NCBI GenBank assembly: GCA_003725745.1
Contig: RHDP01000001.1
Span: forward strand, 3,611,001 to 3,675,000
Direction of reading: 5' to 3'
From: Streptomyces sp. I6
Lineage (GTDB): Bacteria; Actinomycetota; Actinomycetes; Streptomycetales; Streptomycetaceae
Length of the DNA stretch: 64,000 bases
The translations under genes were made by a program, and so were the position numbers. This document shows, one piece after another, positions 1 through 64,000 of the stretch (position 1 is its first letter; each line of letters opens with the position of its first letter). The notes under the pieces are model-generated. The model saw only the letters and a list, made by a program, of their open reading frames with translations. It was not told the DNA's origin and made no database searches.

Positions 1-349
1 TGTTGGTGACGAGGCCCCGCCGGAGAACCAGCCGGGCTCCGCCCGAGCGCGGTGGGCGGCCTGCAGCACGAGTTCTGTCTTGCCCACTCCGGGCGGGCCG
101 GTTACCAGATGCACGGCCGGGGGCCCGGACCCGTCGACCCCGTCAGGAGCGGGCCGCAGTGCCGCCGCGGACAGCTCCGTATCCGTCCGGCAAAGGCAGC
201 TGACCGCGGGGGAGGCTGCTCAGGGCGGGTTCGATCTCCGTCGGCAGTCGGGTCGTCACGTGCCTGCCCACGACCACGGTCCCGAGGACCAGGCTGTTCT
301 GAACCCGATCGACAGCCTCTGCCATGTGCTCCGGCCGCGGCGAACTCAC
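1..349 (-). pseudogene. Fragment of NTPase-domain (AfsR/NB-ARC-like) regulator, runs off left edge
   Basis: Read on the minus strand, positions 79-99 encode the P-loop GPPGVGKT followed by ELVLQAAHRAR, the start of an STAND/NB-ARC ATPase domain as in AfsR-type Streptomyces regulators. Just upstream, in another frame (ATG at 349), lies VVGRHVTTRLP and ALSSLPR, which resembles the linker that precedes the GRxxEL box in these proteins. The two frames meet near 185-200, where CRTDTEL looks like a degraded GRDxEL box. I infer one gene with a frame break, either decayed or a sequencing indel. The C-terminal part lies outside the window, so function and target are unknown. Confidence 0.4.
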
Positions 350-624
350 CCGGAGTCGTCGCTCACACCAGCATCTCCGGCGTCTCTGGGCTCGCCTGTG
401 TCCCCCACGCCATCGGTGTCACGCGTGTCCGCGTCCCGGCGCGCGTCCCTCAGCACGGACGGCTGCGGTGCCGAGAGCGCCACCGTGTTGCCTTGGGCCA
501 CGATGCCGTGCATCCAGCCTCCGCTGATGTGTGGTCAGCTCGGAGACCTCGACCGTGATGCTGGTGTACGCCTCCCCGCGGCACCCGAAGGACACCGAAC
601 AGCCCGGCCACCTGGGCCCGGCCG
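350..624. other. Gap with no recognisable gene
   Basis: No open frame here has convincing codon usage or a recognisable protein. The stretch separates the regulator fragment from the 3' end of the interrupted aminotransferase. I see no tRNA and no strong hairpin. Confidence 0.4.
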
Positions 625-1077
625 CTATGAGCCCAGTGTCTTGAGCCGTGCGACGGCCTCCTCCAGTACGTCCGTCTGCTTGCAGAAGGCGAACCGCACG
701 AAGGGTGCGCCCTGCTCGCGGTGGTCGTAGAAGACCGCGTTCGGGATGGCGACGACACCGGCGCGCTCCGGCAGGGCGCGGCAGAAGGTGACACCGTCGC
801 TCGCACCGAGGGGCCGGATGTCGGTGGTGATGAAGTAGGTGCCTGCCGGGCGGAAGACCCTGAAGCCCGCTTGCTCCAGACCGTCCGCGAGCAGGTCCCG
901 CTTGCCCCGCATGTCGGCGCGGAACTCATCGAAGTAGCTGTCCGGCAGGCGCAGGGCCTCCGCGACCGCGTACTGGAAGGGGCCGGAGGCCACGTAGGTC
1001 AGGTACTGCTTCGCGGAGCGTACGGCGGTGACGAGTTCTGCGGTACCGGTGACCCAGCCGACTCCTCGTTCGTACAC
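625..1077 (-). pseudogene. 3' fragment of class I/II aminotransferase, cut off by the integrated element
   Basis: This frame encodes the C-terminal ~145 residues of a PLP-dependent fold-type I aminotransferase, from VGWVTGTAELVTAVRSAKQ through TYFITTDIRPLG to the stop at 625. It begins at the same point (GW-V) where the frame at 22314-23093 breaks off, and the two match consecutive parts of the full-length homologue at 17924-19092. The first few codons (MYERG) are element DNA and only supply a chance GTG start. Without the N-terminal domain and the PLP lysine the fragment cannot be an enzyme. The intact gene was probably the DapC-like aminotransferase of the Streptomyces core. Confidence 0.9.
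1050..1062 (+). repeat. attL core of the integrated element
   Basis: TGACCCAGCCGAC occurs here and again at 22325-22337, exactly at the two breakpoints of the interrupted aminotransferase gene. Sequences outside the repeats are aminotransferase coding DNA and those inside are not. The short identical core and the adjacent serine recombinase fit large-serine-integrase attachment sites. The true crossover may be only 2 bp within this shared stretch. Confidence 0.85.
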
Positions 1078-1085
1078 TCATTCGC

Positions 1086-2533
1086 GTGTCACGCAACAGG
1101 TCCACCAGGGGCAACCCCAGCACCAGCGTCGCCGGTGAGCCGGCGGCGGTCTACTGCCGCATATCCCAGGCGGATGACGACGACCAGACGGGCGTCGACC
1201 GCCAGGAGCGCATCTGCCGCGAGATCGCTGAGCGCCGGGGCCTGGTCATCAACCCCGCCCACGTCTTCGTGGACAACAGCCGCTCCGCCTGGAGCCGCAA
1301 GCGGAAGCGGCCCGGCTGGGACCGGCTGCTGGAGGAGGCCCGGAACCGAGGCTTCCGGCACATCATTGCCTACCACCCCGACCGGCTTATGCGGCAACCC
1401 CGGGACTTGGAGGAGCTACTCCAGGTCTCCGACGACCACGCGATCACCCTCCACGGCGAGGCGAACCGGCGGGACCTCGCCGACCCCGACGACCGCTTCA
1501 TCCTCCGCATCGAGGTCGCGCACGCATGCCGCTCCTCGGACGACACCTCACGGCGGTTGAAGTCCGCGATGCAGGACCGGGCGCGGGAGGGCAAGCCACA
1601 GGGCGGCGTGAGGCGGTTCGGCTACGACAAGGGCGGGATGACGATCGTCGAGGAGGAGGCCGACATCGTCCGGGAGGTGTTCGACCGCTACCTGAAGGGC
1701 GAAGGCGCGGCACCCATCGCGAAGGACCTGCACGGGCGGGGTATCCGCACGGCTGGCGGCAAGGCATGGAACAGCGGCACCGTCCGTGCGCTGCTCGACT
1801 CCCGGCATGTCGCCGGAATCCGCATGCACCAGGGCGAGGAGGTCGGCCCGGCACCTGGCCCGCGATCATCGACGCAGGTGTGTGGGCGGAGGTGCGGATG
1901 CGGCGCGAGTACCGGTCGGCGGTGTACCGGGAGGCGCTCAGCAAGCCCGCGCAGCGCTACTACCTGTTGCGTGGCCTGGTGATGTGCGGGCGGTGCGGGA
2001 CGCTGATGTCTGGTACGGCGAAGGGCACCGGGCCGGTCTACCAGTGCAACCGCCGGGGCCGGAACGACGAGAAGAAGTGCACCCGGTCGGTCATGGCCCA
2101 GACGCTGGAGGACTTCGTCGTCGACGCCGCGGTCGAGCTGCTCGGCAAGCTGCGCGTGGACGGGCGGCTCGCCAGCAGCAACCTCTCCGAGAGCGTGACC
2201 GAGGAGCTGGGGGACGACCAGCGGCTGCTCGGCGAGCTGAACGAGATGTGGACCGCGAAGGAGATCTCCACGGCGGAATACCGCAAGATGCGCAAGGAGA
2301 TCACCGACCGGATCGCCAAGGCTCAGCGCAAGGTCGTCGTCCGGCCGATGGTGCTCCTCGACGGCCTTACGGGAGCTGGTGCGCGGGCCGCCTGGGAGGC
2401 AGAGGACATGACGGACGAGCGGCGCAACGCGGTGCTGCGGTTCCTGTTCTCCGGGGTGGTCATCGACGAGCCGAAGAAGTTCGGCCGGTACATGGACTGG
2501 GACCGGATCAGCATCGAGCAGAACCCGCTGTAG
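1086..2533 (+). CDS. Large serine recombinase (site-specific integrase)
   Basis: The N-terminal resolvase domain has VYCRIS with nucleophile Ser about residue 27 and the usual arginines (VDRQER, YHPDRLMR). A recombinase domain (KPQGGVRRFGYD) follows, then a zinc ribbon from about residue 300 (CGRCG with a later CN and KKC) and a coiled-coil segment. The total of about 482 residues is typical of phage and ICE large serine integrases. GTG at 1086 lies 24 bp from attL. The frame breaks near 1848, where GGCCCGGCACC probably lost one G from a GGG; restoring it joins EEVG to PGTWPAIIDAG. The enzyme presumably catalysed insertion at the GTCGGCTGGGTCA core. A recombination directionality factor is not evident. 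Confidence 0.9.
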
Positions 2534-2597
2534 CGGGGCGAGGCCGGTGGAATCGGCTCTGCCAACCGAGGCTATGAAGGGCGCAACATAGCCGACG

Positions 2598-2622
2598 ATC
2601 GCCGGTTAGCCTAACCGGCGAT
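2598..2622. terminator. Perfect 12-bp hairpin after the integrase
   Basis: ATCGCCGGTTAG and CTAACCGGCGAT form a perfect inverted repeat with a one-base centre, starting 65 bp after the integrase stop. No T-run follows, which is common for actinobacterial terminators. The near-absent loop means it could instead be a palindromic protein-binding site. Confidence 0.5.
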
Positions 2623-3338
2623 TCTCCGGAGCATGGACCTCCCCAGCCAACCCGCCGGCCCTCACCACACACCGGTGGGTCGCCGACCGAACGCCGCCCT
2701 GAGGACGTCCATGCTGCAACGCCAGACCGAACCCGCCGTCATCCAGCCCCTCATCGCCCCCGAAGGAGCCCGCGCCGTCTGCCAGCAGGCGGACTCGGCG
2801 AGGGACGCCGCTCTCCAGCGCGTATGCGCGGGGTTCACGACGACGATCAGCCCACGGAGCGCCGCGCGGCTCGCGGACCTGCTCTCTGCCTCGACCTACG
2901 TCCAGGCAGCCTGACCGGAGTCGGAGGAACGGTCCCGCTTCGCCGGCGGTGCGAGGACGGTCGGCACCGGGCTGACCCCCGCTCGCCGGACAGTCCGACA
3001 GTCGCCATCAACCGGAGGCAGCGCACCGGCCTACGCCCTCGGAAACGCCACGCAGGACGCGTTTGCCGTGAGCTGTGTGGTTTCTCCGGCCGAACACTGG
3101 ATCTTCGCGCGCGGGTGTGGCCGTGTTGGTGCTGCGCCCGGAGCGCTGGCCCGCGAGAGCGGCAACCTCAGCGCGCCAGGACCAAGGAATCCGCCGCGGT
3201 CGAGCTCGTCGCATCCGCGCCCTCGCGCCCCTCGCCGACACCTTCGGCACCAGGGCCGCGCTCACTCCCACTCACCCCTGTGCACGGCCGAAGAAGGCCC
3301 GTCGCACCCGCCTGCCCTGACGAAGGAGCCGCCACCCG
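2623..3338. other. Gap without a confident gene
   Basis: Several open frames cross this 0.7-kb stretch, for example a possible 93-residue frame at 2633-2914. None has a recognisable domain or a convincing ribosome site. An AAGGAG at 3323-3328 belongs to the truncated gene that starts at 3339. It may be eroded element backbone. Confidence 0.35.
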
Positions 3339-3402
3339 ATGAGCTACGACGCCCGCGAATGGGTGTGGGACCACAGCGGCAGCAAAGGCACCGCCCGCAT
3401 GG
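3339..3402 (+). pseudogene. 5' stub of a replication-type helix-turn-helix gene, truncated by an IS
   Basis: ATG at 3339 follows AAGGAG with good spacing and encodes MSYDAREWVWDHSGSKGTAR before meeting the IS3 left end at 3403. That start resembles the N-terminus of HTH proteins found in Streptomyces integrative elements and plasmids (M-x-x-W-x-W-x-x-S-x-x-K-G-T), often annotated as replication-associated DNA-binding proteins. The rest of the gene is not found on the far side of the IS. This is one sign that DNA next to the IS was deleted. The family assignment rests on about 20 residues. Confidence 0.45.
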
Positions 3403-3417
3403 TGAACCGCCTCGGGT
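3403..3417 (+). repeat. IS3 left terminal inverted repeat
   Basis: TGAACCGCCTCGGGT matches the complement of 6931-6945 at 14 of 15 positions. Confidence 0.8.
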
Positions 3418-3454
3418 GAGGTGGAGACTCGATTCCGTGTAAGGATTCCGAGTC

Positions 3455-3829
3455 ATGGCACGACCCTCGATGTACCCGCCCGAGCTGCGCAAGCGCGCGG
3501 TCCGCATGGTCGCGGAGATCCGCGACGACTACCGGAACGAGACGGCCGCGCTGAACGCGGTGATGGAGAAACTCGGCATCGGTTCGCGCGAGACGCTGCG
3601 CAAGTGGATCCGCCAGGACCAGATCGACACCGGGCAGCGGCCGGGGACGACGACCGAGGAGGCCGCGCAGGTCAAGGCCCTGAAAAAGGAGATCGCCGAG
3701 CTGAAGCGGGCAAACGAGATCCTCAAGGCGGCCTCGGCTTTTTTCGCGGCCGAGCTGTGCGCCACGAGGCGCGATGTTGATCGAGAGGTGGTGAAAGACC
3801 ACTTCCGTCGGGCCGTCGTAGCGGCCTGA
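3455..3829 (+). CDS. IS3-family transposase OrfA (read into the intron)
   Basis: Residues 1-100 are a typical IS3 OrfA: an HTH (YPPELRKRAVRMVAE ... GIGSRETLRKWIRQ) and a C-terminal coiled coil (QVKALKKEIAELKRANEILK), then ASAFFAAEL. From base 3757 the frame runs into intron sequence and stops at 3829. If the intron is spliced out, OrfA instead ends AAELFTDRPHTRS, a normal terminus for this family. A T-run at 3739-3744 within the FF codons is a likely programmed -1 slip site for making the OrfAB transposase. ATG 3455 fits family starts. Confidence 0.8.
   Translation: MARPSMYPPELRKRAVRMVAEIRDDYRNETAALNAVMEKLGIGSRETLRKWIRQDQIDTGQRPGTTTEEAAQVKALKKEIAELKRANEILKAASAFFAAELCATRRDVDREVVKDHFRRAVVAA
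3739..3745 (+). promoter_or_regulatory. Probable -1 programmed frameshift site of the IS3 transposase
   Basis: TTTTTTC in the codons GCT TTT TTC is a classic slippery heptamer. A -1 shift here, after intron removal, leads directly into the orfB frame (HRPATHSLVAFIDE). IS3 elements usually make transposase by such a shift. The flanking CTCGGC and GCCGAG can pair across the T-run, and the intron insertion point is 11 bases downstream. Confidence 0.55.
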
Positions 3830-5960
3830 TCGAAGCTTGGGGGCAGCCTGATCCGGGGAACGCCGGTGCGGGTGGCAAGCGGCCCCGACGACGGCGGGAC
3901 GTGCTGGAACTGCCAGACGGCGCGGGCCCGTTCAGCGAGGTCAGAAGGTGTAGCGAGAGCGAACCAGTGGTGGAAGCCCCGTAACAGCGAAGCCGGGTCA
4001 AATCTGGTGGATATGGGCCGGTGCGCAGTGCGTGAAGGCCGGGCCTTGCGGGCCGGTCTTCAACTCCGAAGCCGTTTAGTTCCGTCGGTGGGGAGGCCAC
4101 GTCGAAGGTCTGCGGCGTAGACGTGGCGATGCTGCCGGGGTAGAGCTGGGCGCCTCCCTGACCGATCGATCACATGGTGAACGTGGGAACCATCCGCGGT
4201 CGCCCTCCTGCCGGACAGCCAGTCCCGAGGGCGGGCAGGTCCGTTGCCGGCTGACGGCCGTGGGATGGGGCGGAGGCCCCGTAGTAGTCGCGGGCGTGAC
4301 GACCCGCCGTGGAGGCCGTGAGAGACGGCCGCAGGGCGAAGGGGGCCAGCAAGTCAGCAGTCGAGGCTGCTGGAATATCGGGAGGTTTTCGCTGGTGAAT
4401 ACCGACGAACTGGAGCACGCCTTATATGTGGCGGAGCGACGGGTACTGAATATCCAGACCAAGCTGCACCGTTGGGCTCGTGATGATTCTCGTCGCAGGT
4501 TCGACGATCTCTACAATCTCGTTGCCGATCCCGGTTTCCTTCTGGTGGCCTGGGATCGGGTGAGGGGTAACAAGGGTGCCCGCACGGCTGGGGTGGACGG
4601 GCGCACGGCCCGTTCCGTCGAGGCCGGGCAGGGCGTCGGGGATTTTCTCGGCGGACTGCGGTCGCAGTTGAAGGACCGTAGTTTCCGTCCGATGCCGGTG
4701 CGGGAGCGCATGATTCCGAAGGCAGGCGGGAAGCTTCGCCGTCTGGGGATCGCGACCGTCGCCGACCGGGTGGTCCAGGCATCTTTGAAACTGGTGTTGG
4801 AGCCGATTTTCGAGGCGGATTTCCTCCCGTGTTCCTACGGGTTCCGTCCGAATCGCCGGGCTCATGACGCGGTAGCCGAGGTGCGCTATCTCGCTTCGCG
4901 GCCACGTAAGTACGAGTGGATCGTGGAGGGAGACATCAAGGCATGCTTCGATGAGATTTCGCACTCGGCCCTGATGGACAGAGTGCGGCGTCGAGTCGGG
5001 GATAAACGCGTCCTGGAACTGGTGAAGGCATTCCTCAAGTCGGGCATCCTCGGAGAGGACCGTCTACTACGGGAAACCACCGCCGGAACCCCACAAGGGT
5101 CAGTTCTCTCGCCCCTGCTCAGCAACGTGGCACTGTCGGTCCTGGACGAATACATCGCCCAGGCGCCGGGAGGCCCGGCTGCCAGCAAGGTGGACCGTGC
5201 CAGACGGCACCGCCATGGTCTGCCCAACTACCGTCTTATTAGGTACGCGGACGACTGGTGCCTGATGGTCTTCGGCTCGAAAGCCGATGCCGAGGTCCTG
5301 CGCGAGGAAATCGCTGAGGTCTTGTCCACGATGGGCCTGCGCCTTTCGCCGGAGAAGACCTTGATCACCCACATCGATGAGGGCCTGGACTTTCTTGGGT
5401 GGCACATCCAGCGCCACCGGAAGAGAGGGACCAGGCAGCACTACGTCTATACCTACCCCTCGAAGAAGGCCGTTCAGGCCGTGAAGCGGAAGGTCAAGAT
5501 ATTGTGCCGAGAGGTCGAAGTGAATCAGCCGTTGGATGATCTGTTGCGTCGGCTGAATATGGCGTTGCGGGGCTGGTGTGCTTACTTCCGGCCCGGGGTG
5601 TCTTCCGTGACCTTCGCTTATCTGAGCCACTACACGTGGCAGACGGTATGGCGTTGGATGCGGCGAAAACACCGCCGGTCCACCTGGAAGGAACTCCGCC
5701 GCCGCTATTGCGGCGGCGGATGGTGGCCCGCCAGCGAGTACAGGGAGCTGTTCGACCCCGAGAAGGTAGGCACGACCCGCTACCGATATCGAGGCTCGAT
5801 CATTCCGGCTCCCTGGCCCACCACGGGATGAGGATATCCAACACGCGGCTCATTTCGGGGCTTGTGGAGAGCCCGGTGCATTGAGAGGTGCCCGCCGGGT
5901 TCGGGAAGCGGTCCGGGGAAACGGGCCGGTCGAAAGGCCGGAACCGCGCCCCGGGCCGAC
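3757..5960 (+). mobile_element. Group II intron inserted in the IS3 transposase gene
   Basis: The 5' boundary is GTGCG (3757-3761), the group II consensus, and the 3' end is AC (5959-5960). Removing 3757-5960 restores both the orfA terminus and the -1 frame orfB across GAGCT/TTTCACC. A domain V-like hairpin lies at about 5869-5904 (AGCCCGGTGC, a GAGA-type loop, GCCGGGTTC), followed by a long domain VI stem up to the 3' end. The intron encodes an RT/maturase without an obvious endonuclease domain. It sits right after a small stem-loop (CTCGGC/GCCGAG), as expected for class C-like introns that target hairpins; the class call is inference. Confidence 0.85.
4395..5831 (+). CDS. ltrA: Group II intron reverse transcriptase/maturase
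   Basis: The protein of about 478 residues has the RT0-RT7 blocks: RVRGNKGARTAGVDG, PVRERMIPKAGGKLRRLGI, YGFRPNRRAHDAV, GDIKACFDEISH, TPQGSVLSPLLSN and the catalytic RYADDW. A maturase (domain X) region with LRGWCAYFRPGVSS follows, and the end is GTTRYRYRGSIIPAPW. No HNH endonuclease domain is visible. I prefer GTG 4395 because GGGAGG precedes it by 9 bases, although the frame is open back to 4260. The protein would help the host intron to splice and retrohome. Confidence 0.9.
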   Translation: MNTDELEHALYVAERRVLNIQTKLHRWARDDSRRRFDDLYNLVADPGFLLVAWDRVRGNKGARTAGVDGRTARSVEAGQGVGDFLGGLRSQLKDRSFRPMPVRERMIPKAGGKLRRLGIATVADRVVQASLKLVLEPIFEADFLPCSYGFRPNRRAHDAVAEVRYLASRPRKYEWIVEGDIKACFDEISHSALMDRVRRRVGDKRVLELVKAFLKSGILGEDRLLRETTAGTPQGSVLSPLLSNVALSVLDEYIAQAPGGPAASKVDRARRHRHGLPNYRLIRYADDWCLMVFGSKADAEVLREEIAEVLSTMGLRLSPEKTLITHIDEGLDFLGWHIQRHRKRGTRQHYVYTYPSKKAVQAVKRKVKILCREVEVNQPLDDLLRRLNMALRGWCAYFRPGVSSVTFAYLSHYTWQTVWRWMRRKHRRSTWKELRRRYCGGGWWPASEYRELFDPEKVGTTRYRYRGSIIPAPWPTTG

Positions 5961-6918
5961 TTTCACCGACCGGCCACACACTCGCTCGTAGCGTTCATCG
6001 ACGAGACGCGGGACCGCTTCGGCGGTGTCGAGCCGATCTGCACCGTGCTGGCAGCGCACGGCATCAGCATCGCCCCCTCCACCTACTACGCCGCCAGGAA
6101 ACGCCAGTTGACACCCTCGCCGCGAATCGTGCGGGACGAGGAACTCAAGGAACGGATCAAGGAGGTCTACGAGTCCAACTACCGGGTCTATGGCGCCAGG
6201 AAGATCTGGAGACAGCTCAACCGCCAGGGCCACGAGGTGGCCCGCTGCACGATCGAGCGCCTCATGCGCGAGCTCGGCATCGCCGGCGCCGTCCGCGGCA
6301 AGAAGGTGATCACCACGATGCCGGATCCGGCCGCCGCCCGAGCACCGGACCTGCTCGACCGGGACTTCGTCACCCCGGCTCCGAACCGGACCTGGGTCGC
6401 CGACTTCACACACGTCGCGGCCTGGTCGGGCGTCGTCTACGTCGCGTTCGTCGTGGACACCTTCTCCCGCCGCATCGTCGGCTGGTCCGCGTCGATGTCC
6501 AAGGAGACCAAACTCGTCCTGGACGCCCTGGACATGGGCCTGTGGCAGCGCGACCGCGACGGCCGCCCGCCGACTCCCGGCGAGTTGGTGCACCACTCCG
6601 ACGCCGGGTCGCAATACACCTCATTCCGCCTCGCCGAACACCTCGACGCGGCCCGCATCGCGGCCTCGATCGGCTCGGTCGGCGACGCCTACGACAACGC
6701 GCTGATGGAGTCGACGATCGGCCTGTTCAAGACCGAGGTCATCAAGCCCCAGCGGCCGTGGAAGACGCTCTCGCACGTCGAGCTCGCCACCGCCGAGTGG
6801 GTTCGACTGGTACAACCACCGCCGACTCCACGGTGAGATAGGGCACATCCCGCCCGTCGAATACGAGACCAACTACTACCGAGAAACCACGAAACCCCAG
6901 CTCACAGCCACCAACTGA
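5961..6918 (+). CDS. IS3-family transposase OrfB (DDE integrase domain)
   Basis: The second exon starts at 5961 in frame HRPATHSLVAFIDETRDRF and continues with an HTH_21 region (YRVYGARKIWRQL) and an rve/DDE core: D in WVADFTHV, D in HHSDAGSQY and E in NALMESTIGLFKTE. The frame is disturbed near 6800, where GAGTGGGTTCGAC appears to have one extra G. Correcting it gives EWFDWYNHRRLHGEIGHIPP and a normal stop at 6918. It needs splicing of the upstream intron and a -1 frameshift to be made as OrfAB. Confidence 0.85.
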
Positions 6919-6930
6919 GATCTCTAACGA

Positions 6931-6945
6931 ACCCGGGGCGGTTCA
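6931..6945 (-). repeat. IS3 right terminal inverted repeat
   Basis: ACCCGGGGCGGTTCA is the near-perfect complement of the left end at 3403-3417. Confidence 0.8.
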
Positions 6946-6946
6946 C

Positions 6947-7276
6947 TACGACGTCGAACGCGAGCGGTACCTGCGTCTGCTGCGCGCCTGTGACGTCGGT
7001 GTCTTCCTCCCGCGGATGCGGGAGGGCTGGAGCCGCTGCGCCGCCGAGGCGTTACTCCTCGGCCTTCCCTGCCTCATCCGCCCAGGGGCCGGCCTGGGCG
7101 ACCTCGCCGCACTGGCTCGCCAGCCGGCCCCGGACCTCCGTCGCCTCCCTGCACAGGTCCGGGAGCGTGCGGCGGCACGCCACACCGAGGCCAAGGCGGG
7201 GTACGAGGCCCTGGCCCGGTTCGACCTGAACTACTTCGGCGACGCCTGGGGCAACCTCCTGACGCAGGTCGCCTGA
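6947..7276 (+). pseudogene. C-terminal fragment of a GT-B glycosyltransferase
   Basis: The open frame enters directly from the IS right end and encodes about 109 residues: LLRACDVGVFLPRMREGWSRCAAEALLLGLP contains the E-x7-E motif (EGWSRCAAE) of family 4 retaining glycosyltransferases, followed by a C-terminal helix region. The N-terminal acceptor domain is missing and is not present left of the IS, so the gene lost its 5' end when the IS arrived or by IS-adjacent deletion. An internal ATG at 7016 could give an 86-residue product, but it would lack an active site. It converges on gltX with a 9-bp gap. Confidence 0.6.
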
Positions 7277-7284
7277 CCAGCGGC

Positions 7285-8706
7285 TTAAGCCTGCGCGACC
7301 AGCTTCTTGCTGGCAGCTTCCAGACGGGCCAGCACGCGGTCCCGGCCGAGCAGCTCCATGGACTCGAACAGCTGGAGTCCGATCGTCCGGCCGGTGACCG
7401 CGACCCGGATGGGCGCCTGGGCCTTGCCCAGCTTCAGCCCGTGCTTCTCCCCGACGGCGAGCAGGACGGCCTTCAGGTCGTCCGCCTTCCACTCCGCGAC
7501 GTCGGCCAGCTCGGCGCGGGCGTCCGACAGGATGTCGCCGGCGCCCGCCTTCATCGCCTTGTTCCACGACGCCTCGTCCTCGACCGGCTCGTCGAGGAAC
7601 AGGAAGTCCACATAGCTGGTGATCTCGGAAAGCAGCGCCAGCCGGGTCTGGGCCAGGGAAGCCGCCGCCTCGAAGACGTCCTTGTCGAACGCCTCCGGCC
7701 GCCACGGCGCGTACGGGGCGACGAGCCACGGCGCGCAGGCGGCGGCGAACTGCTCCGGCGACAGGGCGCGGATGTACTCGCCGTTGAACGCCGTCAGCTT
7801 CTTCACGTCGAAGAAGGCCGGCGCGGTGTTGACGTCCTCGATCCGGAAGAGCTGCTCCAGCTCCTCGTACGGCCTGATCTCCCGGTCGTCGCCCGGGCCC
7901 CAGCCGAGCAGCATGAGGTAGTTCACCATCGCCTCGGGCAGGAACCCCTCGGCGAGGTAGTCCTCCAGCGCCACCTTGTCCCGGCGCTTCGACAGCTTCT
8001 GCCGCTTCTCGTTCACGATCACCGGCAGATGCGCCCACACAGGCGCCTTGGCACCGAGCGCCTCCCACAGCAGCTGCTGCTTCGGCGTGTTCGACAGGTG
8101 CTCCTCGCCTCGGATGACCTGCGTGATTCCCTCGTCCAGGTCGTCCACGACGTTGGCGATCAGAAAGACCGGGGACCCGTCACCACGGGCGATCACGAAG
8201 TCCTCGATCGCGCTGTTCGGGAACGCCGGCTCCCCGCGGACCAGGTCGACCACGACGGTCTCCCCCTCGTCCGGCGTCCGGAACCGCAGCGCCCGCCCCT
8301 CCTCGAAGGCCAGCCCCCGGTCCCGGCAGAACCCGTCGTACCCGAGGTGCTCCGACCCCGTGCGCTCCTTCAGCTGCTCCCGGGTGCAGTCGCAGTAGTA
8401 CGCCCGGCCGGCCGCGAAGAGCTGCTGAGCCGCTTCCCGGTGCCGGTCGGCGTTGTGCGACTGGAAGTACGGCCCCTCGAAAGCCGCATCCTCGCCATGG
8501 ATACCGATCGCCGCGAGCGCGCTGATGATGCCCTCGGTCCACTCCGGCTTGTTCCGGGCCGCGTCGGTGTCCTCGATCCGCAGCACGAACCTGCCGCCGG
8601 ACTGTCGCGCCACCGCCCAGTTGTAGAGAGCGGACCGTGCGCCACCGACATGGAACATGCCGGTCGGGGACGGGGCGAAACGAACGCGAACCGGGGCAGT
8701 AGACAT
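7285..8706 (-). CDS. gltX: Glutamyl-tRNA synthetase carried on the island
   Basis: This is a complete class I synthetase of 473 residues. The HIGH-region variant is [19 protein letters not shown] near residues 9-27 and the KMSKS equivalent is KLSKRRDK near residue 240. The glutamate-specific fold segments ([37 protein letters not shown]) and an anticodon-binding C-terminal helical domain are present. It ligates Glu to tRNA-Glu in the cytoplasm. Its place inside the att-bounded element implies a second copy beside a chromosomal gltX. Possible roles are resistance to a synthetase-directed inhibitor or toxin, or simply captured cargo. The frame is clean. Confidence 0.9.
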
Positions 8707-9174
8707 GCGCTCCAGGGTACCGACGCTGGACCTACGCCCCGGACCACTCGGCCTACCCCCACCGACGTTTCTCGGCCGTCCTCACCTCCTATTCGTCCGT
8801 CATCTTCTTCCTTTCCCTTACGCGCTCCACGCTGCCGCGGATCGCAGGGGCGGCCCGGCGAATGCCTGCTGCTGCCGCTCGCGGTGAGGGCCGCCGAGGT
8901 CGGGCATGAGGTCGTCGGCGTCGGATGTGAGATGGTCCTCTGTTTCTTTCGTGTGAGGCGGCAGTAAGGCAAGGGTCCGCAGGGTTCCAGCCACCTAGAC
9001 TGGGCATTCTCACTGGCCCCGTTCGCGGTCAGCTGTACACGCCCGTCTCGGTGGACTTGCTGGCTTGTTCCTGGGATGTTCGTACGCAGAGACGGACTCG
9101 CTAGCACGTTCGAGTCCGGCCTGCCGCGAGTGCAGCCAAGCGCTCGGCGGGCGGTGCGCACGTATGGAGGATGA
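8707..9174. other. Divergent promoter region between gltX and the methyltransferase
   Basis: This 468-bp gap separates two divergently read genes, so it should hold both promoters. I see no gene in it. It is less GC-rich than the surrounding core DNA (for example 8785-8825), in line with element backbone. The methyltransferase ATG at 9175 follows GGAGG at 9166-9170. Confidence 0.4.
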
Positions 9175-10449
9175 ATGACGGATCTGCAGGCTGTCGAGAT
9201 TTGCGCAGGGGCGGGCGGCCAGGCCCTCGGGTTGGAGCGCGCCGGATTCGGGCACGCCCTGGCCGTTGAGCTCGACATGCACGCCGTCGCCACACTGCGC
9301 AAGAATCGGCCAGACTGGGATGTCCGGCAAGGCGATGTGGCTGATCCGGAGGTCTGGAAGCCCGAGAAGTTCAGCGGGATGGATCTGATCGCCGGCGGAG
9401 TGCCGTGCCCGCCCTTCACCATCGCCGGTAAGCAGTTGGGGGCAACCGACGAGCGCGATCTTTTCGCCTGGGCCGTGCGCCTGGCTGAGAGGGCCAAGCC
9501 CAAGGCGCTCCTACTGGAGAACGTCCGGGGGCTCAGCGCCAATCGCTTCGCGGCCTATCGGCAGAACGTCCTCGACACCCTGCAGAGCGCTGGCTACGTC
9601 GCTCAGTGGAAGCTCCTCCACGCAGCCGACTTCGGAGTGCCGCAGCTGCGCCCCCGTTTCGTGCTCGTAGCGCTACGCCCTGAATACGCTGAGTACTTCA
9701 CATGGCCTGAACCGCTGGCGGCCAAGCGGCCCACAGTGGGCGAAGCCCTTTGCGACCTGATGGCCGCTAGAGGCTGGGAGGGCGCTAAAAGCTGGGCTGA
9801 GAAGGCCAACGACATCGCCCCCACCATCGTCGGAGGGTCGAAGAAGCACGGTGGGGCCGACCTAGGACCTACGCGCGCCAAGGCTGCTTGGGCGAAGCTG
9901 GGGGTGGACGCTCTCGGTGTCAGCGATCAGGCCCCAGAGCCTGGCTGGAAGCCGGCTCAAGGCAAGCCAGGACCGAAACTGACCGTGGAGATGGTGGCCC
10001 GGATCCAGGGCTGGAAGCCCGAGGACGAGTGGGTGTTCGAGGGCCGGAAGACCAGTACGTACCGGCAGGTAGGCAACGCCTTTCCGCCGCCTGTCGCCGA
10101 GGCGGTGGGCCGGTCCATCGCACGGGCGCTGCGGCAGGAAGGGCCCCGCACCGAGCTGGTAGAGACAACAGAGGTAGTCCACGACCCCGTCTACAAGCTG
10201 CTTCGGGGGGTGGAGCGTCCCATCGGGGTCGACCAGATCATCAGCCGGTTGGAGAAGACCGGGCAGCACATGTCAGAGCCGGAAGTCGAACGGCACATTG
10301 CCCACCTCGAGCACGACTTCGTGATCCACAGGGTGAAGCGCTCCAGCGGAGCCCTCAGCTACAGGCTCGGCGAGTTCAAAGCTTTCGTCGGCCAAGAGGG
10401 CCATCAGAGGCATGAACTCTTCTCCCTGAACCAGGCGAAGATCAGCTGA
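9175..10449 (+). CDS. DNA (cytosine-5-)-methyltransferase, C-terminally extended
   Basis: Dcm-type methyltransferase of 424 residues. Motif I is EICAGAGGQALGLERAGF, motif IV GGVPCPPF with catalytic Cys78, motif VI LLENVRG, motif VIII QLRPRFVLVAL, and motif X YRQVGNAFPPPVAEAVG. It transfers methyl from SAM to C5 of cytosine. Residues ~345-420 after motif X (GVDQIISRLEKTGQHMSEPEVERHI ... SYRLGEF) look like an added winged-helix DNA-binding domain. It faces vsr and the NaeI-like endonuclease, so it is the likely protecting methylase of that system. Site GCCGGC is inferred from the endonuclease family only. Confidence 0.9.
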   Translation: MTDLQAVEICAGAGGQALGLERAGFGHALAVELDMHAVATLRKNRPDWDVRQGDVADPEVWKPEKFSGMDLIAGGVPCPPFTIAGKQLGATDERDLFAWAVRLAERAKPKALLLENVRGLSANRFAAYRQNVLDTLQSAGYVAQWKLLHAADFGVPQLRPRFVLVALRPEYAEYFTWPEPLAAKRPTVGEALCDLMAARGWEGAKSWAEKANDIAPTIVGGSKKHGGADLGPTRAKAAWAKLGVDALGVSDQAPEPGWKPAQGKPGPKLTVEMVARIQGWKPEDEWVFEGRKTSTYRQVGNAFPPPVAEAVGRSIARALRQEGPRTELVETTEVVHDPVYKLLRGVERPIGVDQIISRLEKTGQHMSEPEVERHIAHLEHDFVIHRVKRSSGALSYRLGEFKAFVGQEGHQRHELFSLNQAKIS

Positions 10450-10465
10450 CAGCCGCCGCGGGCGG

Positions 10466-10969
10466 TCAGGGGGCCTTCCGGTCACGCTTCGTGGCTGCGG
10501 CCTCCTGCCGCCGGGCGGTCACTGCCTCGATGACGGTCCTGGCACACGCCTGTGGCTCGAGGTGCTCCCAGAAGCGGAGCACCAGCCAGCCCGCCTCCGC
10601 GAGGCGGTTGTCCGTGTCCCGGTCGCGCTTGATATTCCGGCCGATCTTGTCTTCCCAGTACGGCCGGTTCGTCTTGGGCATCACGAAGTGCTCTGGGCAG
10701 CCGTGCCAGAAGCAGCCGTCGATGAAGACGGCCACCTTCACTGGGCGGAAGACCATGTCAGCCGTGCGGCGCATCTTCGGAAGCGGCTTGGCCGCCACCC
10801 GGTAGCGCAGTCCAGCGGCGTGGACGAGCGAGCGGAGGAGCAGCTCGGGTGCGGTGTCGCGGTTCCGGTTACCGAGCATGCTCCGCCGGTTCGCGGCCGA
10901 GGAGGCCCAGGAACCTTCGGGCCGTGCCCACTGCCCGGCCTGTTGCTCTGGTTGCGCTTGCTCGCTCAT
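10466..10969 (-). CDS. vsr: Very short patch repair endonuclease (Vsr)
   Basis: The 167-residue protein has the Vsr hallmarks: NRRSMLGNRNRDTAPELLLRSLVHAAGLRYRV, the catalytic Asp region RTADMVFRPVKVAVFIDGCFWHGCP, the zinc ligands in CFWHGCPEH, and WEDKIGRNIKRDRDTDNRL. Vsr nicks beside T:G mismatches made when 5-methylcytosine deaminates. It suits the neighbouring C5 methyltransferase. Its start overlaps the end of the upstream NaeI-like gene by 4 bases (ATGA), so the two are translationally coupled. Confidence 0.92.
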   Translation of the reverse strand: MSEQAQPEQQAGQWARPEGSWASSAANRRSMLGNRNRDTAPELLLRSLVHAAGLRYRVAAKPLPKMRRTADMVFRPVKVAVFIDGCFWHGCPEHFVMPKTNRPYWEDKIGRNIKRDRDTDNRLAEAGWLVLRFWEHLEPQACARTVIEAVTARRQEAAATKRDRKAP

Positions 10970-11919
10970 ATCTCCGGCAGTTTGGGGACGGCTTCCTCTG
11001 GGTCATCCGGCCTCGCGACAACCCATTCCTGCCCGCCCAGTTCTACTCTCGGTGCGTCCCCGTGGCGGAGACCGGCAGCCGCAAGCCGGGCGCTCACCGA
11101 CTCACCGGGACCAGGTACGGGCAGGCCGAGCGCTTCGGCAATCCGGCCGTGGCTGGAGTAATGGCCCAGGATAACGATGCCCCGGGGTTGGAGCCTTGAG
11201 CGCGATCCGCCGTTGTAGCGGACGCGTTTCATGTAGTCCTCCTGCATCGCCACTGTAGCGACGACAGTGCGGCTGATACGGCGGCCCTGAGCTCTCACGA
11301 AGAGATCATCCACCCTGCGTTGGCCGCTCCTGTGGGAGAAGATCGCCTTGATATCAGCCTCGGAGAGCCGCAGCAGCATGTTCTCCTGGAGAGGAGCCCG
11401 GTGGAACAGCCACCGCACTGCGGCCCGCCCTGCGGCGTTCAGTGTCTTCTTGGCGTCCCGGTTGCCGCCGTTGTTCAGCCTCTCAGGCAGGGCGCGCACG
11501 AGGCCGGCGGACCATCTGGACTCTTCATCGCTGGCCCAGACGACAAGCAGCAGGTGGCCGAGGGCCTCTGGCGGGACCATCCACCCGCCGAGCGTCTGCG
11601 AGTACTTGCAGTCGACGTCGGTGCCGGCGATCGAGTAGTCCATGCTGAGGCCGTCGGCGAAGCCGAACTCGCGCTGCATGTTGATCTCGATCAGCGTGCC
11701 CAAGTGGGCCTTCTCGGTCTTGTACAGCTGGTCCCACCGGAAGCGACCGGTGTGCTGGCCATCCAGCAGCATGTCGATGCTCCGCCGGATCGCCCCTGCG
11801 GTCCTCCTGCCGTGCGGGTCGGCAGCGAGAATCTGCTGCGCAACGACATCCAGTTCCGGATCGCCTGGTTCGTCAACAGGCCACAGGGCTGCCTGCGTGC
11901 TCATCGCTTCGCCGTCCAC
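10966..11919 (-). CDS. NaeI-type type II restriction endonuclease
   Basis: The 317-residue protein matches NaeI in layout. The N-terminal Endo domain has DGQHTGRFRWDQLYKTEKAHLGTLIEIN and the catalytic DYSIAGTDVDCKYSQ (Asp94, Asp103, Lys105), with the D-x8-D-x-K spacing I recall for NaeI (86/95/97). A C-terminal Topo-like domain follows. NaeI is a type IIE enzyme cutting GCCGGC after binding two sites. The position I align with NaeI Leu43, whose change to Lys makes a topoisomerase, is Leu51 here, so endonuclease activity is expected. It is coupled to vsr downstream and faces the methyltransferase. Confidence 0.85.
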   Translation of the reverse strand: MDGEAMSTQAALWPVDEPGDPELDVVAQQILAADPHGRRTAGAIRRSIDMLLDGQHTGRFRWDQLYKTEKAHLGTLIEINMQREFGFADGLSMDYSIAGTDVDCKYSQTLGGWMVPPEALGHLLLVVWASDEESRWSAGLVRALPERLNNGGNRDAKKTLNAAGRAAVRWLFHRAPLQENMLLRLSEADIKAIFSHRSGQRRVDDLFVRAQGRRISRTVVATVAMQEDYMKRVRYNGGSRSRLQPRGIVILGHYSSHGRIAEALGLPVPGPGESVSARLAAAGLRHGDAPRVELGGQEWVVARPDDPEEAVPKLPEI

Positions 11920-11989
11920 GGCAGGACTCTATCCGGGCTCCGGACGGCAGGGCAGCCCGGTCCGACGAGGACACTGGCAGACTTCAGCT

Positions 11990-12178
11990 GTGATACGCGA
12001 ACCAGCTGAACTGCAGATCGATGACGAGGGCCGTGTGTCCCTGCCGCTTGGGCTCCTGGCGGAGGCGGGCCTGGATACGGGCGGCCGCATCCTCGCCTTC
12101 AGCGACGGGGACGGGCGCATTGTGCTGCAGCGGGAGGCGGACGCCGTCGAGGCGCTGCTGCGAGACGGAACTCTGTGA
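11990..12178 (+). CDS. Small AbrB/SpoVT-like DNA-binding protein
   Basis: GTG 11990 opens a 62-residue protein: AELQIDDEGRVSLPLGLLAEAGLDTGGRILAFSDGDGRIVLQRE is the swapped-hairpin AbrB fold used by MazE-type antitoxins and transition regulators. It lies between the NaeI-like gene (minus, start 11919) and the helicase (minus, stop 12197), in the opposite direction. No toxin gene adjoins it. A plausible job is to control the restriction operon from the 70-bp divergent gap at 11920-11989. Confidence 0.75.
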   Translation: MIREPAELQIDDEGRVSLPLGLLAEAGLDTGGRILAFSDGDGRIVLQREADAVEALLRDGTL

Positions 12179-12196
12179 GTCGCAGTTCTGCTGGCG

Positions 12197-14016
12197 CTAG
12201 ACGGCTCCCGCCCCGAGATGCTCCAGGAGTGCTCGCACGTCCGCGGCGTCCATTCCTGCGGCCAGCGGGACTTCCTCTTCCGGATCGCCCAGCTGCTGCA
12301 CCTCCGGGTCGTCGAGGATCCGCCCCATGAAGTCCAGTTTCTGCGCCAACCGAACGGCTACCACCTCGTCGACCGTACCTTCGGCCGTAAGGACCGTGAC
12401 CCGCGTCTCCGTGTCCAGCGCGAGGCCGAGGCGGTGAATGCGGTCGAGGCTCTGCAGGAACCGGCCGGCCTGGAAATCACGGTCCACATAGACCGCGTCA
12501 TGGCACACCTGGTGGAGGCTGATGCCCTCGCCGAGGGTCGCCGGATTGGAGATGAGGACGCTGCAGTCCGGATCCTTCCGGAAGCGGCGCAACTCAGCTT
12601 CCCGGTCGGGGGTCCCCCCGTGCACAGCCGCTGGCTGGAACGGCGCCAGCAGTGCTTGGAGCGAAGTGATACTGCGGACGAAGCTCGTCCAGATCAGAGT
12701 CTTGCGTCCGGCCTCAGCATTGGCGGACACGATGGATAGGGTTTCCTGGTACTTGGGCGGCAGCTCGTAGTCGGGGAGTCGGCGGAGGAGCATGGAGAGC
12801 GGATCCCCCTCGGCCACCTCCAGCGGTGGGACGCGGAAGTACAGCGGCTCGTAACGCGTTGAGCCCGCCACGAGCAGAGCCGGGCTGGTGGCGGCCATCA
12901 GCAGGCGCAGCGCTGTCTTGCCGAGCGATTCGAAGTCGGTTCGGTCGGCCGCCGCCCTGGCTGAGAGCTTCCCCACCAGAGCGTCGTAGATCTCGCGGTG
13001 AAGCGGCGGCATCGGGATTCGGCGCACCCGCGTCTCCATGGGAGGCAGTCCGAGCTCCTCTTTGGTCGTCCGCGTATACAGGGGGCGCAGTACTCGGCTG
13101 GCATGGGCGAGGTCGCCGCCGTCGACAGCTTGAGTGACCACGCGCCGCCCGTGCCCCGGCCAGACGAAGGAGAGAAGGTTCTCCAGGTCCTTGGCGCCAT
13201 TGGGTGCAGGAGTGCCGCTGAGGATCATCCGGACACGGCTGAGGGGGCCCAGTGCCATGCAGGCGGCACCGTAAACCCCGGCCCCGCCGAGCTTCATTCG
13301 GTGGGCCTCATCGAGGACGAGCATCGCTGGGGCCGCCTCCAGCCACTGGGACAGCCCAGCGAGGGCCCGGTCCAGACGCTCGTAATTGACGAGGAGGATG
13401 TCTGCTGAGGCCGGGACCGTCTTGCCGAGCACCTGCACGTCGAGCCCGGTGGCGAAGCACTGCTCCGGCTCCCATTGCCATGCTTCGTAGGCGGACTTCG
13501 GGCTCACCACAAGCATGCGGGTTACGGCTCCGCGCTGGCGGAGTGCAGAGAAGACGGCGAGGGAGACACGGGTCTTGCCGGCGCCGGGCACACTGAAGTT
13601 GGCTCCGTGGCGGACCGAGAGAAGGCGGGCTATGTCGCGGAGCTGGAAAGGGGTAAGAGGGCCGATCCAGTCGTCGCTCAGCAGGGCCGGGACCGACTCC
13701 GGCTCGACGGTGTCCTCGTCGGGCGAGCCGCTGAGGAGCCTCTCCGCCGTGTCCGCCGTGTCGAGCATCTCGGTGACAAGGAGACGGAAGTCTTCCTCCC
13801 ATACAACGCTGTCCGGTCGTGCCCAGGCCCGAGCGCGCTGATACTGGCGAGGAAGCTATCGATGGGGACAGCTGCCGAGAGCCTGTCGGTCATCCGGCCG
13901 CTGGGGAAGCTGGCGATCAACTGCCCCAGCGCACCACGGCACTCGGGCACAGTCCGCAGCGCTGCCTGCGTGCGAGTGATGTCGAAGCCGATCGTCAGAC
14001 TGGGTCCGTCGGCCAC
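12197..14016 (-). CDS. SNF2-type DEAD/DEAH-box helicase of the defence cluster
   Basis: About 606 residues when one probable indel near 13845 is corrected (SFLA to QYQRARAWARPDSVVWEED, one C missing). Walker A is FSVPGAGKT (~residue 139), Walker B is VLDEAH (~234) and motif III is LSGTPAPNG; the C-terminal helicase lobe has TLIWTSFV, NPATLGEGISLHQ and RFLQSLDRIHRLG with the arginine finger. These are SF2/SNF2 motifs of DNA translocases in restriction and defence systems. GTG 14016 abuts the stop of the ParB-like gene, so the two are coupled. Its partner nuclease is not fused and may be the HNH-like protein. Confidence 0.8.
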
Positions 14017-15432
14017 TTAGCGCGCCTTCCCGAACGTCTCGAGGAGCCAGGTCACGCCGTCTCCTGGGTGCTGCACAGTGCGCCTGGTCTCGATAGCGAG
14101 CTTCTCCAGTTTCTGCCGTAGATCAGTGACGGCGTCGTCGAACGACTCCTCATCCAGGCTTCGCTGCGCGCGGGACATGACCAGGTCCGTAACGCATTGC
14201 TCGATGTCGCGGCCGGCATCGGCAAGGCGGGCAGGTGCTGCCTGCTTGCGCTTCTTGATACGCGCGTCGCGGCCGGCATCGCTGATGGCCTGATCCATCG
14301 CCACGCGCAGCCGCACGACCTCCTTCTCTGCCTCAGCCGCAGCCTCCGGCGGAGCCGCGCTGCCTGGCCGGCTGACAGCTCGCGCGTGCAGGACGGCGTC
14401 TGTCAATGCCTTGGCTGCACCAAGGGAGGCAGACGGACCCTTCACAGCCCGACCCAAACCGGGGATGGCCACCCCCGCCGAAGCTTCAGCTGGGGCTTCG
14501 CTGTCCGGCAGCGTCTTGGAGAGGTAGCGGTCGCGGAAGTCGTGGTCGATGAACCGGACATCGGTCTTGGCGAAGCCCAGGAGCATGGCCGCCAGCCGGT
14601 TCTCCAGCAGGAGCTCCGCCTTCTCCGGGTTGACCGCGTACTGCTTGGCGTATGCGCGGTGCAGTTCGCGGAACTTCTCCGCCTGGTCCTCGAAAGCGAC
14701 CAAAGACAGCTGCTCGTCGGCCGTCTTGCTTCGCTCGATGAGCGACTCGATGCGGGCGAGCACCCACTGGTCCTGTCGGCAGCGCTCCGCGGTCGTGCGG
14801 AAGGTAGCGGCGATGACAGCGAGGGGCGTGCCTTGATCCACTAGCTCCTGAACCGCGAGCAACCGGTTGATGTAGGAGTAGTCCCGCCGGTGCTCCTTGC
14901 GCAGCTGGAGCGACAGTTCGATCGCAGCGATGTCCTGCCAGTCGCAGGAAGGCGGCAGTACGGCTACACGCATGGCGTGGTTGGGGCCGAAAAGCTGCAT
15001 CAGAGCAGCGCGCCGGGTATTGCCGTTGACGAGGATGCCTTCGTGAGTGATCAACCCGGGATCAGTCTGGCCGTACTCCTTCAGGCTCGCCATCAGTTCG
15101 TCGAACTCAGGATCAGTCCGGGCGGGGTCTGCCGGCAGCACCTGCAGAAGTCGGTCCAAGTACGCCTGGCTGTCACTGCTCCAGGGGTCGTCCGCGAGCG
15201 CTTCCGCCTGCTTCGGGTCGTGGCCGGCCTGTGCGCGGATGCGGTGGGTTGCCGGGTTGTAGTAGAGGCTGCCCACTGGCACCTGGATGACTTCCAGATG
15301 CTCCGGCCCGCCCCGCCACTCGACAGTGAAGGTCTCGCGGGGACCGCCGCCGACCGCGATCTCCTCCAACCGGGACCGCACAAGGGCGCGGTTCTCCTCG
15401 GCACCCGGCGGCAGACCGTAGCCCTTGGCCAT
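14017..15432 (-). CDS. ParB/Srx-fold protein (ParB N-terminal-like domain)
   Basis: The 471-residue protein contains a ParB/sulfiredoxin-like domain around residues 45-150. IQVPVGSLYYNPATHRIRAQ opens it and TDPGLITHEGILVNGNTRRAAL holds the conserved G-x-x-R nucleotide-binding box (GNTRR in place of GERR). A helical region and a charged C-terminal coiled coil follow. ParB-fold proteins bind CTP or ATP, and some are nucleases. It lacks the chromosomal ParB HTH and linker, so I do not regard it as a partition protein. It sits between the HNH-like gene (58-bp gap) and the helicase (0-bp gap). Confidence 0.7.
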   Translation of the reverse strand: MAKGYGLPPGAEENRALVRSRLEEIAVGGGPRETFTVEWRGGPEHLEVIQVPVGSLYYNPATHRIRAQAGHDPKQAEALADDPWSSDSQAYLDRLLQVLPADPARTDPEFDELMASLKEYGQTDPGLITHEGILVNGNTRRAALMQLFGPNHAMRVAVLPPSCDWQDIAAIELSLQLRKEHRRDYSYINRLLAVQELVDQGTPLAVIAATFRTTAERCRQDQWVLARIESLIERSKTADEQLSLVAFEDQAEKFRELHRAYAKQYAVNPEKAELLLENRLAAMLLGFAKTDVRFIDHDFRDRYLSKTLPDSEAPAEASAGVAIPGLGRAVKGPSASLGAAKALTDAVLHARAVSRPGSAAPPEAAAEAEKEVVRLRVAMDQAISDAGRDARIKKRKQAAPARLADAGRDIEQCVTDLVMSRAQRSLDEESFDDAVTDLRQKLEKLAIETRRTVQHPGDGVTWLLETFGKAR

Positions 15433-15490
15433 GTACTTGCTCCTGCTTCCGTTCGCGTTCTTACGAGGTTGTTCTGTGCAGCAGGGCTGC

Positions 15491-16168
15491 TCAGCCGAGT
15501 CCCAGCTCCGCCCGGAGCTGCGCCCGCGACTCCTCAGGCAGAGAGCGGTAGTCGCTCCAGATCTGCTCCAGGAGGCTGAACTCCCGCCGGTCGGCCGCCA
15601 CCCAGCCGGACAGTACGCTGCGCTCGGCTGAGTCGAGGACGGCGGCTGCCTTGAGCACCGTGCCCAGATCCACTGCGAGCTCCCTGCCTCCCACCCGGCA
15701 CCGCTTGCACTCGGTGACCAATTCCGTGGCCTTGGTGCCGTCCGGCTTCACCACTTCCCTACGGGCGATGTCGAGCTGGGCTGCCTCATAGGTGCCGGCG
15801 TAGATCTCGCCAGGGGTGATGCCGCAGGAGCGGCACATGTTCCCGTCCCTAGCCAGCACCTCGCGTCGGCGCGCTGCACCGATCGCGATCGTTCCTGACT
15901 TGCGGGTCGCGCGACCTGGCTCCCAGACAGGGTCGCCGGGCTTCACGAAGCGCTGCTCGTGGGGGTCCAGCTCCTCGTCTTCCCTGTTGGTGTCGATACG
16001 CCAACCGAAATCCCGGAGGTCCCGCATGCGGCGGTCGACCTGGGACACCCCGGGGAAGGCTGCACGCAGGTCCTCCTTGGTGAAGGTATTGCCTTCGCCG
16101 ACCACGGAGACCAACCACAGGGCCACGCGCTTCATCGTTCCGAGGCCGGCATCCTGCCAGGACGGCAT
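15491..16168 (-). CDS. HNH-like zinc-motif protein heading the helicase operon
   Basis: The 225-residue protein has an N-terminal winged-helix-like part (FTKEDLRAAFPGVSQVDRRMRDLRDFGWRIDT) and a central zinc motif: CRSCG (after ARDGN) and ECKRC about 45 residues later, the layout of HNH/McrA-type nucleases. The usual second catalytic His between the cysteine pairs is not obvious, so cleavage is uncertain. I chose ATG 16168 because GGAGAT precedes it; the open frame continues to 16267. It is the first gene of an operon with the ParB-like and helicase genes and may supply recognition or cutting. Confidence 0.6.
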   Translation of the reverse strand: MPSWQDAGLGTMKRVALWLVSVVGEGNTFTKEDLRAAFPGVSQVDRRMRDLRDFGWRIDTNREDEELDPHEQRFVKPGDPVWEPGRATRKSGTIAIGAARRREVLARDGNMCRSCGITPGEIYAGTYEAAQLDIARREVVKPDGTKATELVTECKRCRVGGRELAVDLGTVLKAAAVLDSAERSVLSGWVAADRREFSLLEQIWSDYRSLPEESRAQLRAELGLG

Positions 16169-16428
16169 GACATCTCCATTCGCGGGGGCCTCCCTGCGGG
16201 ATGGCCCGGGTGGCTGGTGGGCAGCGGGCTGCGGACATTCATTAGTAGCACGGCCCCACATCCTCATTCCAGCGATTAGCGATCTTTACACAGGCGGGGA
16301 AAGAGAAGGCGTCCGTAAAGATCCGTTTTAGGACTATTTGTCGGCATTGAAGGTGGCAAACCACCCCGAAAAGTAGTCAGGAAAAAGCGCGGAACTGTGC
16401 ACCGCCGAGCCGGGGAGTGGCTAGGCTT

Positions 16429-16442
16429 CCGGTGATCACCGG
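16429..16442. promoter_or_regulatory. Palindromic operator candidate upstream of the XRE regulator
   Basis: CCGGTGATCACCGG is a perfect 14-bp palindrome, itself inside a looser inverted repeat (CTAGG ... CCTAG) at 16421-16453. It lies in the divergent gap between the HNH-like operon and the XRE-type gene starting at 16486. I infer that the XRE protein binds here and controls both directions. Confidence 0.5.
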
Positions 16443-16485
16443 TTCCCCCTAGGCAATCTCGAGCGAGCGGAAGGGTTCGTTTGGC

Positions 16486-17144
16486 ATGCCGTCACTTGGA
16501 TCGATTAGCACCACCTGTGCGCCCGAGGCCACGCAAGAGGTTCAGGCGTTCGCCAAAGCCCTCAAGCTCCTCATCCACCATGTCCGCCCCGGCGACACGA
16601 TGGCGCAGAAGGCGAAGGCACTGCACGTCTCGCCGCCGCTCCTCTCCCACTGGCTCAACGGACGGCGGCTTCCGCGTACGGCAGTTATCGAAGAGATGTC
16701 CGGGTTGGCGGCCGAGGGAGTGGCAGACGGTGGAGATGCCGCCGTACTGGCCCGCGAGTTCGCAGCACTCAAGCCACTCCTCCAGGCCGCGCGGAAGTCG
16801 ACCTGCCGTCGATGCGCGGGCAGGTGCACCTGCGACGAGGCGGGGGTCGAGAGGGACCGGCGCAACAGTTCCTGCAGCACCTCCGCTGACAAGGGGGACC
16901 GGCGCAACAGTGCGGCGCCGACGAACTCGAATTTACCGGCGCACCTGGCGGCGATGGCCGAGGCTGACCGCGTGGCTCATCTGCTGGGCCTGGGGCGGCA
17001 CTGAGCGAAGGGGATATCGGCGTATATGCCGACATCCTTGCGCGCGCAGGGATGAAGGCCGAAATGGAGGTTCTGATCCGTTCTGCTGAATCATCCGGGA
17101 GGGACTCAACGGAAATTGCAATCGCCCTCGGCGGACTCCGCTAG
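16486..17144 (+). CDS. XRE-type HTH regulator
   Basis: About 219 residues. An HTH lies near residues 30-65 (DTMAQKAKALHVSPPLLSHWLNGRRLPRTAVIEEM). A cysteine-rich patch follows (TCRRCAGRCTCDE), and the C-terminal helices are ADRVAHLLGLGRH then LSEGDIGVYADILARAGMKAEMEVLIRSAESSG. The printed frame stops at 17004. Inserting one C in CGGCACTGAGC continues it naturally to 17144, so I give the longer span. It probably regulates the element, acting at the palindrome just upstream. Confidence 0.6.
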
Positions 17145-17348
17145 CATTTTGAATGGTCGACTCTCACTCAAATCAGGAACAGGGAAAACGCGTGTCCAGC
17201 GACAGGTGCGAGGGGCCCCGCCCCCTTAACGGCTGCCGCGCACCCCCGGCAGTGCAGGGAAGGCTCGGCCTGAAGGGTCGGCAAACCGCGACCGAGACCT
17301 CCCCTGCCGAAACGCCCGTTAGATCGATGACCAACCAGGAGTTCCATC

Positions 17349-17578
17349 TTGAATAGTAAGGCCCTTCCGGTCCGACTGGCCAGGAAGATCAAGGCTGCCT
17401 GCCTGCGGCTCCGCGCTGCCACCGGAGGTCCGGAACGCGTTGGCCCCTGTGGGAGAAGACGCGTCGCCGGATCCGCTTCCTCCGCTGGACGCTGGTGATC
17501 CAGATCCTCAAGGGGGCCGCCTTCGCCGGCGGCGGCATCCTCATCCAGATCGCGGCCACTCGGTACCTCAACCATTGA
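17349..17578 (+). CDS. Possible small membrane protein
   Basis: TTG 17349 starts MNSKALPVRLARKIKAA; with one C restored near 17447 the frame runs into LWEKTRRRIRFLRWTLVIQILKGAAFAGGGILIQIAATRYLNH and stops at 17578. That gives about 76 residues, a basic N-terminus and one membrane helix. I do not recognise a family. The call depends on a start codon with a weak ribosome site and on one assumed indel. Confidence 0.3.
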
Positions 17579-17667
17579 AGTACTCGCTGCTCACGGCCCG
17601 TCCCTGCCCCGGGGGAGCAGGCACTGACCGACCGGCCGCGCTAACGGCGGCAAGCTGAACGATCAGG

Positions 17668-17709
17668 CAGTGTGCGGCACCAGCGCATGTCGGCGGGTGC
17701 CGCACACTG
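17668..17709. terminator. Strong hairpin between convergent genes
   Basis: CAGTGTGCGGCACC (17668-17681) and GGTGCCGCACACTG (17696-17709) pair perfectly over 14 bp with a 14-base loop. It lies between the end of the small plus-strand frame and the end of the minus-strand aminotransferase, so it can act as a two-way terminator. Confidence 0.7.
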
Positions 17710-17923
17710 CTGGCTGACGGCCGGCACACCCGTACCGGCCGACCTCGCAGTGCACAGCTCAGCACCCTGACCGCCGCCTGCGCCCCCGGGGAGCCGACCC
17801 GCTCCCCGAGCCCCCGCAGGACCATGCGACACCCGGTCACTCCAACGCCGTGACCTGCACAAACGCCATACGCACTGGTCACGATCCCGCCCGGACCTCA
17901 TTCGGGACGAAGAGGGCGTGAGT

Positions 17924-19092
17924 TCAGGACGCCAGGTGTTGCAGCCGACTGGCAGCCTCGTCGAGAACGTCGTTCCTCTTGCAGAAGGTGAAGCGGACCT
18001 GGGTGCGGCCGGCGTCGGGGTCGTCGTAGAAGACGGAGTTGGGGATGGCGACGACGCCGCAGCGTTCGGGGAGGGTGCGACAGAAGGCGTAGGCGTCCTT
18101 CTCGCCGAAGGGGGTGATGTCGGTGGTGATGAAATAGGTGCCCTCCGGCTGGTAGACCTCGAAGCCGACCGCCCGCAGGCCGTCGCCGAGCAGGTCGCGC
18201 TTGCGCTGCAGGTCGGCACGGAAGCCGTCGAAGTACGAGTCGGGGAGGCGGAGAGCTTCGGCGACGGCGTACTGGAAGGGGCCCGCGCTGACGTACGTCA
18301 GGTACTGCTTGGCGGTGCGGACAGCGGCGATGAGCGGGGCGTCCGCCATAGCCCAGCCAACCTTCCATCCGGTGAAGGAGAAGGTCTTGCCGGCGGATGA
18401 GATGGAGACGGTGCGCTCGCGCATGCCGGGGAGCGTGGCGATCGGGACGTGGGCGGTGCCGTTGAAGACCAGGTGCTCGTACACCTCGTCGGTGACCACG
18501 AGCAGGTCGTGCTCGACGGCGAGCGCGGCGATGGCGCTCTGCTCATCGGCGGTGAGGACCATCCCGGTCGGGTTGTGCGGGGTATTGAGGAGCAGGAGGC
18601 GAGTGCGCGGGTGATCTTGGATCGCAGCTCGTCCAGGTCCGGGCGGAAGGATGGGGCGCGTAGGGTGAGCGGGACGCGCTTCGCGCCGGCCATGGCGATG
18701 CAGGCCGCGTAGGAGTCGTAGAAGGGCTCGAAGGCGATCACCTCGTCACCGGGCTCCAGCAGCGCGAGCATGGACGCCGCGATCGCCTCCGTCGCGCCCG
18801 CGGTGACCAGGATCTCCGTGTCCGGGTCGAGGGTCAGGTCGTAGAAGCGGTGCTGGTGGTCGGCGATCGCCTGGCGGAGCTCCGGGACGCCCGGGCCTGG
18901 CGGGTACTGGTTGCCGCGGCCGTCGCGCAGCGCTCGTACAGCGGCCTCACGTACGGACTCCGGGCCGTCCGTGTCCGGGAAGCCCTGCCCCAGGTTGATC
19001 GCGCCCGTCGCTGTCGCCAGGGCCGACATCTCCGCGAAGATCGTCGTCCCGAGCCCGTCCAGCCTGCGGTTCAGCAGTGGCCTGGTGTTCAT
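17924..19092 (-). CDS. Class I/II aminotransferase: element-borne homologue of the disrupted host gene
   Basis: A full-length (~389 residue) fold-type I PLP aminotransferase, homologous end to end to the split chromosomal gene (GTTIFAEMSALA, INLGQGFPDTDGP, NQYPPGPGVPELR, TAGATEAIAAS, PHNPTG, VTDEVYEHL, PLP-lysine region SSAGKTFSFTGWKVGW, then KQYLTYVSAGPFQY). I judge identity at roughly three quarters by eye. It probably acts on a keto-acid/amino-acid pair (DapC- or methionine-aminotransferase-like). ATG 19092 follows GGTGGAG and is 13 bp after the hsdS-like stop, so it belongs to that operon. A one-base gap near 18610 splits the printed frame; I treat it as a probable indel, though real decay is possible. 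Confidence 0.85.
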
Positions 19093-19105
19093 AGCTCCAC
19101 CGTTC

Positions 19106-20393
19106 TCACTCGGGTACCCGTTGAGTTTGCAGGCCCCATCCTGACTCATCGAGGCTCTCCATCCCACGTGGTGCCGGCAGGCTGAGGCCCTGTTCCTCCG
19201 GCTCTCGGAGCACACCGGCTTTCGCCGTGATGTCGCGCAGGAGAGCGTCTCGGAGTGCGTGCAACGTCGCGATCTTGGATACGAGGAGTTGCGCCGTGGA
19301 ATTCAGAGGCTCGGCGACCCGGCGGAAGTCGGCGCGCGTGAAGTGATCCGGCCAGGTGACGGGCAGGGACTTCAGCCGGAGGGCGGAGATCTCGCGGCGG
19401 TTCTGGCCCTGGGCGAGTTCTGCGATCGCCTTGCTCCGGCTTCTGAGCTCGTGGAGAAGCCACCATGTGTCCTCGTCGTCCAAGGGCCGCACGGCGACGA
19501 CGCTTCTGAGGGGGTCGCCGCCCGGCTGGACACGGCGATGTGCGCGCCGTCGGAGCGGGTGCTGAGCATGAGCGTGCCCGGAGGGTGGACCGCGCCGTCG
19601 CGCGCCGGCCCGGTCAGGCGGAACCGGTGGACGTGGGGCACGGGAAGGTCGTAGAGGTCTCTGGGGGCGATCACGTCGACGGTCGGATCCGCAAGTGCCG
19701 GTGGGAGTGAGCTTTCGGAACCGGTACCTGACTTCAGACGGGCGACCTTTACCAGCGGTCGTGAGCCCCAGGGATGACCTGAATCCACCACCACGTTGTG
19801 GAGTGCGTCGGCCAGTTCCAATGCCTTGCGCGCGGTCAGCTGGTAGACGGCGGCCGTCTCCTCGATGAGGGTGAAGGCCCGGTGGTAGTGAGTGATGACG
19901 TCGGGCGGCGGCAGTGGGAACAGCATGCGCCGGAGGGTGTCGAGGCTAACGGTCGGTTCGACGTGGGCCGTCACATCCTCATCGATCCGGGCCTTCGCCG
20001 TGGGCGTCTGCAACCAGATGTGCAGCCACTGCACAAGGCGCGGCTCCGCGCGGATGATGCCGATCGACCGGGCTGCGGGCCACCCCGCGTGCTCGGAGGT
20101 GACCAGCGCGGAATCCCCCGCGCGTCTGACGAGTACGACCGCCAGGTCACCCTCCCTGAGGCTGGCACGGGTACGTGGAGGTGCACCTGGAACCCACTCG
20201 TTGGTCCGGGGGAGAGGATCTTGCCGTTCCGGACGAAGGTCGAGCTGACCACCCCTGGGGTGCTCTCTGCGGTCTTGTCGTCGAGGAAGCCACAGGCTGT
20301 GTGGATGTTATGGCCCAGTCGTTCGAGCCCGCGGAGAGTGGCCGTCGGCCATGCCGACGCACCCGTGTCGGCCTGAGACGTAACGGCTCCCAT
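19106..20393 (-). CDS. Specificity (HsdS)-like subunit
   Basis: About 429 residues once two probable one-base losses (near 20166 and 19520) are repaired. The pieces include STFVRNGKILSPGP, LREGDLAVVLVRRAGDSALVTSEHAGWP, LVQWLHIWLQTPTAKARI, TVSLDTLRRMLFPLPP and VSKIATLHALRDALLRDI, which fit HsdS target-recognition domains with their 'L-x-x-I-P-L-P' and coiled-coil signatures. Its ATG overlaps the methyltransferase stop (TGATG), so the pair is coupled. It should direct the N6-adenine methyltransferase to its site. No HsdR-type translocase is adjacent. Confidence 0.7.
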
Positions 20394-21895
20394 CAGATCT
20401 CCTCCAAGGCGTCCAGCAGTCGCAGTTCCAGGTCGTGCATGTGGGCCAGGTGATCGGTCAGCTCTACCTTGAGTCGCTCGACGTGGCTCCGCGTGTCCCG
20501 CTCCGGGCTCGGCGGTTCCACGGCGTACGAAGTCGGCATGAGGCTGTACTCGTGGCTCGTGATCTCCTTGGTGGAGCAGCTTTGGGACCAGCCGGGGACG
20601 TCGCTGTACGGCAACGCTGCGGCACCGCTCTCGGAGAGGCCCCGCCAGGCTGCGAGAGTGGTCACGATTCGGGCCGTGTTCTCCTCGCCCAGCCGCCGTG
20701 ACCTTGAGTCCGGGACCCGTTCGTAGGCGCGCCGCGCGTTGATGAACAGCACCTGGCCGCGACGGTCCGAGGAACCCCAGCCGGGTCGTGCGCGCTTGTC
20801 CTTGTTGAGCACCCACAGACAGGCTGTGGCCTTGGAGGGGCCGAACACGCGAGGCGGTAGCGCGATCACGCACTCGACAAGGTCGCTACGCAGCAGACGT
20901 TCGCGGAGTCTTCGGGGCGCGGACTGTCGGCTGGTGGCCATGCTGTCGGCCATCAGGAAGACGGCTCGTCCCGCCGGTGCCAGTGCATGCGCGATGTGCT
21001 GGATCCAGGCGGCGTTGGCGGAGCCCCGGGGCGGGGGTTCCTCCGGCCACCGCGGATCGGCGGCGGTGACGGAGCGCAGTGGCCGGCCGTCGTCGGGTTC
21101 GGCGTCGCCCTCGGGTGCCCAGGCGGATTGGTTGAAGGGGAGGTTGGCCAGAACGATGTCGTGGCGCTCGGGCTCGGGCTGCGCGAGGCTGTTCCCGGGC
21201 GGGAAGATGCGACCCCTGATGCCCCGAACCGCGAGGTTCATATGGGCCACCTGAGAAGAAGGGGCGTGCTGTTCCTTACCTTGCAGGAACATGGTCGGGT
21301 TGAGTCCGACACGCTCGTGGACGTAGCGATGGCTCTCGACCAGCAGACCCCCTGAGCCGCAGACCGGGTCCAGCACGCTGTTGCCGTCCTGCGGGACCGC
21401 CGCGCCGACCATGAGACGCGCCAAGTCGCCGGGTGTGAAGTAATTGCTGCCGTCGGCCTGGGCCGCTGAGAGGTCTCGCAGACACTTGTCGAGCAGCGGG
21501 GAAACCTGCTCGATGGAGCCGATGGCATGGATGAGAGCAGGCAGATGCCTGGTGGAGCTGGCTGGGAGTACGGGCACGAGACGCATCGCTCCCGCGTCCG
21601 GGTCCTCGATGGAGGGGAGCCAGTGGGCCAGGCACTCGATCACGGCCCTGCGGACTTCCGAAGGATTTTCCGTAGCGCGATTCACCAACCACGCCCATGT
21701 CGGAACCCCGGGCCTGGCGGCGTCCCGCGGAATCCGGCTCAGGTACAGCAGGCCGAGGACGAGCCGAGCCGCCTCGGCCGAGTGCATGAACCGGGAGAGC
21801 TGAGTGAGCTGTTGGGACATCTGCTCAAGCGTCTGATCGGACGGGGAGGGGGGCCCGGTCCGCGCTGCGCGCCCTCGGGCCGTCGTGTCGCTCAT
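20393..21895 (-). CDS. N6-adenine DNA methyltransferase, HsdM-like
   Basis: The 500-residue protein has an N-terminal helical domain, then NYFTPGDLARLMV, SAM motif I DPVCGSGGLLVESHRY, the catalytic box ANLPFNQ (NPPF-type with Leu for the first Pro), and VFLMADSMATS, LVECVIALPPRVFG. These place it with type I/BREX-related gamma-class methyltransferases that methylate adenine N6. It is preceded by a small membrane protein gene (ATGA overlap at 21892-21895) and followed by the HsdS-like gene. No restriction subunit is visible in the operon, so it may be a solitary methylation module or need another effector. Confidence 0.85.
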   Translation of the reverse strand: MSDTTARGRAARTGPPSPSDQTLEQMSQQLTQLSRFMHSAEAARLVLGLLYLSRIPRDAARPGVPTWAWLVNRATENPSEVRRAVIECLAHWLPSIEDPDAGAMRLVPVLPASSTRHLPALIHAIGSIEQVSPLLDKCLRDLSAAQADGSNYFTPGDLARLMVGAAVPQDGNSVLDPVCGSGGLLVESHRYVHERVGLNPTMFLQGKEQHAPSSQVAHMNLAVRGIRGRIFPPGNSLAQPEPERHDIVLANLPFNQSAWAPEGDAEPDDGRPLRSVTAADPRWPEEPPPRGSANAAWIQHIAHALAPAGRAVFLMADSMATSRQSAPRRLRERLLRSDLVECVIALPPRVFGPSKATACLWVLNKDKRARPGWGSSDRRGQVLFINARRAYERVPDSRSRRLGEENTARIVTTLAAWRGLSESGAAALPYSDVPGWSQSCSTKEITSHEYSLMPTSYAVEPPSPERDTRSHVERLKVELTDHLAHMHDLELRLLDALEEI

Positions 21896-22083
21896 GCGCC
21901 CACCACACCCAGGGCGGTCAGGAGGACAATGAGGAGCGGCAGAGCGACGGCGAAAGTTTGGGCGCCCGACTTGACGGCCACGGTTCCGCGTCCTCCCTCC
22001 ATGACGGATACGAGGCTGCCGACAAGGGCGGCTACGAGGGCGCCGAGGAGCGCGATCATCACGTACATCAATTTCAGCTGCAC
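21892..22083 (-). CDS. Two-helix membrane peptide heading the methyltransferase operon
   Basis: GTG 22083, preceded by an AAGGAA stretch, encodes 63 residues with membrane segments at about 5-27 (LMYVMIALLGALVAALVGSLV) and 43-62 (TFAVALPLLIVLLTALGVV), separated by a short polar loop (EGGRGTVAVKSG). Its stop overlaps the methyltransferase start by 4 bases. I do not recognise a family. Position and size recall small membrane effectors in phage-defence operons, but that is only inference. Confidence 0.65.
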   Translation of the reverse strand: MQLKLMYVMIALLGALVAALVGSLVSVMEGGRGTVAVKSGAQTFAVALPLLIVLLTALGVVGA

Positions 22084-22313
22084 GTTCGGTTCCTTCCCGA
22101 GGTCGAGGGATCTGCCAGCCGCGTGATCCCCGGCTGCAGGAAGGACAGTAGAAGAGGCGGGCCGCACGCCGCAGCGAGCACGTCGTTTGGGATTTTCCTA
22201 GGCGCGCGCCCAGACTTCAAGCCCCCATGTAGGAGCGCACGCCCTTTGGGTTTCTTGGTGACGTGTAGCTGGGGTTTGAATGTGCAACGCGACCCGCATC
22301 CGCAATAGGTAGG

Positions 22314-23093
22314 TCAGCAAGCCTTGACCCAGCCGACCTTCCAGCCGGTGAACGAGAACGTCTTGCCGGCCGAGCCGATGGTCACGGTGCGTTCGCGCAT
22401 CCCGGGGAGGGTCGCGATCGGCGTGTGCTCGCCGTCGAAGACCAGGTGCTCGTAGACCTCGTCGGTGACGACCAGCAGGTCCCGCTCGGCCGCCAGCTCC
22501 GCCACGGCCGCCAGCTCCTCACGGCCGAGGACCGTACCGGTGGGGTTGTGCGGCGTGTTCAGCAGGATGACGCGGGTGCGGTCGGTGACGGCGTCGCGCA
22601 GCTCGTCCAGGTCCAGGACGTAGGCGCCCTCACGGGGCCGGAGTGTGACGGGTACGCGTGTGCCGCCCGCCATGGCGATGCAGGCGGCGTACGAGTCGTA
22701 GTACGGCTCCAGGGCGACGACCTCGTCGCCGGGCTCGACGAGGGCGAGCAGTGAGGCGGCGATGGCCTCGGTGGCGCCCGCCGTGACCAGCACCTCGGTG
22801 TCGGGGTCGAACCCGAGGCCGTAGCGATCCCGCTGGTGGGCGGCGATCGCGGTGCGCAGCTCGGGCACGCCCGGGCCGGGCGGGTACTGGTTGCCGCGGC
22901 CGTCGCGCAGCGCGCGCACCGCCGCCTCCCGCACCTCCTCGGGGCCGTCCGTGTCCGGGAAGCCCTGGCCGAGGTTGATGGAGCCGGTGCGCACGGCCAG
23001 CGCGGACATCTCGGCGAAGATCGTCGTGCCGAACTCGGCGAGGCGGCGGTTGAGCAGCGGCCGGGGGCCCGCTGTGCGTCCTGGAGCTGTCAT
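22314..23093 (-). pseudogene. 5' fragment of the interrupted class I/II aminotransferase
   Basis: Encodes the N-terminal ~255 residues, including GTTIFAEMSALA, TAGATEAIAAS, LNTPHNPTG, VVTDEVYEHL and the PLP-lysine region GSAGKTFSFTGWKVGW, then VKAC and a stop created by element DNA. The rest of the gene is at 625-1077. The large and small C-terminal strands are missing, so the product is probably inactive. I recall that the S. coelicolor orthologue (SCO3658 region) holds the attB of actinophage TG1, which makes this gene a known landing site for serine integrases. ATG 23093 or 23102 could be the start. Confidence 0.9.
22325..22337 (+). repeat. attR core of the integrated element
   Basis: Second copy of TGACCCAGCCGAC, identical to 1050-1062. 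Right of it the sequence is the 5' part of the aminotransferase gene; left of it is element DNA that turns the reading frame into VKAC and a stop. Confidence 0.85.
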
Positions 23094-23214
23094 GCCGGCC
23101 ATCCTGCGCGGAACCTCTGGACTAGCTCAAGTCTGCTTTGGGCCGGGAGGGCCTCGGGCATTCCCCAGGCAGCCGGAAGCAGCCTCGCTTCGGGGATGAA
23201 GGCAGGTGAGGTCA

Positions 23215-23478
23215 ATGATCGAGATTGTGATCGGCATAGCGGTCATCGTGGCCGTCGGGCTCGCGCTGGCCGCGGCCCGTGGCAGGCGCCCGGGCCGCTC
23301 GCGCCGCAGCGGCCGCAGCTGGTGGGCGGGCCATGGAGGCGGCGGCTCCTCCTCCGGCGCGGGTGTCTCCTGCGGTGGGGGTTCGTCCTGCGGCGGAGGG
23401 TCATCGTGCGGTGGCGGTGGCGGTGGCGGTGGGGGCGGCTGCGGGGCGGCAGCTGACGGCCGTGTACGCGGCGGCTGA
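23215..23478 (+). CDS. Small Gly/Ser/Cys-rich membrane protein
   Basis: ATG 23215 after GGTGAGG encodes about 87 residues: one N-terminal membrane helix (MIEIVIGIAVIVAVGLALAAA), a basic stretch (GRRPGRSRRSGR), then a repetitive tail of GGGSSCGGG units ending in a poly-Gly run. Small proteins with this design recur in actinomycetes, but I know no function. The tail is encoded by short GGTGGCGGT-type repeats that are prone to length change. Confidence 0.5.
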   Translation: MIEIVIGIAVIVAVGLALAAARGRRPGRSRRSGRSWWAGHGGGGSSSGAGVSCGGGSSCGGGSSCGGGGGGGGGGCGAAADGRVRGG

Positions 23479-23870
23479 GGGGCGTGTGCGCCGCGGCGGC
23501 TGACGGCCGTGCACGCGGCTGCGGCGGCGGCTGACAAGGGCGGCCGGGCCGCCGGCACCGGGGCGCCCGGGCGGACCGAACTTCCGCCGGGCGCCTCCCT
23601 GTTGACGTCCGATGCACTTATCCGCCGCGGTTGTGCACTGCTCGGTGGGTTTCCGTTGAACAGTTGAACCGTAAGGCCCCCCAGGGGATGTAATGCACGT
23701 CAAGTTGGGTAAAAGCGCTGTGGACGCCGTGCACTTCATGATTCCCTCGCTGTTGAGAACATCCAGCCCTCGGACCGTCTGTGGACCCGAGTCGGCAGAT
23801 CCCCCACCCTCCCTGTGCTGCCCCGGGGCGCCCCGGTCCACCCGTCACGCGTGTATTGCGGAGCCGACCC
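23479..23870. other. Repeat-rich gap and DUF2617 promoter region
   Basis: The left half contains imperfect direct repeats of GGCTGACGGCCGTG with GCGGCGGCTGA spacers. The right half (23640-23730) is less GC-rich, with TTGAACAGTTGAACC and GGGTAAAAGCG, and may hold the promoter of the next gene. I see no gene. Confidence 0.35.
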
Positions 23871-24389
23871 ATGCTCACGACCCTGAAGACCTCCTACACC
23901 GACACCCGCGCGGCCGACCTGGCCTGGGCGCTGGGTCGGGAGCCGCTGCCCGCGCTCGCCGAACTCGATCTGGAACTGGCGGGCGCCAGGCTGCAGTTGA
24001 GACTTCTGGGCGCCTCGCACCAGGTACTGCTCGAAGGGGAGCCCGGCACCTGTTCCGAGACGGTGGCGTGCATGCCCGGCCGCAGCACCCCGCTGCCGCT
24101 GGGCGTGGCGCGGCGGCTCGGGGACTGGGAGTACGAGTTCGCCGCGCGGGTGGAGACGCTGTCCGAGCGCTCGTTCGCGGGGCGGGCGCAGGAGCTGCTG
24201 GCGCTGGTGGCGGACCATCCGCACGGACTGGCCGGCACGTTCCCCGGCTCGCCGCACGCCTTCACGGCGATGGTCGCCCAGCAGGTCGACGGCCAGATGC
24301 GCTGGCGGACCTGGCACGCGTACCCCCAGGAGGGCCAGTTGGTGGTGACCCGCACCCATGTGGGCGCTCGGCTGCCCGTCCCGCGCTGA
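23871..24389 (+). CDS. DUF2617 family protein
   Basis: The 172-residue protein (LKTSYTDTRAADLAWALGREPLPAL ... LGASHQVLLEGEPGTCSETVACM ... WRTWHAYPQEGQLVVTRTHV) matches the DUF2617 family, common next to membrane aminopropyltransferase genes in Streptomyces. It is soluble with no known catalytic motif. The family function is unknown. It lies 84 bp upstream of the spermidine-synthase-like gene in the same direction. ATG 23871 fits the family N-terminus better than the longer frame from 23781. Confidence 0.8.
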   Translation: MLTTLKTSYTDTRAADLAWALGREPLPALAELDLELAGARLQLRLLGASHQVLLEGEPGTCSETVACMPGRSTPLPLGVARRLGDWEYEFAARVETLSERSFAGRAQELLALVADHPHGLAGTFPGSPHAFTAMVAQQVDGQMRWRTWHAYPQEGQLVVTRTHVGARLPVPR

Positions 24390-24473
24390 TCCTCACCGCC
24401 AGCACGGCATTTCGGGGCAGTTACACCCGTGTGGGTGACACTTCGGGGCGGACGTGTGACATAGCGTTACGGC

Positions 24474-26006
24474 ATGATCGACCAGTCTGTGTCAGCACCG
24501 GCGCGGGGCGGGGTGCGGCCGCCGCCCGTCCGGCCGGACGCGGGCCGGTTCCTCGTCCTCCTGGTGGTCTTCGTCTGCGCCGCCTGCGGCCTGGTGTACG
24601 AGCTCGAACTGGTCGCCCTCGCCTCCTATCTGATCGGTGACTCCGTCACCCAGGCGTCCGTCGTGCTCTCCGTCATGGTCTTCGCGATGGGCATCGGCTC
24701 GCTGCTCGCCAAGCGGCTGCGCTGCCACGCCGCCGTCGGCTTCGGGCTGGTGGAGGCGGCGCTCGCCCTGATCGGCGGCTGCTCGGCCCTGGTGCTGTAC
24801 GCGGCGTTCGCCTGGCTCGGTGAGGCCCGGTACGCCCTGGTGGCCTTCTCACTCGCGATCGGGGTGCTGATCGGCGCGGAGATCCCGCTGCTGATGAGCC
24901 TGATCCAGCGGGCGTCCCGGCGCGGCGGACGGGGCGAGGAGGACGCCGCGGGCACGGTCGCGGACCTCTTCGCCGCGGACTACGTGGGCGCGCTCGTCGG
25001 CGGCCTCGCCTTTCCCTTCATGCTGCTGCCGTGGCTCGGCCAGCTGACCGGTGCCCTGCTCACGGGCGCGGTGAACGCCGTGGCGGGCGGGGCGCTGGTG
25101 CTGTGGCTGTTCCGGCGGGACATGTCGCCGCGGGCGCGGTGGTGGCTGCTGGGGGCGAACCTGACGGTCCTGGCGGTGCTGACCACCGCGACGGCGCTGG
25201 TCGGCGACTTCGAGGCGGCGGCGCGTCGGGCCGTGTACGGCGAGCCGGTGCGGGTGGCCGTGCACACCGGGGTGCAGGAGGTCGTGCTCACCGGCCCGGA
25301 GGACGGGCCGGTCGATCTGTTCCTGGACGGCCGGCTGCAGATGAGCGGGGGCGACGAGGACCGGCACCACCGGGCCCTGGTGCGTCCCGCACTGCGTCAG
25401 GGCCCGCACGCGCACGTCCTGGTCCTCGGCGGCGGCGACGGGCTGGCGGCACGCGAGGTGCTGCGCCACCCGGGGGTGCGCTCGGTGACGGTGGTCGAAC
25501 TCGACCCGGGGATGGTGCGGCTGGCACGTACGGATCCGGCGCTGGCCGCGCTGAACGGCCAGGTGTACCGGGATCCGCGGCTGAGGGTCGTGCACGCGGA
25601 CGCGTTCCGCTGGCTGCGGAGCGCGTCCCCGCCCCGCCACGGGTACGACGTGGTGGTCGCGGACCTCCCCGACCCGGGCGTCACACCGAGCGCCAAGCTG
25701 TACTCGCAGGAGTTCTACGGGCTCGCCGCCGGGGTCCTCGCGGACGGCGGACGGCTCGCCGTGCACGCCGGACCGGTCGGGGAGCGCCCGCACGCCTACT
25801 GGACGGTCGAGTCCACGATCCGGGCGGCGGGGTTCGCGACCCGGCCGTACCGCGCTCCGGGCCGCCCCGACCGCGGCTTCGTCCTCGCCGTCCCCGCGGC
25901 CGTGGGCACCCCGCCGGACCCGGGACCCGGGGTGCTCGGCGTCGAGGAGCAGCGGCCGCGGGGGGTGCCGCCGTCGACACTGCTGCGCCCTCGGTACGCC
26001 GAGTGA
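24474..26006 (+). CDS. Membrane-anchored polyamine aminopropyltransferase-like protein
   Basis: The 510-residue protein has an N-terminal membrane half with about seven helices ([18 protein letters not shown] onward to ~residue 240). A C-terminal spermidine-synthase fold follows, with the nucleotide pocket [18 protein letters not shown], acidic VVELDPGMV and VVADLPDPG. It resembles fused membrane/spermine-synthase proteins of actinomycetes, whose substrate is not settled. The position beside DUF2617 and the aminotransferase gene matches the conserved Streptomyces block. Substrate identity is not assignable from sequence. Confidence 0.8.
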
Positions 26007-26076
26007 GCGCCGTGAGGCGTGCGGGTTCCGCGCAGAAGGGCTCCCGTCGGCCCGACGCTGAGTAGGCTCGGCTTCC

Positions 26077-27245
26077 ATGGAGCATGAGGCGTTCGTTCCG
26101 GTACCGGCAGACAGGCTTCGGCGGACTCTGGCCGACCCCGCTCGGGTCGCCCGGTGCGTCCCTGGCCTCCAGCGGGACGCCGACGCGTCGGCGGGCCCGC
26201 TCGCGGGACGGCTGAAGGTCCGGGTGGGCGGTCACACGATCACCTACCGGGGCGCGCTCCGCGTCACCGAACGGGACGGCGGCTTCACGGCCGAGGGGAG
26301 GGCACGGAGGCCCGGGGCCACGGCTCGGCAAAGGTGGCGCTGACCGTCCTGCTCACCGAGACCGAGGGCGGTACCACGCTCTCCTTCACCGGAACGGCCC
26401 AGGCGGACGGCCGTCTCGCCGAGGCGGCTCCCGACGCCGCCGAGCAGTCCGCCACCCGCCTGCTCGACCGGTTCGCCGCCTCCCTGGCCACGGCCGCGGA
26501 GGACGAGGAGCGCGAGACGGCCGGCGGCACCGGCAAGGAAGCGGCGGGGGGTGGGGGCGCCACGACCGCCGAGGGCGCGGACGAGGCCGTGGACGAGAGC
26601 GCCGTTCCGGCCGGTTCCGGCAGTGCCGACGCACCCGCGGCGGACTCCGGCGCGGCCGGGAGGGCGGACAGCGAGACCGGGGCCGGCCAGGAGGCGCCCG
26701 GGGGCGGAGCCGCCGCGGAAGACGCCGCGGAAGGCGACACGGACCGGGGTGTCGCGGAAGAGAGCACGGACCGGGGCGTCGCGGGTGGCGAGAGCGCGGA
26801 CCAGGGCGCTGCTACGGGCGGCTCCGGCGGCGCTCCCGGGCGGCCGGACGCCGCGGCCGGGGAGGAACCTCCCGCATCGGGCACCGGCCCCTCGGCGCCG
26901 TCGGCCGACGACAGCGGCACGCCCGAGGGCCCGGCGGACGGCGACGAGGACCACGGCGCGTCCCTGTTCGAGGTCGACGTGCCTGCGTCGTCACTGGACC
27001 CGTTGGCCGACGAGGTGTTCGGCGAGGACGGCGAACCGCCCGCCGAAGCGGCCCACGCCCGCCGGACCATGATCGGCCGCAGCGCGGAGGAGGTGGACCA
27101 CGCGCCGCCGCGCGGCCGGTACGCCCCGGTCCCCGCACCCCAGTCCTCCTCGGCCGGTGGCACCCTGCGCTGGGCCGCCCCCGCCGCCGCGCTCGCCATC
27201 GCCTCCGCCGTGGTCGTGGGACGCGCACTGCGCCGCCGCAGGTAG
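26077..27245 (+). CDS. SRPBCC (CoxG-like) protein with acidic tail and C-terminal anchor
   Basis: Residues 1-150 form a CoxG/SRPBCC lipid-binding fold (EHEAFVPVPADRLRRTLADPARVARCVPGLQ; YRGALRVTERDGGFTAEG; KVALTVLLTETEGGTTLSFTGTAQADGRLAE). A Gly/Ala/Glu/Asp-rich disordered stretch of some 200 residues follows, then a terminal membrane helix (WAAPAAALAIASAVVVG) with a basic end RALRRRR. One G missing from a GGGG near 26297 splits the printed frame at residue ~75; the length then fits 389 residues. It is probably a tail-anchored protein facing the cytoplasm. Function unknown. Confidence 0.7.
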
Positions 27246-27311
27246 CCGGCGGCCCCTCAGGCGGCCTAGACGAGCGGGGCGCACCGGGCCGCCCGACAGT
27301 AGGGTCGGGGT

Positions 27312-28112
27312 GTGAGTAGCGAAGAGAACGTCCGGCTCATCGCCGGCGACGTCGAGTTGACGGTCACTCCGGGCAACGGCTGCCGGATCAGCAGCTTCCG
27401 TGTCGCGGGTACCGAGCTGCTGCGACAGGGCGAGCGATACGGCTGCTTCCCGATGGTTCCCTGGTGCGGCCGCACCGGGAACGGCCGCTTCCGCAACGGT
27501 GGGGTGGAGCACCAGCTGCCCGTCAACGCCCCGCCGCACGCCATCCACGGCACCGGCCGGGACACCGCGTGGCGCACTGTTCGCACCGGCCCCACCGAGG
27601 CCGTCTTCACCTACGAACTCGGCGAACCCTGGCCGTACACAGGGCTCGTCACCCAGACGTTCGAACTGAGCGAGGACTCGCTGACACTCCAGCTCGGCGT
27701 CGAGACGTACGACGATTCCTTCCCCGCCCAGGCGGGCTGGCATCCGTGGTTCCTGCGCCATGCCTTTCCCGACGGCAAGGGCGCCCGGCTCGACTTCATC
27801 CCCGACTGGCAGGAGGAGCGGGGCCCCGACTACCTGCCCACCGGCCGGCGGATCGGGCCGAAGCCCGGCCCCTGGGACGACTGCTTCGGCATGGAGGACG
27901 GCGTCGACGTCACCCTCACCTGGCCGGAGCGCCTGGAGCTGACGGTGAAGAGCCGTACCGAGTGGGTGGTCGTCTACGACGAGCAGGAGGAGGCGGTCTG
28001 CGTCGAGCCGCAGTCCGGCCCGCCGAACGGCCTCAACACGCACCCGCGCCTGGTCACGCCGATCGATCCGCTCGAGATCTCGACGACCTGGTCGTGGCGT
28101 CGGCCTGCCTGA
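27312..28112 (+). CDS. Aldose 1-epimerase-like protein
   Basis: The 266-residue protein has the galactose mutarotase fold: LTVTPGNGCRISSFRVAGTELL, PMVPWCGRTGNGRF, HAIHGTGRDTAW (catalytic His region), AGWHPWFLR (second His) and a late Glu in CVEPQSGPPNGLN. It would interconvert anomers of an aldohexose or a sugar phosphate. Its place before pyrE and fba is conserved in Streptomyces but gives no specific substrate. GTG 27312 start. Confidence 0.85.
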   Translation: MSSEENVRLIAGDVELTVTPGNGCRISSFRVAGTELLRQGERYGCFPMVPWCGRTGNGRFRNGGVEHQLPVNAPPHAIHGTGRDTAWRTVRTGPTEAVFTYELGEPWPYTGLVTQTFELSEDSLTLQLGVETYDDSFPAQAGWHPWFLRHAFPDGKGARLDFIPDWQEERGPDYLPTGRRIGPKPGPWDDCFGMEDGVDVTLTWPERLELTVKSRTEWVVVYDEQEEAVCVEPQSGPPNGLNTHPRLVTPIDPLEISTTWSWRRPA

Positions 28113-28532
28113 GGGCTCGCAGGGAAGCAGCACCCGCACCGTGCCCCGCAAGCCCTTGGGGCGCCTCTCGCAGATGGCTCCGCCGGCCGGCAGGGCCGGG
28201 ACGGGTTCCGGGGGTACACCCGTACGGCGTGATCCCGTCGGTTTCTCGGGTGCGGGGCGGGTTCTCCGGTTAGGGGCGGCGGGTCGTCCGGTACGCGGCT
28301 GCGGTTCGTCCGGTACGCGGCGGTGGGGTCCGGAGGACGGCGCGGCGTGTGCTGCGCCGACGACCGACGACGCCGCGTGCGGCCACCTCCCGTGCCGCCA
28401 AGGCCGCATGGGGCACCTCCGGTGCCCCGACACCGCGCCGGGGCACCTCGCGTGCCGAAGGGCTGCGGGGGAGTGTGTGCCGGACGTTCCCGGCCGGGCG
28501 GGACTCCCGCAGCACGCCCTAAGCTCGTGGCC
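28113..28532. other. Hairpin-rich leader region before pyrE
   Basis: This 420-bp gap holds repeated GTCCGGTACGCGGC units (28286-28322) and, close to pyrE, a perfect hairpin GGGGCACC-TCC-GGTGCCCC at 28410-28428. Two related weaker ones flank it (28381-28398, 28438-28456). They could be the terminator of the epimerase gene or a leader controlling pyrE. No gene is seen. Confidence 0.45.
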
Positions 28533-29072
28533 ATGACTGACGTACGTGCTGAGCTGCTCCAGCAGATCAAGGACAAGGCCGTGGTGCACGGCAGGGTGAC
28601 CCTCTCCTCGGGTCGTGAGGCCGACTACTACATCGACCTTCGCCGGATCACGCTGGACGGCGAGGCGGCGCCGATGGTCGGCCGGGTCATGCTGGATCTG
28701 ACCAAGGACCTGGACTTCGACTGCGTCGGCGGCCTGACGCTGGGCGCCGACCCCGTCGCGTCCGCGATGCTGCACGCCTCCGCCGCCCGCGGTGGGCGTC
28801 TGGACGCCTTTGTCGTGCGGAAAGCCCAGAAGACGCACGGGATGCAGCGGCGTATCGAGGGTGCGGACGTGAAGGGCCGCCGCTGCCTCGTGGTCGAGGA
28901 CACCTCCACGACCGGCGGTTCGCCGCTCACCGCCGTCGAGGCCGTGCGTGAGGCCGGTGGCGAGGTCGTCGCCGTGGCCACGATCGTGGACCGCGGTGCC
29001 GCCGGGGCGATCGCCGAGGCGGGACTGCCCTATCTGACCGGATTCGAACTGTCGGACCTCGGGCTCGCCTGA
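28533..29072 (+). CDS. pyrE: Orotate phosphoribosyltransferase
   Basis: The 179-residue type I phosphoribosyltransferase includes GRVTLSSGREADYYIDLRR, LTLGADPVASAML, the RKAQKTHG loop and the PRPP-binding signature CLVVEDTSTTGGSPLTAVEAV. It converts orotate and PRPP to OMP in pyrimidine synthesis. Length and motifs are normal and the frame is clean. It is placed as in other Streptomyces, upstream of fba. Confidence 0.93.
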   Translation: MTDVRAELLQQIKDKAVVHGRVTLSSGREADYYIDLRRITLDGEAAPMVGRVMLDLTKDLDFDCVGGLTLGADPVASAMLHASAARGGRLDAFVVRKAQKTHGMQRRIEGADVKGRRCLVVEDTSTTGGSPLTAVEAVREAGGEVVAVATIVDRGAAGAIAEAGLPYLTGFELSDLGLA

Positions 29073-29117
29073 TCCGGAGGGGCCGATCTGACCTGCGCTT
29101 TCCGCATGTGGCGGGAC

Positions 29118-29131
29118 GTTTCACGTGAAAC
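29118..29131. promoter_or_regulatory. parS: parS centromere-like site (ParB binding)
   Basis: GTTTCACGTGAAAC is a perfect 14-bp palindrome identical to the core of the bacterial parS consensus (TGTTTCACGTGAAACA). Streptomyces has many such sites around oriC, bound by ParB to organise and segregate chromosomes. It lies in the pyrE-fba gap. In a >70% GC genome this AT-containing palindrome is unlikely by chance. Confidence 0.85.
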
Positions 29132-29249
29132 CTCCCGCCCCTCGTCCTCCGAGCCGCCATGGGCGTCTGGAAGGATAGGTGCGACGATGACGTCGCCCCC
29201 AGGTCAGGGTGCCAAGCAACACAAACCGCACATCACAAGGAGCGGACAG

Positions 29250-30272
29250 ATGCCCATCGCAACCCCCGAGGTCTACAACGAGATGCTCGACCGGGCGAAG
29301 GCAGGCAAGTTCGCCTACCCGGCCATCAACGTCACCTCGTCCCAGACTCTGCATGCTGCGCTGCGCGGTTTCGCGGAGGCCGAGAGCGACGGCATCGTCC
29401 AGATCTCCACCGGTGGTGCGGAGTACCTGGGTGGCCAGTACAACAAGGACATGGTGACCGGCGCCGTCGCCCTCGCCGAGTTCGCGCACATCGTGGCCGA
29501 CAAGTACCCGGTCAACATCGCCCTGCACACCGACCACTGCCCGAAGGACAAGCTGGACGGTTATGTCCGTCCGCTGCTGGCCGTCTCCGAGCAGCGCGTC
29601 GCCCAGGGTCAGAACCCGCTCTTCCAGTCGCACATGTGGGACGGCTCCGCCGAGACGCTCGCCGACAACCTGTCCGTCGCCCAGGAGCTGCTGGCCCGTG
29701 CGGCCGCCGCCAAGATCATCCTCGAGGTCGAGATCACCCCGACCGGCGGCGAGGAGGACGGCGTCTCGCACGAGATCAACGACGAGCTGTACACCACGGT
29801 CGAGGACGCCATCCGCACCGCCGAGGCGCTGGGCCTGGGCGACAAGGGCCGCTACCTGCTCGCCGCGTCCTTCGGCAACGTCCACGGCGTCTACAAGCCG
29901 GGCAACGTCGTGCTCCGCCCCGAGCTGCTCAAGGAGCTCCAGGAGGGTGTCGCGGCCAAGTACGGCACGTCAGAGCCGTTCGACTTCGTGTTCCACGGCG
30001 GCTCCGGCTCCACGGCCGAGGAGATCGCGGTCGCGTTGGAGAACGGCGTCGTCAAGATGAACCTCGACACCGACACCCAGTACGCCTTCACCCGCCCCGT
30101 CGCGGACCACATGCTCCGGAACTACGACGGCGTGCTGAAGGTCGACGGCGAGGTCGGCTCCAAGAAGACCTACGACCCGCGCACCTGGGGCAAGGCCGCC
30201 GAGGCCGGCATGTCCAAGCGTGTCCTCGAGGCCTGCCAGGTGCTGCGCGCCGCGGGCAACAAGCTGAAGTAA
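29250..30272 (+). CDS. fba: Class II fructose-bisphosphate aldolase
   Basis: The 340-residue class II aldolase carries the catalytic and zinc sites IALHTDHCPKDK, ILEVEITPTGGEEDG, ASFGNVHGVYKPGN and FVFHGGSGS, plus the substrate loop KMNLDTDTQYAFTRP. It cleaves fructose-1,6-bisphosphate to DHAP and glyceraldehyde-3-phosphate in glycolysis and runs in reverse in gluconeogenesis. ATG 29250 follows AAGGAG. A strong terminator follows at 30297. Confidence 0.95.
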   Translation: MPIATPEVYNEMLDRAKAGKFAYPAINVTSSQTLHAALRGFAEAESDGIVQISTGGAEYLGGQYNKDMVTGAVALAEFAHIVADKYPVNIALHTDHCPKDKLDGYVRPLLAVSEQRVAQGQNPLFQSHMWDGSAETLADNLSVAQELLARAAAAKIILEVEITPTGGEEDGVSHEINDELYTTVEDAIRTAEALGLGDKGRYLLAASFGNVHGVYKPGNVVLRPELLKELQEGVAAKYGTSEPFDFVFHGGSGSTAEEIAVALENGVVKMNLDTDTQYAFTRPVADHMLRNYDGVLKVDGEVGSKKTYDPRTWGKAAEAGMSKRVLEACQVLRAAGNKLK

Positions 30273-30296
30273 GCGGGACGAGACGGAGTCCGACGT

Positions 30297-30329
30297 GAGG
30301 CCCGGTACCGGCGAACGGTGCCGGGCCTC
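30297..30329 (+). terminator. Terminator hairpin after fba
   Basis: GAGGCCCGGTACCG and CGGTGCCGGGCCTC pair over about 14 bp (one mismatch) across a GCGAA loop, 25 bp after the fba stop. Confidence 0.8.
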
Positions 30330-30353
30330 CGTCCTGTCCGGAAGGATCGGCCT

Positions 30354-31534
30354 TTGACGCACCAGACGCACCAGACGCACCAGACCCCGTACGACTTCGA
30401 CACCCCCGTCGACCGGCGCGGTACTGCCAGCGTGCAGTGGGACGGCGCGGCCGAGCGTTTCGGCAGGGCGGGACTACTGCCGTTCACCATCTCCGACATG
30501 GACTTCACCTCACCGCCGCCGGTGCTGGACGCGCTGCGCGAGCGCATCGCACACGGGGTGTTCGGGTACACCGACTGGCGGCTCGGCCCGTTCCGCGAGG
30601 CGATATGCGACTGGTACGTCCGGCGGTACGCCACCCCGCTCGATCCGGAGCGGATCGTGTACGGGCCCTCGGTGCTCAGCCAGGTCTCGCAGCTGCTGCG
30701 GATGTGGACGCGGCCGGGGGACGGGGTCGTCGTCCACGCCCCCACGTACGACGGCTTCCGCAGAACGGTGACGGGGCTCGGGAGGCGGCTCCGGCCCGTC
30801 GCGACGGGCGACGAGGCAGGCCTGGAGCGGGAGCTTGCCCGGACCGACGCGAAGGTGCTGATCCTCTGCTCGCCCCACAACCCCACCGGACGGGTGTGGA
30901 CCGAGGACGAGTTGAAGGACTTCGCCCGGCTGGCGGGGGAGCACGGGGCCGCCGTGATCTCGGACGAGATCCATGCGGACTTCGTACACGACGGGCACCG
31001 CCATCTGCCGTGGCCCCGCTTCGCTGACGACGGGGGCGCTGGGCCGTGGTCACCTCGGCGTCGAAGGCGTTCAACTTCCCCGCCCTGACCGGTTCGTACG
31101 GCATCATCGGCGACCCCGGGGAGCGTGCGGTGTTCATCCGGAGGATGGAGACGGGAGAGGGCCTTGCCTCCCCGGCCGTGCTCTCGCTGACGGCGCACAT
31201 CGCCGCGTACCGGCACGGCGCCGCCTGGCTGGACGCCGCCCGCGGCTATGTGGCGGGGAATCTGGCGATGCTGGAGGAGCGGCTGCGGGCGGCCTTCCCG
31301 GACCTCGGCTGGAAGCCGCCGCAGGCCGGGTATCTGGCGTGGATCGACCTTCGGGCGCTCGGGGTGGACGACGAGGCGCTGCAGCGTGAGCTGGTCGAAC
31401 GGGAAGGCGTCGCGATCATGCCGGGAACCGTGTACGGGGCGGAGGGCTTCGTCCGCCTCAATCTGGGCTGCCCTCGCTCCAAGGCCGAGGCGGGCGCCGA
31501 CGCGCTGGTGCGGGCCCTCACCAGGCTGGCCTGA
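30354..31534 (+). CDS. PatB/MalY-type PLP C-S lyase
   Basis: About 393 residues of a fold-type I PLP enzyme of the MalY/PatB group: PFTISDMDFTSPPPVLDAL, GVFGYTDWR, ILCSPHNPTGRVWTEDEL, VISDEIHADFVHDG and SASKAFNFPAL with the PLP lysine. It likely cleaves cystathionine or cysteine conjugates (beta-lyase). TTG 30354 follows GGAAGGA; the first codons are a threefold ACGCACCAG repeat (THQ). One G appears to be missing from a GGGGG near 31034, splitting the printed frame; correction gives DDGGRWAVVTSASKAF. The terminal region is normal. Confidence 0.85.
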
Positions 31535-31852
31535 GGGCTCCCTGCCCCGCTTCGCCCGGGACCGCGGCCTGCGCGGCCCATCCGCCCGGGGCCCGCCCGC
31601 CTCGCCCTGCGCGGCCCCGTGCCGCCCGCGGTCCGCCCGGCCTCACTCCGCCTCGCCCTGCGCGGGCCGGGCACGTGCCGCCTCGCTCCGCTCGCCCGCC
31701 TCGCTGTGCGCGGCCCCGTGCCGCCCGGAGCCCGCTCTGCCTCGCCCTGCGCAGCCCCGGCCCCGCGTCCGGGCGAGCGACGGCGACCGCGACCGCGACG
31801 GCGACCGCGTCCGTCGCCGCCCTCCGGGTCGCCACGGGGAACCGGGGGCGGA
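31535..31852. other. Degenerate GC repeats between patB-like and MFS genes
   Basis: About four diverged copies of a CGCCTCGCCCTGCGCGGCCC unit fill 31560-31760, then a run of GCGACGGCGACC hexamers at 31774-31815. No gene. The repeats could form hairpins that serve as a terminator. Confidence 0.45.
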
Positions 31853-33360
31853 ATGATTCGCCCCATGGACATCAGGCTCGCGTCGGTCACCGGGCGCTGG
31901 ATCGTCCTGACGACCGTTCTCGGGTCCAGCATGGCGTTGCTCGACTCCACCGTCGTCAACGTCGCCCTTCCCCACATCGGTGAGGACCTCGACGCCGACC
32001 TCGCCGAGCTGCAGTGGACCGTCAACGCCTACATGGTGACCCTCGCCGGGCTGATCCTGCTGGGCGGGGCGCTGGGTGACCGGTACGGGCGCCGGCGGGT
32101 GTTCGTCGTCGGTGTGCTGTGGTTCGCGGCCGCGTCGCTGGCCTGCGGACTGGCGCCGAACGCCCCTGTCCTGATCGCCGCCCGCGCGCTGCAGGGCATC
32201 GGAGGGGCACTGCTCACCCCGGGGTCGCTCGCGCTGATCCAGGCGAGTTTCCACCCGGACGACCGGGCCAGGGCCGTGGGGCTGTGGTCCGGGTTCGGCG
32301 GGGTCGGCGCGGCGGCCGGGCCGTTCCTCGGCGGTTGGCTGGTCGACGGCCCGGGCTGGCGGTGGATCTTCCTGCTGAACGTGCCGCTGGCCGCGCTCTG
32401 TGTGCCGGTCGCGCTGCGCCATGTACCCGAGTCGCGCGACCCCGCGGCGCACGGACGGTTCGACGTGCTGGGCGCGGCGCTGGGGGCGCTGAGCCTCGCG
32501 CTGGTCACGTACGCGCTGATCGACGGCTCGTGGTGGAGCGGCGCCGTCGGCGTCCTGGCGGGCGCCGCGTTCGTCCGGCTGGAGCGGCACCGGAGGAATG
32601 CCATGCTGCCGGTGTCGATCTTCCGGTCCCGGCTGTTCACCGCGGTCAATCTGGTGACGGTGTGCGTGTACGCGGGCTTCGGCGGGTTCTTCTTCCTCAC
32701 GGCGCTGCAACTCCAGGTCGTCTCGGGCTACTCGGCCCTCGCCGCGGGCACCGCCCTGCTGCCGACCACCGTGCTGATGCTGCTGCTGTCCGCGAGGTCC
32801 GGGGAACTGGGGGAGCGGATCGGCCCGCGTATCCCGCTCACGGTGGGACCGCTGCTGTGCGCGGCCGGGATGCTGCTGATGCTCCGTGTCGGCGCCGGCG
32901 CCTCGTACGCCGCGGATGTGCTGCCCGCGCTGCTGGTGCTGGGCCTGGGCATGGTGGCCCTGGTGGCGCCGCTGACCGCGACCGTGCTGGCGTCCGTGGA
33001 CACCGCGCGGGCCGGGATCGCCAGCGGAGTCAACAACGCGGCGGCCCGCGCGGCGGGGCTGCTCGCGGTGGCCGCGCTGCCGATGCTGGCCGGGATGGGG
33101 CCCGAGGCGTACCGGATGCCGGAGCAGTTCGCGGCGGCCTTCGCCCGGGCGATGCCGCTGTGCGCGGCGATCCTGGTGGTGGGCGCGGTACTCGCCTGGG
33201 CGATGGTGCGGCGGCCGGCGGACTGGCGCTGCCCCGCCACGTGCAGGGTGAACTGCGGCGTCGGCGCCCCGCCGCTGGAACCGCGGCGTGGTCCGCAGCC
33301 GGGTCAGCCGGGTCAGCCGGGCGAGCCCCCGGACGGGCGCCCGCCCCGGCGCCCGGCTGA
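31853..33360 (+). CDS. MFS exporter, DHA2 (EmrB/QacA) family
   Basis: A 14-helix drug/proton antiporter: the N-terminus WIVLTTVLGSSMALLDSTVVNVALP carries DHA2 motif D1, then LGDRYGRRRVFVVG (motif A) and ARALQGIGGALLTPGSLALI (motif C region). It exports small toxic molecules across the cytoplasmic membrane. The open frame actually continues to 34051, but beyond ~33290 it is low-complexity (GQPGQPG, TIGTIGTIG) and overlaps the whole DUF3151 gene. I infer that a lost base removed the stop and set the end at 33360, the stop of the next frame. ATG 31853 has GGGGGCGG upstream. Confidence 0.75.
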
Positions 33361-33597
33361 GGGTCCGCGACCGGCCGCCCGCCGCGGCACCATCGGCACC
33401 ATCGGCACCATCGGCACCATCGGCACCACCGGCACCACCGGCAGAGGCTCCGCCCGCCGCGGCGCCACCGGCACCGGCCCCGCGGATCCGCCCACCCCGG
33501 CAGAGGCTCCGCGGATCCGGCCCGGCCGCCCCGCCCCGGCACCACCGACATCGGCACCGGCTCCGCGGATCCGCCGGCGACCTGTGACACTGAAGCC

Positions 33598-34011
33598 ATG
33601 GCCATCCACGAGAACCTGCTGGGGGGACCGCCCCCCACCCACCTGCCCGACGACCCCGAGCCGCGGGAGATGCTCGCGAGCGGCACGGCTCCCGCCGACG
33701 TCGCCGCGAAGTACCCGACCTCCTCGCTCGCCTGGGCCCAGCTCGCCGACGACGCCTTCGAGGCCGGGCGGGTCGTCGAGTCGTACGCGTACGCGCGAAC
33801 GGGATACCACCGGGGCCTGGACGCGCTGCGCCGCAGCGGATGGAAGGGCCACGGCCCGGTGCCGTGGGAGCACGAGCCCAACCGCGGCTTCCTGCGCGCC
33901 CTGCACGCCCTCGCCCGCGCCGCGCAGGCGATCGGCGAGCAGGACGAGTACGACCGCTGCACCGCCTTCCTGCGCGACTCGTCCGGGACGGCAGCCGACA
34001 CCCTCGGCTGA
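33598..34011 (+). CDS. DUF3151 domain protein
   Basis: The 137-residue protein MAIHENLLGGPPPTHLPDDPEP ... PTSSLAWAQLADDAFE ... VESYAYARTGYHRGLDALRRSGWKG is a clean member of the actinobacterial DUF3151 family. The helical repeat character suggests a TPR-like scaffold. The function is unknown. It lies between the MFS gene and kynA, as in other Streptomyces. Confidence 0.85.
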   Translation: MAIHENLLGGPPPTHLPDDPEPREMLASGTAPADVAAKYPTSSLAWAQLADDAFEAGRVVESYAYARTGYHRGLDALRRSGWKGHGPVPWEHEPNRGFLRALHALARAAQAIGEQDEYDRCTAFLRDSSGTAADTLG

Positions 34012-34080
34012 CGACCGCTCGAGTGTCCCCGCCGGACCGGACACGGCGTGAGCGGGCGGGTGCCCGGACCGGACACGGTG

Positions 34081-34118
34081 CGAGGGGGCGGGTGCCCCGA
34101 GAGGGTGCCCGCCCCTCG
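34081..34118 (+). terminator. Terminator hairpin after the DUF3151 gene
   Basis: CGAGGGGGCGGGTGCCC and GGGTGCCCGCCCCTCG fold into a long GC stem with wobble pairs, 70 bp after the DUF3151 stop and upstream of kynA. Confidence 0.6.
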
Positions 34119-34226
34119 CGTCACCGGTGGGGCACGTGCTTATGATGCGCGAGGGGACCGGGGCTCCGAGACCAGCTAACGGAAGGAGCGGACCGCTACC
34201 CGGACATATGTGTCAGGAGACGGCGA

Positions 34227-35072
34227 ATGTCGCAATTTCCCGATGCCTCCGGAGCGGGTTCGGTCACCCCGAACCTCGACTTCGCGGGCACGACCCCGTA
34301 CGAGGACTACGTCAAGGCCGACGTCCTCACCCACCTCCAGCACCCCCTCTCCGACGATCCCGGGGAGATGGTGTTCCTGGTGACCACCCAGGTGATGGAG
34401 CTGTGGTTCACCGTCATCGTCCACGAGTGGGAGACCGCCTCCCGCGCCCTGCGCCGTGACGAGGTGCCCGTCGCGATGGACGCGCTGAAGCGCTCCGTGC
34501 GGGAACTGGACGCGCTGAACGCCTCCTGGCGGCCGCTCGCGCAGCTCACCCCCGTGCAGTTCAACGCGTACCGGGACGCCCTCGGGGAGGGCTCCGGCTT
34601 CCAGTCCGCGATGTACCGGCGGATGGAGTTCCTGCTCGGCGAGAAGTCCGCGTCCATGCTGGTGCCGCACCGCGGCGCCCCGCGCGTCCACGCCGAGCTG
34701 GAGAAGGCCCTGCACGAGCCGAGCCTCTACGACGAGGTGCTCCGCCTGCTCGCCCGCCGCGGGTTGCCCGTTCCGCCGTCCGTCCTCGACCGCGACCCGT
34801 CGCAGCGCTACGAGCCGTCGCCCGAGGTCGAGCGGGTGTGGGCGGAGGTCTACGCGAACCAGGACCAGGACGCCGAGCTCGTCCGCCTCGGCGAGGCGCT
34901 GACCGACGTCGGCGAACTGGTCTGGCGCTGGCGCAACGACCACCTCGTCGCCACCCGGCGCGCCATGGGCGCCAAGGCCGGCACCGGTGGCTCCGCCGGC
35001 GTCGCCTGGCTGGAGAAGCGGGCCGCCAAGAACGTCTTCCCCGAGCTGTGGACGGCGCGCAGCCATGTCTGA
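34227..35072 (+). CDS. kynA: Tryptophan 2,3-dioxygenase
   Basis: The 281-residue haem dioxygenase has the family segments TPYEDYVKADVLTHLQ, EMVFLVTTQVMELWFTVIVHEWE, FNAYRDALGEGSGFQSAMYR and VWRWRNDHLVATRRAMGAKAGTGGSAGVAWL (haem-ligating His region). It opens the indole ring of tryptophan to N-formylkynurenine. It overlaps kynU by 8 bases, which shows a kynurenine operon for catabolism or for supplying anthranilate-type precursors. Confidence 0.93.
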   Translation: MSQFPDASGAGSVTPNLDFAGTTPYEDYVKADVLTHLQHPLSDDPGEMVFLVTTQVMELWFTVIVHEWETASRALRRDEVPVAMDALKRSVRELDALNASWRPLAQLTPVQFNAYRDALGEGSGFQSAMYRRMEFLLGEKSASMLVPHRGAPRVHAELEKALHEPSLYDEVLRLLARRGLPVPPSVLDRDPSQRYEPSPEVERVWAEVYANQDQDAELVRLGEALTDVGELVWRWRNDHLVATRRAMGAKAGTGGSAGVAWLEKRAAKNVFPELWTARSHV

Positions 35073-36281
35073 GACGCGACTGGACGAGCGGGCCGCGGAA
35101 CTGGACGCGGCGGACGAACTGGGCAAGCGGCGCGAGCTGTTCGCGCTCGAGGACGGCACGGTCTACCTGGACGGCAACTCCCTCGGCGCCCTGCCGCGAC
35201 ACGTCCAGGACCGGATGGCGGACGTCATCGGCAGGCAGTGGGGCGAACTGCGCATCCGCTCCTGGGACGAGAGCGGCTGGTGGACGGCGCCTGAGCGGAT
35301 CGGCGAGCGGATCGCCCCGCTCGTCGGGGCCGGGCCGGGGCAGATCGTCGTCGGCGACTCCACCAGCGTGAACGTCTTCAAGGCCATGGTCGCGGCGGTG
35401 CGGATGGCGCCGGGCGACCGGGACGAGATCCTCGTCGACGCCACGGCCTTCCCCACCGACGGGTACATCGCCGAGTCGGCGGCCCGGCTCACCGGCCACC
35501 GGCTGGTCGTCGTCGACCCCGCCGGCGTACCGGACGCGGTGGGCCCGCGCACGGCAGCCGCGCTCGTCAACCACGTCGACTACCGCACCGGCCGCCTGCA
35601 CGACCTGCCGGGGATCACGGCGGCGCTGCACGCGCAGGGCGCTCTCGCCGTCTGGGACCTCTGCCACAGCGCGGGCGCCCTGCCCGTGGGCCTCGACGAG
35701 CACGGGGTGGACCTCGCGGTCGGCTGTACGTACAAGTACCTCAACGGCGGGCCCGGTTCGCCCGCGTACCTGTACGTCGCCGAGCGCCACCAGGACCGCT
35801 TCGACTCACCCCTGCCCGGCTGGAACTCGCACGCCGACCCGTTCGGGATGACCCGCGGCTACCGGCCCGCCGAGGGCGCGGCGCGCGGCCGGGTCGGTAC
35901 GCCCGACATCCTCTCGATGCTGGCGCTGGAGGCGGCGCTCGACGTGTGGGACGGGGTCACGGTGGAGGCGGTACGGGCCAAGAGCCTCGCCCTCACCGAC
36001 TTCTTCCTCGAGTGCGTCGAGGCGTACGCGCCCCCGGGGGCGGTCACCCCGCTCACCCCGGCCGCGCACGCCGAGCGGGGCAGCCAGGTGGCGCTGGCCT
36101 GCCCCGCGCACCCGCGGTCATGGAGGCGCTGATCGCCCGCGGCGTGGTCGGCGACCTGCGCCGCCCGGACGTGCTGCGGTTCGGCTTCACCCCGCTGTAC
36201 GTCGGCTTCACGGACACCGAGCGCGCGGCACGGGTCCTCGCCGACGTACTGGCCGGAGTGGACGCCCCGCCGAGCGGCTGA
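35065..36281 (+). CDS. kynU: Kynureninase
   Basis: About 405 residues, a PLP fold-type I enzyme: [64 protein letters not shown] and the PLP lysine K224 in [16 protein letters not shown]. It splits kynurenine to anthranilate and alanine. ATG 35065 lies inside the end of kynA, so the two are coupled. A C seems lost from a CCCCC run near 36105, breaking the printed frame before [17 protein letters not shown]; the corrected C-terminus ([20 protein letters not shown]) is normal. Confidence 0.92.
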
Positions 36282-36358
36282 TCAACGGGGGCCGGCGGCC
36301 TGGTACCGTCCCGGCTGGCCAGGCCGACTCGGCCCCCTCACCGAAAGGTTGGAGCAGC

Positions 36359-37243
36359 ATGCCGGACCCCGCCGCCGCTCGTGACGCCGCCGAGGAGGCT
36401 TCGGCCCTGTCGCATCCGGCCGTCGCCCCGGACGCCTCGGCGGCCTACGGCGAACACCCGGACCAGGTCGTCGACTTCTACGCGCCGCGGGACGGCCGGG
36501 ACTCGGCGCCGCTCGTGGTGGTGCTGCACGGAGGGGCGTGGCGGGCGCCGTACGACCGGCAGCACATCACCCCGTTCGCGGACTTCCTGGCGCGGCGCGG
36601 TTTCGCCGTGGCGAACGTGGAGTACCGCAGGGGTCCGTCGCTGCCCCAGCCGCGCTCCGAGGAGGGTGGCGGCGGGCCGGTCGCCGGGCGCTGGCCGGAG
36701 ACGTTCGACGACGTCGCCGCCGCGATGGACGCGCTGGCCGGACTGGCCCGCGCGGCGCTGCCCCAGGCGGACCCGCGGCGCACGGTCCTCACCGGCCATT
36801 CCGCGGGCGGGCACCTCGCCCTGTGGGCGGCCGCCCGGCACGTGCTGCCGGTGGGCTCGCCCTGGCGGCTCCCGGCCGCCCCGGAGTTGCGCGGTGTCGT
36901 CGCGCTGGCGCCGATCGCCGACCTGGGCCGGGCGGCCGAACTGGACGTCTGCGGTGGCGCGGTGCACCAGTTCCTCGGCGGGCGGGCGGAGTCCGGGGCG
37001 CGCGCCGGGTGCGCGGACCCGGCCGTGCTGCTGCCCACCGGGATCGCCACGGCCGTCGTCCAGGGGCGCGAGGACACCGTGGTGCCGCAGGCCGTCGCCG
37101 AGTCCTTCGTCGAGGCGGCCGCGAAGGCGGGCGAGACGGTCGGGCTCACCCTGCTCGGGGACGTCGGCCACTTCCCGCTGATCGATCCGTCGGCGGACGC
37201 CTGCGCGGTGGTGGCGGAGGAGATCGCGCAACTCGCCTGGTGA
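36359..37243 (+). CDS. Alpha/beta hydrolase, probable kynurenine formamidase
   Basis: The 294-residue protein has the oxyanion motif VVLHGGAWR, the nucleophile GHSAGGH, a late Asp (GREDTVVP) and the catalytic His in GDVGHFPLIDP. This esterase/lipase-like layout is found in bacterial and eukaryotic arylformamidases of the HGG(A/S)W type. Position 77 bp after kynU in the same direction points to N-formylkynurenine hydrolysis, the step missing between kynA and kynU. The substrate is inferred from context. Confidence 0.75.
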   Translation: MPDPAAARDAAEEASALSHPAVAPDASAAYGEHPDQVVDFYAPRDGRDSAPLVVVLHGGAWRAPYDRQHITPFADFLARRGFAVANVEYRRGPSLPQPRSEEGGGGPVAGRWPETFDDVAAAMDALAGLARAALPQADPRRTVLTGHSAGGHLALWAAARHVLPVGSPWRLPAAPELRGVVALAPIADLGRAAELDVCGGAVHQFLGGRAESGARAGCADPAVLLPTGIATAVVQGREDTVVPQAVAESFVEAAAKAGETVGLTLLGDVGHFPLIDPSADACAVVAEEIAQLAW

Positions 37244-37487
37244 CGGTGTCCGCCCCACCGGGGGCTTCACCGGGGCTTCACCGGCGACAGTTGCGAACGC
37301 CCCCGGGCAACGCCCCTGGGCGGCCGTCGGCTTCCTTGCCGTGACGGCCGTCCGGACGCCGGCGGCGCTCCCCGGGGTGGTGAACGCGGCCGGTCCCCGC
37401 GGGCCGTTTCCGGGGCACTGCCAACCGGGTGCACGGCACGGGGAGACGCGGACGGAGGATGTCCGCAAGGCTTCCTACGGTGAGTCC

Positions 37488-38336
37488 ATGACGAACCCCA
37501 CGCACCCCCGGAAGATCCTTGTCGCCGGCGCCACAGGGACGGTCGGCCGCCATGTCGTCGCCGAGCTGCTGGACCGCGGGCACACGGTCCGTGCCCTGAC
37601 CCGCGACCCCGACCGGGCCCGGCTCCCGCTGCCCGCGGGCGCCGAGGCGGTCCGCGGCGACCTCACCGATCCGGCGAGCCTGGCACCTGCCCTGGAGGGT
37701 GTCACCGGACTGCACCTCATCACGTTCGGCGGGGAGTACTCGGCCCCGCTGGAGACCGGACCGGAGATCGCCGCACTCGCCCGTGAGGCCGGGGTGCGGC
37801 GGATCACCGTGCTGAACGGCGGCGGTGACACCCCGCTCCAGGACGCCGTGCGGAAGAGCGGTCTCGCCTGGACGGTGCTGATGCCGGTCGAGTTCATGGC
37901 GAACGCGCTGGAGTGGGCCGAGGGGGTCCGCACCGCGGACACGGTCAGCGAGCCGTTCACGGACCGGCTCAGCGCCATGGTCCACGAGGCCGACATCGGC
38001 GCGGTCGGCGCGGTCGCGCTCACCGAGGACGGCCACGACGGCCGGACGTACCTGATCACCGGGCCCGAGGTACTGAGCCTGCGGGACAAGGTGGACGCGC
38101 TCGCGAAGGCCCGGGGCAGGGACATCGCCCTGACGGAGCTCACCCCGGACGAGGCGGTCGCCGGGTGGCGGGCCGCCGGTCTGCCCCAGGACACGATCGA
38201 CTTCCTGCTCGACGTGTACGGGAACACCCCGCCCGAAGGCCGGACCGTCGTCGACACCGTGCGGCGGGTCACCGGCCGCCCGGCGCGGACGTTCGCCGAA
38301 TGGGCCGCCGAGCACGCGGAGGCGTTCCGCGCCTGA
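37488..38336 (+). CDS. NmrA-type NAD(P)-binding protein
   Basis: The 282-residue Rossmann protein has ILVAGATGTVGRHVVAELLDRGHTVRALTRDP (G-x-x-G-x-x-G and a following Arg typical of NADP preference) and the later EFMANALEWAEG and PEVLSLRDKVDAL segments of atypical SDRs in the NmrA/quinone-oxidoreductase-2 group. It could be a redox sensor or a quinone/flavonoid reductase. ATG 37488 is chosen over the longer frame from 37341 because the fold starts a few residues later. Confidence 0.8.
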   Translation: MTNPTHPRKILVAGATGTVGRHVVAELLDRGHTVRALTRDPDRARLPLPAGAEAVRGDLTDPASLAPALEGVTGLHLITFGGEYSAPLETGPEIAALAREAGVRRITVLNGGGDTPLQDAVRKSGLAWTVLMPVEFMANALEWAEGVRTADTVSEPFTDRLSAMVHEADIGAVGAVALTEDGHDGRTYLITGPEVLSLRDKVDALAKARGRDIALTELTPDEAVAGWRAAGLPQDTIDFLLDVYGNTPPEGRTVVDTVRRVTGRPARTFAEWAAEHAEAFRA

Positions 38337-38428
38337 TCCGGGGGGACCCCGGTCATCCCTGACCGGGGTCGTATCGCCGGAGGACCCGGGTAGTACCTGG
38401 GACGGACGCTGAAGGATCCGCATCACAG

Positions 38429-39952
38429 GTGACGACCGCGTCCACGCCCGCCCGTACCTTTGCCGACGTGACCGACACGCCGACCACCGCGACCACGCCG
38501 ACCACCCCGAACATCCCGACCACGCCGACCATCCCGACCACCCCGAACATCCCGACCACGCCGAACATCCCGACCACGCAGCGCATGCCGCGCGCCGAAG
38601 CCGACAGCCGCAGTCCCGAGTTCCGCCTGGCCATGGGCGCGCTCGCGGGTCTGCGCCGGGACCTCTTCCACGACGTCTTCGCGTACCGGCCGCTGGCCCC
38701 GCTGACCGGTGACGGACCGGTGGTCCGGCGGCTGCCCGCACGTATCCGCCGGTACGCGGTCTGGACCCCGCACGCGGTCGTCGCGGGAGGCGCCCTGCTG
38801 GTGCTGATCATCGGCGCCTCCGTCCACTCCGGGGTCCTCGGCCCCGTCACCCTCGTCTTCGCGGCGGTGTCCGCGGCCACGGTGCTGATGACGCTGGTGC
38901 GACCGGTGCTCGCCTTCTGGGCCTCGCTGGCCTCGACGCCCTTCCTCGCGGCCCTCGGCAGCGTCTGGGGCGACGGGCCGTGGACGCCGGCCACCGTCAC
39001 CGCCCATCTCGCGGTCCTCACCGTCGTCGCGGCGCGGACCCGGCCGCGGGCCGCCTTCTGGATGTGGGTGCTGACGGGGGCGCACGGAATGGTCGCGGGC
39101 ACCGTCCTCGGTGTCGGGTACCCCGCCGGAAGCACGGGGCTGATGTCCGTCTCCGCCGTCGTGCTGCTCGTGGTGGCGCTGGCGCAGGTGCGCCGGGACG
39201 CGGAACGCGAGGTCGCCGCCCAGCAGAGCGTCACCGCCGTCGAGCGCGACCGGCGCACCCTGCTGGAGGAGCGCACCACGATCGCCCGCGAGCTGCACGA
39301 CGTGGTCGCCCACCACATGTCGGTCGTCGCCATCCAGGCGGAGGCCGCGCCGTACCGGGTGCAGGACCCGCCGCCCGAGCTGGCGCAGGCGTTCGCGACC
39401 ATCAGGGAGAACGCCGTGGCCGCGCTCACCGAACTGCGCCGTGTGCTCGGTGTCGTACGGGCGGAGGACTACGAGGCGCCCGATGCTCCCCAGCCGACCC
39501 TCGCCGATCTCGACGGGCTGCTCGGGAACGTCCGGGACGCCGGCCTCGACGTCGGTCTCACGACCACCGGAGCGGTCCGGCAGCTCCCCCCGGGCGTCGA
39601 GCTCTCGGCGTACCGCATCACCCAGGAGGCCCTGAGCAACGCGCTGCGCCACGCGCCGGGCGCGTCCGCGAAGGTCGAGGTGGCGTACGTCCTCGGCGGA
39701 CTCGGCGTACGCATCGCCAACGGCCCGGCCCGGGGCCTGCGGAAGCCCGCCCACCCGGCCGGCTCCGCCGGGCGAGGGCCCCGCCCGGCGGAGCCGGTGC
39801 AACCGGCCGGGGCCACCGGATCCGGTCACGGTCTCACGGGCATGCGGGAACGCGTCTCCATGCTCAACGGTGAGATGGCGACCGGCCCGACGGAGGACGG
39901 CGGCTACGAGGTCGCCGTGTTCCTCCCCGTCGCGAAGGACGAGACCGTATGA
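38429..39952 (+). CDS. NarL-family sensor histidine kinase
   Basis: The 507-residue kinase has a repetitive Thr/Pro N-terminus (TTPNIPTTP units from a 15-18 bp DNA repeat) and several membrane helices at about 110-250. A HisKA_3 dimerisation site ERTTIARELHDVVAHHMSVVAIQ follows (His near residue 290), then a HATPase with N-box YRITQEALSNALRHA and the GHGLTGMRERV box. It autophosphorylates in response to a membrane or envelope signal and passes phosphate to the regulator at 39949, which overlaps by 4 bases. GTG start at 38429. Confidence 0.88.
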   Translation: MTTASTPARTFADVTDTPTTATTPTTPNIPTTPTIPTTPNIPTTPNIPTTQRMPRAEADSRSPEFRLAMGALAGLRRDLFHDVFAYRPLAPLTGDGPVVRRLPARIRRYAVWTPHAVVAGGALLVLIIGASVHSGVLGPVTLVFAAVSAATVLMTLVRPVLAFWASLASTPFLAALGSVWGDGPWTPATVTAHLAVLTVVAARTRPRAAFWMWVLTGAHGMVAGTVLGVGYPAGSTGLMSVSAVVLLVVALAQVRRDAEREVAAQQSVTAVERDRRTLLEERTTIARELHDVVAHHMSVVAIQAEAAPYRVQDPPPELAQAFATIRENAVAALTELRRVLGVVRAEDYEAPDAPQPTLADLDGLLGNVRDAGLDVGLTTTGAVRQLPPGVELSAYRITQEALSNALRHAPGASAKVEVAYVLGGLGVRIANGPARGLRKPAHPAGSAGRGPRPAEPVQPAGATGSGHGLTGMRERVSMLNGEMATGPTEDGGYEVAVFLPVAKDETV

Positions 39953-40608
39953 CCATCCGCGTCCTGATAGCGGACGACCAGGCGATGGTCCGCGAGGGCT
40001 TCTCCGTCCTGATGAACGCCATGCCCGGCATCGAGGTGGTCGGCGAGGCGGTCGACGGCCGCGAGGCGGTCGCACAGGTCGACGCGCTGCAGCCCGACGT
40101 GGTCCTGATGGACATCCGCATGCCCGAACTCAACGGCATCGAGGCCACCCGCGAGATCGTCGCCGCCGACAGCGACGCGAAGGTGCTGGTGCTGACGACC
40201 TTCGACCTGGACGAGTACGTGTACCAGGCGCTGCGCGCCGGTGCCTCCGGCTTCCTGCTGAAGGACGCCTCCGCCCGCCGCCTCGCGGACGGAGTACGGG
40301 TGGTGGCGGCCGGCGAGGCCCTGCTCGCGCCGTCCGTCACCCGCAGGCTGATCACGGAGTTCTCCCGGATCTCGGCGGCGCCCGGGACGCCTGTGCTGGC
40401 CCGGGTCGGCGATCTGACGGAACGTGAGACGGAGGTCCTGGTCCTGATCGCACAGGGGCTGTCGAACGCGGAGATCGCCGCGCAGCTCGTCGTCGCCGAG
40501 TCCACGATCAAGACCCATGTCAGCCGGATCCTGGTGAAACTGGGGCTGCGGGACCGGACGCAGGCGGCGGTGTTCGCCTACGAGGCGAGGCTGGTCACGC
40601 CGGGCTGA
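39949..40608 (+). CDS. NarL/FixJ-type response regulator
   Basis: The 219-residue protein has a receiver domain with acidic pocket IADD, phospho-acceptor Asp55 in VVLMDIRMPELNG, Thr in VLTTFD and Lys in FLLKDAS. A LuxR-type HTH follows (LTERETEVLVLIAQGLSNAEIAAQLVVAESTIKTHVSRIL). It is the partner of the sensor kinase upstream (ATGA overlap). Target genes are unknown. Confidence 0.92.
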   Translation: MTIRVLIADDQAMVREGFSVLMNAMPGIEVVGEAVDGREAVAQVDALQPDVVLMDIRMPELNGIEATREIVAADSDAKVLVLTTFDLDEYVYQALRAGASGFLLKDASARRLADGVRVVAAGEALLAPSVTRRLITEFSRISAAPGTPVLARVGDLTERETEVLVLIAQGLSNAEIAAQLVVAESTIKTHVSRILVKLGLRDRTQAAVFAYEARLVTPG

Positions 40609-40635
40609 GTTCTCCGCCCCCGGTCGGCGTGGCTG

Positions 40636-40760
40636 CCGGACGGTCCGTTGACGGCCCGCGGACGGTTTGCGGACGGTTTGCGGACGGTCCGCGGACGGTC
40701 CGCGGACGGCCTGCGGAGGGTCCGCGGACGGCCTGCGGAGGGTCCGTGGACGGCCCGGCG
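40636..40760. repeat. Short tandem repeats (GCGGACGGTCCG type)
   Basis: About nine imperfect 11-13 bp units (GCGGACGGTTT, GCGGACGGTCC, GCGGACGGCCT, GCGGAGGGTCC) follow the response-regulator stop. Each unit contains a small inverted repeat, so the run may act as a terminator between convergent genes. Confidence 0.75.
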
Positions 40761-40816
40761 GGCGGCACGGCCGGGAGACCGCCGCCGGTTCCGGCGCGTC
40801 GGTTCAGTGCGTCGGT

Positions 40817-41563
40817 TCAGTGCGGCCGGTGGGGTGGTGCCTCCGGCGGGTGGGGTGGCGGCTCGGGTGGCGGTGGCGGCCCCGCCGGTCGCGGCGGTGC
40901 CTCCGGCGGGGGCGGCGGTCCGGGCTCGTGTGCCGGAGGGCCCGGCGTTGGTCCGGGTGCGTGCGGTGGCGGTGGCGGTTCGGGTGCGGGCGGCTGCGGT
41001 GGTGGCGCGGGCGGGGCCGTCCCCGATGGCGGCGGTCCGGGCTCGTGTGCCGGAGGGCCCGGCCTTGGTCCCGGTGCGTGCGGTGGTGGTTCCGGCGGCA
41101 TGCTGGTGAGATCCGGCGCCGGCTCCGGCCACACGAGCAGCACGGGGCACGGGGCGTGGTCCACGACGAACCGCGCGGCCGGGCCCAGACTGCGCGGCCC
41201 CAGGTGCGCGCGGTCCCCGTCCCTGGCGACGACGAGCAGCTCGGCGCCCTCGGCCGCGGCGACGACCTCCCGCTCCGCCCGGCCCGAGCGTTCAAGGCGC
41301 GCGCACGGCCGGCCGAATCGCTCGGCAGCCAGGGCGAGCAGCCGTGCGGCCGAGTCGGCGCCGAGGCCCTCCACCCGGTCCCCCGGGTCGTCCTCCTGGC
41401 GCCCCCGCCCCATCAGGCCGGCGAACGCCCCGCGGGCGACGCCCGCCGAGACCGGTTCGCTGACGTGCAGCAGCGTGACCTCCTCGCCCTCGGCCGTACG
41501 GTCGCGTGCGGCGTCGACGCACGCGGGCCAGGTGCCCTCGACGATCCAGGCGATCACGGGCAT
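40817..41563 (-). CDS. Universal stress protein with long Pro/Gly tail
   Basis: Residues 1-150 form a UspA-like alpha/beta domain (VIAWIVEGTWPACVDAARD, EEVTLLHVSEP, ELLVVARDGDRAHLGPRSLGPAARFVVDHAPCPVLLVW) with the G-x2-G-x9-G-type nucleotide loop partly kept. The last ~95 residues are Pro/Gly/His/Glu-rich and contain a repeated PHAPGPxPGPPAHEPGPPP block. Such a tail is not usual for Usp. ATG 41563 lies 5 bp after the permease stop at 41569, so both genes are probably co-transcribed. Confidence 0.75.
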   Translation of the reverse strand: MPVIAWIVEGTWPACVDAARDRTAEGEEVTLLHVSEPVSAGVARGAFAGLMGRGRQEDDPGDRVEGLGADSAARLLALAAERFGRPCARLERSGRAEREVVAAAEGAELLVVARDGDRAHLGPRSLGPAARFVVDHAPCPVLLVWPEPAPDLTSMPPEPPPHAPGPRPGPPAHEPGPPPSGTAPPAPPPQPPAPEPPPPPHAPGPTPGPPAHEPGPPPPPEAPPRPAGPPPPPEPPPHPPEAPPHRPH

Positions 41564-41568
41564 GGGAA

Positions 41569-42786
41569 TCAGCCTCCCGAACCTTGGAGCACGAGCAGTG
41601 ACGCCCACAGTGCCATGACCGACAGCACGAGGGCGGTCGGCACGGTGAGCAGACCGAGCCGGGTGAACTCCGCGAGGTCCACTTCGTGTTCGTGCTGGTG
41701 CACGATCCGGCGCCACAACAGCGTGGCCAGCGAGCCGGCGTAGGTCAGGTTGGGGCCGATGTTCACGCCCAGCAGGACGGCCAGCACCGCACCGGGGCCG
41801 GCGGGAACGGCCAGGGGGAGCAGCACCAGCACCGCGGGCAGATTGTTGATCAGGTTGGCGAGCAGCGCGGCCAGGGCCGCCAGCGCCAGCAGTGCGGGCA
41901 GCGAGGTGCCGGACGGGACGAGCCGCCCGAGGAGATCCGCGAGGCCGTTGTCGACGACCGCCCGGACCACGATGCCGAGCCCGAGGACGAACGCCAGGAA
42001 CGGCAGGGAAGCGGCGCCGACGATGCCGCGCACGGTGGTGCGCCGGCGGGCGGCCGCGTGGACGCCGAGGACGAGGGCCCCCGCGGCGGCCGCCCAGGCC
42101 GGGTCGAGGCCCAGCGCGGAGGCGGCGACGAACCCGGCCAGTGTGCAGCCCACGGTGGCCAGCGCGAACACCGGCAGCGCGACGGTCCCGCCGGACGCAG
42201 GGGATCCGGCGCCGATGCTGAGGTCGGCGGCGAAGAACCGGCGGAGGACGACGTACTCGACGGCGATCGCGACCAGCCACGGCAGGGCCATCAGCCCGGC
42301 GAACCGGGTGAAGCTCAGCCCGCTCGCCGAGAACGCCAGCAGGTTGGTCAGGTTGGACACGGGCAGCAGCAGCGAGGCGGAGTTCGACAGATGGGTGCAG
42401 GCGTAGACGTGCGGCTTGGGCCTGACGCCCATCCGTGCGGCGGTCGCGAACACGACGGGGGTGAGCAGCACGATCGTGGCGTCCAGACTGAGCACCGCGG
42501 TGATCACCGAGGCGAGCCCGAAGACGGACGCGAGCAGCCGCTTGGGCCGTCCCGCCGACCGCCGTGCCATCCAGGCACCGCAGGCGCGGAACAGCCCCTC
42601 GTCGTCGCAGAGCCGGGCCAGTACCAGCACCGCGGCCAGAAAGCCGATCACCGGGCCGAGCCGTGCGACCTCCTCGGCCGCATGTGCCGTGGAGATCGCG
42701 CCGGTGGCGATCAGCACGGCGGCCGCGGGTACGGCCACGGCGGCCTCCGGCACGCCGAACGGCCTGACGACCGCGCAGAAGAGCAC
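41569..42786 (-). CDS. SLC13/ArsB-type ion permease
   Basis: The roughly 405-residue membrane protein has many helices and the family segments LSLDATIVLLTPVVFATAARMG, YACTHLSNSASLLLPVSNLTNLLAFSASGLSF and LINNLPAVLVLLPLA ... VNIGPNLTYAGSLATLLW. These are typical of the ArsB/NhaD/citrate (ion transporter) superfamily, which exports arsenite or exchanges Na+/H+ or carboxylates. Upstream codons (ILSTPLAEALSALLLLL) continue the first helix without a standard start codon, so the true start may lie upstream of GTG 42786. Confidence 0.8.
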   Translation of the reverse strand: MLFCAVVRPFGVPEAAVAVPAAAVLIATGAISTAHAAEEVARLGPVIGFLAAVLVLARLCDDEGLFRACGAWMARRSAGRPKRLLASVFGLASVITAVLSLDATIVLLTPVVFATAARMGVRPKPHVYACTHLSNSASLLLPVSNLTNLLAFSASGLSFTRFAGLMALPWLVAIAVEYVVLRRFFAADLSIGAGSPASGGTVALPVFALATVGCTLAGFVAASALGLDPAWAAAAGALVLGVHAAARRRTTVRGIVGAASLPFLAFVLGLGIVVRAVVDNGLADLLGRLVPSGTSLPALLALAALAALLANLINNLPAVLVLLPLAVPAGPGAVLAVLLGVNIGPNLTYAGSLATLLWRRIVHQHEHEVDLAEFTRLGLLTVPTALVLSVMALWASLLVLQGSGG

Positions 42787-42890
42787 CAGGAGCAGCAGGA
42801 GGGCGGACAGTGCCTCCGCGAGGGGTGTGGACAGGATCGGTGCCTCCGGGACGTGGTGCGGGGCGGTGACGTGGTGCGGGGCGGGGCCGG

Positions 42891-43006
42891 GACGTGATGG
42901 ATGGTGACGGAGTGCGGGGCCGGGACGTGGTGCGGGGCGGGGCCGGGACGTGATGGATGGTGACGGAGTGCGGGGCCGGGACGTGATGGATGGTGACGGA
43001 GTGTGG
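42891..43006. repeat. 34-bp tandem repeats in a divergent promoter region
   Basis: A GACGTGATGGATGGTGACGG-type unit of 34 bp begins at 42891, 42947 and 42980, with the first two separated by a related GACGTGGTGCGGGGCGGGGCC block that also occurs at 42850-42890. The array lies between the divergent permease and P450 genes. The near-identity of the units implies recent duplication. Confidence 0.8.
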
Positions 43007-43091
43007 TCGATGCGGTGTACCGGGTGACTCCTCTCATCGAACCACCCCGGGACCTCTCCCGAACCGCGCCGCGGGCGGCTAGCGTCCGTGT

Positions 43092-44300
43092 ATGGATGCT
43101 CCTGTGTTCGCTCCCTGGTCGCCCGCCTTCACCGCGGACCCGTACCCCGCGTACGCGGAACTCCGCGACCGGGGACGGGTGCACTGGTTCGAGCCGACAC
43201 GGCAGTGGCTCGTGCCCCACTACGCCGATGTGGCCGCCCTGCTGCGGGACCGCCGTCTCGGCCGTACGTATCTGCACCGGTTCACCCATGAGGAGTTCGG
43301 GCGTACACCCCCGCCGCCCGGGCACGAGCCCTTCCACACGCTGAACGACAACGGGCTGCTCGACCTCGAGGCGCCGGACCACACGCGGATCCGGCGGCTG
43401 GTGACCAAGGCGTTCACTCCGCGGACCGTGCAGACGCTGGAGCCGACCGTGCGCCGACTGGCCGACGAACTGGTGCGCGAGCTGGTGAAGAACGGCGGCG
43501 GCGATCTGCTCGCCGAGGTCGCCGAGCCGCTGCCGGTCGCGGTCATCGCGGAGATGCTCGGGATACCGGAGTCCGACCGAGGTCTGCTGCGGCCCTGGTC
43601 GGCGGACATCTGCGGGATGTTCGAGCTGAACCCGTCCGAGGAGACCGCGGCGAGGGCGGTCCGGGCCTCGGTGGAGTTCTCCGCCTATCTGCGGGAGCTG
43701 ATCGCCGAGCGCCGCGCCCGGCCGGGCGGGGACCTGGTCTCGGCGCTGATCTCCGCGCACGACCAGGGGGAGAGGCTCAGCGAGCAGGAGATGGTGTCCA
43801 CCTGCGTGCTGCTGCTGAACGCGGGACACGAGGCGACCGTCAACACCACCGCGAACGGCTGGTGGACGCTGTTCCGCCACCCGGCCGAGCTGGCGAGGCT
43901 GCGGGCCGACCACGGGCTGCTGTCCACGGCGGTGGAGGAGCTGATGCGGTACGACACCCCGCTCCAGATGTTCGAGCGCTGGGTGCTCGACGACATCGAG
44001 ATCGGCGGCACGGTCGTCCCGCGCGGCTCCGAGCTGGCGCTGCTCTTCGGCTCGGCCAACCGGGACCCGGCCCGCTTCGAGCGCCCGGCCGAACTGGACC
44101 TCGGCCGTGCCGACAACCCGCACATCACCTTCGGAGCAGGTGTGCACTACTGCCTGGGTGCCCCGCTGGCCCGGGTCGAACTGGCCGCTTCCTTCGGTGA
44201 ACTGCTGCGGCAGGCACCGGGGATGCGGCTCGCTGCGGAGCCGGAGTGGAAACCGGGTTATGTGATCAGGGGGTTGCGGGAGCTGCGCGTGGATCTGTGA
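43092..44300 (+). CDS. Cytochrome P450
   Basis: The 402-residue soluble P450 has the I-helix LLLNAGHEATVNT, the ExxR of VEELMRYDTPLQ, and the haem loop ITFGAGVHYCLGAPLARVE with Cys354 as thiolate ligand. Size and motifs match Streptomyces CYP105/107-type monooxygenases, which need a separate ferredoxin and reductase; neither is adjacent. The substrate is unknown. ATG 43092. Confidence 0.93.
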   Translation: MDAPVFAPWSPAFTADPYPAYAELRDRGRVHWFEPTRQWLVPHYADVAALLRDRRLGRTYLHRFTHEEFGRTPPPPGHEPFHTLNDNGLLDLEAPDHTRIRRLVTKAFTPRTVQTLEPTVRRLADELVRELVKNGGGDLLAEVAEPLPVAVIAEMLGIPESDRGLLRPWSADICGMFELNPSEETAARAVRASVEFSAYLRELIAERRARPGGDLVSALISAHDQGERLSEQEMVSTCVLLLNAGHEATVNTTANGWWTLFRHPAELARLRADHGLLSTAVEELMRYDTPLQMFERWVLDDIEIGGTVVPRGSELALLFGSANRDPARFERPAELDLGRADNPHITFGAGVHYCLGAPLARVELAASFGELLRQAPGMRLAAEPEWKPGYVIRGLRELRVDL

Positions 44301-44321
44301 GGTGGCCCTGCGCGGGCGGTC

Positions 44322-44648
44322 TCAGTGGACGAACTCCGGTTGCTGGTAGGGCATCCACCAGGTGGTCAGGCCCCAGACGCCGAGGGCGAGTCCGGCCACC
44401 GCGGCCACCGCGGCGAGCCAGGGGCGGTGCAGCCATCGCAGAGCGGCGGCCCAGACGGCGAGCGGCAGCAGCGCTCCGCCCAGAGCGACCAGGGGGAGGT
44501 CGACGTAGAGCACGCTCAGGTCCCGGTGCCGCTGCCCGACGCCGCCGTCGATGCTGACCCTGGCCAGCGGTGCCCAGCAGAGCAGAGCGGTGGCCGCACC
44601 CCCGGCCGCGAGGAGGCAGCCCGCGCCGCCCCTGGTGTCTTCCCTCAT
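44322..44648 (-). CDS. Small membrane protein
   Basis: The 108-residue protein has two or three predicted helices (GCLLAAGGAATALLCWAPLA, LPLVALGGALLPLAVWAAAL, PWLAAVAAVAGLALGVWGLTTWW) and a short polar tail (MPYQQPEFVH). I do not recognise a family. It converges on the P450 gene. ATG 44648. Confidence 0.6.
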   Translation of the reverse strand: MREDTRGGAGCLLAAGGAATALLCWAPLARVSIDGGVGQRHRDLSVLYVDLPLVALGGALLPLAVWAAALRWLHRPWLAAVAAVAGLALGVWGLTTWWMPYQQPEFVH

Positions 44649-44704
44649 GACCACCACGGACGCGGGAGCGTTTCCGGTGGTTCCGGGGGCGAGGTGACGG
44701 AACG

Positions 44705-45020
44705 GCCGTTCCGCCCGCTCCCGTCCCGTGCCGCGCGTGCCGTCCGGGTCCGTGGCCCGTGCCGTTCCGCCCGCTCCCGTCCCGTGCCGCGCGTGCCGTT
44801 CCGCCTGTCTCTGGGTCCGTGGCCCGTGCCGTTCCGCCCGCTCCCGTCCCGTGCCGCGCGTGCCGTCCGGGTCCGTGGCCCGTGCCGTTCCGCCCGCTCC
44901 CGTCCCGTGCCGCGCGTGCCGTTCCGCCTGTCTCTGGGTCCGTGGCCCGTGCCGTTCCGCCCGCTCCCGCCCCGTGCCGCGCGTGCCGTCCCGCCTGTCT
45001 CTGCGTCCGTGGCCCGTGCC
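44705..45020. repeat. Higher-order tandem repeat, 56/67-bp units
   Basis: GCCGTTCCGCCCGCTCCCGT recurs at 44705, 44761, 44828, 44884 and (one mismatch) 44951, giving units of 56, 67, 56, 67 and 67 bp. The 67-bp form adds a TTCCGCCTGTCTCTG stretch. The AB-AB-B order shows duplication of a two-unit block. It fills the gap upstream of the small membrane gene; the remaining gap to 45252 is GC-rich with no gene. Confidence 0.85.
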
Positions 45021-45252
45021 TGCCTCCATCGCCCCGCCCGCACCTGCCTCCGTGGCCCGTGCCGCCCGCGCCGCCGCCCCGCGTCCCCCGGGTGGGTGCG
45101 CGTCCGTCGCCCCGGTCGCCCCGGTCCCTCTGGTCCCCCGGTCCCCCTCCGTCCCCCCGGTCCCGTCGCCCCGCGTCCCCCCTGCGGGCGTACCCGGCCT
45201 GCCGGGCGGTGGGTCGTGCGCGCGGAGGATTCCGGCCCGCGGGCGGAGCTCT

Positions 45253-46896
45253 TCAGAGCCGCAGGTCGCGACGGCGGAAGGCCGCCAGGCCCGCGGCCGT
45301 CAGGGCCGCCGCCAGCGCCGTGAGGACCAGCACCGGCGGCCAGTCCATCGGCGGTCCCGGGAGCTTCGGCAGATGGCCGAACGGGGAGAGGCCCAGGACG
45401 GCCTGGGGCAGGTCGAGCGCCGGTCCGACCCAGCCGAGTGCGAGGCACAGCCCCGCCACGGCCCAGCCGGCCGTCGCGGCCCCGGGTGCCGCGCCGTACA
45501 GCAGCAGCGCCACGCCGGCGAGCGTCCACACGGCGGGCACCTGGACCAGCGCGGCGCCCATGACCGCGGGCAGGTCCCCGCCGTGGCCGAGTGCCAGTCC
45601 CGCCCCGGCCAGCAGCATGATCAGTACGGCACCGCCGAAGGCGACGGCCAGGTGCCCGGCGGCCCAGGACGCCCTGCCGACCCCGTTCGCAAGGACCGGT
45701 TCGGCGCGCTGGGAGGTCTCCTCGCCGTGCATGCGCAGCACGGACCCGACCGCGTACAGGGTGGCGACCAGCCCGAACATGCCGATCATGGCGGCGAGGA
45801 AGGCGTCGGTGAGCGCCGTCTGCCCGCCCATCCGCTCGAAGATCTCCCTGGTCCGCTCGTTGTCGCCGACCAGGTCCGCCGCGCCGTCGGCCATGCCGCC
45901 GAAGACGGTCCCGGCGAGCAGGAAGCCGGCCGCCCAGCCGGACAGGGCGGCGCGCTGGAGCCGCCATGCGAGCCCGGCCGCGGTCGCGATCCGGCCCTCG
46001 GCGGGGCCCGGCCGGGTGGCCAGGAAGCCCATGCCGATGTCCCTGCGCCCGGCCAGCGCGTACGCGGCGGCGCCCTGCGCGCATGCCGCGCCGAGCGTCA
46101 GCAGCAGTACCCACCACCGTTCGCCGGCGTAGGCCCGGACGTACTCGGCCCAGCCCACCGGGGAGAGCCAGGTCAGCAGCGACGCCTCACCGCCGAGGCC
46201 GCCCCGGGCCGGGTCGCCCGCGGTACCCGCGTCTCCGGCGGCCCGCAGCACGAACGCGAGGCCGAGCACGGCCGCCGTCGCTCCCTTGGCGAGCCGGGCG
46301 CTCTCGGTGAGCTGGGCGAGGACCGCCGCCGCGGTGGCGAACAGCATGCCGGTGCCGCCGACCGCGAGGCCGAGGGCGAGCGCGCCGCCGGTGCCCTGGC
46401 CGGACAGCCCGGCCGTGATCAGCAGGGCGATCGCCGCGTTGGCGAGGCCGGCGGTGAGCAGTGCGGCCGTCAGGGGCGCGCGCCGGCCCACCATCGCGGA
46501 GGAGAGCATTTCCTGACGGCCGGTCTCCTCCTCCTCGCGGGTGTGCCGCACCACGACGACCAGGCTCATCACCGCGGCCAGCACGGCTGCGAGCGTCCCG
46601 AACCGCCAGGCGACCAGCGCGCCGGTGCTGTCGCCGAACACCGGGCCGTAGAGGCTGCGGAGCGAACCGTTCGCGGCCATCGACTCGGCGAACCGGGTCC
46701 TTTCCTCCGGCGTGTCGTACAGCGTCCCCAACGAGCCGGTGCCGCTGACCACCATGCCCGTGATCACCAGCACCCACACGGGCAGCATGATCCGGTCCCG
46801 GCGCAGTGCCAGCCGGAGCAGGGTGCCGGTGCCGGCGAGCGGGCGGCGGGCGCCGCCCGCCGCGTACGCCGTACGGGTTCCGGCGACGGCGGTCAT
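45253..46896 (-). CDS. ABC-2 type exporter permease
   Basis: The 547-residue polytopic protein (about 12 helices) has [23 protein letters not shown] at the start, [22 protein letters not shown] (cytoplasmic loop) and [23 protein letters not shown], a duplicated half-transporter pattern of actinobacterial ABC-2 exporters (TetAB-type). It pairs with the ATPase at 46893-48080; start and stop overlap by 4 bases. The substrate is unknown, with drugs or metabolites likely. Confidence 0.85.
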
Positions 46897-48080
46897 CGCG
46901 TCACCGCCCCTTCCGCACGGTCGTCCCGCCCGTCGCGTCCGTCCGGTCCGTCGCGTCCGTCCGGTCCGTCGCGTCCGTCCTCCCCGTCCCGTCCGTCCCG
47001 TCCGTCCCGCCCCGTGTGTTCGCCGTGTCCGCCGTCTCCGCCGCGTCCCTCGCGTTCGCCGTCTCCCCCGTGTCCGCCGTCTCCGCTGCGTTCGCCGTCT
47101 CCGCTGCGTTCGCCGTGCCCGTCGCGGTGGCCGTGCCGGCCGCGTCCGCCGGTTCCCGTGCCGTCGGGCACGCCGTCCTCGTAGTGCCGCAGGAACAGTT
47201 CCTCCAGCGTGGGCGGGGTGCTGGTCAGCGACCGCACACCGGCCTCGGTGAGCGAGCGCAGCGCAGCGTCCAGCTTGTCCGTGTCGACCTGGAAGCGGAC
47301 CCGGCACCCGGCGCCATCGGAGGCGGCCGCCGGACCCTGGACGTCGAGGTCGTGGACACCGGGCAGCCGCGCGAGCCCGTCGGGCGCGCCCGCCAGATCG
47401 GCGCTGACGCTGGTGCGGGTGAGATGGCGCAGATCGGCGAGCGAGCCGCTCTCCACCGTCCGGCCCTTGCGGATGATGCTGACCCGGTCGCACAGCGCCT
47501 CCACCTCGCTGAGCACATGGCTGGAGAGCAGGACCGTCCGGCCGCGGTCGCGCTCCTCGGTGACGCAGGTCCGGAAGACCTCCTCCATCAGGGGGTCGAG
47601 CCCGCTCGTCGGCTCGTCGAGGATCAGTACGTCGGCGTCGGAGGCGAGCGCGGCGACCAGGGCCACCTTCTGCCGGTTGCCCTTGGAGTACGTTCGCCCC
47701 TTCTTGGTGGGGTCGAGTTCGAACCGCTCGATCAGCCGGTTCCGGCGCGCCTTGTCGAGCCCGCCGCGCAGCCGGCCGTAGAGGTCGATGACCTCGCCGC
47801 CGGACAGGTTCCGCCAGAGCGTCACGTCACCGGGGACGTACGCGGTCCGCCGGTGCAGTTCGACGGCGTCCTGCCACGGGTCCATGCCCAGCAGCCGGGC
47901 GGCGCCGGAGTCGGCGCGCAGCAGTCCCAGCAGGATGCGGATGGTGGTGGACTTCCCGGCGCCGTTGGGCCCGAGGAAGCCGTGGACCTCGCCGGCCTCG
48001 ACCGCGAGGTCGAGGCCGTCCAGTGCGTGTGCCCGTCCGAACGACTTGTGCAGTCCGGCGGCACTGATGGCCTTCGTCAT
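46893..48080 (-). CDS. ABC exporter ATPase with Gly/Asp-rich tail
   Basis: Walker [11 protein letters not shown] (~40), Q-loop region, a signature replaced by [10 protein letters not shown], Walker [14 protein letters not shown] and H-loop [15 protein letters not shown] define a DrrA-like ATPase domain (1-230). After a C-terminal domain comes a ~75-residue low-complexity tail of GDG/RDG repeats ([14 protein letters not shown]) encoded by TCCGTCCCG-like DNA repeats. It energises the permease downstream. Divergent from the regulator at 48173. Confidence 0.9.
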
Positions 48081-48172
48081 GTTCAGAACGTACGATGCGT
48101 TCAGAAATTTGTGAAGTTAAGGAAGCGTATAAACTCGGACCCGGGTTGCTGAGCAGGGGAGATGATCCGGGA

Positions 48173-48670
48173 ATGATGCCGATGACCGAGGGCGCCGGGG
48201 ACGCGGAGGCCGTCTCGCGTTTCGTGGAACGCTTCGCGGCCCAGCTCGTCGAGGCCGGGATGACGCGCATGCCCGCCAGGGTCTTCGCCGCGCTGATGGC
48301 TTCCGACTCGGGCGCGATGACCTCCGCCGAACTCGGCGAGCAGTTGCAGGTCAGCCCCGCTGCCGTGTCCGGGGCGGTGCGCTATCTGTCGCAGCAGCAC
48401 CTGGTGTCGCGCGAGCGCGAGCCCGGCTCCCGGCGCGAGCGCTACCGGGTTCACAGCAACCAGTGGTACGAAGCGTTCACCAGCCGTGACGCGCTGCTGA
48501 AGCGCTGGTCGGACTCGCTCCGAGAGGGAGTGGCGAGCCTCGGCGCCGACACCCCGGCGGGTCGCCGGCTGGCGGAGAACGTCGCGTTCTTCGACTTCCT
48601 GCAGGGGGAGCTCGGCGCGATCATGGAGCGCTGGCGGGAGCACCGCGAGCGGTTGTTCGGCCAGTCCTGA
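48173..48670 (+). CDS. MarR/GbsR-like transcriptional regulator
   Basis: About 165 residues with a winged HTH (MPARVFAALMASDSGAMTSAELGEQLQVSPAAVSGAVRYLSQQHLVSREREPGSRRERYRV) and a C-terminal helical dimer region. It is divergent from the ABC exporter operon, with start codons about 90 bp apart, so it probably represses the exporter until a ligand binds. I chose ATG 48173 (MMPMTEG); the frame is open to 48095. Confidence 0.8.
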   Translation: MMPMTEGAGDAEAVSRFVERFAAQLVEAGMTRMPARVFAALMASDSGAMTSAELGEQLQVSPAAVSGAVRYLSQQHLVSREREPGSRRERYRVHSNQWYEAFTSRDALLKRWSDSLREGVASLGADTPAGRRLAENVAFFDFLQGELGAIMERWREHRERLFGQS

Positions 48671-48725
48671 CGCGGGTGCTCCCGGCGCGCGCGGGCGGCG
48701 TACGGCGGTTCCTCCCGGCCCGTGC

Positions 48726-49559
48726 TCACCCTCCCGCGGCCCGCGGCCCCGGCAGCGTCAGCGACCACGCCCCGGGGCGAAGGGTCCAGGTCCGGTTCCG
48801 GACCGGTCCGGCGACGAGCGCGTCGGCGCGGTAGCGGAAGTCGGCGCCGGAGACGGTGACCACCTTGGCCGTCGTCCGTACGTCGCCCGAGCCGGATCCG
48901 CGGCTCACGGTCACCTCCGCGGCGCCGTCGGCCGCCCGGACGCGTACGTCCTCGACCGGCTCGTCCAGATCGCTCAGCAGCACCCCGTCCGCCTCCACCC
49001 GCAGCCGGTGCCGCACACCGGGCGGTGCCTGCGGAACGGGACGGACCAGGGTGCGGATCAGTGAGCGGCAGGCATGCCACACCGAGCCGGCCTGCCCCGC
49101 CGCCCCGTCGGCGGCCGGTCCGGCCGGACCGGCAGGGATGCGCAGATCGGCCAGCACCACTCCGTCGCTGTCGTCGGCCAGCAGGTCCAGCCGGTGCGCG
49201 GCCCCGTCGAGGACCGCCCGGGCGGCCGCCACCGCACCGGTCGGCACGCCCAGCGAGCGGGCCGTCTCCAACGAACCGCCGGCCCCGACCGGGACCAGCG
49301 ACAGGGCCTCGTCGGCGAGTTCCCGAGCCTGGTGCAGCAGGCCCACGGCGCGCAGCAGCGTACGGTCGTCACCGATCACCACGGGCCGCCGGGAACCCCT
49401 GCGGGCGAGGGCGCGGGAAAACTCCTTGGGTCCGTCGGGCAGGCAGATCTTCGCCGCCGACCCGGCACACAGCACATCTTTCGCGATACGCACGGACTCA
49501 CCGTCGAAACGGCGGGCGACCGGGTCGATGACCACCAGGAGCTGGTCGGGAGCCGACAC
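48726..49559 (-). CDS. Diacylglycerol/lipid kinase-like protein
   Basis: The 277-residue protein has a DAGK-type N-terminus ([22 protein letters not shown]), [18 protein letters not shown] and [19 protein letters not shown], which mimics the GGDGT and GT-NDxAR signatures but with altered residues (VGAGGS). A beta-rich C-terminal domain follows. Catalysis is therefore doubtful. It lies opposite purA, as in other Streptomyces. GTG 49559 follows GGAAGG. Confidence 0.65.
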
Positions 49560-49590
49560 CTCGGTCCTTCCTCGGGTAGCATCTTTGTGC

Positions 49591-49623
49591 AAGAGCCCCT
49601 TGCGCTATTGCGCCAGGGGCTTC
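49591..49623. promoter_or_regulatory. Stem-loop in the purA leader region
   Basis: AAGAGCCCCTTGCGC and GCGCCAGGGGCTTCG pair around a TATT loop, followed on the plus strand by a T-containing stretch. It lies between the divergent lipid-kinase-like gene and purA, 80 bp before the purA start. It could be an attenuator or terminator in the purA leader. Confidence 0.5.
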
Positions 49624-49700
49624 GTCTATTCCGGGGCACACCGGTTGGCGGCTCAGGCCCCCGACCATGGACATGCCCCGCCCGGAAGGGGTGTACGCCT

Positions 49701-50984
49701 GTGCCCGCACTTGTGCTGCTCGGTGCTCAGTGGGGTGACGAAGGCAAGGGAAAGGCCACCGACCTCCTCGGTGGATCCGTGGACTACGTGGTGCGTTACC
49801 AGGGTGGCAACAACGCCGGCCACACCGTGGTGGTCGGTGACCAGAAGTATGCGCTCCACCTCCTCCCTTCCGGAATCCTCTCGCCGGGATGCACCCCGGT
49901 CATCGGCAACGGCGTCGTCGTCGACCCGGCGGTCCTGCTCTCCGAGCTGAGCGGGCTGAACGACCGCGGCGTCGACACGTCCAAGCTTCTGATCAGCGGA
50001 AACGCCCATCTGATCACCTCGTACAACGTCACGCTCGACAAGGTGACGGAGCGCTTCCTCGGCAAGCGCAAGATCGGCACCACCGGCCGCGGCATCGGCC
50101 CGACCTACGCCGACAAGATCAACCGTGTCGGCATCCGGGTCCAGGACCTGTACGACGAGTCGATCCTGACGCAGAAGGTCGAAGCGGCGCTGGAGCAGAA
50201 GAACCAGCTCCTGGCCAAGGTCTTCAACCGCCGTGCCATCGAGTCCGGCCGCGTCGTCGAGGAGCTGCTCGGCTACGGCGACCGGATCCGGCCGTACGTC
50301 GCGGACACCACGCTGATCCTGAACAACGCCCTGGACGAGGGCAAGGTCGTCCTCTTCGAGGGCGGCCAGGGCACCCTCCTGGACGTGGACCACGGCACGT
50401 ACCCCTTCGTCACCTCCTCGAACCCGACGGCCGGTGGCGCCTGCACCGGCGCGGGCGTCGGCCCGACGAAGATCAGCCGGGTCATCGGCATCCTCAAGGC
50501 CTACACGACCCGTGTCGGCGCGGGCCCGTTCCCGACGGAGCTGTTCGACGAGGACGGCGAGGCGCTGCGCCGCATCGGCGGCGAGCGCGGTGTCACCACC
50601 GGCCGCGACCGCCGCTGCGGCTGGTTCGACGCGGTCATCGCCCGCTACGCCACCCGCGTCAACGGTCTGACCGACTTCTTCCTGACCAAGCTCGACGTGC
50701 TGACCGGCTGGGAGCAGATCCCCGTCTGCGTCGCGTACGAGATCGACGGGGAGCGCGTCGAGGAGCTGCCGTACTCGCAGACCGACTTCCACCACGCGAA
50801 GCCCGTCTACGAGTTCCTGCCGGGCTGGTCCGAGGACATCACCAAGGCCAAGACCTTCGCCGACCTGCCGAAGAACGCGCAGGGCTATGTGCGGGCACTG
50901 GAGGAGATGTCCGGGGCGCCGATCTCCGCGATCGGTGTCGGCCCGGGCCGGGACGAGACGATCGAGATCAACTCGTTCCTGTAG
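49701..50984 (+). CDS. purA: Adenylosuccinate synthetase
   Basis: The 427-residue enzyme starts with [21 protein letters not shown] (GTP-binding loop, catalytic Asp) and has GNNAGHTVV with catalytic His, [38 protein letters not shown] and [14 protein letters not shown]. It makes adenylosuccinate from IMP and Asp with GTP in AMP synthesis. GTG 49701 follows GGAAGGGG. The frame is clean and of standard length. Confidence 0.96.
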
Positions 50985-51017
50985 GACCGGGGGACCGTGC
51001 AGGAGAACCGCTGCCCT

Positions 51018-51062
51018 ACGGCCCGTGGCCGGTGAGCCGAGCGCTCGCCGGCCACGGGCCGT
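51018..51062 (+). terminator. Terminator hairpin after purA
   Basis: ACGGCCCGTGGCCGGTGAG and CTCGCCGGCCACGGGCCGT pair over about 19 bp with a 7-base loop, 34 bp after the purA stop. Confidence 0.9.
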
Positions 51063-51244
51063 TCCCGTCCGGCGCCCCGCACCCGCCGCGGTGACCTGAG
51101 TTCCGCCTCCGGTTCCAGCGCTGCCCGCTTCCAGCGCCGTGCCCCGGCTCCACTCACGTCCCGCGGCTCCATCTACCTCCTGCGGCTCCACCTACCTCCC
51201 GCACCCGCGGCTCACGGGCTTCCCCGCTCATGTCCTCCTGCTGC

Positions 51245-52596
51245 TCACGGGCTTTCCCTGCTCGCGTCCTCCCGCGGCTCACGGGCTTTCCCGCTCATGT
51301 CCTCCCGCGGCTCACGGACCTCCCCTGCTCGCGTCCTCCTTCGGTTCCCCGTCCGCAGCCTGCCGAGCGTTACGGCGACGGCCAGGTACGGGAGGGCGAG
51401 CAGGGCGAAGACGGTGCCGTGCGACGCGTGCGCGGACAGTCCCGCGTACGCCCCGAACACCAGCAGTGTGGTGAGGCCGGTGCCGAGCCCGGCGAGGGAG
51501 GTCACGGTGGCCCGGCTCGGCCCCTTGATCGCCTCCTGCAAACGGGCGTCGGCCAGTACGTCGATCAGCTGGAACACCAGGAACCCCGCCCCCACCAGCA
51601 CGAACCCGCCGGGGCCGCCACTCAGCGCGCCCACCGAGAGGGCCACCGAGCCCGCCGCGACGGCGGCCCCGAGAGCCGGTCCGGGGAGCCGCTCGCCCAG
51701 CCCCACCAGCAGTGACCCGAGCGTCACCCCCACCCAGACCACCAGCACCAGCAGGGGGACCGTCGCCGTCGCGGCACCGGTGGCGGCGGCCAGCAGCGGT
51801 ACGTACTCGTCGAGCGCGCCCCAGACCGAGCTGACGACGACGGACAGCAGCAGCGCGCGCCGCACACGACTGCTTCCGCGCACCTCGGCGAGCCCCGCCC
51901 GCAGCGCCGCGGTGTACGCGCCGCGGAGGGCGTGGCGCTTCTGACGATCCGCCCCGGGGCGGCGGGGCCGCGGTGATCGGGCAGGGCCGCGCCGACGGCT
52001 GCGCACAGCAGGCAGGCGGCGACGCTGGCTGCGCCGACCAGCGGCTCGCCGCCCCGGGCGAAGGCGGGCGCCGCAGCGGCGGTGGCCAAGGCGGTCGCGG
52101 CCATACTCACGGCGGCGGCGCGGCCCATGACCCGGGCGTAGCGCGAAGCGGCGCCGAGCCGTTCGAGTTCGTCGTGCACCAGTGCCTCCAGGGCACCGGA
52201 GCGCAGCCCACCACCGATGCCCCACAGCGCGAAACCGGCGGCGTAGGCGCCGTAGGAGGGGAACAGCACCCACAGGGCGAACCCGGCCGCCGTGAGCAGC
52301 GGCCCGACGGCCGTCATCAACCGGCGTGACACGACGTCGGCCCAGACGCCCGACGGGACCTCGACCAGCAGAGCGGTCAGCGACCACACGGCGAACAGGG
52401 ACGAGATCTCGGCGGTGCCCAGGCCGTGTTCGGCGAAGAGCAGTGCGTAGAGGGGGTAGAGCAGCACGAAGTCCTCGAGCCCCGCGTACAGGTAGAGCGT
52501 CCGCTCCAGCCGCCGTACGCCGGTCGGGAGCGGGGACGAGGGTGGGGACGAGGGTGGGGACGAGGATGGGGGCGGGCAGGGCGGAGTGCCGAGCAT
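51245..52596 (-). CDS. MFS transporter
   Basis: About 450 residues with twelve helices; the first half has YAGLEDFVLLYPLYALLFAEHGLG, VEVPSGVWADVVSRRLM (motif A-like) and LWGIGGGLRSGALEALVHDEL, and the second half WGALDEYVPLLAAA and FLVFQLIDVLADARLQEAI. It resembles Streptomyces MFS proteins of unknown substrate. The printed frame breaks near 51953, where one base of a CCCCGGGG run appears lost. The extreme C-terminus is a repeat (REPRED-MSGKA/ASRES) encoded by ~33-bp DNA repeats at 51200-51330. The N-terminus is Ser/Pro-rich. Confidence 0.8.
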
Positions 52597-53017
52597 GGAG
52601 GGTGGTCCTTCTGCGGAACGGACGGGGACGCCGGGTGCTCAGCGTCGCGGCGGTCCGCGACAGCCCGTTCCAGGACCTGCTGCCGGGTGTCAATGTCGTC
52701 GGCTCATGGGCCGAGTCTGGCAGAGGAGCGGCGGGACCGGCGGAGCATTTCCCGGCCCGGCAGGTGAACCCTTCCTCGCGCGGCTCCCGGACCGCGATCC
52801 CGTCCCCGGACCGTGATCCCGCCCTCAAACCGTGATCCCGCCCTCGGCGTCGCGCCGGGTCGGCCCGGTGGTGAACGGCCCGGCACCCTTCGGCGAGTTC
52901 CCGGATGAGCTGGGTGGGATCCACGCGGGCCGGCGCAGGATGCTCCGGCCGGAGGCGGTCGAGCGTTGCAGCCACCTGCGCGGGGCCGTGGCACCCGCAT
53001 CTCGTAGGCTCCCGGCC
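52597..53017. other. Divergent promoter gap with short repeats
   Basis: Holds the promoters of the MFS gene and the kinase. GGACCGTGATCCCGCCC-like units repeat three times at about 52788-52845. I see no gene. Confidence 0.4.
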
Positions 53018-54888
53018 ATGAGCGACGACGAATCCGGCAGACGGGTCATAGACGGGCGCTTCGAGCTGGAGGACCGGCTCGGTGGCGGAGGTATGGGCCT
53101 GGTCTGGCGGGCGCGCGATCTGGTCCTGCACCGGGCCGTGGCGCTCAAGGAGGTACGGCCGCCCGATCCGGGTCTCGCCGAGTACGACCCGCAGGGCGCG
53201 GCGATGCTCCGGGCACGGGTGCTGCGCGAGGCACGGGCGCTCGCCCGCGTCGACCACCCCAATGTGGTGACCATCCACCACGTGGTGGACGGCGGGGAGC
53301 ACACCTATCCGTGGCTCGTCATGGAGCTGGTGACCGGCGGATCACTCCATGACCGGCTGGAGAAGGGCCCGCTGGCGCCCGCCGAGGCCGCCCGCATCGG
53401 CCGCGAGGTGCTGGCCGCGCTGCGCGCCGCGCACGCCGCCGGCATCCAGCACCGGGACGTGAAGCCCGCCAACGTCCTGATGCGTCCCGACGGACGTCCC
53501 GTCCTCACCGACTTCGGTATCGCGGCCATCAGGGAGTCGACGGCGCTGACCGCGACCGGGTCCGTCATCGGCACGCCCGACTACATGGCGCCCGAGCGCA
53601 TCTCCGGCGACGAGGGGGGACCGGGCTCCGATCTGTGGTCGCTGGCGATGATGCTGTACGTCGCCGTCGAAGGGTGTCACCCGCTCCGCAGGGGCAGCAC
53701 CCTCGCGACGCTGGCGGCCCTGCTCAGCGAGGAGCTTCCGCCACCCCGCCAGGCCGGGCCGCTGACCGGCTTCCTGAACGCCGCGCTCGTCAAGGACCCG
53801 GCCGGCCGGGTGGACGCGGACACCGCCGACCGGATGCTCGCGGAGGCCGCCGACGGCCGGGACTCGGCTCCCGGCGCGCCGAGTGCGCCGACTCGGGGTC
53901 CCTCAGGTCCCTCGAGTCCCTCGAGTCCCTCAGGTCCCTCGAGTCCCTCGGGTCCTGCGAGTCCGCCGAGTGCGCCTACTGCTCCGGGTGGTGCGGGCGG
54001 AACCACGTCGTACCGCTTGCCACCTCCGCCGGGGCAGACGGCCGCACCGGCCGGGGCGCCCGCCGGATTCGGAGCGCCTGCGGGCTTCGGGCCGCCGATG
54101 GGCTTCGGGCCGTCGGCTCCGCGCGACGCCGTGCCGGGTGCGATCGGGGCGCCGACCCCCTACCCAACAGGCCCCACCCGGCAGACACCGCCCGGTACCG
54201 GTGGCCGGGCGAAGGGCCGGATCGCGATCGCCGCGTCCGCCGTCGCGACCGTGCTGGCGGGCGCCCTGGTGTGGACCCTGCTCCCGGACGGCGGAGGCAA
54301 GGGGGTGGGACGGCGGCGAACGCACCGGGGGCGCCCTCGCCCGGCTCGTCCTCGCCCGCGGCGAAGGGCGCGACGCCCGCACCGCCCGAGACGGCCCCCT
54401 CGCCGTCGGCACCGGCGCCCCAGGCGGACGCGAAGACCGATCTGCTGACCCCGGACGGCATCCGGGCGGCGGTGAAGGAGATCAAGGCCGCGACCGGGAC
54501 GGACCGCGCGGGCGATTTCACCGTCTACCCGGACTACGTGTCCGCGGAGATCATGCTCAAGGGCAGCGACACCAAGTACGACAGCTACACCTACCGCCCG
54601 GACCAGGGCGTGCGGAAGGGCATCATCAGCGGCGCTCTGATCGGCGGTCAACGCCCGTTCAGCCTGGACGACTTCGACTGGGACGTCCTCCCCGCCCTGC
54701 TGGCGCGGGCGGAGAAGGACCTCAACGTGAAGCAGCCGACGATGCGTTACGTCCTGGTCCGCCCTCCGGACGACACCTTCGGCACGCCGCTGGGGCTGGC
54801 CGTCTACCGCGTGGACGACCATGTCGCCGGCTATCTGGAGGCCGATCTGAAGGGCAAGGTGATCCGGGTGATGCCGGCCGAGGACTGA
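53018..54888 (+). CDS. Membrane Ser/Thr protein kinase with extracytoplasmic domain
   Basis: About 623 residues. The Hanks kinase domain (1-280) has LGGGGMGLVWRARD, ALKEV (Lys), HRDVKPANVL, DFGIA and GTPDYMAPERI. A Ser/Pro/Gly linker (SPSSPSGPSSPSGP, PAGFGAPAGFGPP) is followed by one membrane helix (IAIAASAVATVLAGALVW) and an external domain (DFTVYPDYVSAEIMLKG ... FDWDVLPALLARAEKDLNV) without PASTA repeats. One G missing from GGGGG near 54305 splits the printed frame just after the helix. It would sense an envelope signal and phosphorylate cytoplasmic targets. Confidence 0.88.
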
Positions 54889-54906
54889 TCGGTCCGGCCC
54901 TTGCGG

Positions 54907-55149
54907 CTACGCCCCTGCGGCGTGGCCGACGAACGCCGTCCAGGCCCCGGGGGCCACGGTGAAGACCGGGCCCTCGGGAACCTTGGAGTCGCGGATGTGG
55001 ACGGCGTGGGGGCAGGTGGCGACCTCGACGCACTCTCCGCCGCTGGAGCTGCTGTAGGAGGACTTGTGCCAGTCGAAGGCCACTTCGATGCACTCGCCGC
55101 CGCTGCTGTCGCTGTAGCTCGACTTGATCCAGCGCAGGCTGTCGGTCAT
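54907..55149 (-). CDS. DUF397 protein with duplicated N-terminal half
   Basis: The 80-residue protein has two copies of the W-x-KSSYSxSSGGECxEVA motif (LRWIKSSYSDSSGGECIEVA and FDWHKSSYSSSSGGECVEVA), then the usual DUF397 tail VHIRDSKVPEGPVFTVAPGAWTAFV. Normal family members have one copy. DUF397 proteins pair with XRE/DUF5753 regulators in Streptomyces, often as developmental or toxin-antitoxin-like modules. It overlaps the upstream XRE gene by 4 bases. Confidence 0.9.
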   Translation of the reverse strand: MTDSLRWIKSSYSDSSGGECIEVAFDWHKSSYSSSSGGECVEVATCPHAVHIRDSKVPEGPVFTVAPGAWTAFVGHAAGA

Positions 55150-55982
55150 CTCTGCTCCCCTGCCAACTGCTCGATAAGGCCCAGTGATTCACGAGGGCCC
55201 AGGGCCTGTGCCCGGATCTTCGCATACCGCTGGGCGTATGTACTCACCTTTGCGGGGTCCTTGATCAGCAGGCTCTCGTCCTGCGGCTCCAGATAGACCA
55301 GGTGGTCGTGTTCCGGGGTCTCCACCAGGGTCATCCCGCCTCGATTACCCGCGTGTTCACCGCCCAGCCCCGCCTCCAGCGGCAGGACCTGCAACGTCAC
55401 GTTACGCCGCCGCGCGCACTCCGCAAGGTGCCGCATCTGGCCACGCATGACCTCGTGGCCGCCGATCGTCCGCCGCAACACCGACTCCTCCAGCACCACC
55501 TCGATCAGCGCCACCGGCTCCCGCTCGAAGAGTGCCCGCCGCGCCAAACGCGCCTCGACCAGCTCCTCCACCCGCTGCTCCGTCAGCGGCGGATACCCGC
55601 CGCCGATCAGGGCCCGCGCGTACTCCTCCGTCTGGAACAGCCCGTGCACCACGAGCGTCGCGTACAGATGGAGCCCGACCGCCTTCTGCTCCAGCAGCGC
55701 GTAGTCCTTGAACTGCGCCGGGTACTTCTCCAGCCGTACGTACGTCCTCGCCTGCTCGAAGATGTCCATCCCGTCGCCGAGCACCCGCTCCAGTTGCACC
55801 AGCATCGCGTCGCTCGCCGGCTGCGCGCCCGTCTCCATCGCGCTCACCGCCGAACCCGTGAAGCCGATCTCCTTCCCGAGCTGTTCCTGCGTCCAGCCTT
55901 TCCGCACCCGCAACTTGCGGGCGACGTCCGCCACGAGCCGTGCCGTCGGACCCGCCAGTTGCTTGTTCTCCGCTCGCGCCAT
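55146..55982 (-). CDS. XRE regulator with DUF5753 domain
   Basis: About 278 residues: an HTH (VADVARKLRVRKGWTQEQLGKEIGFTGSAVSAMETGAQPAS) near residues 20-60, then a DUF5753 domain (RTYVRLEKYPAQFKDYALLEQKAVGLHLYATLVVHGLFQTEEYARALI; VLEESVLRRTIGG; RRNVTLQVLPLEAG). It is the standard partner of DUF397 proteins (AbaA/WhiJ-like pairs). I use ATG 55982; an upstream GTG at 55994 is in frame. Confidence 0.9.
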   Translation of the reverse strand: MARAENKQLAGPTARLVADVARKLRVRKGWTQEQLGKEIGFTGSAVSAMETGAQPASDAMLVQLERVLGDGMDIFEQARTYVRLEKYPAQFKDYALLEQKAVGLHLYATLVVHGLFQTEEYARALIGGGYPPLTEQRVEELVEARLARRALFEREPVALIEVVLEESVLRRTIGGHEVMRGQMRHLAECARRRNVTLQVLPLEAGLGGEHAGNRGGMTLVETPEHDHLVYLEPQDESLLIKDPAKVSTYAQRYAKIRAQALGPRESLGLIEQLAGEQR

Positions 55983-56137
55983 TGCGATCACCATTCGACT
56001 CGACCGGACTCAACCGGTCACCATCGGTCCCCGCCGAATTCGACCTCGATCAAGGCAGGTTGGCGCAGGTCAAAGGGTGTCCGACCGGCCTCGCAAGGCT
56101 ATGGAGAACGCTATCCGGACGGCATCACACTGGCCCC

Positions 56138-56563
56138 GTGAATACGGATAATCGACGAATGGAACCGGACCTGGACCTGGACCTGGACTGGATCCCGGTC
56201 TCCGGATTCCGGCTCCGCAAGGCGGGCGTGCGTTTCGACGCCGTACGCGTCGACGGCGACGACGGACGCCGGCTGGCCGACCTCCTGGACCGGATGACGG
56301 GCGGCGACCCCGGCCCCATCGTCACCGAGGCGAACGGCTGCCGCGGTGTCTACTTCCTGCTCCCGGTGGGCAGTACGGCGCACCGTTCCTGGCCGCGCGG
56401 GGTGACCCGTTACAACTCCGCCGTCGGGAGTGTCGGTTACGTACCCGTCCCGGCGCTCGACGGGCCCACCTGGCCTCTGGCCTGGCGTGTCCCGCCCGTC
56501 GCCGACGACCGCTTCGTGCACCCGCTGCTGCTGCGCACGGCGGCCGTCGAGCTGCTGGGCTGA
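56138..56563 (+). CDS. Conserved hypothetical protein
   Basis: About 141 residues from GTG 56138 (ATG 56159 also possible) with an acidic DLDLDLDW start and a domain containing VSGFRLRKAGVRFDAVRVDGDDGRRLADLL, GPIVTEANGCRGVYFLLPVGS and LAWRVPPVADDRFVHP. The pattern of a nucleotide-polymerase-like (prim-pol) N-terminus is only suggestive. It is divergent from the XRE gene and may share its promoter region. Confidence 0.6.
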   Translation: MNTDNRRMEPDLDLDLDWIPVSGFRLRKAGVRFDAVRVDGDDGRRLADLLDRMTGGDPGPIVTEANGCRGVYFLLPVGSTAHRSWPRGVTRYNSAVGSVGYVPVPALDGPTWPLAWRVPPVADDRFVHPLLLRTAAVELLG

Positions 56564-56623
56564 CGGCGTCCCCGCGGCGGCGGCCGGGCGACCGGGAGCG
56601 GTCATGCGTGGGAGGATTGCCGC

Positions 56624-57763
56624 ATGAGCGGCCGCGGTCTCGTGACGCTGTTCCTCTGCGGCGACGTCATGCCGGGCCGGGGTGTCGACCAGATCCTTCC
56701 GCACCCCGGCGACCCCGCGCTGCGGGAGAGCCACATCCGGGACGCCCGGGACTACGTGGCGCTCGCGGAGGCGGCGAACGGCGCGATCCCGCGGCCCGTC
56801 GACTACACCTGGCCCTGGGGTGCGGCCCTGGGCGTCCTGGACCGCTTCGACCCCGACGTGCGCGTGATCGACCTGGAGAGCAGCGTCACGACGAGCGACG
56901 ACTTCGCCTCGGGCAAGGCGGTGACGTACCGGATGCATCCCGGCAACGTTCCGTTCCTCGCCGCGGCGCGGCCCGACGTCTGCGCGCTCGCCAACAACCA
57001 TGTGCTGGACTTCGGGCGGCGCGGCCTGGAGGAGACCCTGGACGTACTCGGCCGTGCCGGTCTCGGGCCCGCCGGGGCCGGGCGCAACCGGGCCGAGGCA
57101 CAGCGCCCGGTCGCGGTCGCCACCCGGAGCGGGGGCCGGGTGCTGGTCCTGTCCTGCGGGATGGCGTCCGCCGGGGTCCCCTCCCGCTGGGCGGCGGCCG
57201 AGGGCAGACCGGGCGTCGACTACGTCCCCGACCTGTCCGTCCGCAGCGCCGACGCGCTCGTCCGGCGGCTGCGCGAGGTGCGCCGGCCGGGCGACCTCGC
57301 GGTCGTGTCGATCCACTGGGGCTCGAACTGGGGATACGGGGTGTCGCAGAGCCAGAGCACCTTCGCCCATCGGCTCGTCGAGGGAGGCGTGGACCTCGTC
57401 CACGGGCACTCCTCCCACCACCCCCGGCCGATCCAGGTCCACCACGGCAAGCTCGTCCTGTACGGCTGCGGCGACCTCATCGACGACTACGAGGGCATCA
57501 CGGGTTATGAGCGCTACCGCGACGACCTGCGGCTGCTGTACTTCCCCACCCTGGACGCGGAGACCGGCGAACTGGCCGACCTGCGGATCGTGCCGATGCA
57601 GGCGCGGCGGATGACCCTCCACCACGCCTCGCCGAAGGACTCCGGCTGGCTGTGCGAGGTGCTGAGCCGGGCCGGACGGGCGTTCGGCACCCAGGTGGAG
57701 CCCGAACTCGGCGGGGAAGGGACGCTCGCCCTCCGCTGGAACCGCCGCTGGAACCGCCGCTGA
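56624..57763 (+). CDS. CapA-family (PGA synthesis-like) metallophosphatase-fold protein
   Basis: The 379-residue protein has the CapA signature sites LFLCGDVMPGRGVDQ, VIDLESSVTT, CALANNHVLDFG, VVSIHWGSNWGYGVS and VHGHSSHHPRPIQVHHGKLVLYGCGDLIDDYEG, which carry the metal-binding Asp, Asn and His residues. CapA/PgsA proteins act in poly-gamma-glutamate or capsule export, but soluble homologues like this, without a signal peptide, are common in actinomycetes and their role is unclear. Confidence 0.85.
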   Translation: MSGRGLVTLFLCGDVMPGRGVDQILPHPGDPALRESHIRDARDYVALAEAANGAIPRPVDYTWPWGAALGVLDRFDPDVRVIDLESSVTTSDDFASGKAVTYRMHPGNVPFLAAARPDVCALANNHVLDFGRRGLEETLDVLGRAGLGPAGAGRNRAEAQRPVAVATRSGGRVLVLSCGMASAGVPSRWAAAEGRPGVDYVPDLSVRSADALVRRLREVRRPGDLAVVSIHWGSNWGYGVSQSQSTFAHRLVEGGVDLVHGHSSHHPRPIQVHHGKLVLYGCGDLIDDYEGITGYERYRDDLRLLYFPTLDAETGELADLRIVPMQARRMTLHHASPKDSGWLCEVLSRAGRAFGTQVEPELGGEGTLALRWNRRWNRR

Positions 57764-57810
57764 GCCGCCGGATCCGGATCCGGATGCGCGCCGGCCGCGC
57801 CCCACCGGCT

Positions 57811-57894
57811 CGATGCGACCGGCCCGATGTGACCGGCCCGATGTGACCGGCCCGATGTGACCGGCTCGATGTGACCGGCCCGATGCGATCGGCC
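57811..57894. repeat. 14-bp tandem repeat, six units
   Basis: Six copies of CGATGTGACCGGCC (small variants: CGATGCGACCGGCC, ...GGCT, CGATGCGATCGGCC) start at 57811, 57825, 57839, 57853, 57867 and 57881. The run is in the gap between the CapA-like gene and the convergent kinase. Confidence 0.9.
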
Positions 57895-57989
57895 TGTCGC
57901 GGTGGGCGGCGCGGCGGCCAGATGCAGCCCGGCGTCAGTTCCCGGACCGTGCGCATGTCGGTCGGCCTCGTCTCGGCGTACGCCCGGGC

Positions 57990-60128
57990 TCAGCCCACCT
58001 TGGTGTACGTCAGCGGCGCTCCGCCCGAACCGACCAGCTCGCGGACGATGGTGCGGTCGTCGGACATGTCGAGACGGCTCCACTGGCCCGGTGCGCAACT
58101 GCTCCGATCGCCGAAGGTCACCTGTGTGGGGCCGAGTTCGAGCGGCGGACCCGAGGCGCGCAGCGTGGCGGCCCAGCGACAGTCGTAGGTGGCGCCCTGC
58201 CCGGCCAGGGTCATGACGGTGTCGCCGGTTGAGCCGCTGGTGATGGTCATGACGCGCTTGTTCGCGTTGCCGTCGGCGGTCGTGAACTCGGCCTGCCAGG
58301 TGCCTAGGTACTCCTCCGGCACGGTCCCGGGGCGTGCGGCGGGAGAGGGCTCCTCCACCGTGGGCGCGTCGCCGGCAGCCGACCCGCGCTGCCCTCCGGA
58401 GCCACCGGGTGAGCGGGCCGCGGACGCCGAAGGGCCGGGCGCCGTGGGGGTGTCCGTGTGCTCGCCGCTCATGAGCGTGTAGACCGAACTGCCGGCCGCC
58501 ACCGCGACCACCACCGCCACGGCGACGAGGGCCACCGTGCCCCGTCTGTCACGGCGCTGCTTCCCGGCGAAGGGCGGCTGGCCGTACGGCGGGTACCCGC
58601 CGTACGGAGGCCCGGCGGAATGCGGGGTGTACGGGGCGGACCCCGGGTGGTGTGCCGCCCACCCGGGAGGCGGGGGCGGGACCGGGGTTTGCGTCCCGCC
58701 CGGGGAGGCGCCTGGCCCGGGCGGGATCCCTGGCCAGGGGGAGGCGCCGGAGGGCCGGCCATCGTCGGGAGGGCGTGCACACCCGGCGCCCCCGGGGCAG
58801 GCCCGCCGCCCCGGCCACTCGGCGCGGCGGGCCTGCCCGGGGGATGCGGTGTGCTGCCCGCGTCGCCCTGCGCGTCCCCGGTGGAGAAGCGAGCATCGGG
58901 GTGCTGCGCGGTGTGCTGCCGGGCGTCACGGTGCTGTGCGTCGGGGGAGCCCTGTACGGCGGGGTGTCGAACCGCCGGGCCGACGGCGGGGGCGCCCTGC
59001 CCCGGCGAGCCTTGACCCGGGGCGCCCTGCCCCGGGGAGCCCTTGGCAGCGGGCTGCTGCGCGGCGCCCGGGGCTTGCGGACCGCGTCCGGGCGTCTGTG
59101 TGCCGGCCGCCGGGCCTGCCCCGGGCGTCTGCGCTCCGGCCGCCGGGCCCGCCCCGGGCGTCTGCGCTCCGGCCGCCGGGCCCGCCCCGGGGGTGTCCGC
59201 GAAGCTCTCCGGGTGCTCGACCTCCAGCAGACTCACCGCGTGGCTGCCGAGTTGGGCGATGAGGGCTCCCGGCAGCCACGGCACGCTCGAGTCCCGCGAC
59301 ACGCCGCCGGCCCGTTCCCTGATCTGGTCCAGAGCGGGCCGGGATCCGGGATCCTTGCGGAGGCAGTCCCGTATCAGGTCCCGCAGCGGCTCCGGGACAC
59401 CGGACAGATCCGGCTCCTCCTCCGCGATGCGGAACATCTGCGCGTGGACGCCGCTGTCGGCGGAGCCGAACGGCATCCGCCCGCTCGCCGCGTACGCGAG
59501 GACGGAGCCCAGGCAGAACACGTCGCAGGCCGGGGTGACGCGATCCCCCGGACCTGTTCGGGGGCCATGAACCCGGGCGAGCCGACCAGGGCGCCGGTGC
59601 GGGTCAGCCCGCCGTCGGCGACGGTCTCCAGGGCGCGGGCGATACCGAAGTCGATGACCCGGGGCCCGTCGATGGTGATCAGGACGTTGGACGGCTTCAG
59701 ATCGCGGTGCACGATCCCCGCGCTGTGGATGTCCGCGAGTGCCCGCGCCAGTCCGGCGGCGAGGGTGCGCACGGAGTGCTGGGGCAGCGGCCCGTGCGCC
59801 GGGCCGCCCTGCCCCCGGAGACCACCGAGTGGAGCGACGGCCCGGCGACGTAGCCCGTCGCCACCCACGGCACCTCGGCCTCGGTGTCCGCGTCCAGCAC
59901 CGGAGCCGTCCAGGCCCCGCCGACCCGGCGGGCGGCCGCGACCTCCTGCCGGAACCGGCTGCGGAACTCCTCCTGTTCGGCCAGTTCCCGCCGGACCAGC
60001 TTGACCGCGACCGTGCGGCCCCGGTCGGAGCGGGCCAGATAGACCTGCCCCATGCCGCCGGCACCCAGGCGGGCCAGCAGTCGGTACGCCCCGATGCGGC
60101 GCGGATCTCCGGATGCCAGCTGCTCCAT
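57990..60128 (-). CDS. Ser/Thr protein kinase with Pro/Gly linker and external domain
   Basis: About 713 residues assembled over three one-base losses (near 59814, 59548 and 58742, each in a G or C run). The Hanks domain has LLARLGAGGMGQVYLARS, AVKLVRREL, HRDLKPSNVLI, DFGIAR, GSPGFMAPEQVRG and PACDVFCLGSVLAYAASG. A long linker with three GAGPAAGAQTP repeats and tyrosine-rich PPYGGYPPYG leads to one membrane helix (VALVAVAVVVAVAAGSSVY) and an external domain (EYLGTWQAEFTTADGNANKRVMTI ... ATYDCRWAATL). It resembles other Streptomyces STPKs with a lipocalin-like sensor. ATG 60128. Confidence 0.85.
59094..59192. repeat. 33-bp in-frame tandem repeat in the kinase linker
   Basis: Three 33-bp units starting at 59094, 59127 and 59160 (CGTCTGCGCTCCGGCCGCCG type) encode GAGPAAGAQTP on the minus strand. 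Copy number could vary without breaking the frame. Confidence 0.85.
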
Positions 60129-60753
60129 GACCGAACGCCCCTCCCCCGACCTACGTGGACGTGCACGCGCGTGTGCGTGCCGGTGTGCGCGTATGGATCC
60201 GCGCGTGTCCGATCGCATGAGAATAGTGCGCTCCGGGCGGGCGCCCGCAGGCAATCGCCTCCGGGATGGGAGCGGCCCGATCGCGCCCGCGTCCCCGTGC
60301 GTGGCGATTCCCCCGCGGGGAGACACCCCGCGGGGAGACATGCCGCGAGGGGACACCCACGCACGCCAGGGGACACCTCCGGCGCTTCCGCCGGTTCCCG
60401 GGAACCGGACGGCCGGGGCCGCGTACGTGCGTACGGGCGCCCGGTACACCGGCTAGCTAGCTAGGTGCCCGGCACACCGGCCGGGCGGGCCCCGACACGG
60501 CGCATGGGCCGCGGCGTCCGGGACGCGGTGTCCGGGACGCGGGCCGTGCGGACCGGACTCCGGGACGCGACCCCGGAACCCCGTACCGAGGCGGCCCCGC
60601 CCGGCCGTCAGATCCGAGGCGGCGTCGGGATCGTCCCGCGACGGCGCCGTTCCGAGGCTCCGGGACCCCGGGACCCCGGGACCCCGGGCTCCGGAATCCC
60701 GGGATGATGAGGTGGAGCGGGCGGGGCCGTCCGGGGCGGTGGCGGACGTCTTC
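60129..60753. other. Repeat-rich intergenic region
   Basis: No gene is convincing in this 625-bp gap. It contains CGCGGGGAGACAC repeats (60310-60375) and two direct copies of GCCCGGYACACCGG at 60439-60452 and 60467-60480 around an unusual CTAGCTAGCTAG (60453-60464). Three GGGACCCC units follow at about 60663-60690. It should hold the kinase promoter on the left and the MarR gene terminator on the right. Confidence 0.5.
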
Positions 60754-61416
60754 TCAACGGGTCGTTTCGGCGGGTTCGTTCGGGGTGGTGGTGTCCTGCG
60801 GGCCGTCCGAGGCGAGCGCCTCCATCGCGGCGGAGAGCCTCTCCAGCACCCGAACGGTCTCCGCGAACTGCTCGTCGCCGAGGCGGTTTGCTAGGCGCCC
60901 GGCGAACTCGGCGTGACCCGGGTCGATCTTCTCGATCGCCGCCCTGCCCTCGTCGGTGGGCCGGAGCAGCTTGGCCCGGCGGTGCGCAGGGTTCGGCACG
61001 TACTCGGCGAGGCCGTTGCCGACGAGCAGATCGGCGATCCGTTGCACGCTCTGCCGGGTGATGCCCATGGTGCGGGCGATGCCCGCGACCGGAAGCGGCT
61101 CGCGCAGCACGGCGCCGAGGACCTGCCACCAGGCCGAGGTCAGTCCGGCCGGGCGGGCCAGTTCGTCGGCGACGCCCAGGAACTGGCCGTTCAGCCGGAA
61201 CACGCTCAGGGCGGTCGTGCTGAGCAGGCTCTGCCTCTCTCCGGCCGGATCGCCGGTGGGCTCCCGGGCGGTGGCGACGGCCGCATCGCGGCCTGTTCCG
61301 TGGCCCGGCCCCGGGTGGGCGGCCGGGCCGCCGCCCGGGGGACGGGGGACGGCCGCACCATGCGCCGGACCGTGTGCCGGACCGTGTGCGGGACTGTCGT
61401 TGCCGCGGGCGGTCAT
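60754..61416 (-). CDS. MarR-family transcriptional regulator
   Basis: About 220 residues: a repetitive His/Gly/Pro N-terminus (HGPAHGPAHG), then a MarR wHTH (TSAWWQVLGAVLREPLPVAGIARTMGITRQSVQRIADLLVGNGLAEYVPNPAHRRAKLLRPTDEG) and dimer helices. It overlaps the upstream DJ-1 gene by 4 bases (ATGA), so they form one operon and the regulator probably controls its own promoter in response to oxidants or phenolic compounds. Confidence 0.85.
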   Translation of the reverse strand: MTARGNDSPAHGPAHGPAHGAAVPRPPGGGPAAHPGPGHGTGRDAAVATAREPTGDPAGERQSLLSTTALSVFRLNGQFLGVADELARPAGLTSAWWQVLGAVLREPLPVAGIARTMGITRQSVQRIADLLVGNGLAEYVPNPAHRRAKLLRPTDEGRAAIEKIDPGHAEFAGRLANRLGDEQFAETVRVLERLSAAMEALASDGPQDTTTPNEPAETTR

Positions 61417-62153
61417 GAGGCGAGCTCCTCGAACGCCGCCGGGTCCGAGTCGTGGAACAGCCGGTACCACGCGTCGAGCCTGCCGCCCTCGAACGCGCCG
61501 AGCCTGCCCAGCACTTCGCGGGCGAACGCGACCGGCTCGGTCGGGCCGGCCGTGATCAGATCGCCGTCGGTCACGGCATCGGAGTCGACGTAGTTCCCGC
61601 CGCCGCCGTAGCCCGTGGCGGCGAGGTAGGACGGCACTGCGCTGGTGTGCCTCCGGTCGTCAAGCAGCCCCTCGCGTGCCAGCCCTGCCGTGGCCCCGCA
61701 GATCGCGGCGACGGGCACCCCCGACTCGAGGAACTCCCTGGCCTTGCGGGCGAACGGGGCCAGGTCGTCACCCGCGTCCCACAGGTCGGCGCCGGCGAGG
61801 ATGAGCAGCTCGCTGTCCTCCGGCCGCAGCGCGTCGAGACCGAGGTCGGGCTGGATGCGCAGGCCGCCGATCGTGGTGACCGGCTTGCCGGCGGCGGTTC
61901 CGACCGTGCGCACGGTGTGGCCGGTGCGGGCGAGCCAGGCGGTCGCGTGCCCCGTCTCCCAGTCGGCGAACGTGTCGTAGACGGCCACGTGAACCGACCT
62001 GCCGGCCCCTTCGGCCTCGGTGGTCCCCGTGGTTCCGGTGGTTCCGGTGGTTCCGGTGGCCTCGGTGGTCCCGGTGGCGGATGTCGTGTCGGCGGTGATG
62101 GTGGCCTCCCCGGCCCAGCGGTGGGAATCCGTTCGATGGCAGAAGGCTGTCAT
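61413..62153 (-). CDS. DJ-1/PfpI-family protein
   Basis: After a low-complexity Thr/Gly N-terminus (TGTTEATGTTGTTGTT, from a GGTTCCGGT-type DNA repeat), residues ~55-245 form a DJ-1/PfpI domain: VHVAVYDTFADWE (Glu site), ELLILAGADLW, and the nucleophile elbow VAAICGATAGLA with Cys about residue 150. Members are glyoxalases, chaperones or amidases. Coupling to a MarR regulator suggests a stress or electrophile response. ATG 62153 lies 1 base from a palindromic operator candidate; a start further in, closer to the fold, is possible. Confidence 0.8.
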   Translation of the reverse strand: MTAFCHRTDSHRWAGEATITADTTSATGTTEATGTTGTTGTTGTTEAEGAGRSVHVAVYDTFADWETGHATAWLARTGHTVRTVGTAAGKPVTTIGGLRIQPDLGLDALRPEDSELLILAGADLWDAGDDLAPFARKAREFLESGVPVAAICGATAGLAREGLLDDRRHTSAVPSYLAATGYGGGGNYVDSDAVTDGDLITAGPTEPVAFAREVLGRLGAFEGGRLDAWYRLFHDSDPAAFEELAS

Positions 62154-62154
62154 G

Positions 62155-62173
62155 ATGGCAGCATGCTGTCAAT
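62155..62173. promoter_or_regulatory. Inverted repeat at the DJ-1/MarR operon start
   Basis: ATGGCAGCATGCTGTCAAT is an imperfect palindrome centred on GCATGC, followed by CAATATTG (62170-62177). It lies immediately upstream of the DJ-1 gene start and in the divergent gap with the class III aminotransferase. Size and symmetry fit a MarR-family operator. Confidence 0.5.
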
Positions 62174-62306
62174 ATTGTCGATCGGTATTCCGTGCGGGGG
62201 TTCCGCTGCGCGTTGCCCGTGAAAGCGACACGTTGCCCAGGAAAGTGGCGGAGGCCATACAGGGTGGCCATGTCGACCCCGGTCGGCGCCTCCCTAACCT
62301 GGCCGC

Positions 62307-63667
62307 ATGACCCCTCATGCCGAACCCGATCCCCAGGCCGGCGCGGCCGTGAAGGCCGCCGACCGCGCACATGTCTTCCACTCGTGGTCCGCCCAGGGCC
62401 TGATCGACCCGCTCGCCGTGGCCGGCGCGGAGGGTTCGTACTTCTGGGACTACGAGGGCAACCGCTACCTCGACTTCACCAGCGGCCTCGTCTACACCAA
62501 CATCGGTTACCAGCACCCGAGGGTCGTCGAGGCGGTCCAGGAGCAGGCGGGGCGGCTGGCCACGTTCGCGCCGGCGTTCGCCATCGACGTGCGCTCGGAG
62601 GCGGCGCGCCTGATAGCCGAGCGCACCCCCGGCGACCTGGACAAGATCTTCTTCACCAACGGCGGCGCCGAGGCCGTCGAGAACGCGGTGCGCATGGCCC
62701 GTCTGCACACGGGCCGGGCGAAGGTGCTCTCGGCGTACCGCTCCTACCACGGAGCCACCTCCACGGCGATCAACCTCACCGGCGACCCGCGCCGCTGGGC
62801 GTCCGACACCGCCTCGGCGGGCGTCGTCCACTTCTGGGCGCCGTTCCCGTACCGCTCGCCGTTCTACTCCTCTACGGAGGCGGAGGAGTGCGCGCGGGCG
62901 CTGCAGCACCTGGAGGACACGATCGCGTTCGAGGGTCCGGGGACCGTCGCCGCGATCGTCCTGGAGACCATCCCCGGCACCGCGGGCATCATGACCCCGC
63001 CGCCCGGGTACCTCACGGGCGTCCGCGAGATCTGCGACCGGTACGGCATCGTGTTCGTCCTCGACGAGGTCATGGCGGGCTTCGGGCGCACGGGCAGGTG
63101 GTTCGCGGCGGAGCACTACGACGTCGTGCCCGATCTGCTGACCTTCGCCAAGGGGTCAACTCCGGTTATGTGCCGCTCGGCGGCGTCGCCATCTCCGCCG
63201 AGATCGCGGCGACCTTCGACAAGCGCCCGTACCCCGGCGGCCTCACCTACTCAGGCCACCCGCTCGCCTGCGCGGCCGCCGTTGCGACGATCCGGGTGAT
63301 GGAGGACGAGAAGGTCGTCGAGCACGCCGCCCACCTCGGCGAGACCGTGCTCGGCCCGGGGCTGCGCGCGCTGGCCGAGCGCCACCCGTCGGTGGGGGAG
63401 GTGCGCGGTCTCGGCGCGTTCTGGGCCCTGGACCTGGTGCGCGACCGCGAGACCCGGGAGCCGCTGGTGCCGTACAACGCCTCGGGCGATGCGGCCGCGC
63501 CGATGGCCGCCTTCGGCGCGGCCTGTAAGAAGAACGGCCTGTGGCCCTTCATCAACATGAACCGCACCCACGCCGTCCCGGCCTGCAACGTCACCGAGGC
63601 CGAGACCAAGGAGGGCCTGGCGGCCCTGGACGCGGCCCTGTCGGTCGCCGACGAGCACACCGTCTGA
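62307..63667 (+). CDS. Class III PLP aminotransferase
   Basis: About 453 residues: FWDYEGNRYLDFTSGLVYTNIGYQHP, FFTNGGAEAVENAVRMARLHTGR, SYHGATSTAINLTGDPRRW, FVLDEVMAGFGRTGRWFA and PLP Lys282 in LLTFAKGVNSGYVPLGG, then YSGHPLACAAA. These are hallmarks of omega-amino acid aminotransferases (taurine/beta-alanine-pyruvate type). A G lost from GGGGG near 63154 splits the printed frame at the PLP lysine. Its divergence from the MarR/DJ-1 operon suggests shared control. Confidence 0.88.
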
Positions 63668-64000
63668 CAACAGCCGGGGCCCGCGTGTCAGCGCCACGGG
63701 CTCGGGCCCCGGTTCACGTGGGTCCCGGTTCGGGTGGACTCCGGCTGGTGTGGTCCCGGTTCATGTGGGTCACGGGGTCGTGGGCCCGGGTTCCTGTGTG
63801 CGCCCGTCACAGGGCTCGCGGCCGTGGCCCCTCTGCTCTGTGCGTCTGCCATGGGAGTGCGTTCCTGGCCCCGCTCTGTGTCCTGACGTGGCCGGGGGCC
63901 TACCCCTCACGGCGGAGGGCGGAGGCGGGCCGGGATGAGGCAGCCGCCGCCGGGCCCCGAGGGGCCTGAGGCGGGCCCGGGGACGTGCGGTGAGGCCCGC
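63668..64000. other. Right-edge gap with degenerate repeats
   Basis: GGTCCCGGTTC-type units with GTGGGTC recur at 63712-63790. I see no gene in the final 330 bases; the next gene must begin beyond the window. Confidence 0.35.

Follow-up and report, generated by a model that had tools for sequence, protein, structure and literature searches.

This locus raises the question of why an element that interrupts a host aminotransferase gene should itself carry a full-length copy of that gene, and whether the altered attachment core within the copy has a meaning. The locus was analysed in the window, i.e. the entire stretch of 64,000 nt from Streptomyces sp. I6, and compared with related loci in other genomes.

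The element and the gene it interrupts

The mobile element in the window comprises 21.3 kb and is bounded by two exact 13-nt cores, TGACCCAGCCGAC. When the whole window was searched, matches with zero mismatches were found solely at 1050-1062 and 22325-22337 (both plus strand). The first is attL, the junction between the element and the displaced host 3' part according to an attL alignment of 12 elements, and the second is attR, likewise supported by an alignment across elements. The host gene split in this way is a minus-strand, DapC-like gene for a PLP aminotransferase, whose 5' and 3' parts are separated by the element. The displaced 3' part (625-1062, minus strand) pairs with the gene of the close relative G379 in the tree of 3' halves (support 0.98). 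The truncated 5' part (22325-23093, minus strand) has NF005855 as its best NCBIfam model and scores below the whole-protein cut-off, as expected of a partial protein; it stops shortly past what we take to be the PLP-lysine motif. The integrase adjoins attL, and the core repeats at the two ends are short and direct. Its gene (1086-2533, plus strand) encodes a Resolvase domain (PF00239, 2.7e-21) followed by a Recombinase domain (PF07508, 6.4e-14; Pfam scan), which is the layout of a large serine integrase. In all 12 elements of this type (see below) the integrase start and the displaced 3' part are about 27 nt apart, the value for the window being taken from its own coordinates.

The cargo aminotransferase, the putative rescue copy, is found at 17924-19092 on the minus strand. 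It was proposed from the sequence alone that the element carries a replacement of the gene it breaks, and this holds, as the cargo aligns with both host parts, with nucleotide identities of 77.7% (5' part) and 76.4% (3' part). The cargo of the window is 93.7% identical at the nucleotide level to the open cargo copy of G402 (the same genome as G375), which exceeds the NF005855 cut-off and has Rv0858c, an N-succinyldiaminopimelate aminotransferase, as its nearest solved relative by sequence. A backup paralogue elsewhere in the same genome was considered and rejected, since, apart from split gene and cargo, the genome gave only short weak matches. The median dN/dS was 0.183 for the cargo copies (66 pairs) versus 0.178 for host genes (n = 12, from 34 plain host genes). 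Judged by these substitution ratios, the cargo copy is under purifying selection and selectively maintained.

Relative to the host gene, the cargo copy of the window is one base short near 18605-18610, and the integrase gene of the window also changes frame, near 1855. If the gap were real, the cargo gene would be a dead relic, non-functional in strain Streptomyces sp. I6. We consider this improbable. The assembly is 87% complete, and the comparison with G379 gives 61 one- or two-base gaps over 19.3 kb aligned (coding and non-coding sequence together). A gene-like G379 frame of 420 amino acids, one of 20 such frames in the stretch, is clearly frame-shifted in the window near 31035, and G379 frames matching the window near 23.8 and 36.1 kb appear frame-shifted too. 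Furthermore, the cargo copies other than that of the window are open across the aligned length in 11 of 11 cases. The frame breaks of the window are probably assembly indel errors. A real break had been named beforehand as an observation that would speak against rescue; the break seen is limited to the window copy, in an assembly prone to indels.

Other genes are present in the element. An N6-methyltransferase module lies between the rescue copy and attR (19372-21895, minus strand); its relatives in G393, G398 and G399 occupy the corresponding position. A NaeI-type restriction system (window 9175-11919) consists of a cytosine methylase, a Vsr endonuclease and a NaeI endonuclease, and a group II intron reverse transcriptase/maturase is encoded at 4260-5831. 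A second glutamyl-tRNA synthetase gene, gltX (7285-8706), is 52% identical to the chromosomal GltX, which has an open frame elsewhere in the genome; relatives of the element GltX at 88-96%, whole or in pieces, were found in the genomes of G392, G398, G399 and G402. A Pfam scan of 19 ORFs or pieces of ORFs, a subset of those in the element, gave no match to transfer, replication or virion functions.

Conservation of the arrangement among relatives

A contig scan of genomes with the N-terminal part of the integrase as the query yielded 29 loci. At 11 of these (L117-L126 and L140) the integrase is 88-95% identical over nearly the entire query, and the aminotransferase 3' part directly adjoins the integrase at each of them, i.e. 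in 12 of 12 cases when the window is included. Genomes present under two labels (G375 = G402 and G276 = G401) were counted once each. All 12 genomes contain one additional full-length aminotransferase copy near attR, which settles in the affirmative the question whether related elements carry the gene at all, and the copy is oriented like the truncated host gene throughout (12/12). The distance between the copy and the truncated gene is about 0.1 kb in eight genomes and 3.2-3.3 kb in the other four, which have a methyltransferase module in common at this place. A single contig carries both integrase and copy in 7 of the 12 (window, G392, G394, G398, G399, G400, G402), and the two are on separate contigs in five (G393, G395, G396, G397, G401), where the element is seen from its two ends only. 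The five elements seen whole besides that of the window (G392, G398, G399, G400, G402) all have the integrase and the cargo; four of them have GltX matches, that of G398 being a piece of 191 residues only. Apart from integrase and cargo aminotransferase, gene content differs between the elements. Decayed integrases adjoining displaced 3' pieces were found at two further loci (L142, L145). The occurrence of the same arrangement in 11 named relatives excludes chance. The cargo copies share descent, and 12 copies do not amount to 12 independent events.

It is extremely unlikely that the copy is ordinary accessory cargo, acquired by horizontal transfer and unlinked to the insertion site. The elements do bear other housekeeping-type genes, e.g. 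the second gltX, but the copy matches exactly the interrupted gene in 12 of 12 cases, its place beside attR and its orientation are constant (12/12), and a sister clade of integrases carries its own, different target gene (see below). Two possible sources of the cargo were examined and rejected. For a phage origin, no relative with at least 60% to either half was found in 50,697 phage records. For a plasmid origin, the best plasmid match reached 66.7% with no gene annotated beneath it, and no integrase is annotated within 16 kb around this match.

At attR, the host 5' part continues into element sequence in 12 of 12 cases and the gene is not completed across the att site. Delivery of a 3' half was rejected as the mechanism in the window for this reason. 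Regulated gene integrity, in which the split gene serves as a switch that is restored on excision, is described in the excerpts used of PMC10111431 for integrases disrupting their targets without replacement sequence at attP. As an explanation of the present locus it is very doubtful, because the element already bears a full-length gene that appears to be under purifying selection, and some host parts are decayed: the truncated gene of G401 has a stop at the core and the displaced part of G402 (= G375) contains a stop as well.

Codon changes at the attachment core in two target genes

At the position homologous to the att core (18349-18361, minus strand), the rescue copy reads TAGCCCAGCCAAC, and 3 of 13 bases differ from the core. 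Core matches with up to three mismatches are found 50 times in the window versus 47 times expected by chance; the pattern alone is therefore not unusual, and the altered core is meaningful because it lies at the homologous position. The three changes proposed in the sequence-only reading are present in the window as claimed, but only one of them is family-wide, namely C to T at 18359, the third position of a valine codon (18359-18361), which reads GTT instead of GTC and is GTT in 12 of 12 copies. The other two amount to a Val-to-Ala change occurring in two of the 12 copies (window and G399).

GTT is rare at this place in host sequences. At the invaded attR sites, the core valine codon is GTC in ten cases, GTG in one and ATC in one, and GTT in none of the 12; the core codons of the two-piece truncated half of G402 and of the truncated half of G401 (GTC) were read in the att-site alignment. 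None of 55 host-type native genes has GTT at the core valine, and when the 5' halves of plain host genes are counted over, 6 of 648 valine codons are GTT. The set of 55 excludes six genes of which one half or both are of the cargo type or close to it (L063, L065, L075, L087, L088, L097), and two of the six, L063 and L097, have GTT. Over all native intact genes, GTT was counted in 2 of 62, i.e. in G057 (L063) and G256 (L097).

A second recoded codon, Gly GGA versus GGC (18368-18370, minus strand), is located three codons before the core valine and ends in A or T in 11 of 12 copies; the host codons of this column end in C (43), G (8), A (3) or T (1). Among 252 conserved codon columns of the cargo set, only two are A/T-ending in at least 75% of the copies, both at the att core, and the remaining A/T-ending columns reach at most 7 of 12 copies. 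The probability that both columns fall within the 7-column core block is P = 0.0007; like the P value for the second target gene below, it treats columns as independent and ignores shared descent, and blocks and thresholds were chosen after the data had been seen. At a looser threshold of at least 50% A/T, five columns were obtained for the aminotransferase, two of them in the core block. The codon comparison shows synonymous substitutions at the att site of the putative rescue copy, and the recoded copy may well be a poor integrase substrate. A case that counts against this reading is the insert at 2218-12864 of L081 (G080), whose att arms are the same and whose rescue copy is full-length but reads GTC at the core. 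A search of the G080 genome gave no integrase match at E 1e-20; possibly the recoding was lost after the integrase had disappeared.

A similar pattern was observed in another gene. At 14 loci with integrases 77-80% identical, the target is the gene of an LLM-class oxidoreductase, whose nearest models are of the F420 type with scores below their cut-offs. Twelve of the 14 loci were searched (L132 and L134 left out), and each of these 12 genomes contains, besides the displaced 3' part, a single second copy whose open frame is longer; the two share a contig in nine. At the att core, the copies have CCT/CCA (11/12), AAT (8), AGG (9) and CAT (8), whereas the displaced host parts have CCG (11/12), AAC (12), CGG/CGC (12) and CAC (10) as the same codons. 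Rare codons occur in at least 50% of the copies in 8 of 202 columns, and five of these eight are clustered in a single block at the att core (P about 1e-7, with columns treated as independent and the block chosen afterwards). At a threshold of at least 75%, counting 0.75, three columns were found, two of them in the block.

Common descent from a single atypical ancestor, protection against other phages targeting this stretch or reduced pairing with the host gene might also keep the att codons of a genuine rescue copy as they are. The cargo copies do group together in trees, and another integrase user is known at this site: the attB of phage TG1 is located in a putative succinyldiaminopimelate transaminase gene (PMC6549336, in the part used). 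Such other reasons are nevertheless unlikely to account for the pattern. At a median dS of 0.47, no other A/T-ending column is kept beyond the 7 of 12 copies stated above, the second target gene has a like pattern at its own att core, and recoding so local has little effect on pairing with the host gene. An immune rescue copy would be expected to show just this, with synonymous recoding focused on the att core in both target genes.

A more distant group of integrases served as a control. In six genomes with integrases at 64-66%, attL lies in the 3' tail of a third gene, which looks like a small transporter gene; in a seventh genome of this clade, G030, the integrase is located elsewhere. No second match to the 40-aa tail was found in 6 of 6 genomes, though so short a query could miss a copy that has diverged strongly. 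The single match in the control genomes shows that a second copy is not automatic, and a rescue copy as a universal rule of the whole integrase family was rejected on the same grounds.

Apparent gene replacement at the locus and relation to known systems

In trees of both the 5' and the 3' halves, the cargo copies cluster, though not as a pure clade. The cargo group of the 5' tree, for which halves > 600 nt were used (the two-piece truncated half of G402 being left out), also includes the truncated halves of G394, G396 and the Actinacidiphila genomes G395 and G400, as well as the G403 gene, the G080 copy and the G057 gene; the cargo copies of the 3' tree are interspersed with several halves that are displaced or native. 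The truncated 5' half of the window pairs with G379 (support 1.00), and the remaining ones are dispersed among host genes or branch off close to the base of the cargo group. The invaded 5' halves of G394 and G396 fall with the cargo copies yet read GTC at the core and lack the recoding, which counts against the proposed role of the recoding. In G057 (L063), the sole copy found is of the cargo type in both halves, GTT-coded and next to the gene that usually adjoins the locus; a cargo-type gene has apparently taken over the host locus. The intact gene of G256 (L097) has GTT at the core.

Of 392 genomes sampled from the genus, 32 gave at least two matches to the aminotransferase 3' part (E 1e-40). 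One of these (G158) is due to a distant paralogue, and the window with two elements already counted accounts for three more; a displaced 3' piece plus a full-length gene is present in 28 of the 392. The attL arm could be tested for pieces beginning at the core (n = 27), and in 23 of these the preceding sequence outscores every one of 20,000 background positions; of the four others, at least two look one base off. From these scars and attL arms, the element family has probably hit this gene many times. An exchange of 3' halves is visible at L074, L076 and L082, where the tree places the displaced half with a sister species' gene and the intact gene bears a different 3' half. At L076 (G316, 6419-14998), the intact aminotransferase gene precedes a series of displaced 3' pieces, which belong to two sequence types and record repeated insertions.

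Taken together, we regard it as probable that the element breaks the gene, carries a maintained copy of it and keeps this copy a poor substrate by recoding its att site. The insert-and-rescue interpretation of the sequence-only reading is supported by copies throughout the family and by att-core recoding in two target genes. The serine integrase appears to insert the element at a conserved site inside the host aminotransferase gene, which is thereby destroyed, and the complete copy near attR would keep the enzyme available; purifying selection points to such a supply of enzyme function. The synonymous att-site changes would weaken the action of the integrase on the copy, and the two parallel cases suggest that recoding blocks the integrase. 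A weakened site would stop the element from recombining with its own rescue gene or from re-invading rescued cells; the simplest benefit of recoding would be that the element's own attP is kept from recombining with the internal copy. In the aminotransferase clade, host transcription may reach the copy, which has the same direction at about 0.1 kb distance in 8 of 12 genomes. The sister integrase clade would act alike on the LLM oxidoreductase gene. There, the relative orientation could be read in 4 of 12 genomes, with a second 5' part at most 1.5 kb from the copy; in all four the directions are opposite, so that read-through from the host promoter is not a general rule. With somewhat better than even confidence, we propose a general strategy of an actinobacterial integrase clade, in which the rescue is matched anew to each target, made immune by recoding and later able to take over the host locus; the gene of G057 and the att-arm scars found in many species go with this proposal.

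According to the excerpts used of PMC10111431, attP usually brings replacement sequence for the target gene, with regulated gene integrity as the exception, and satellites with an intact backup copy are mentioned. The 3' replacement borne by attP (icd, tRNA and other targets) also restores the entered gene, and displaced fragments mark old ends (PMC10111431, same excerpts); unlike there, the present copy is separate, full-length, away from attP and recoded at the att site. HE-PICI, helper-embedded satellites with captured late genes, target prophage late genes, and a recoded att site is absent from their description in these excerpts (PMC10111431). Phage TG1 likewise uses a serine integrase, with its attB in the same stretch of the same kind of gene, and the printed primer, taken as the S. 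avermitilis site, extends into bases of the present core (PMC6549336, in the part used). In 254 records, no phage integrase reached at least 60% to the integrase of the window, the best among the matches listed being about 37%.

Engineered rescue drives use a recoded rescue. In Cleave-and-Rescue and home-and-rescue drives, the target gene is destroyed and the rescue is linked (PMC7951863, PMC7968924, excerpts). Unlike these, the present element has no nuclease and the insertion itself does the damage; the likeness lies in the destroyed target and the linked rescue, and a drive-like, biased inheritance would be hypothetical here. Among open-licence PMC papers, judged by titles and the starts of abstracts and with subscription papers outside the scope, none was found to describe a recoded rescue copy, and the excerpts used of PMC9513070 and PMC5385486 contain nothing like it.

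If the proposed reading is true, the element is a natural counterpart to engineered recoded-rescue designs, and its natural att-site variants are on offer for direct measurement of integrase specificity. It would show an integrative element exploiting a highly conserved protein-coding site without loss of function, and would make it easier to understand why a gene has been replaced repeatedly at one Streptomyces locus.
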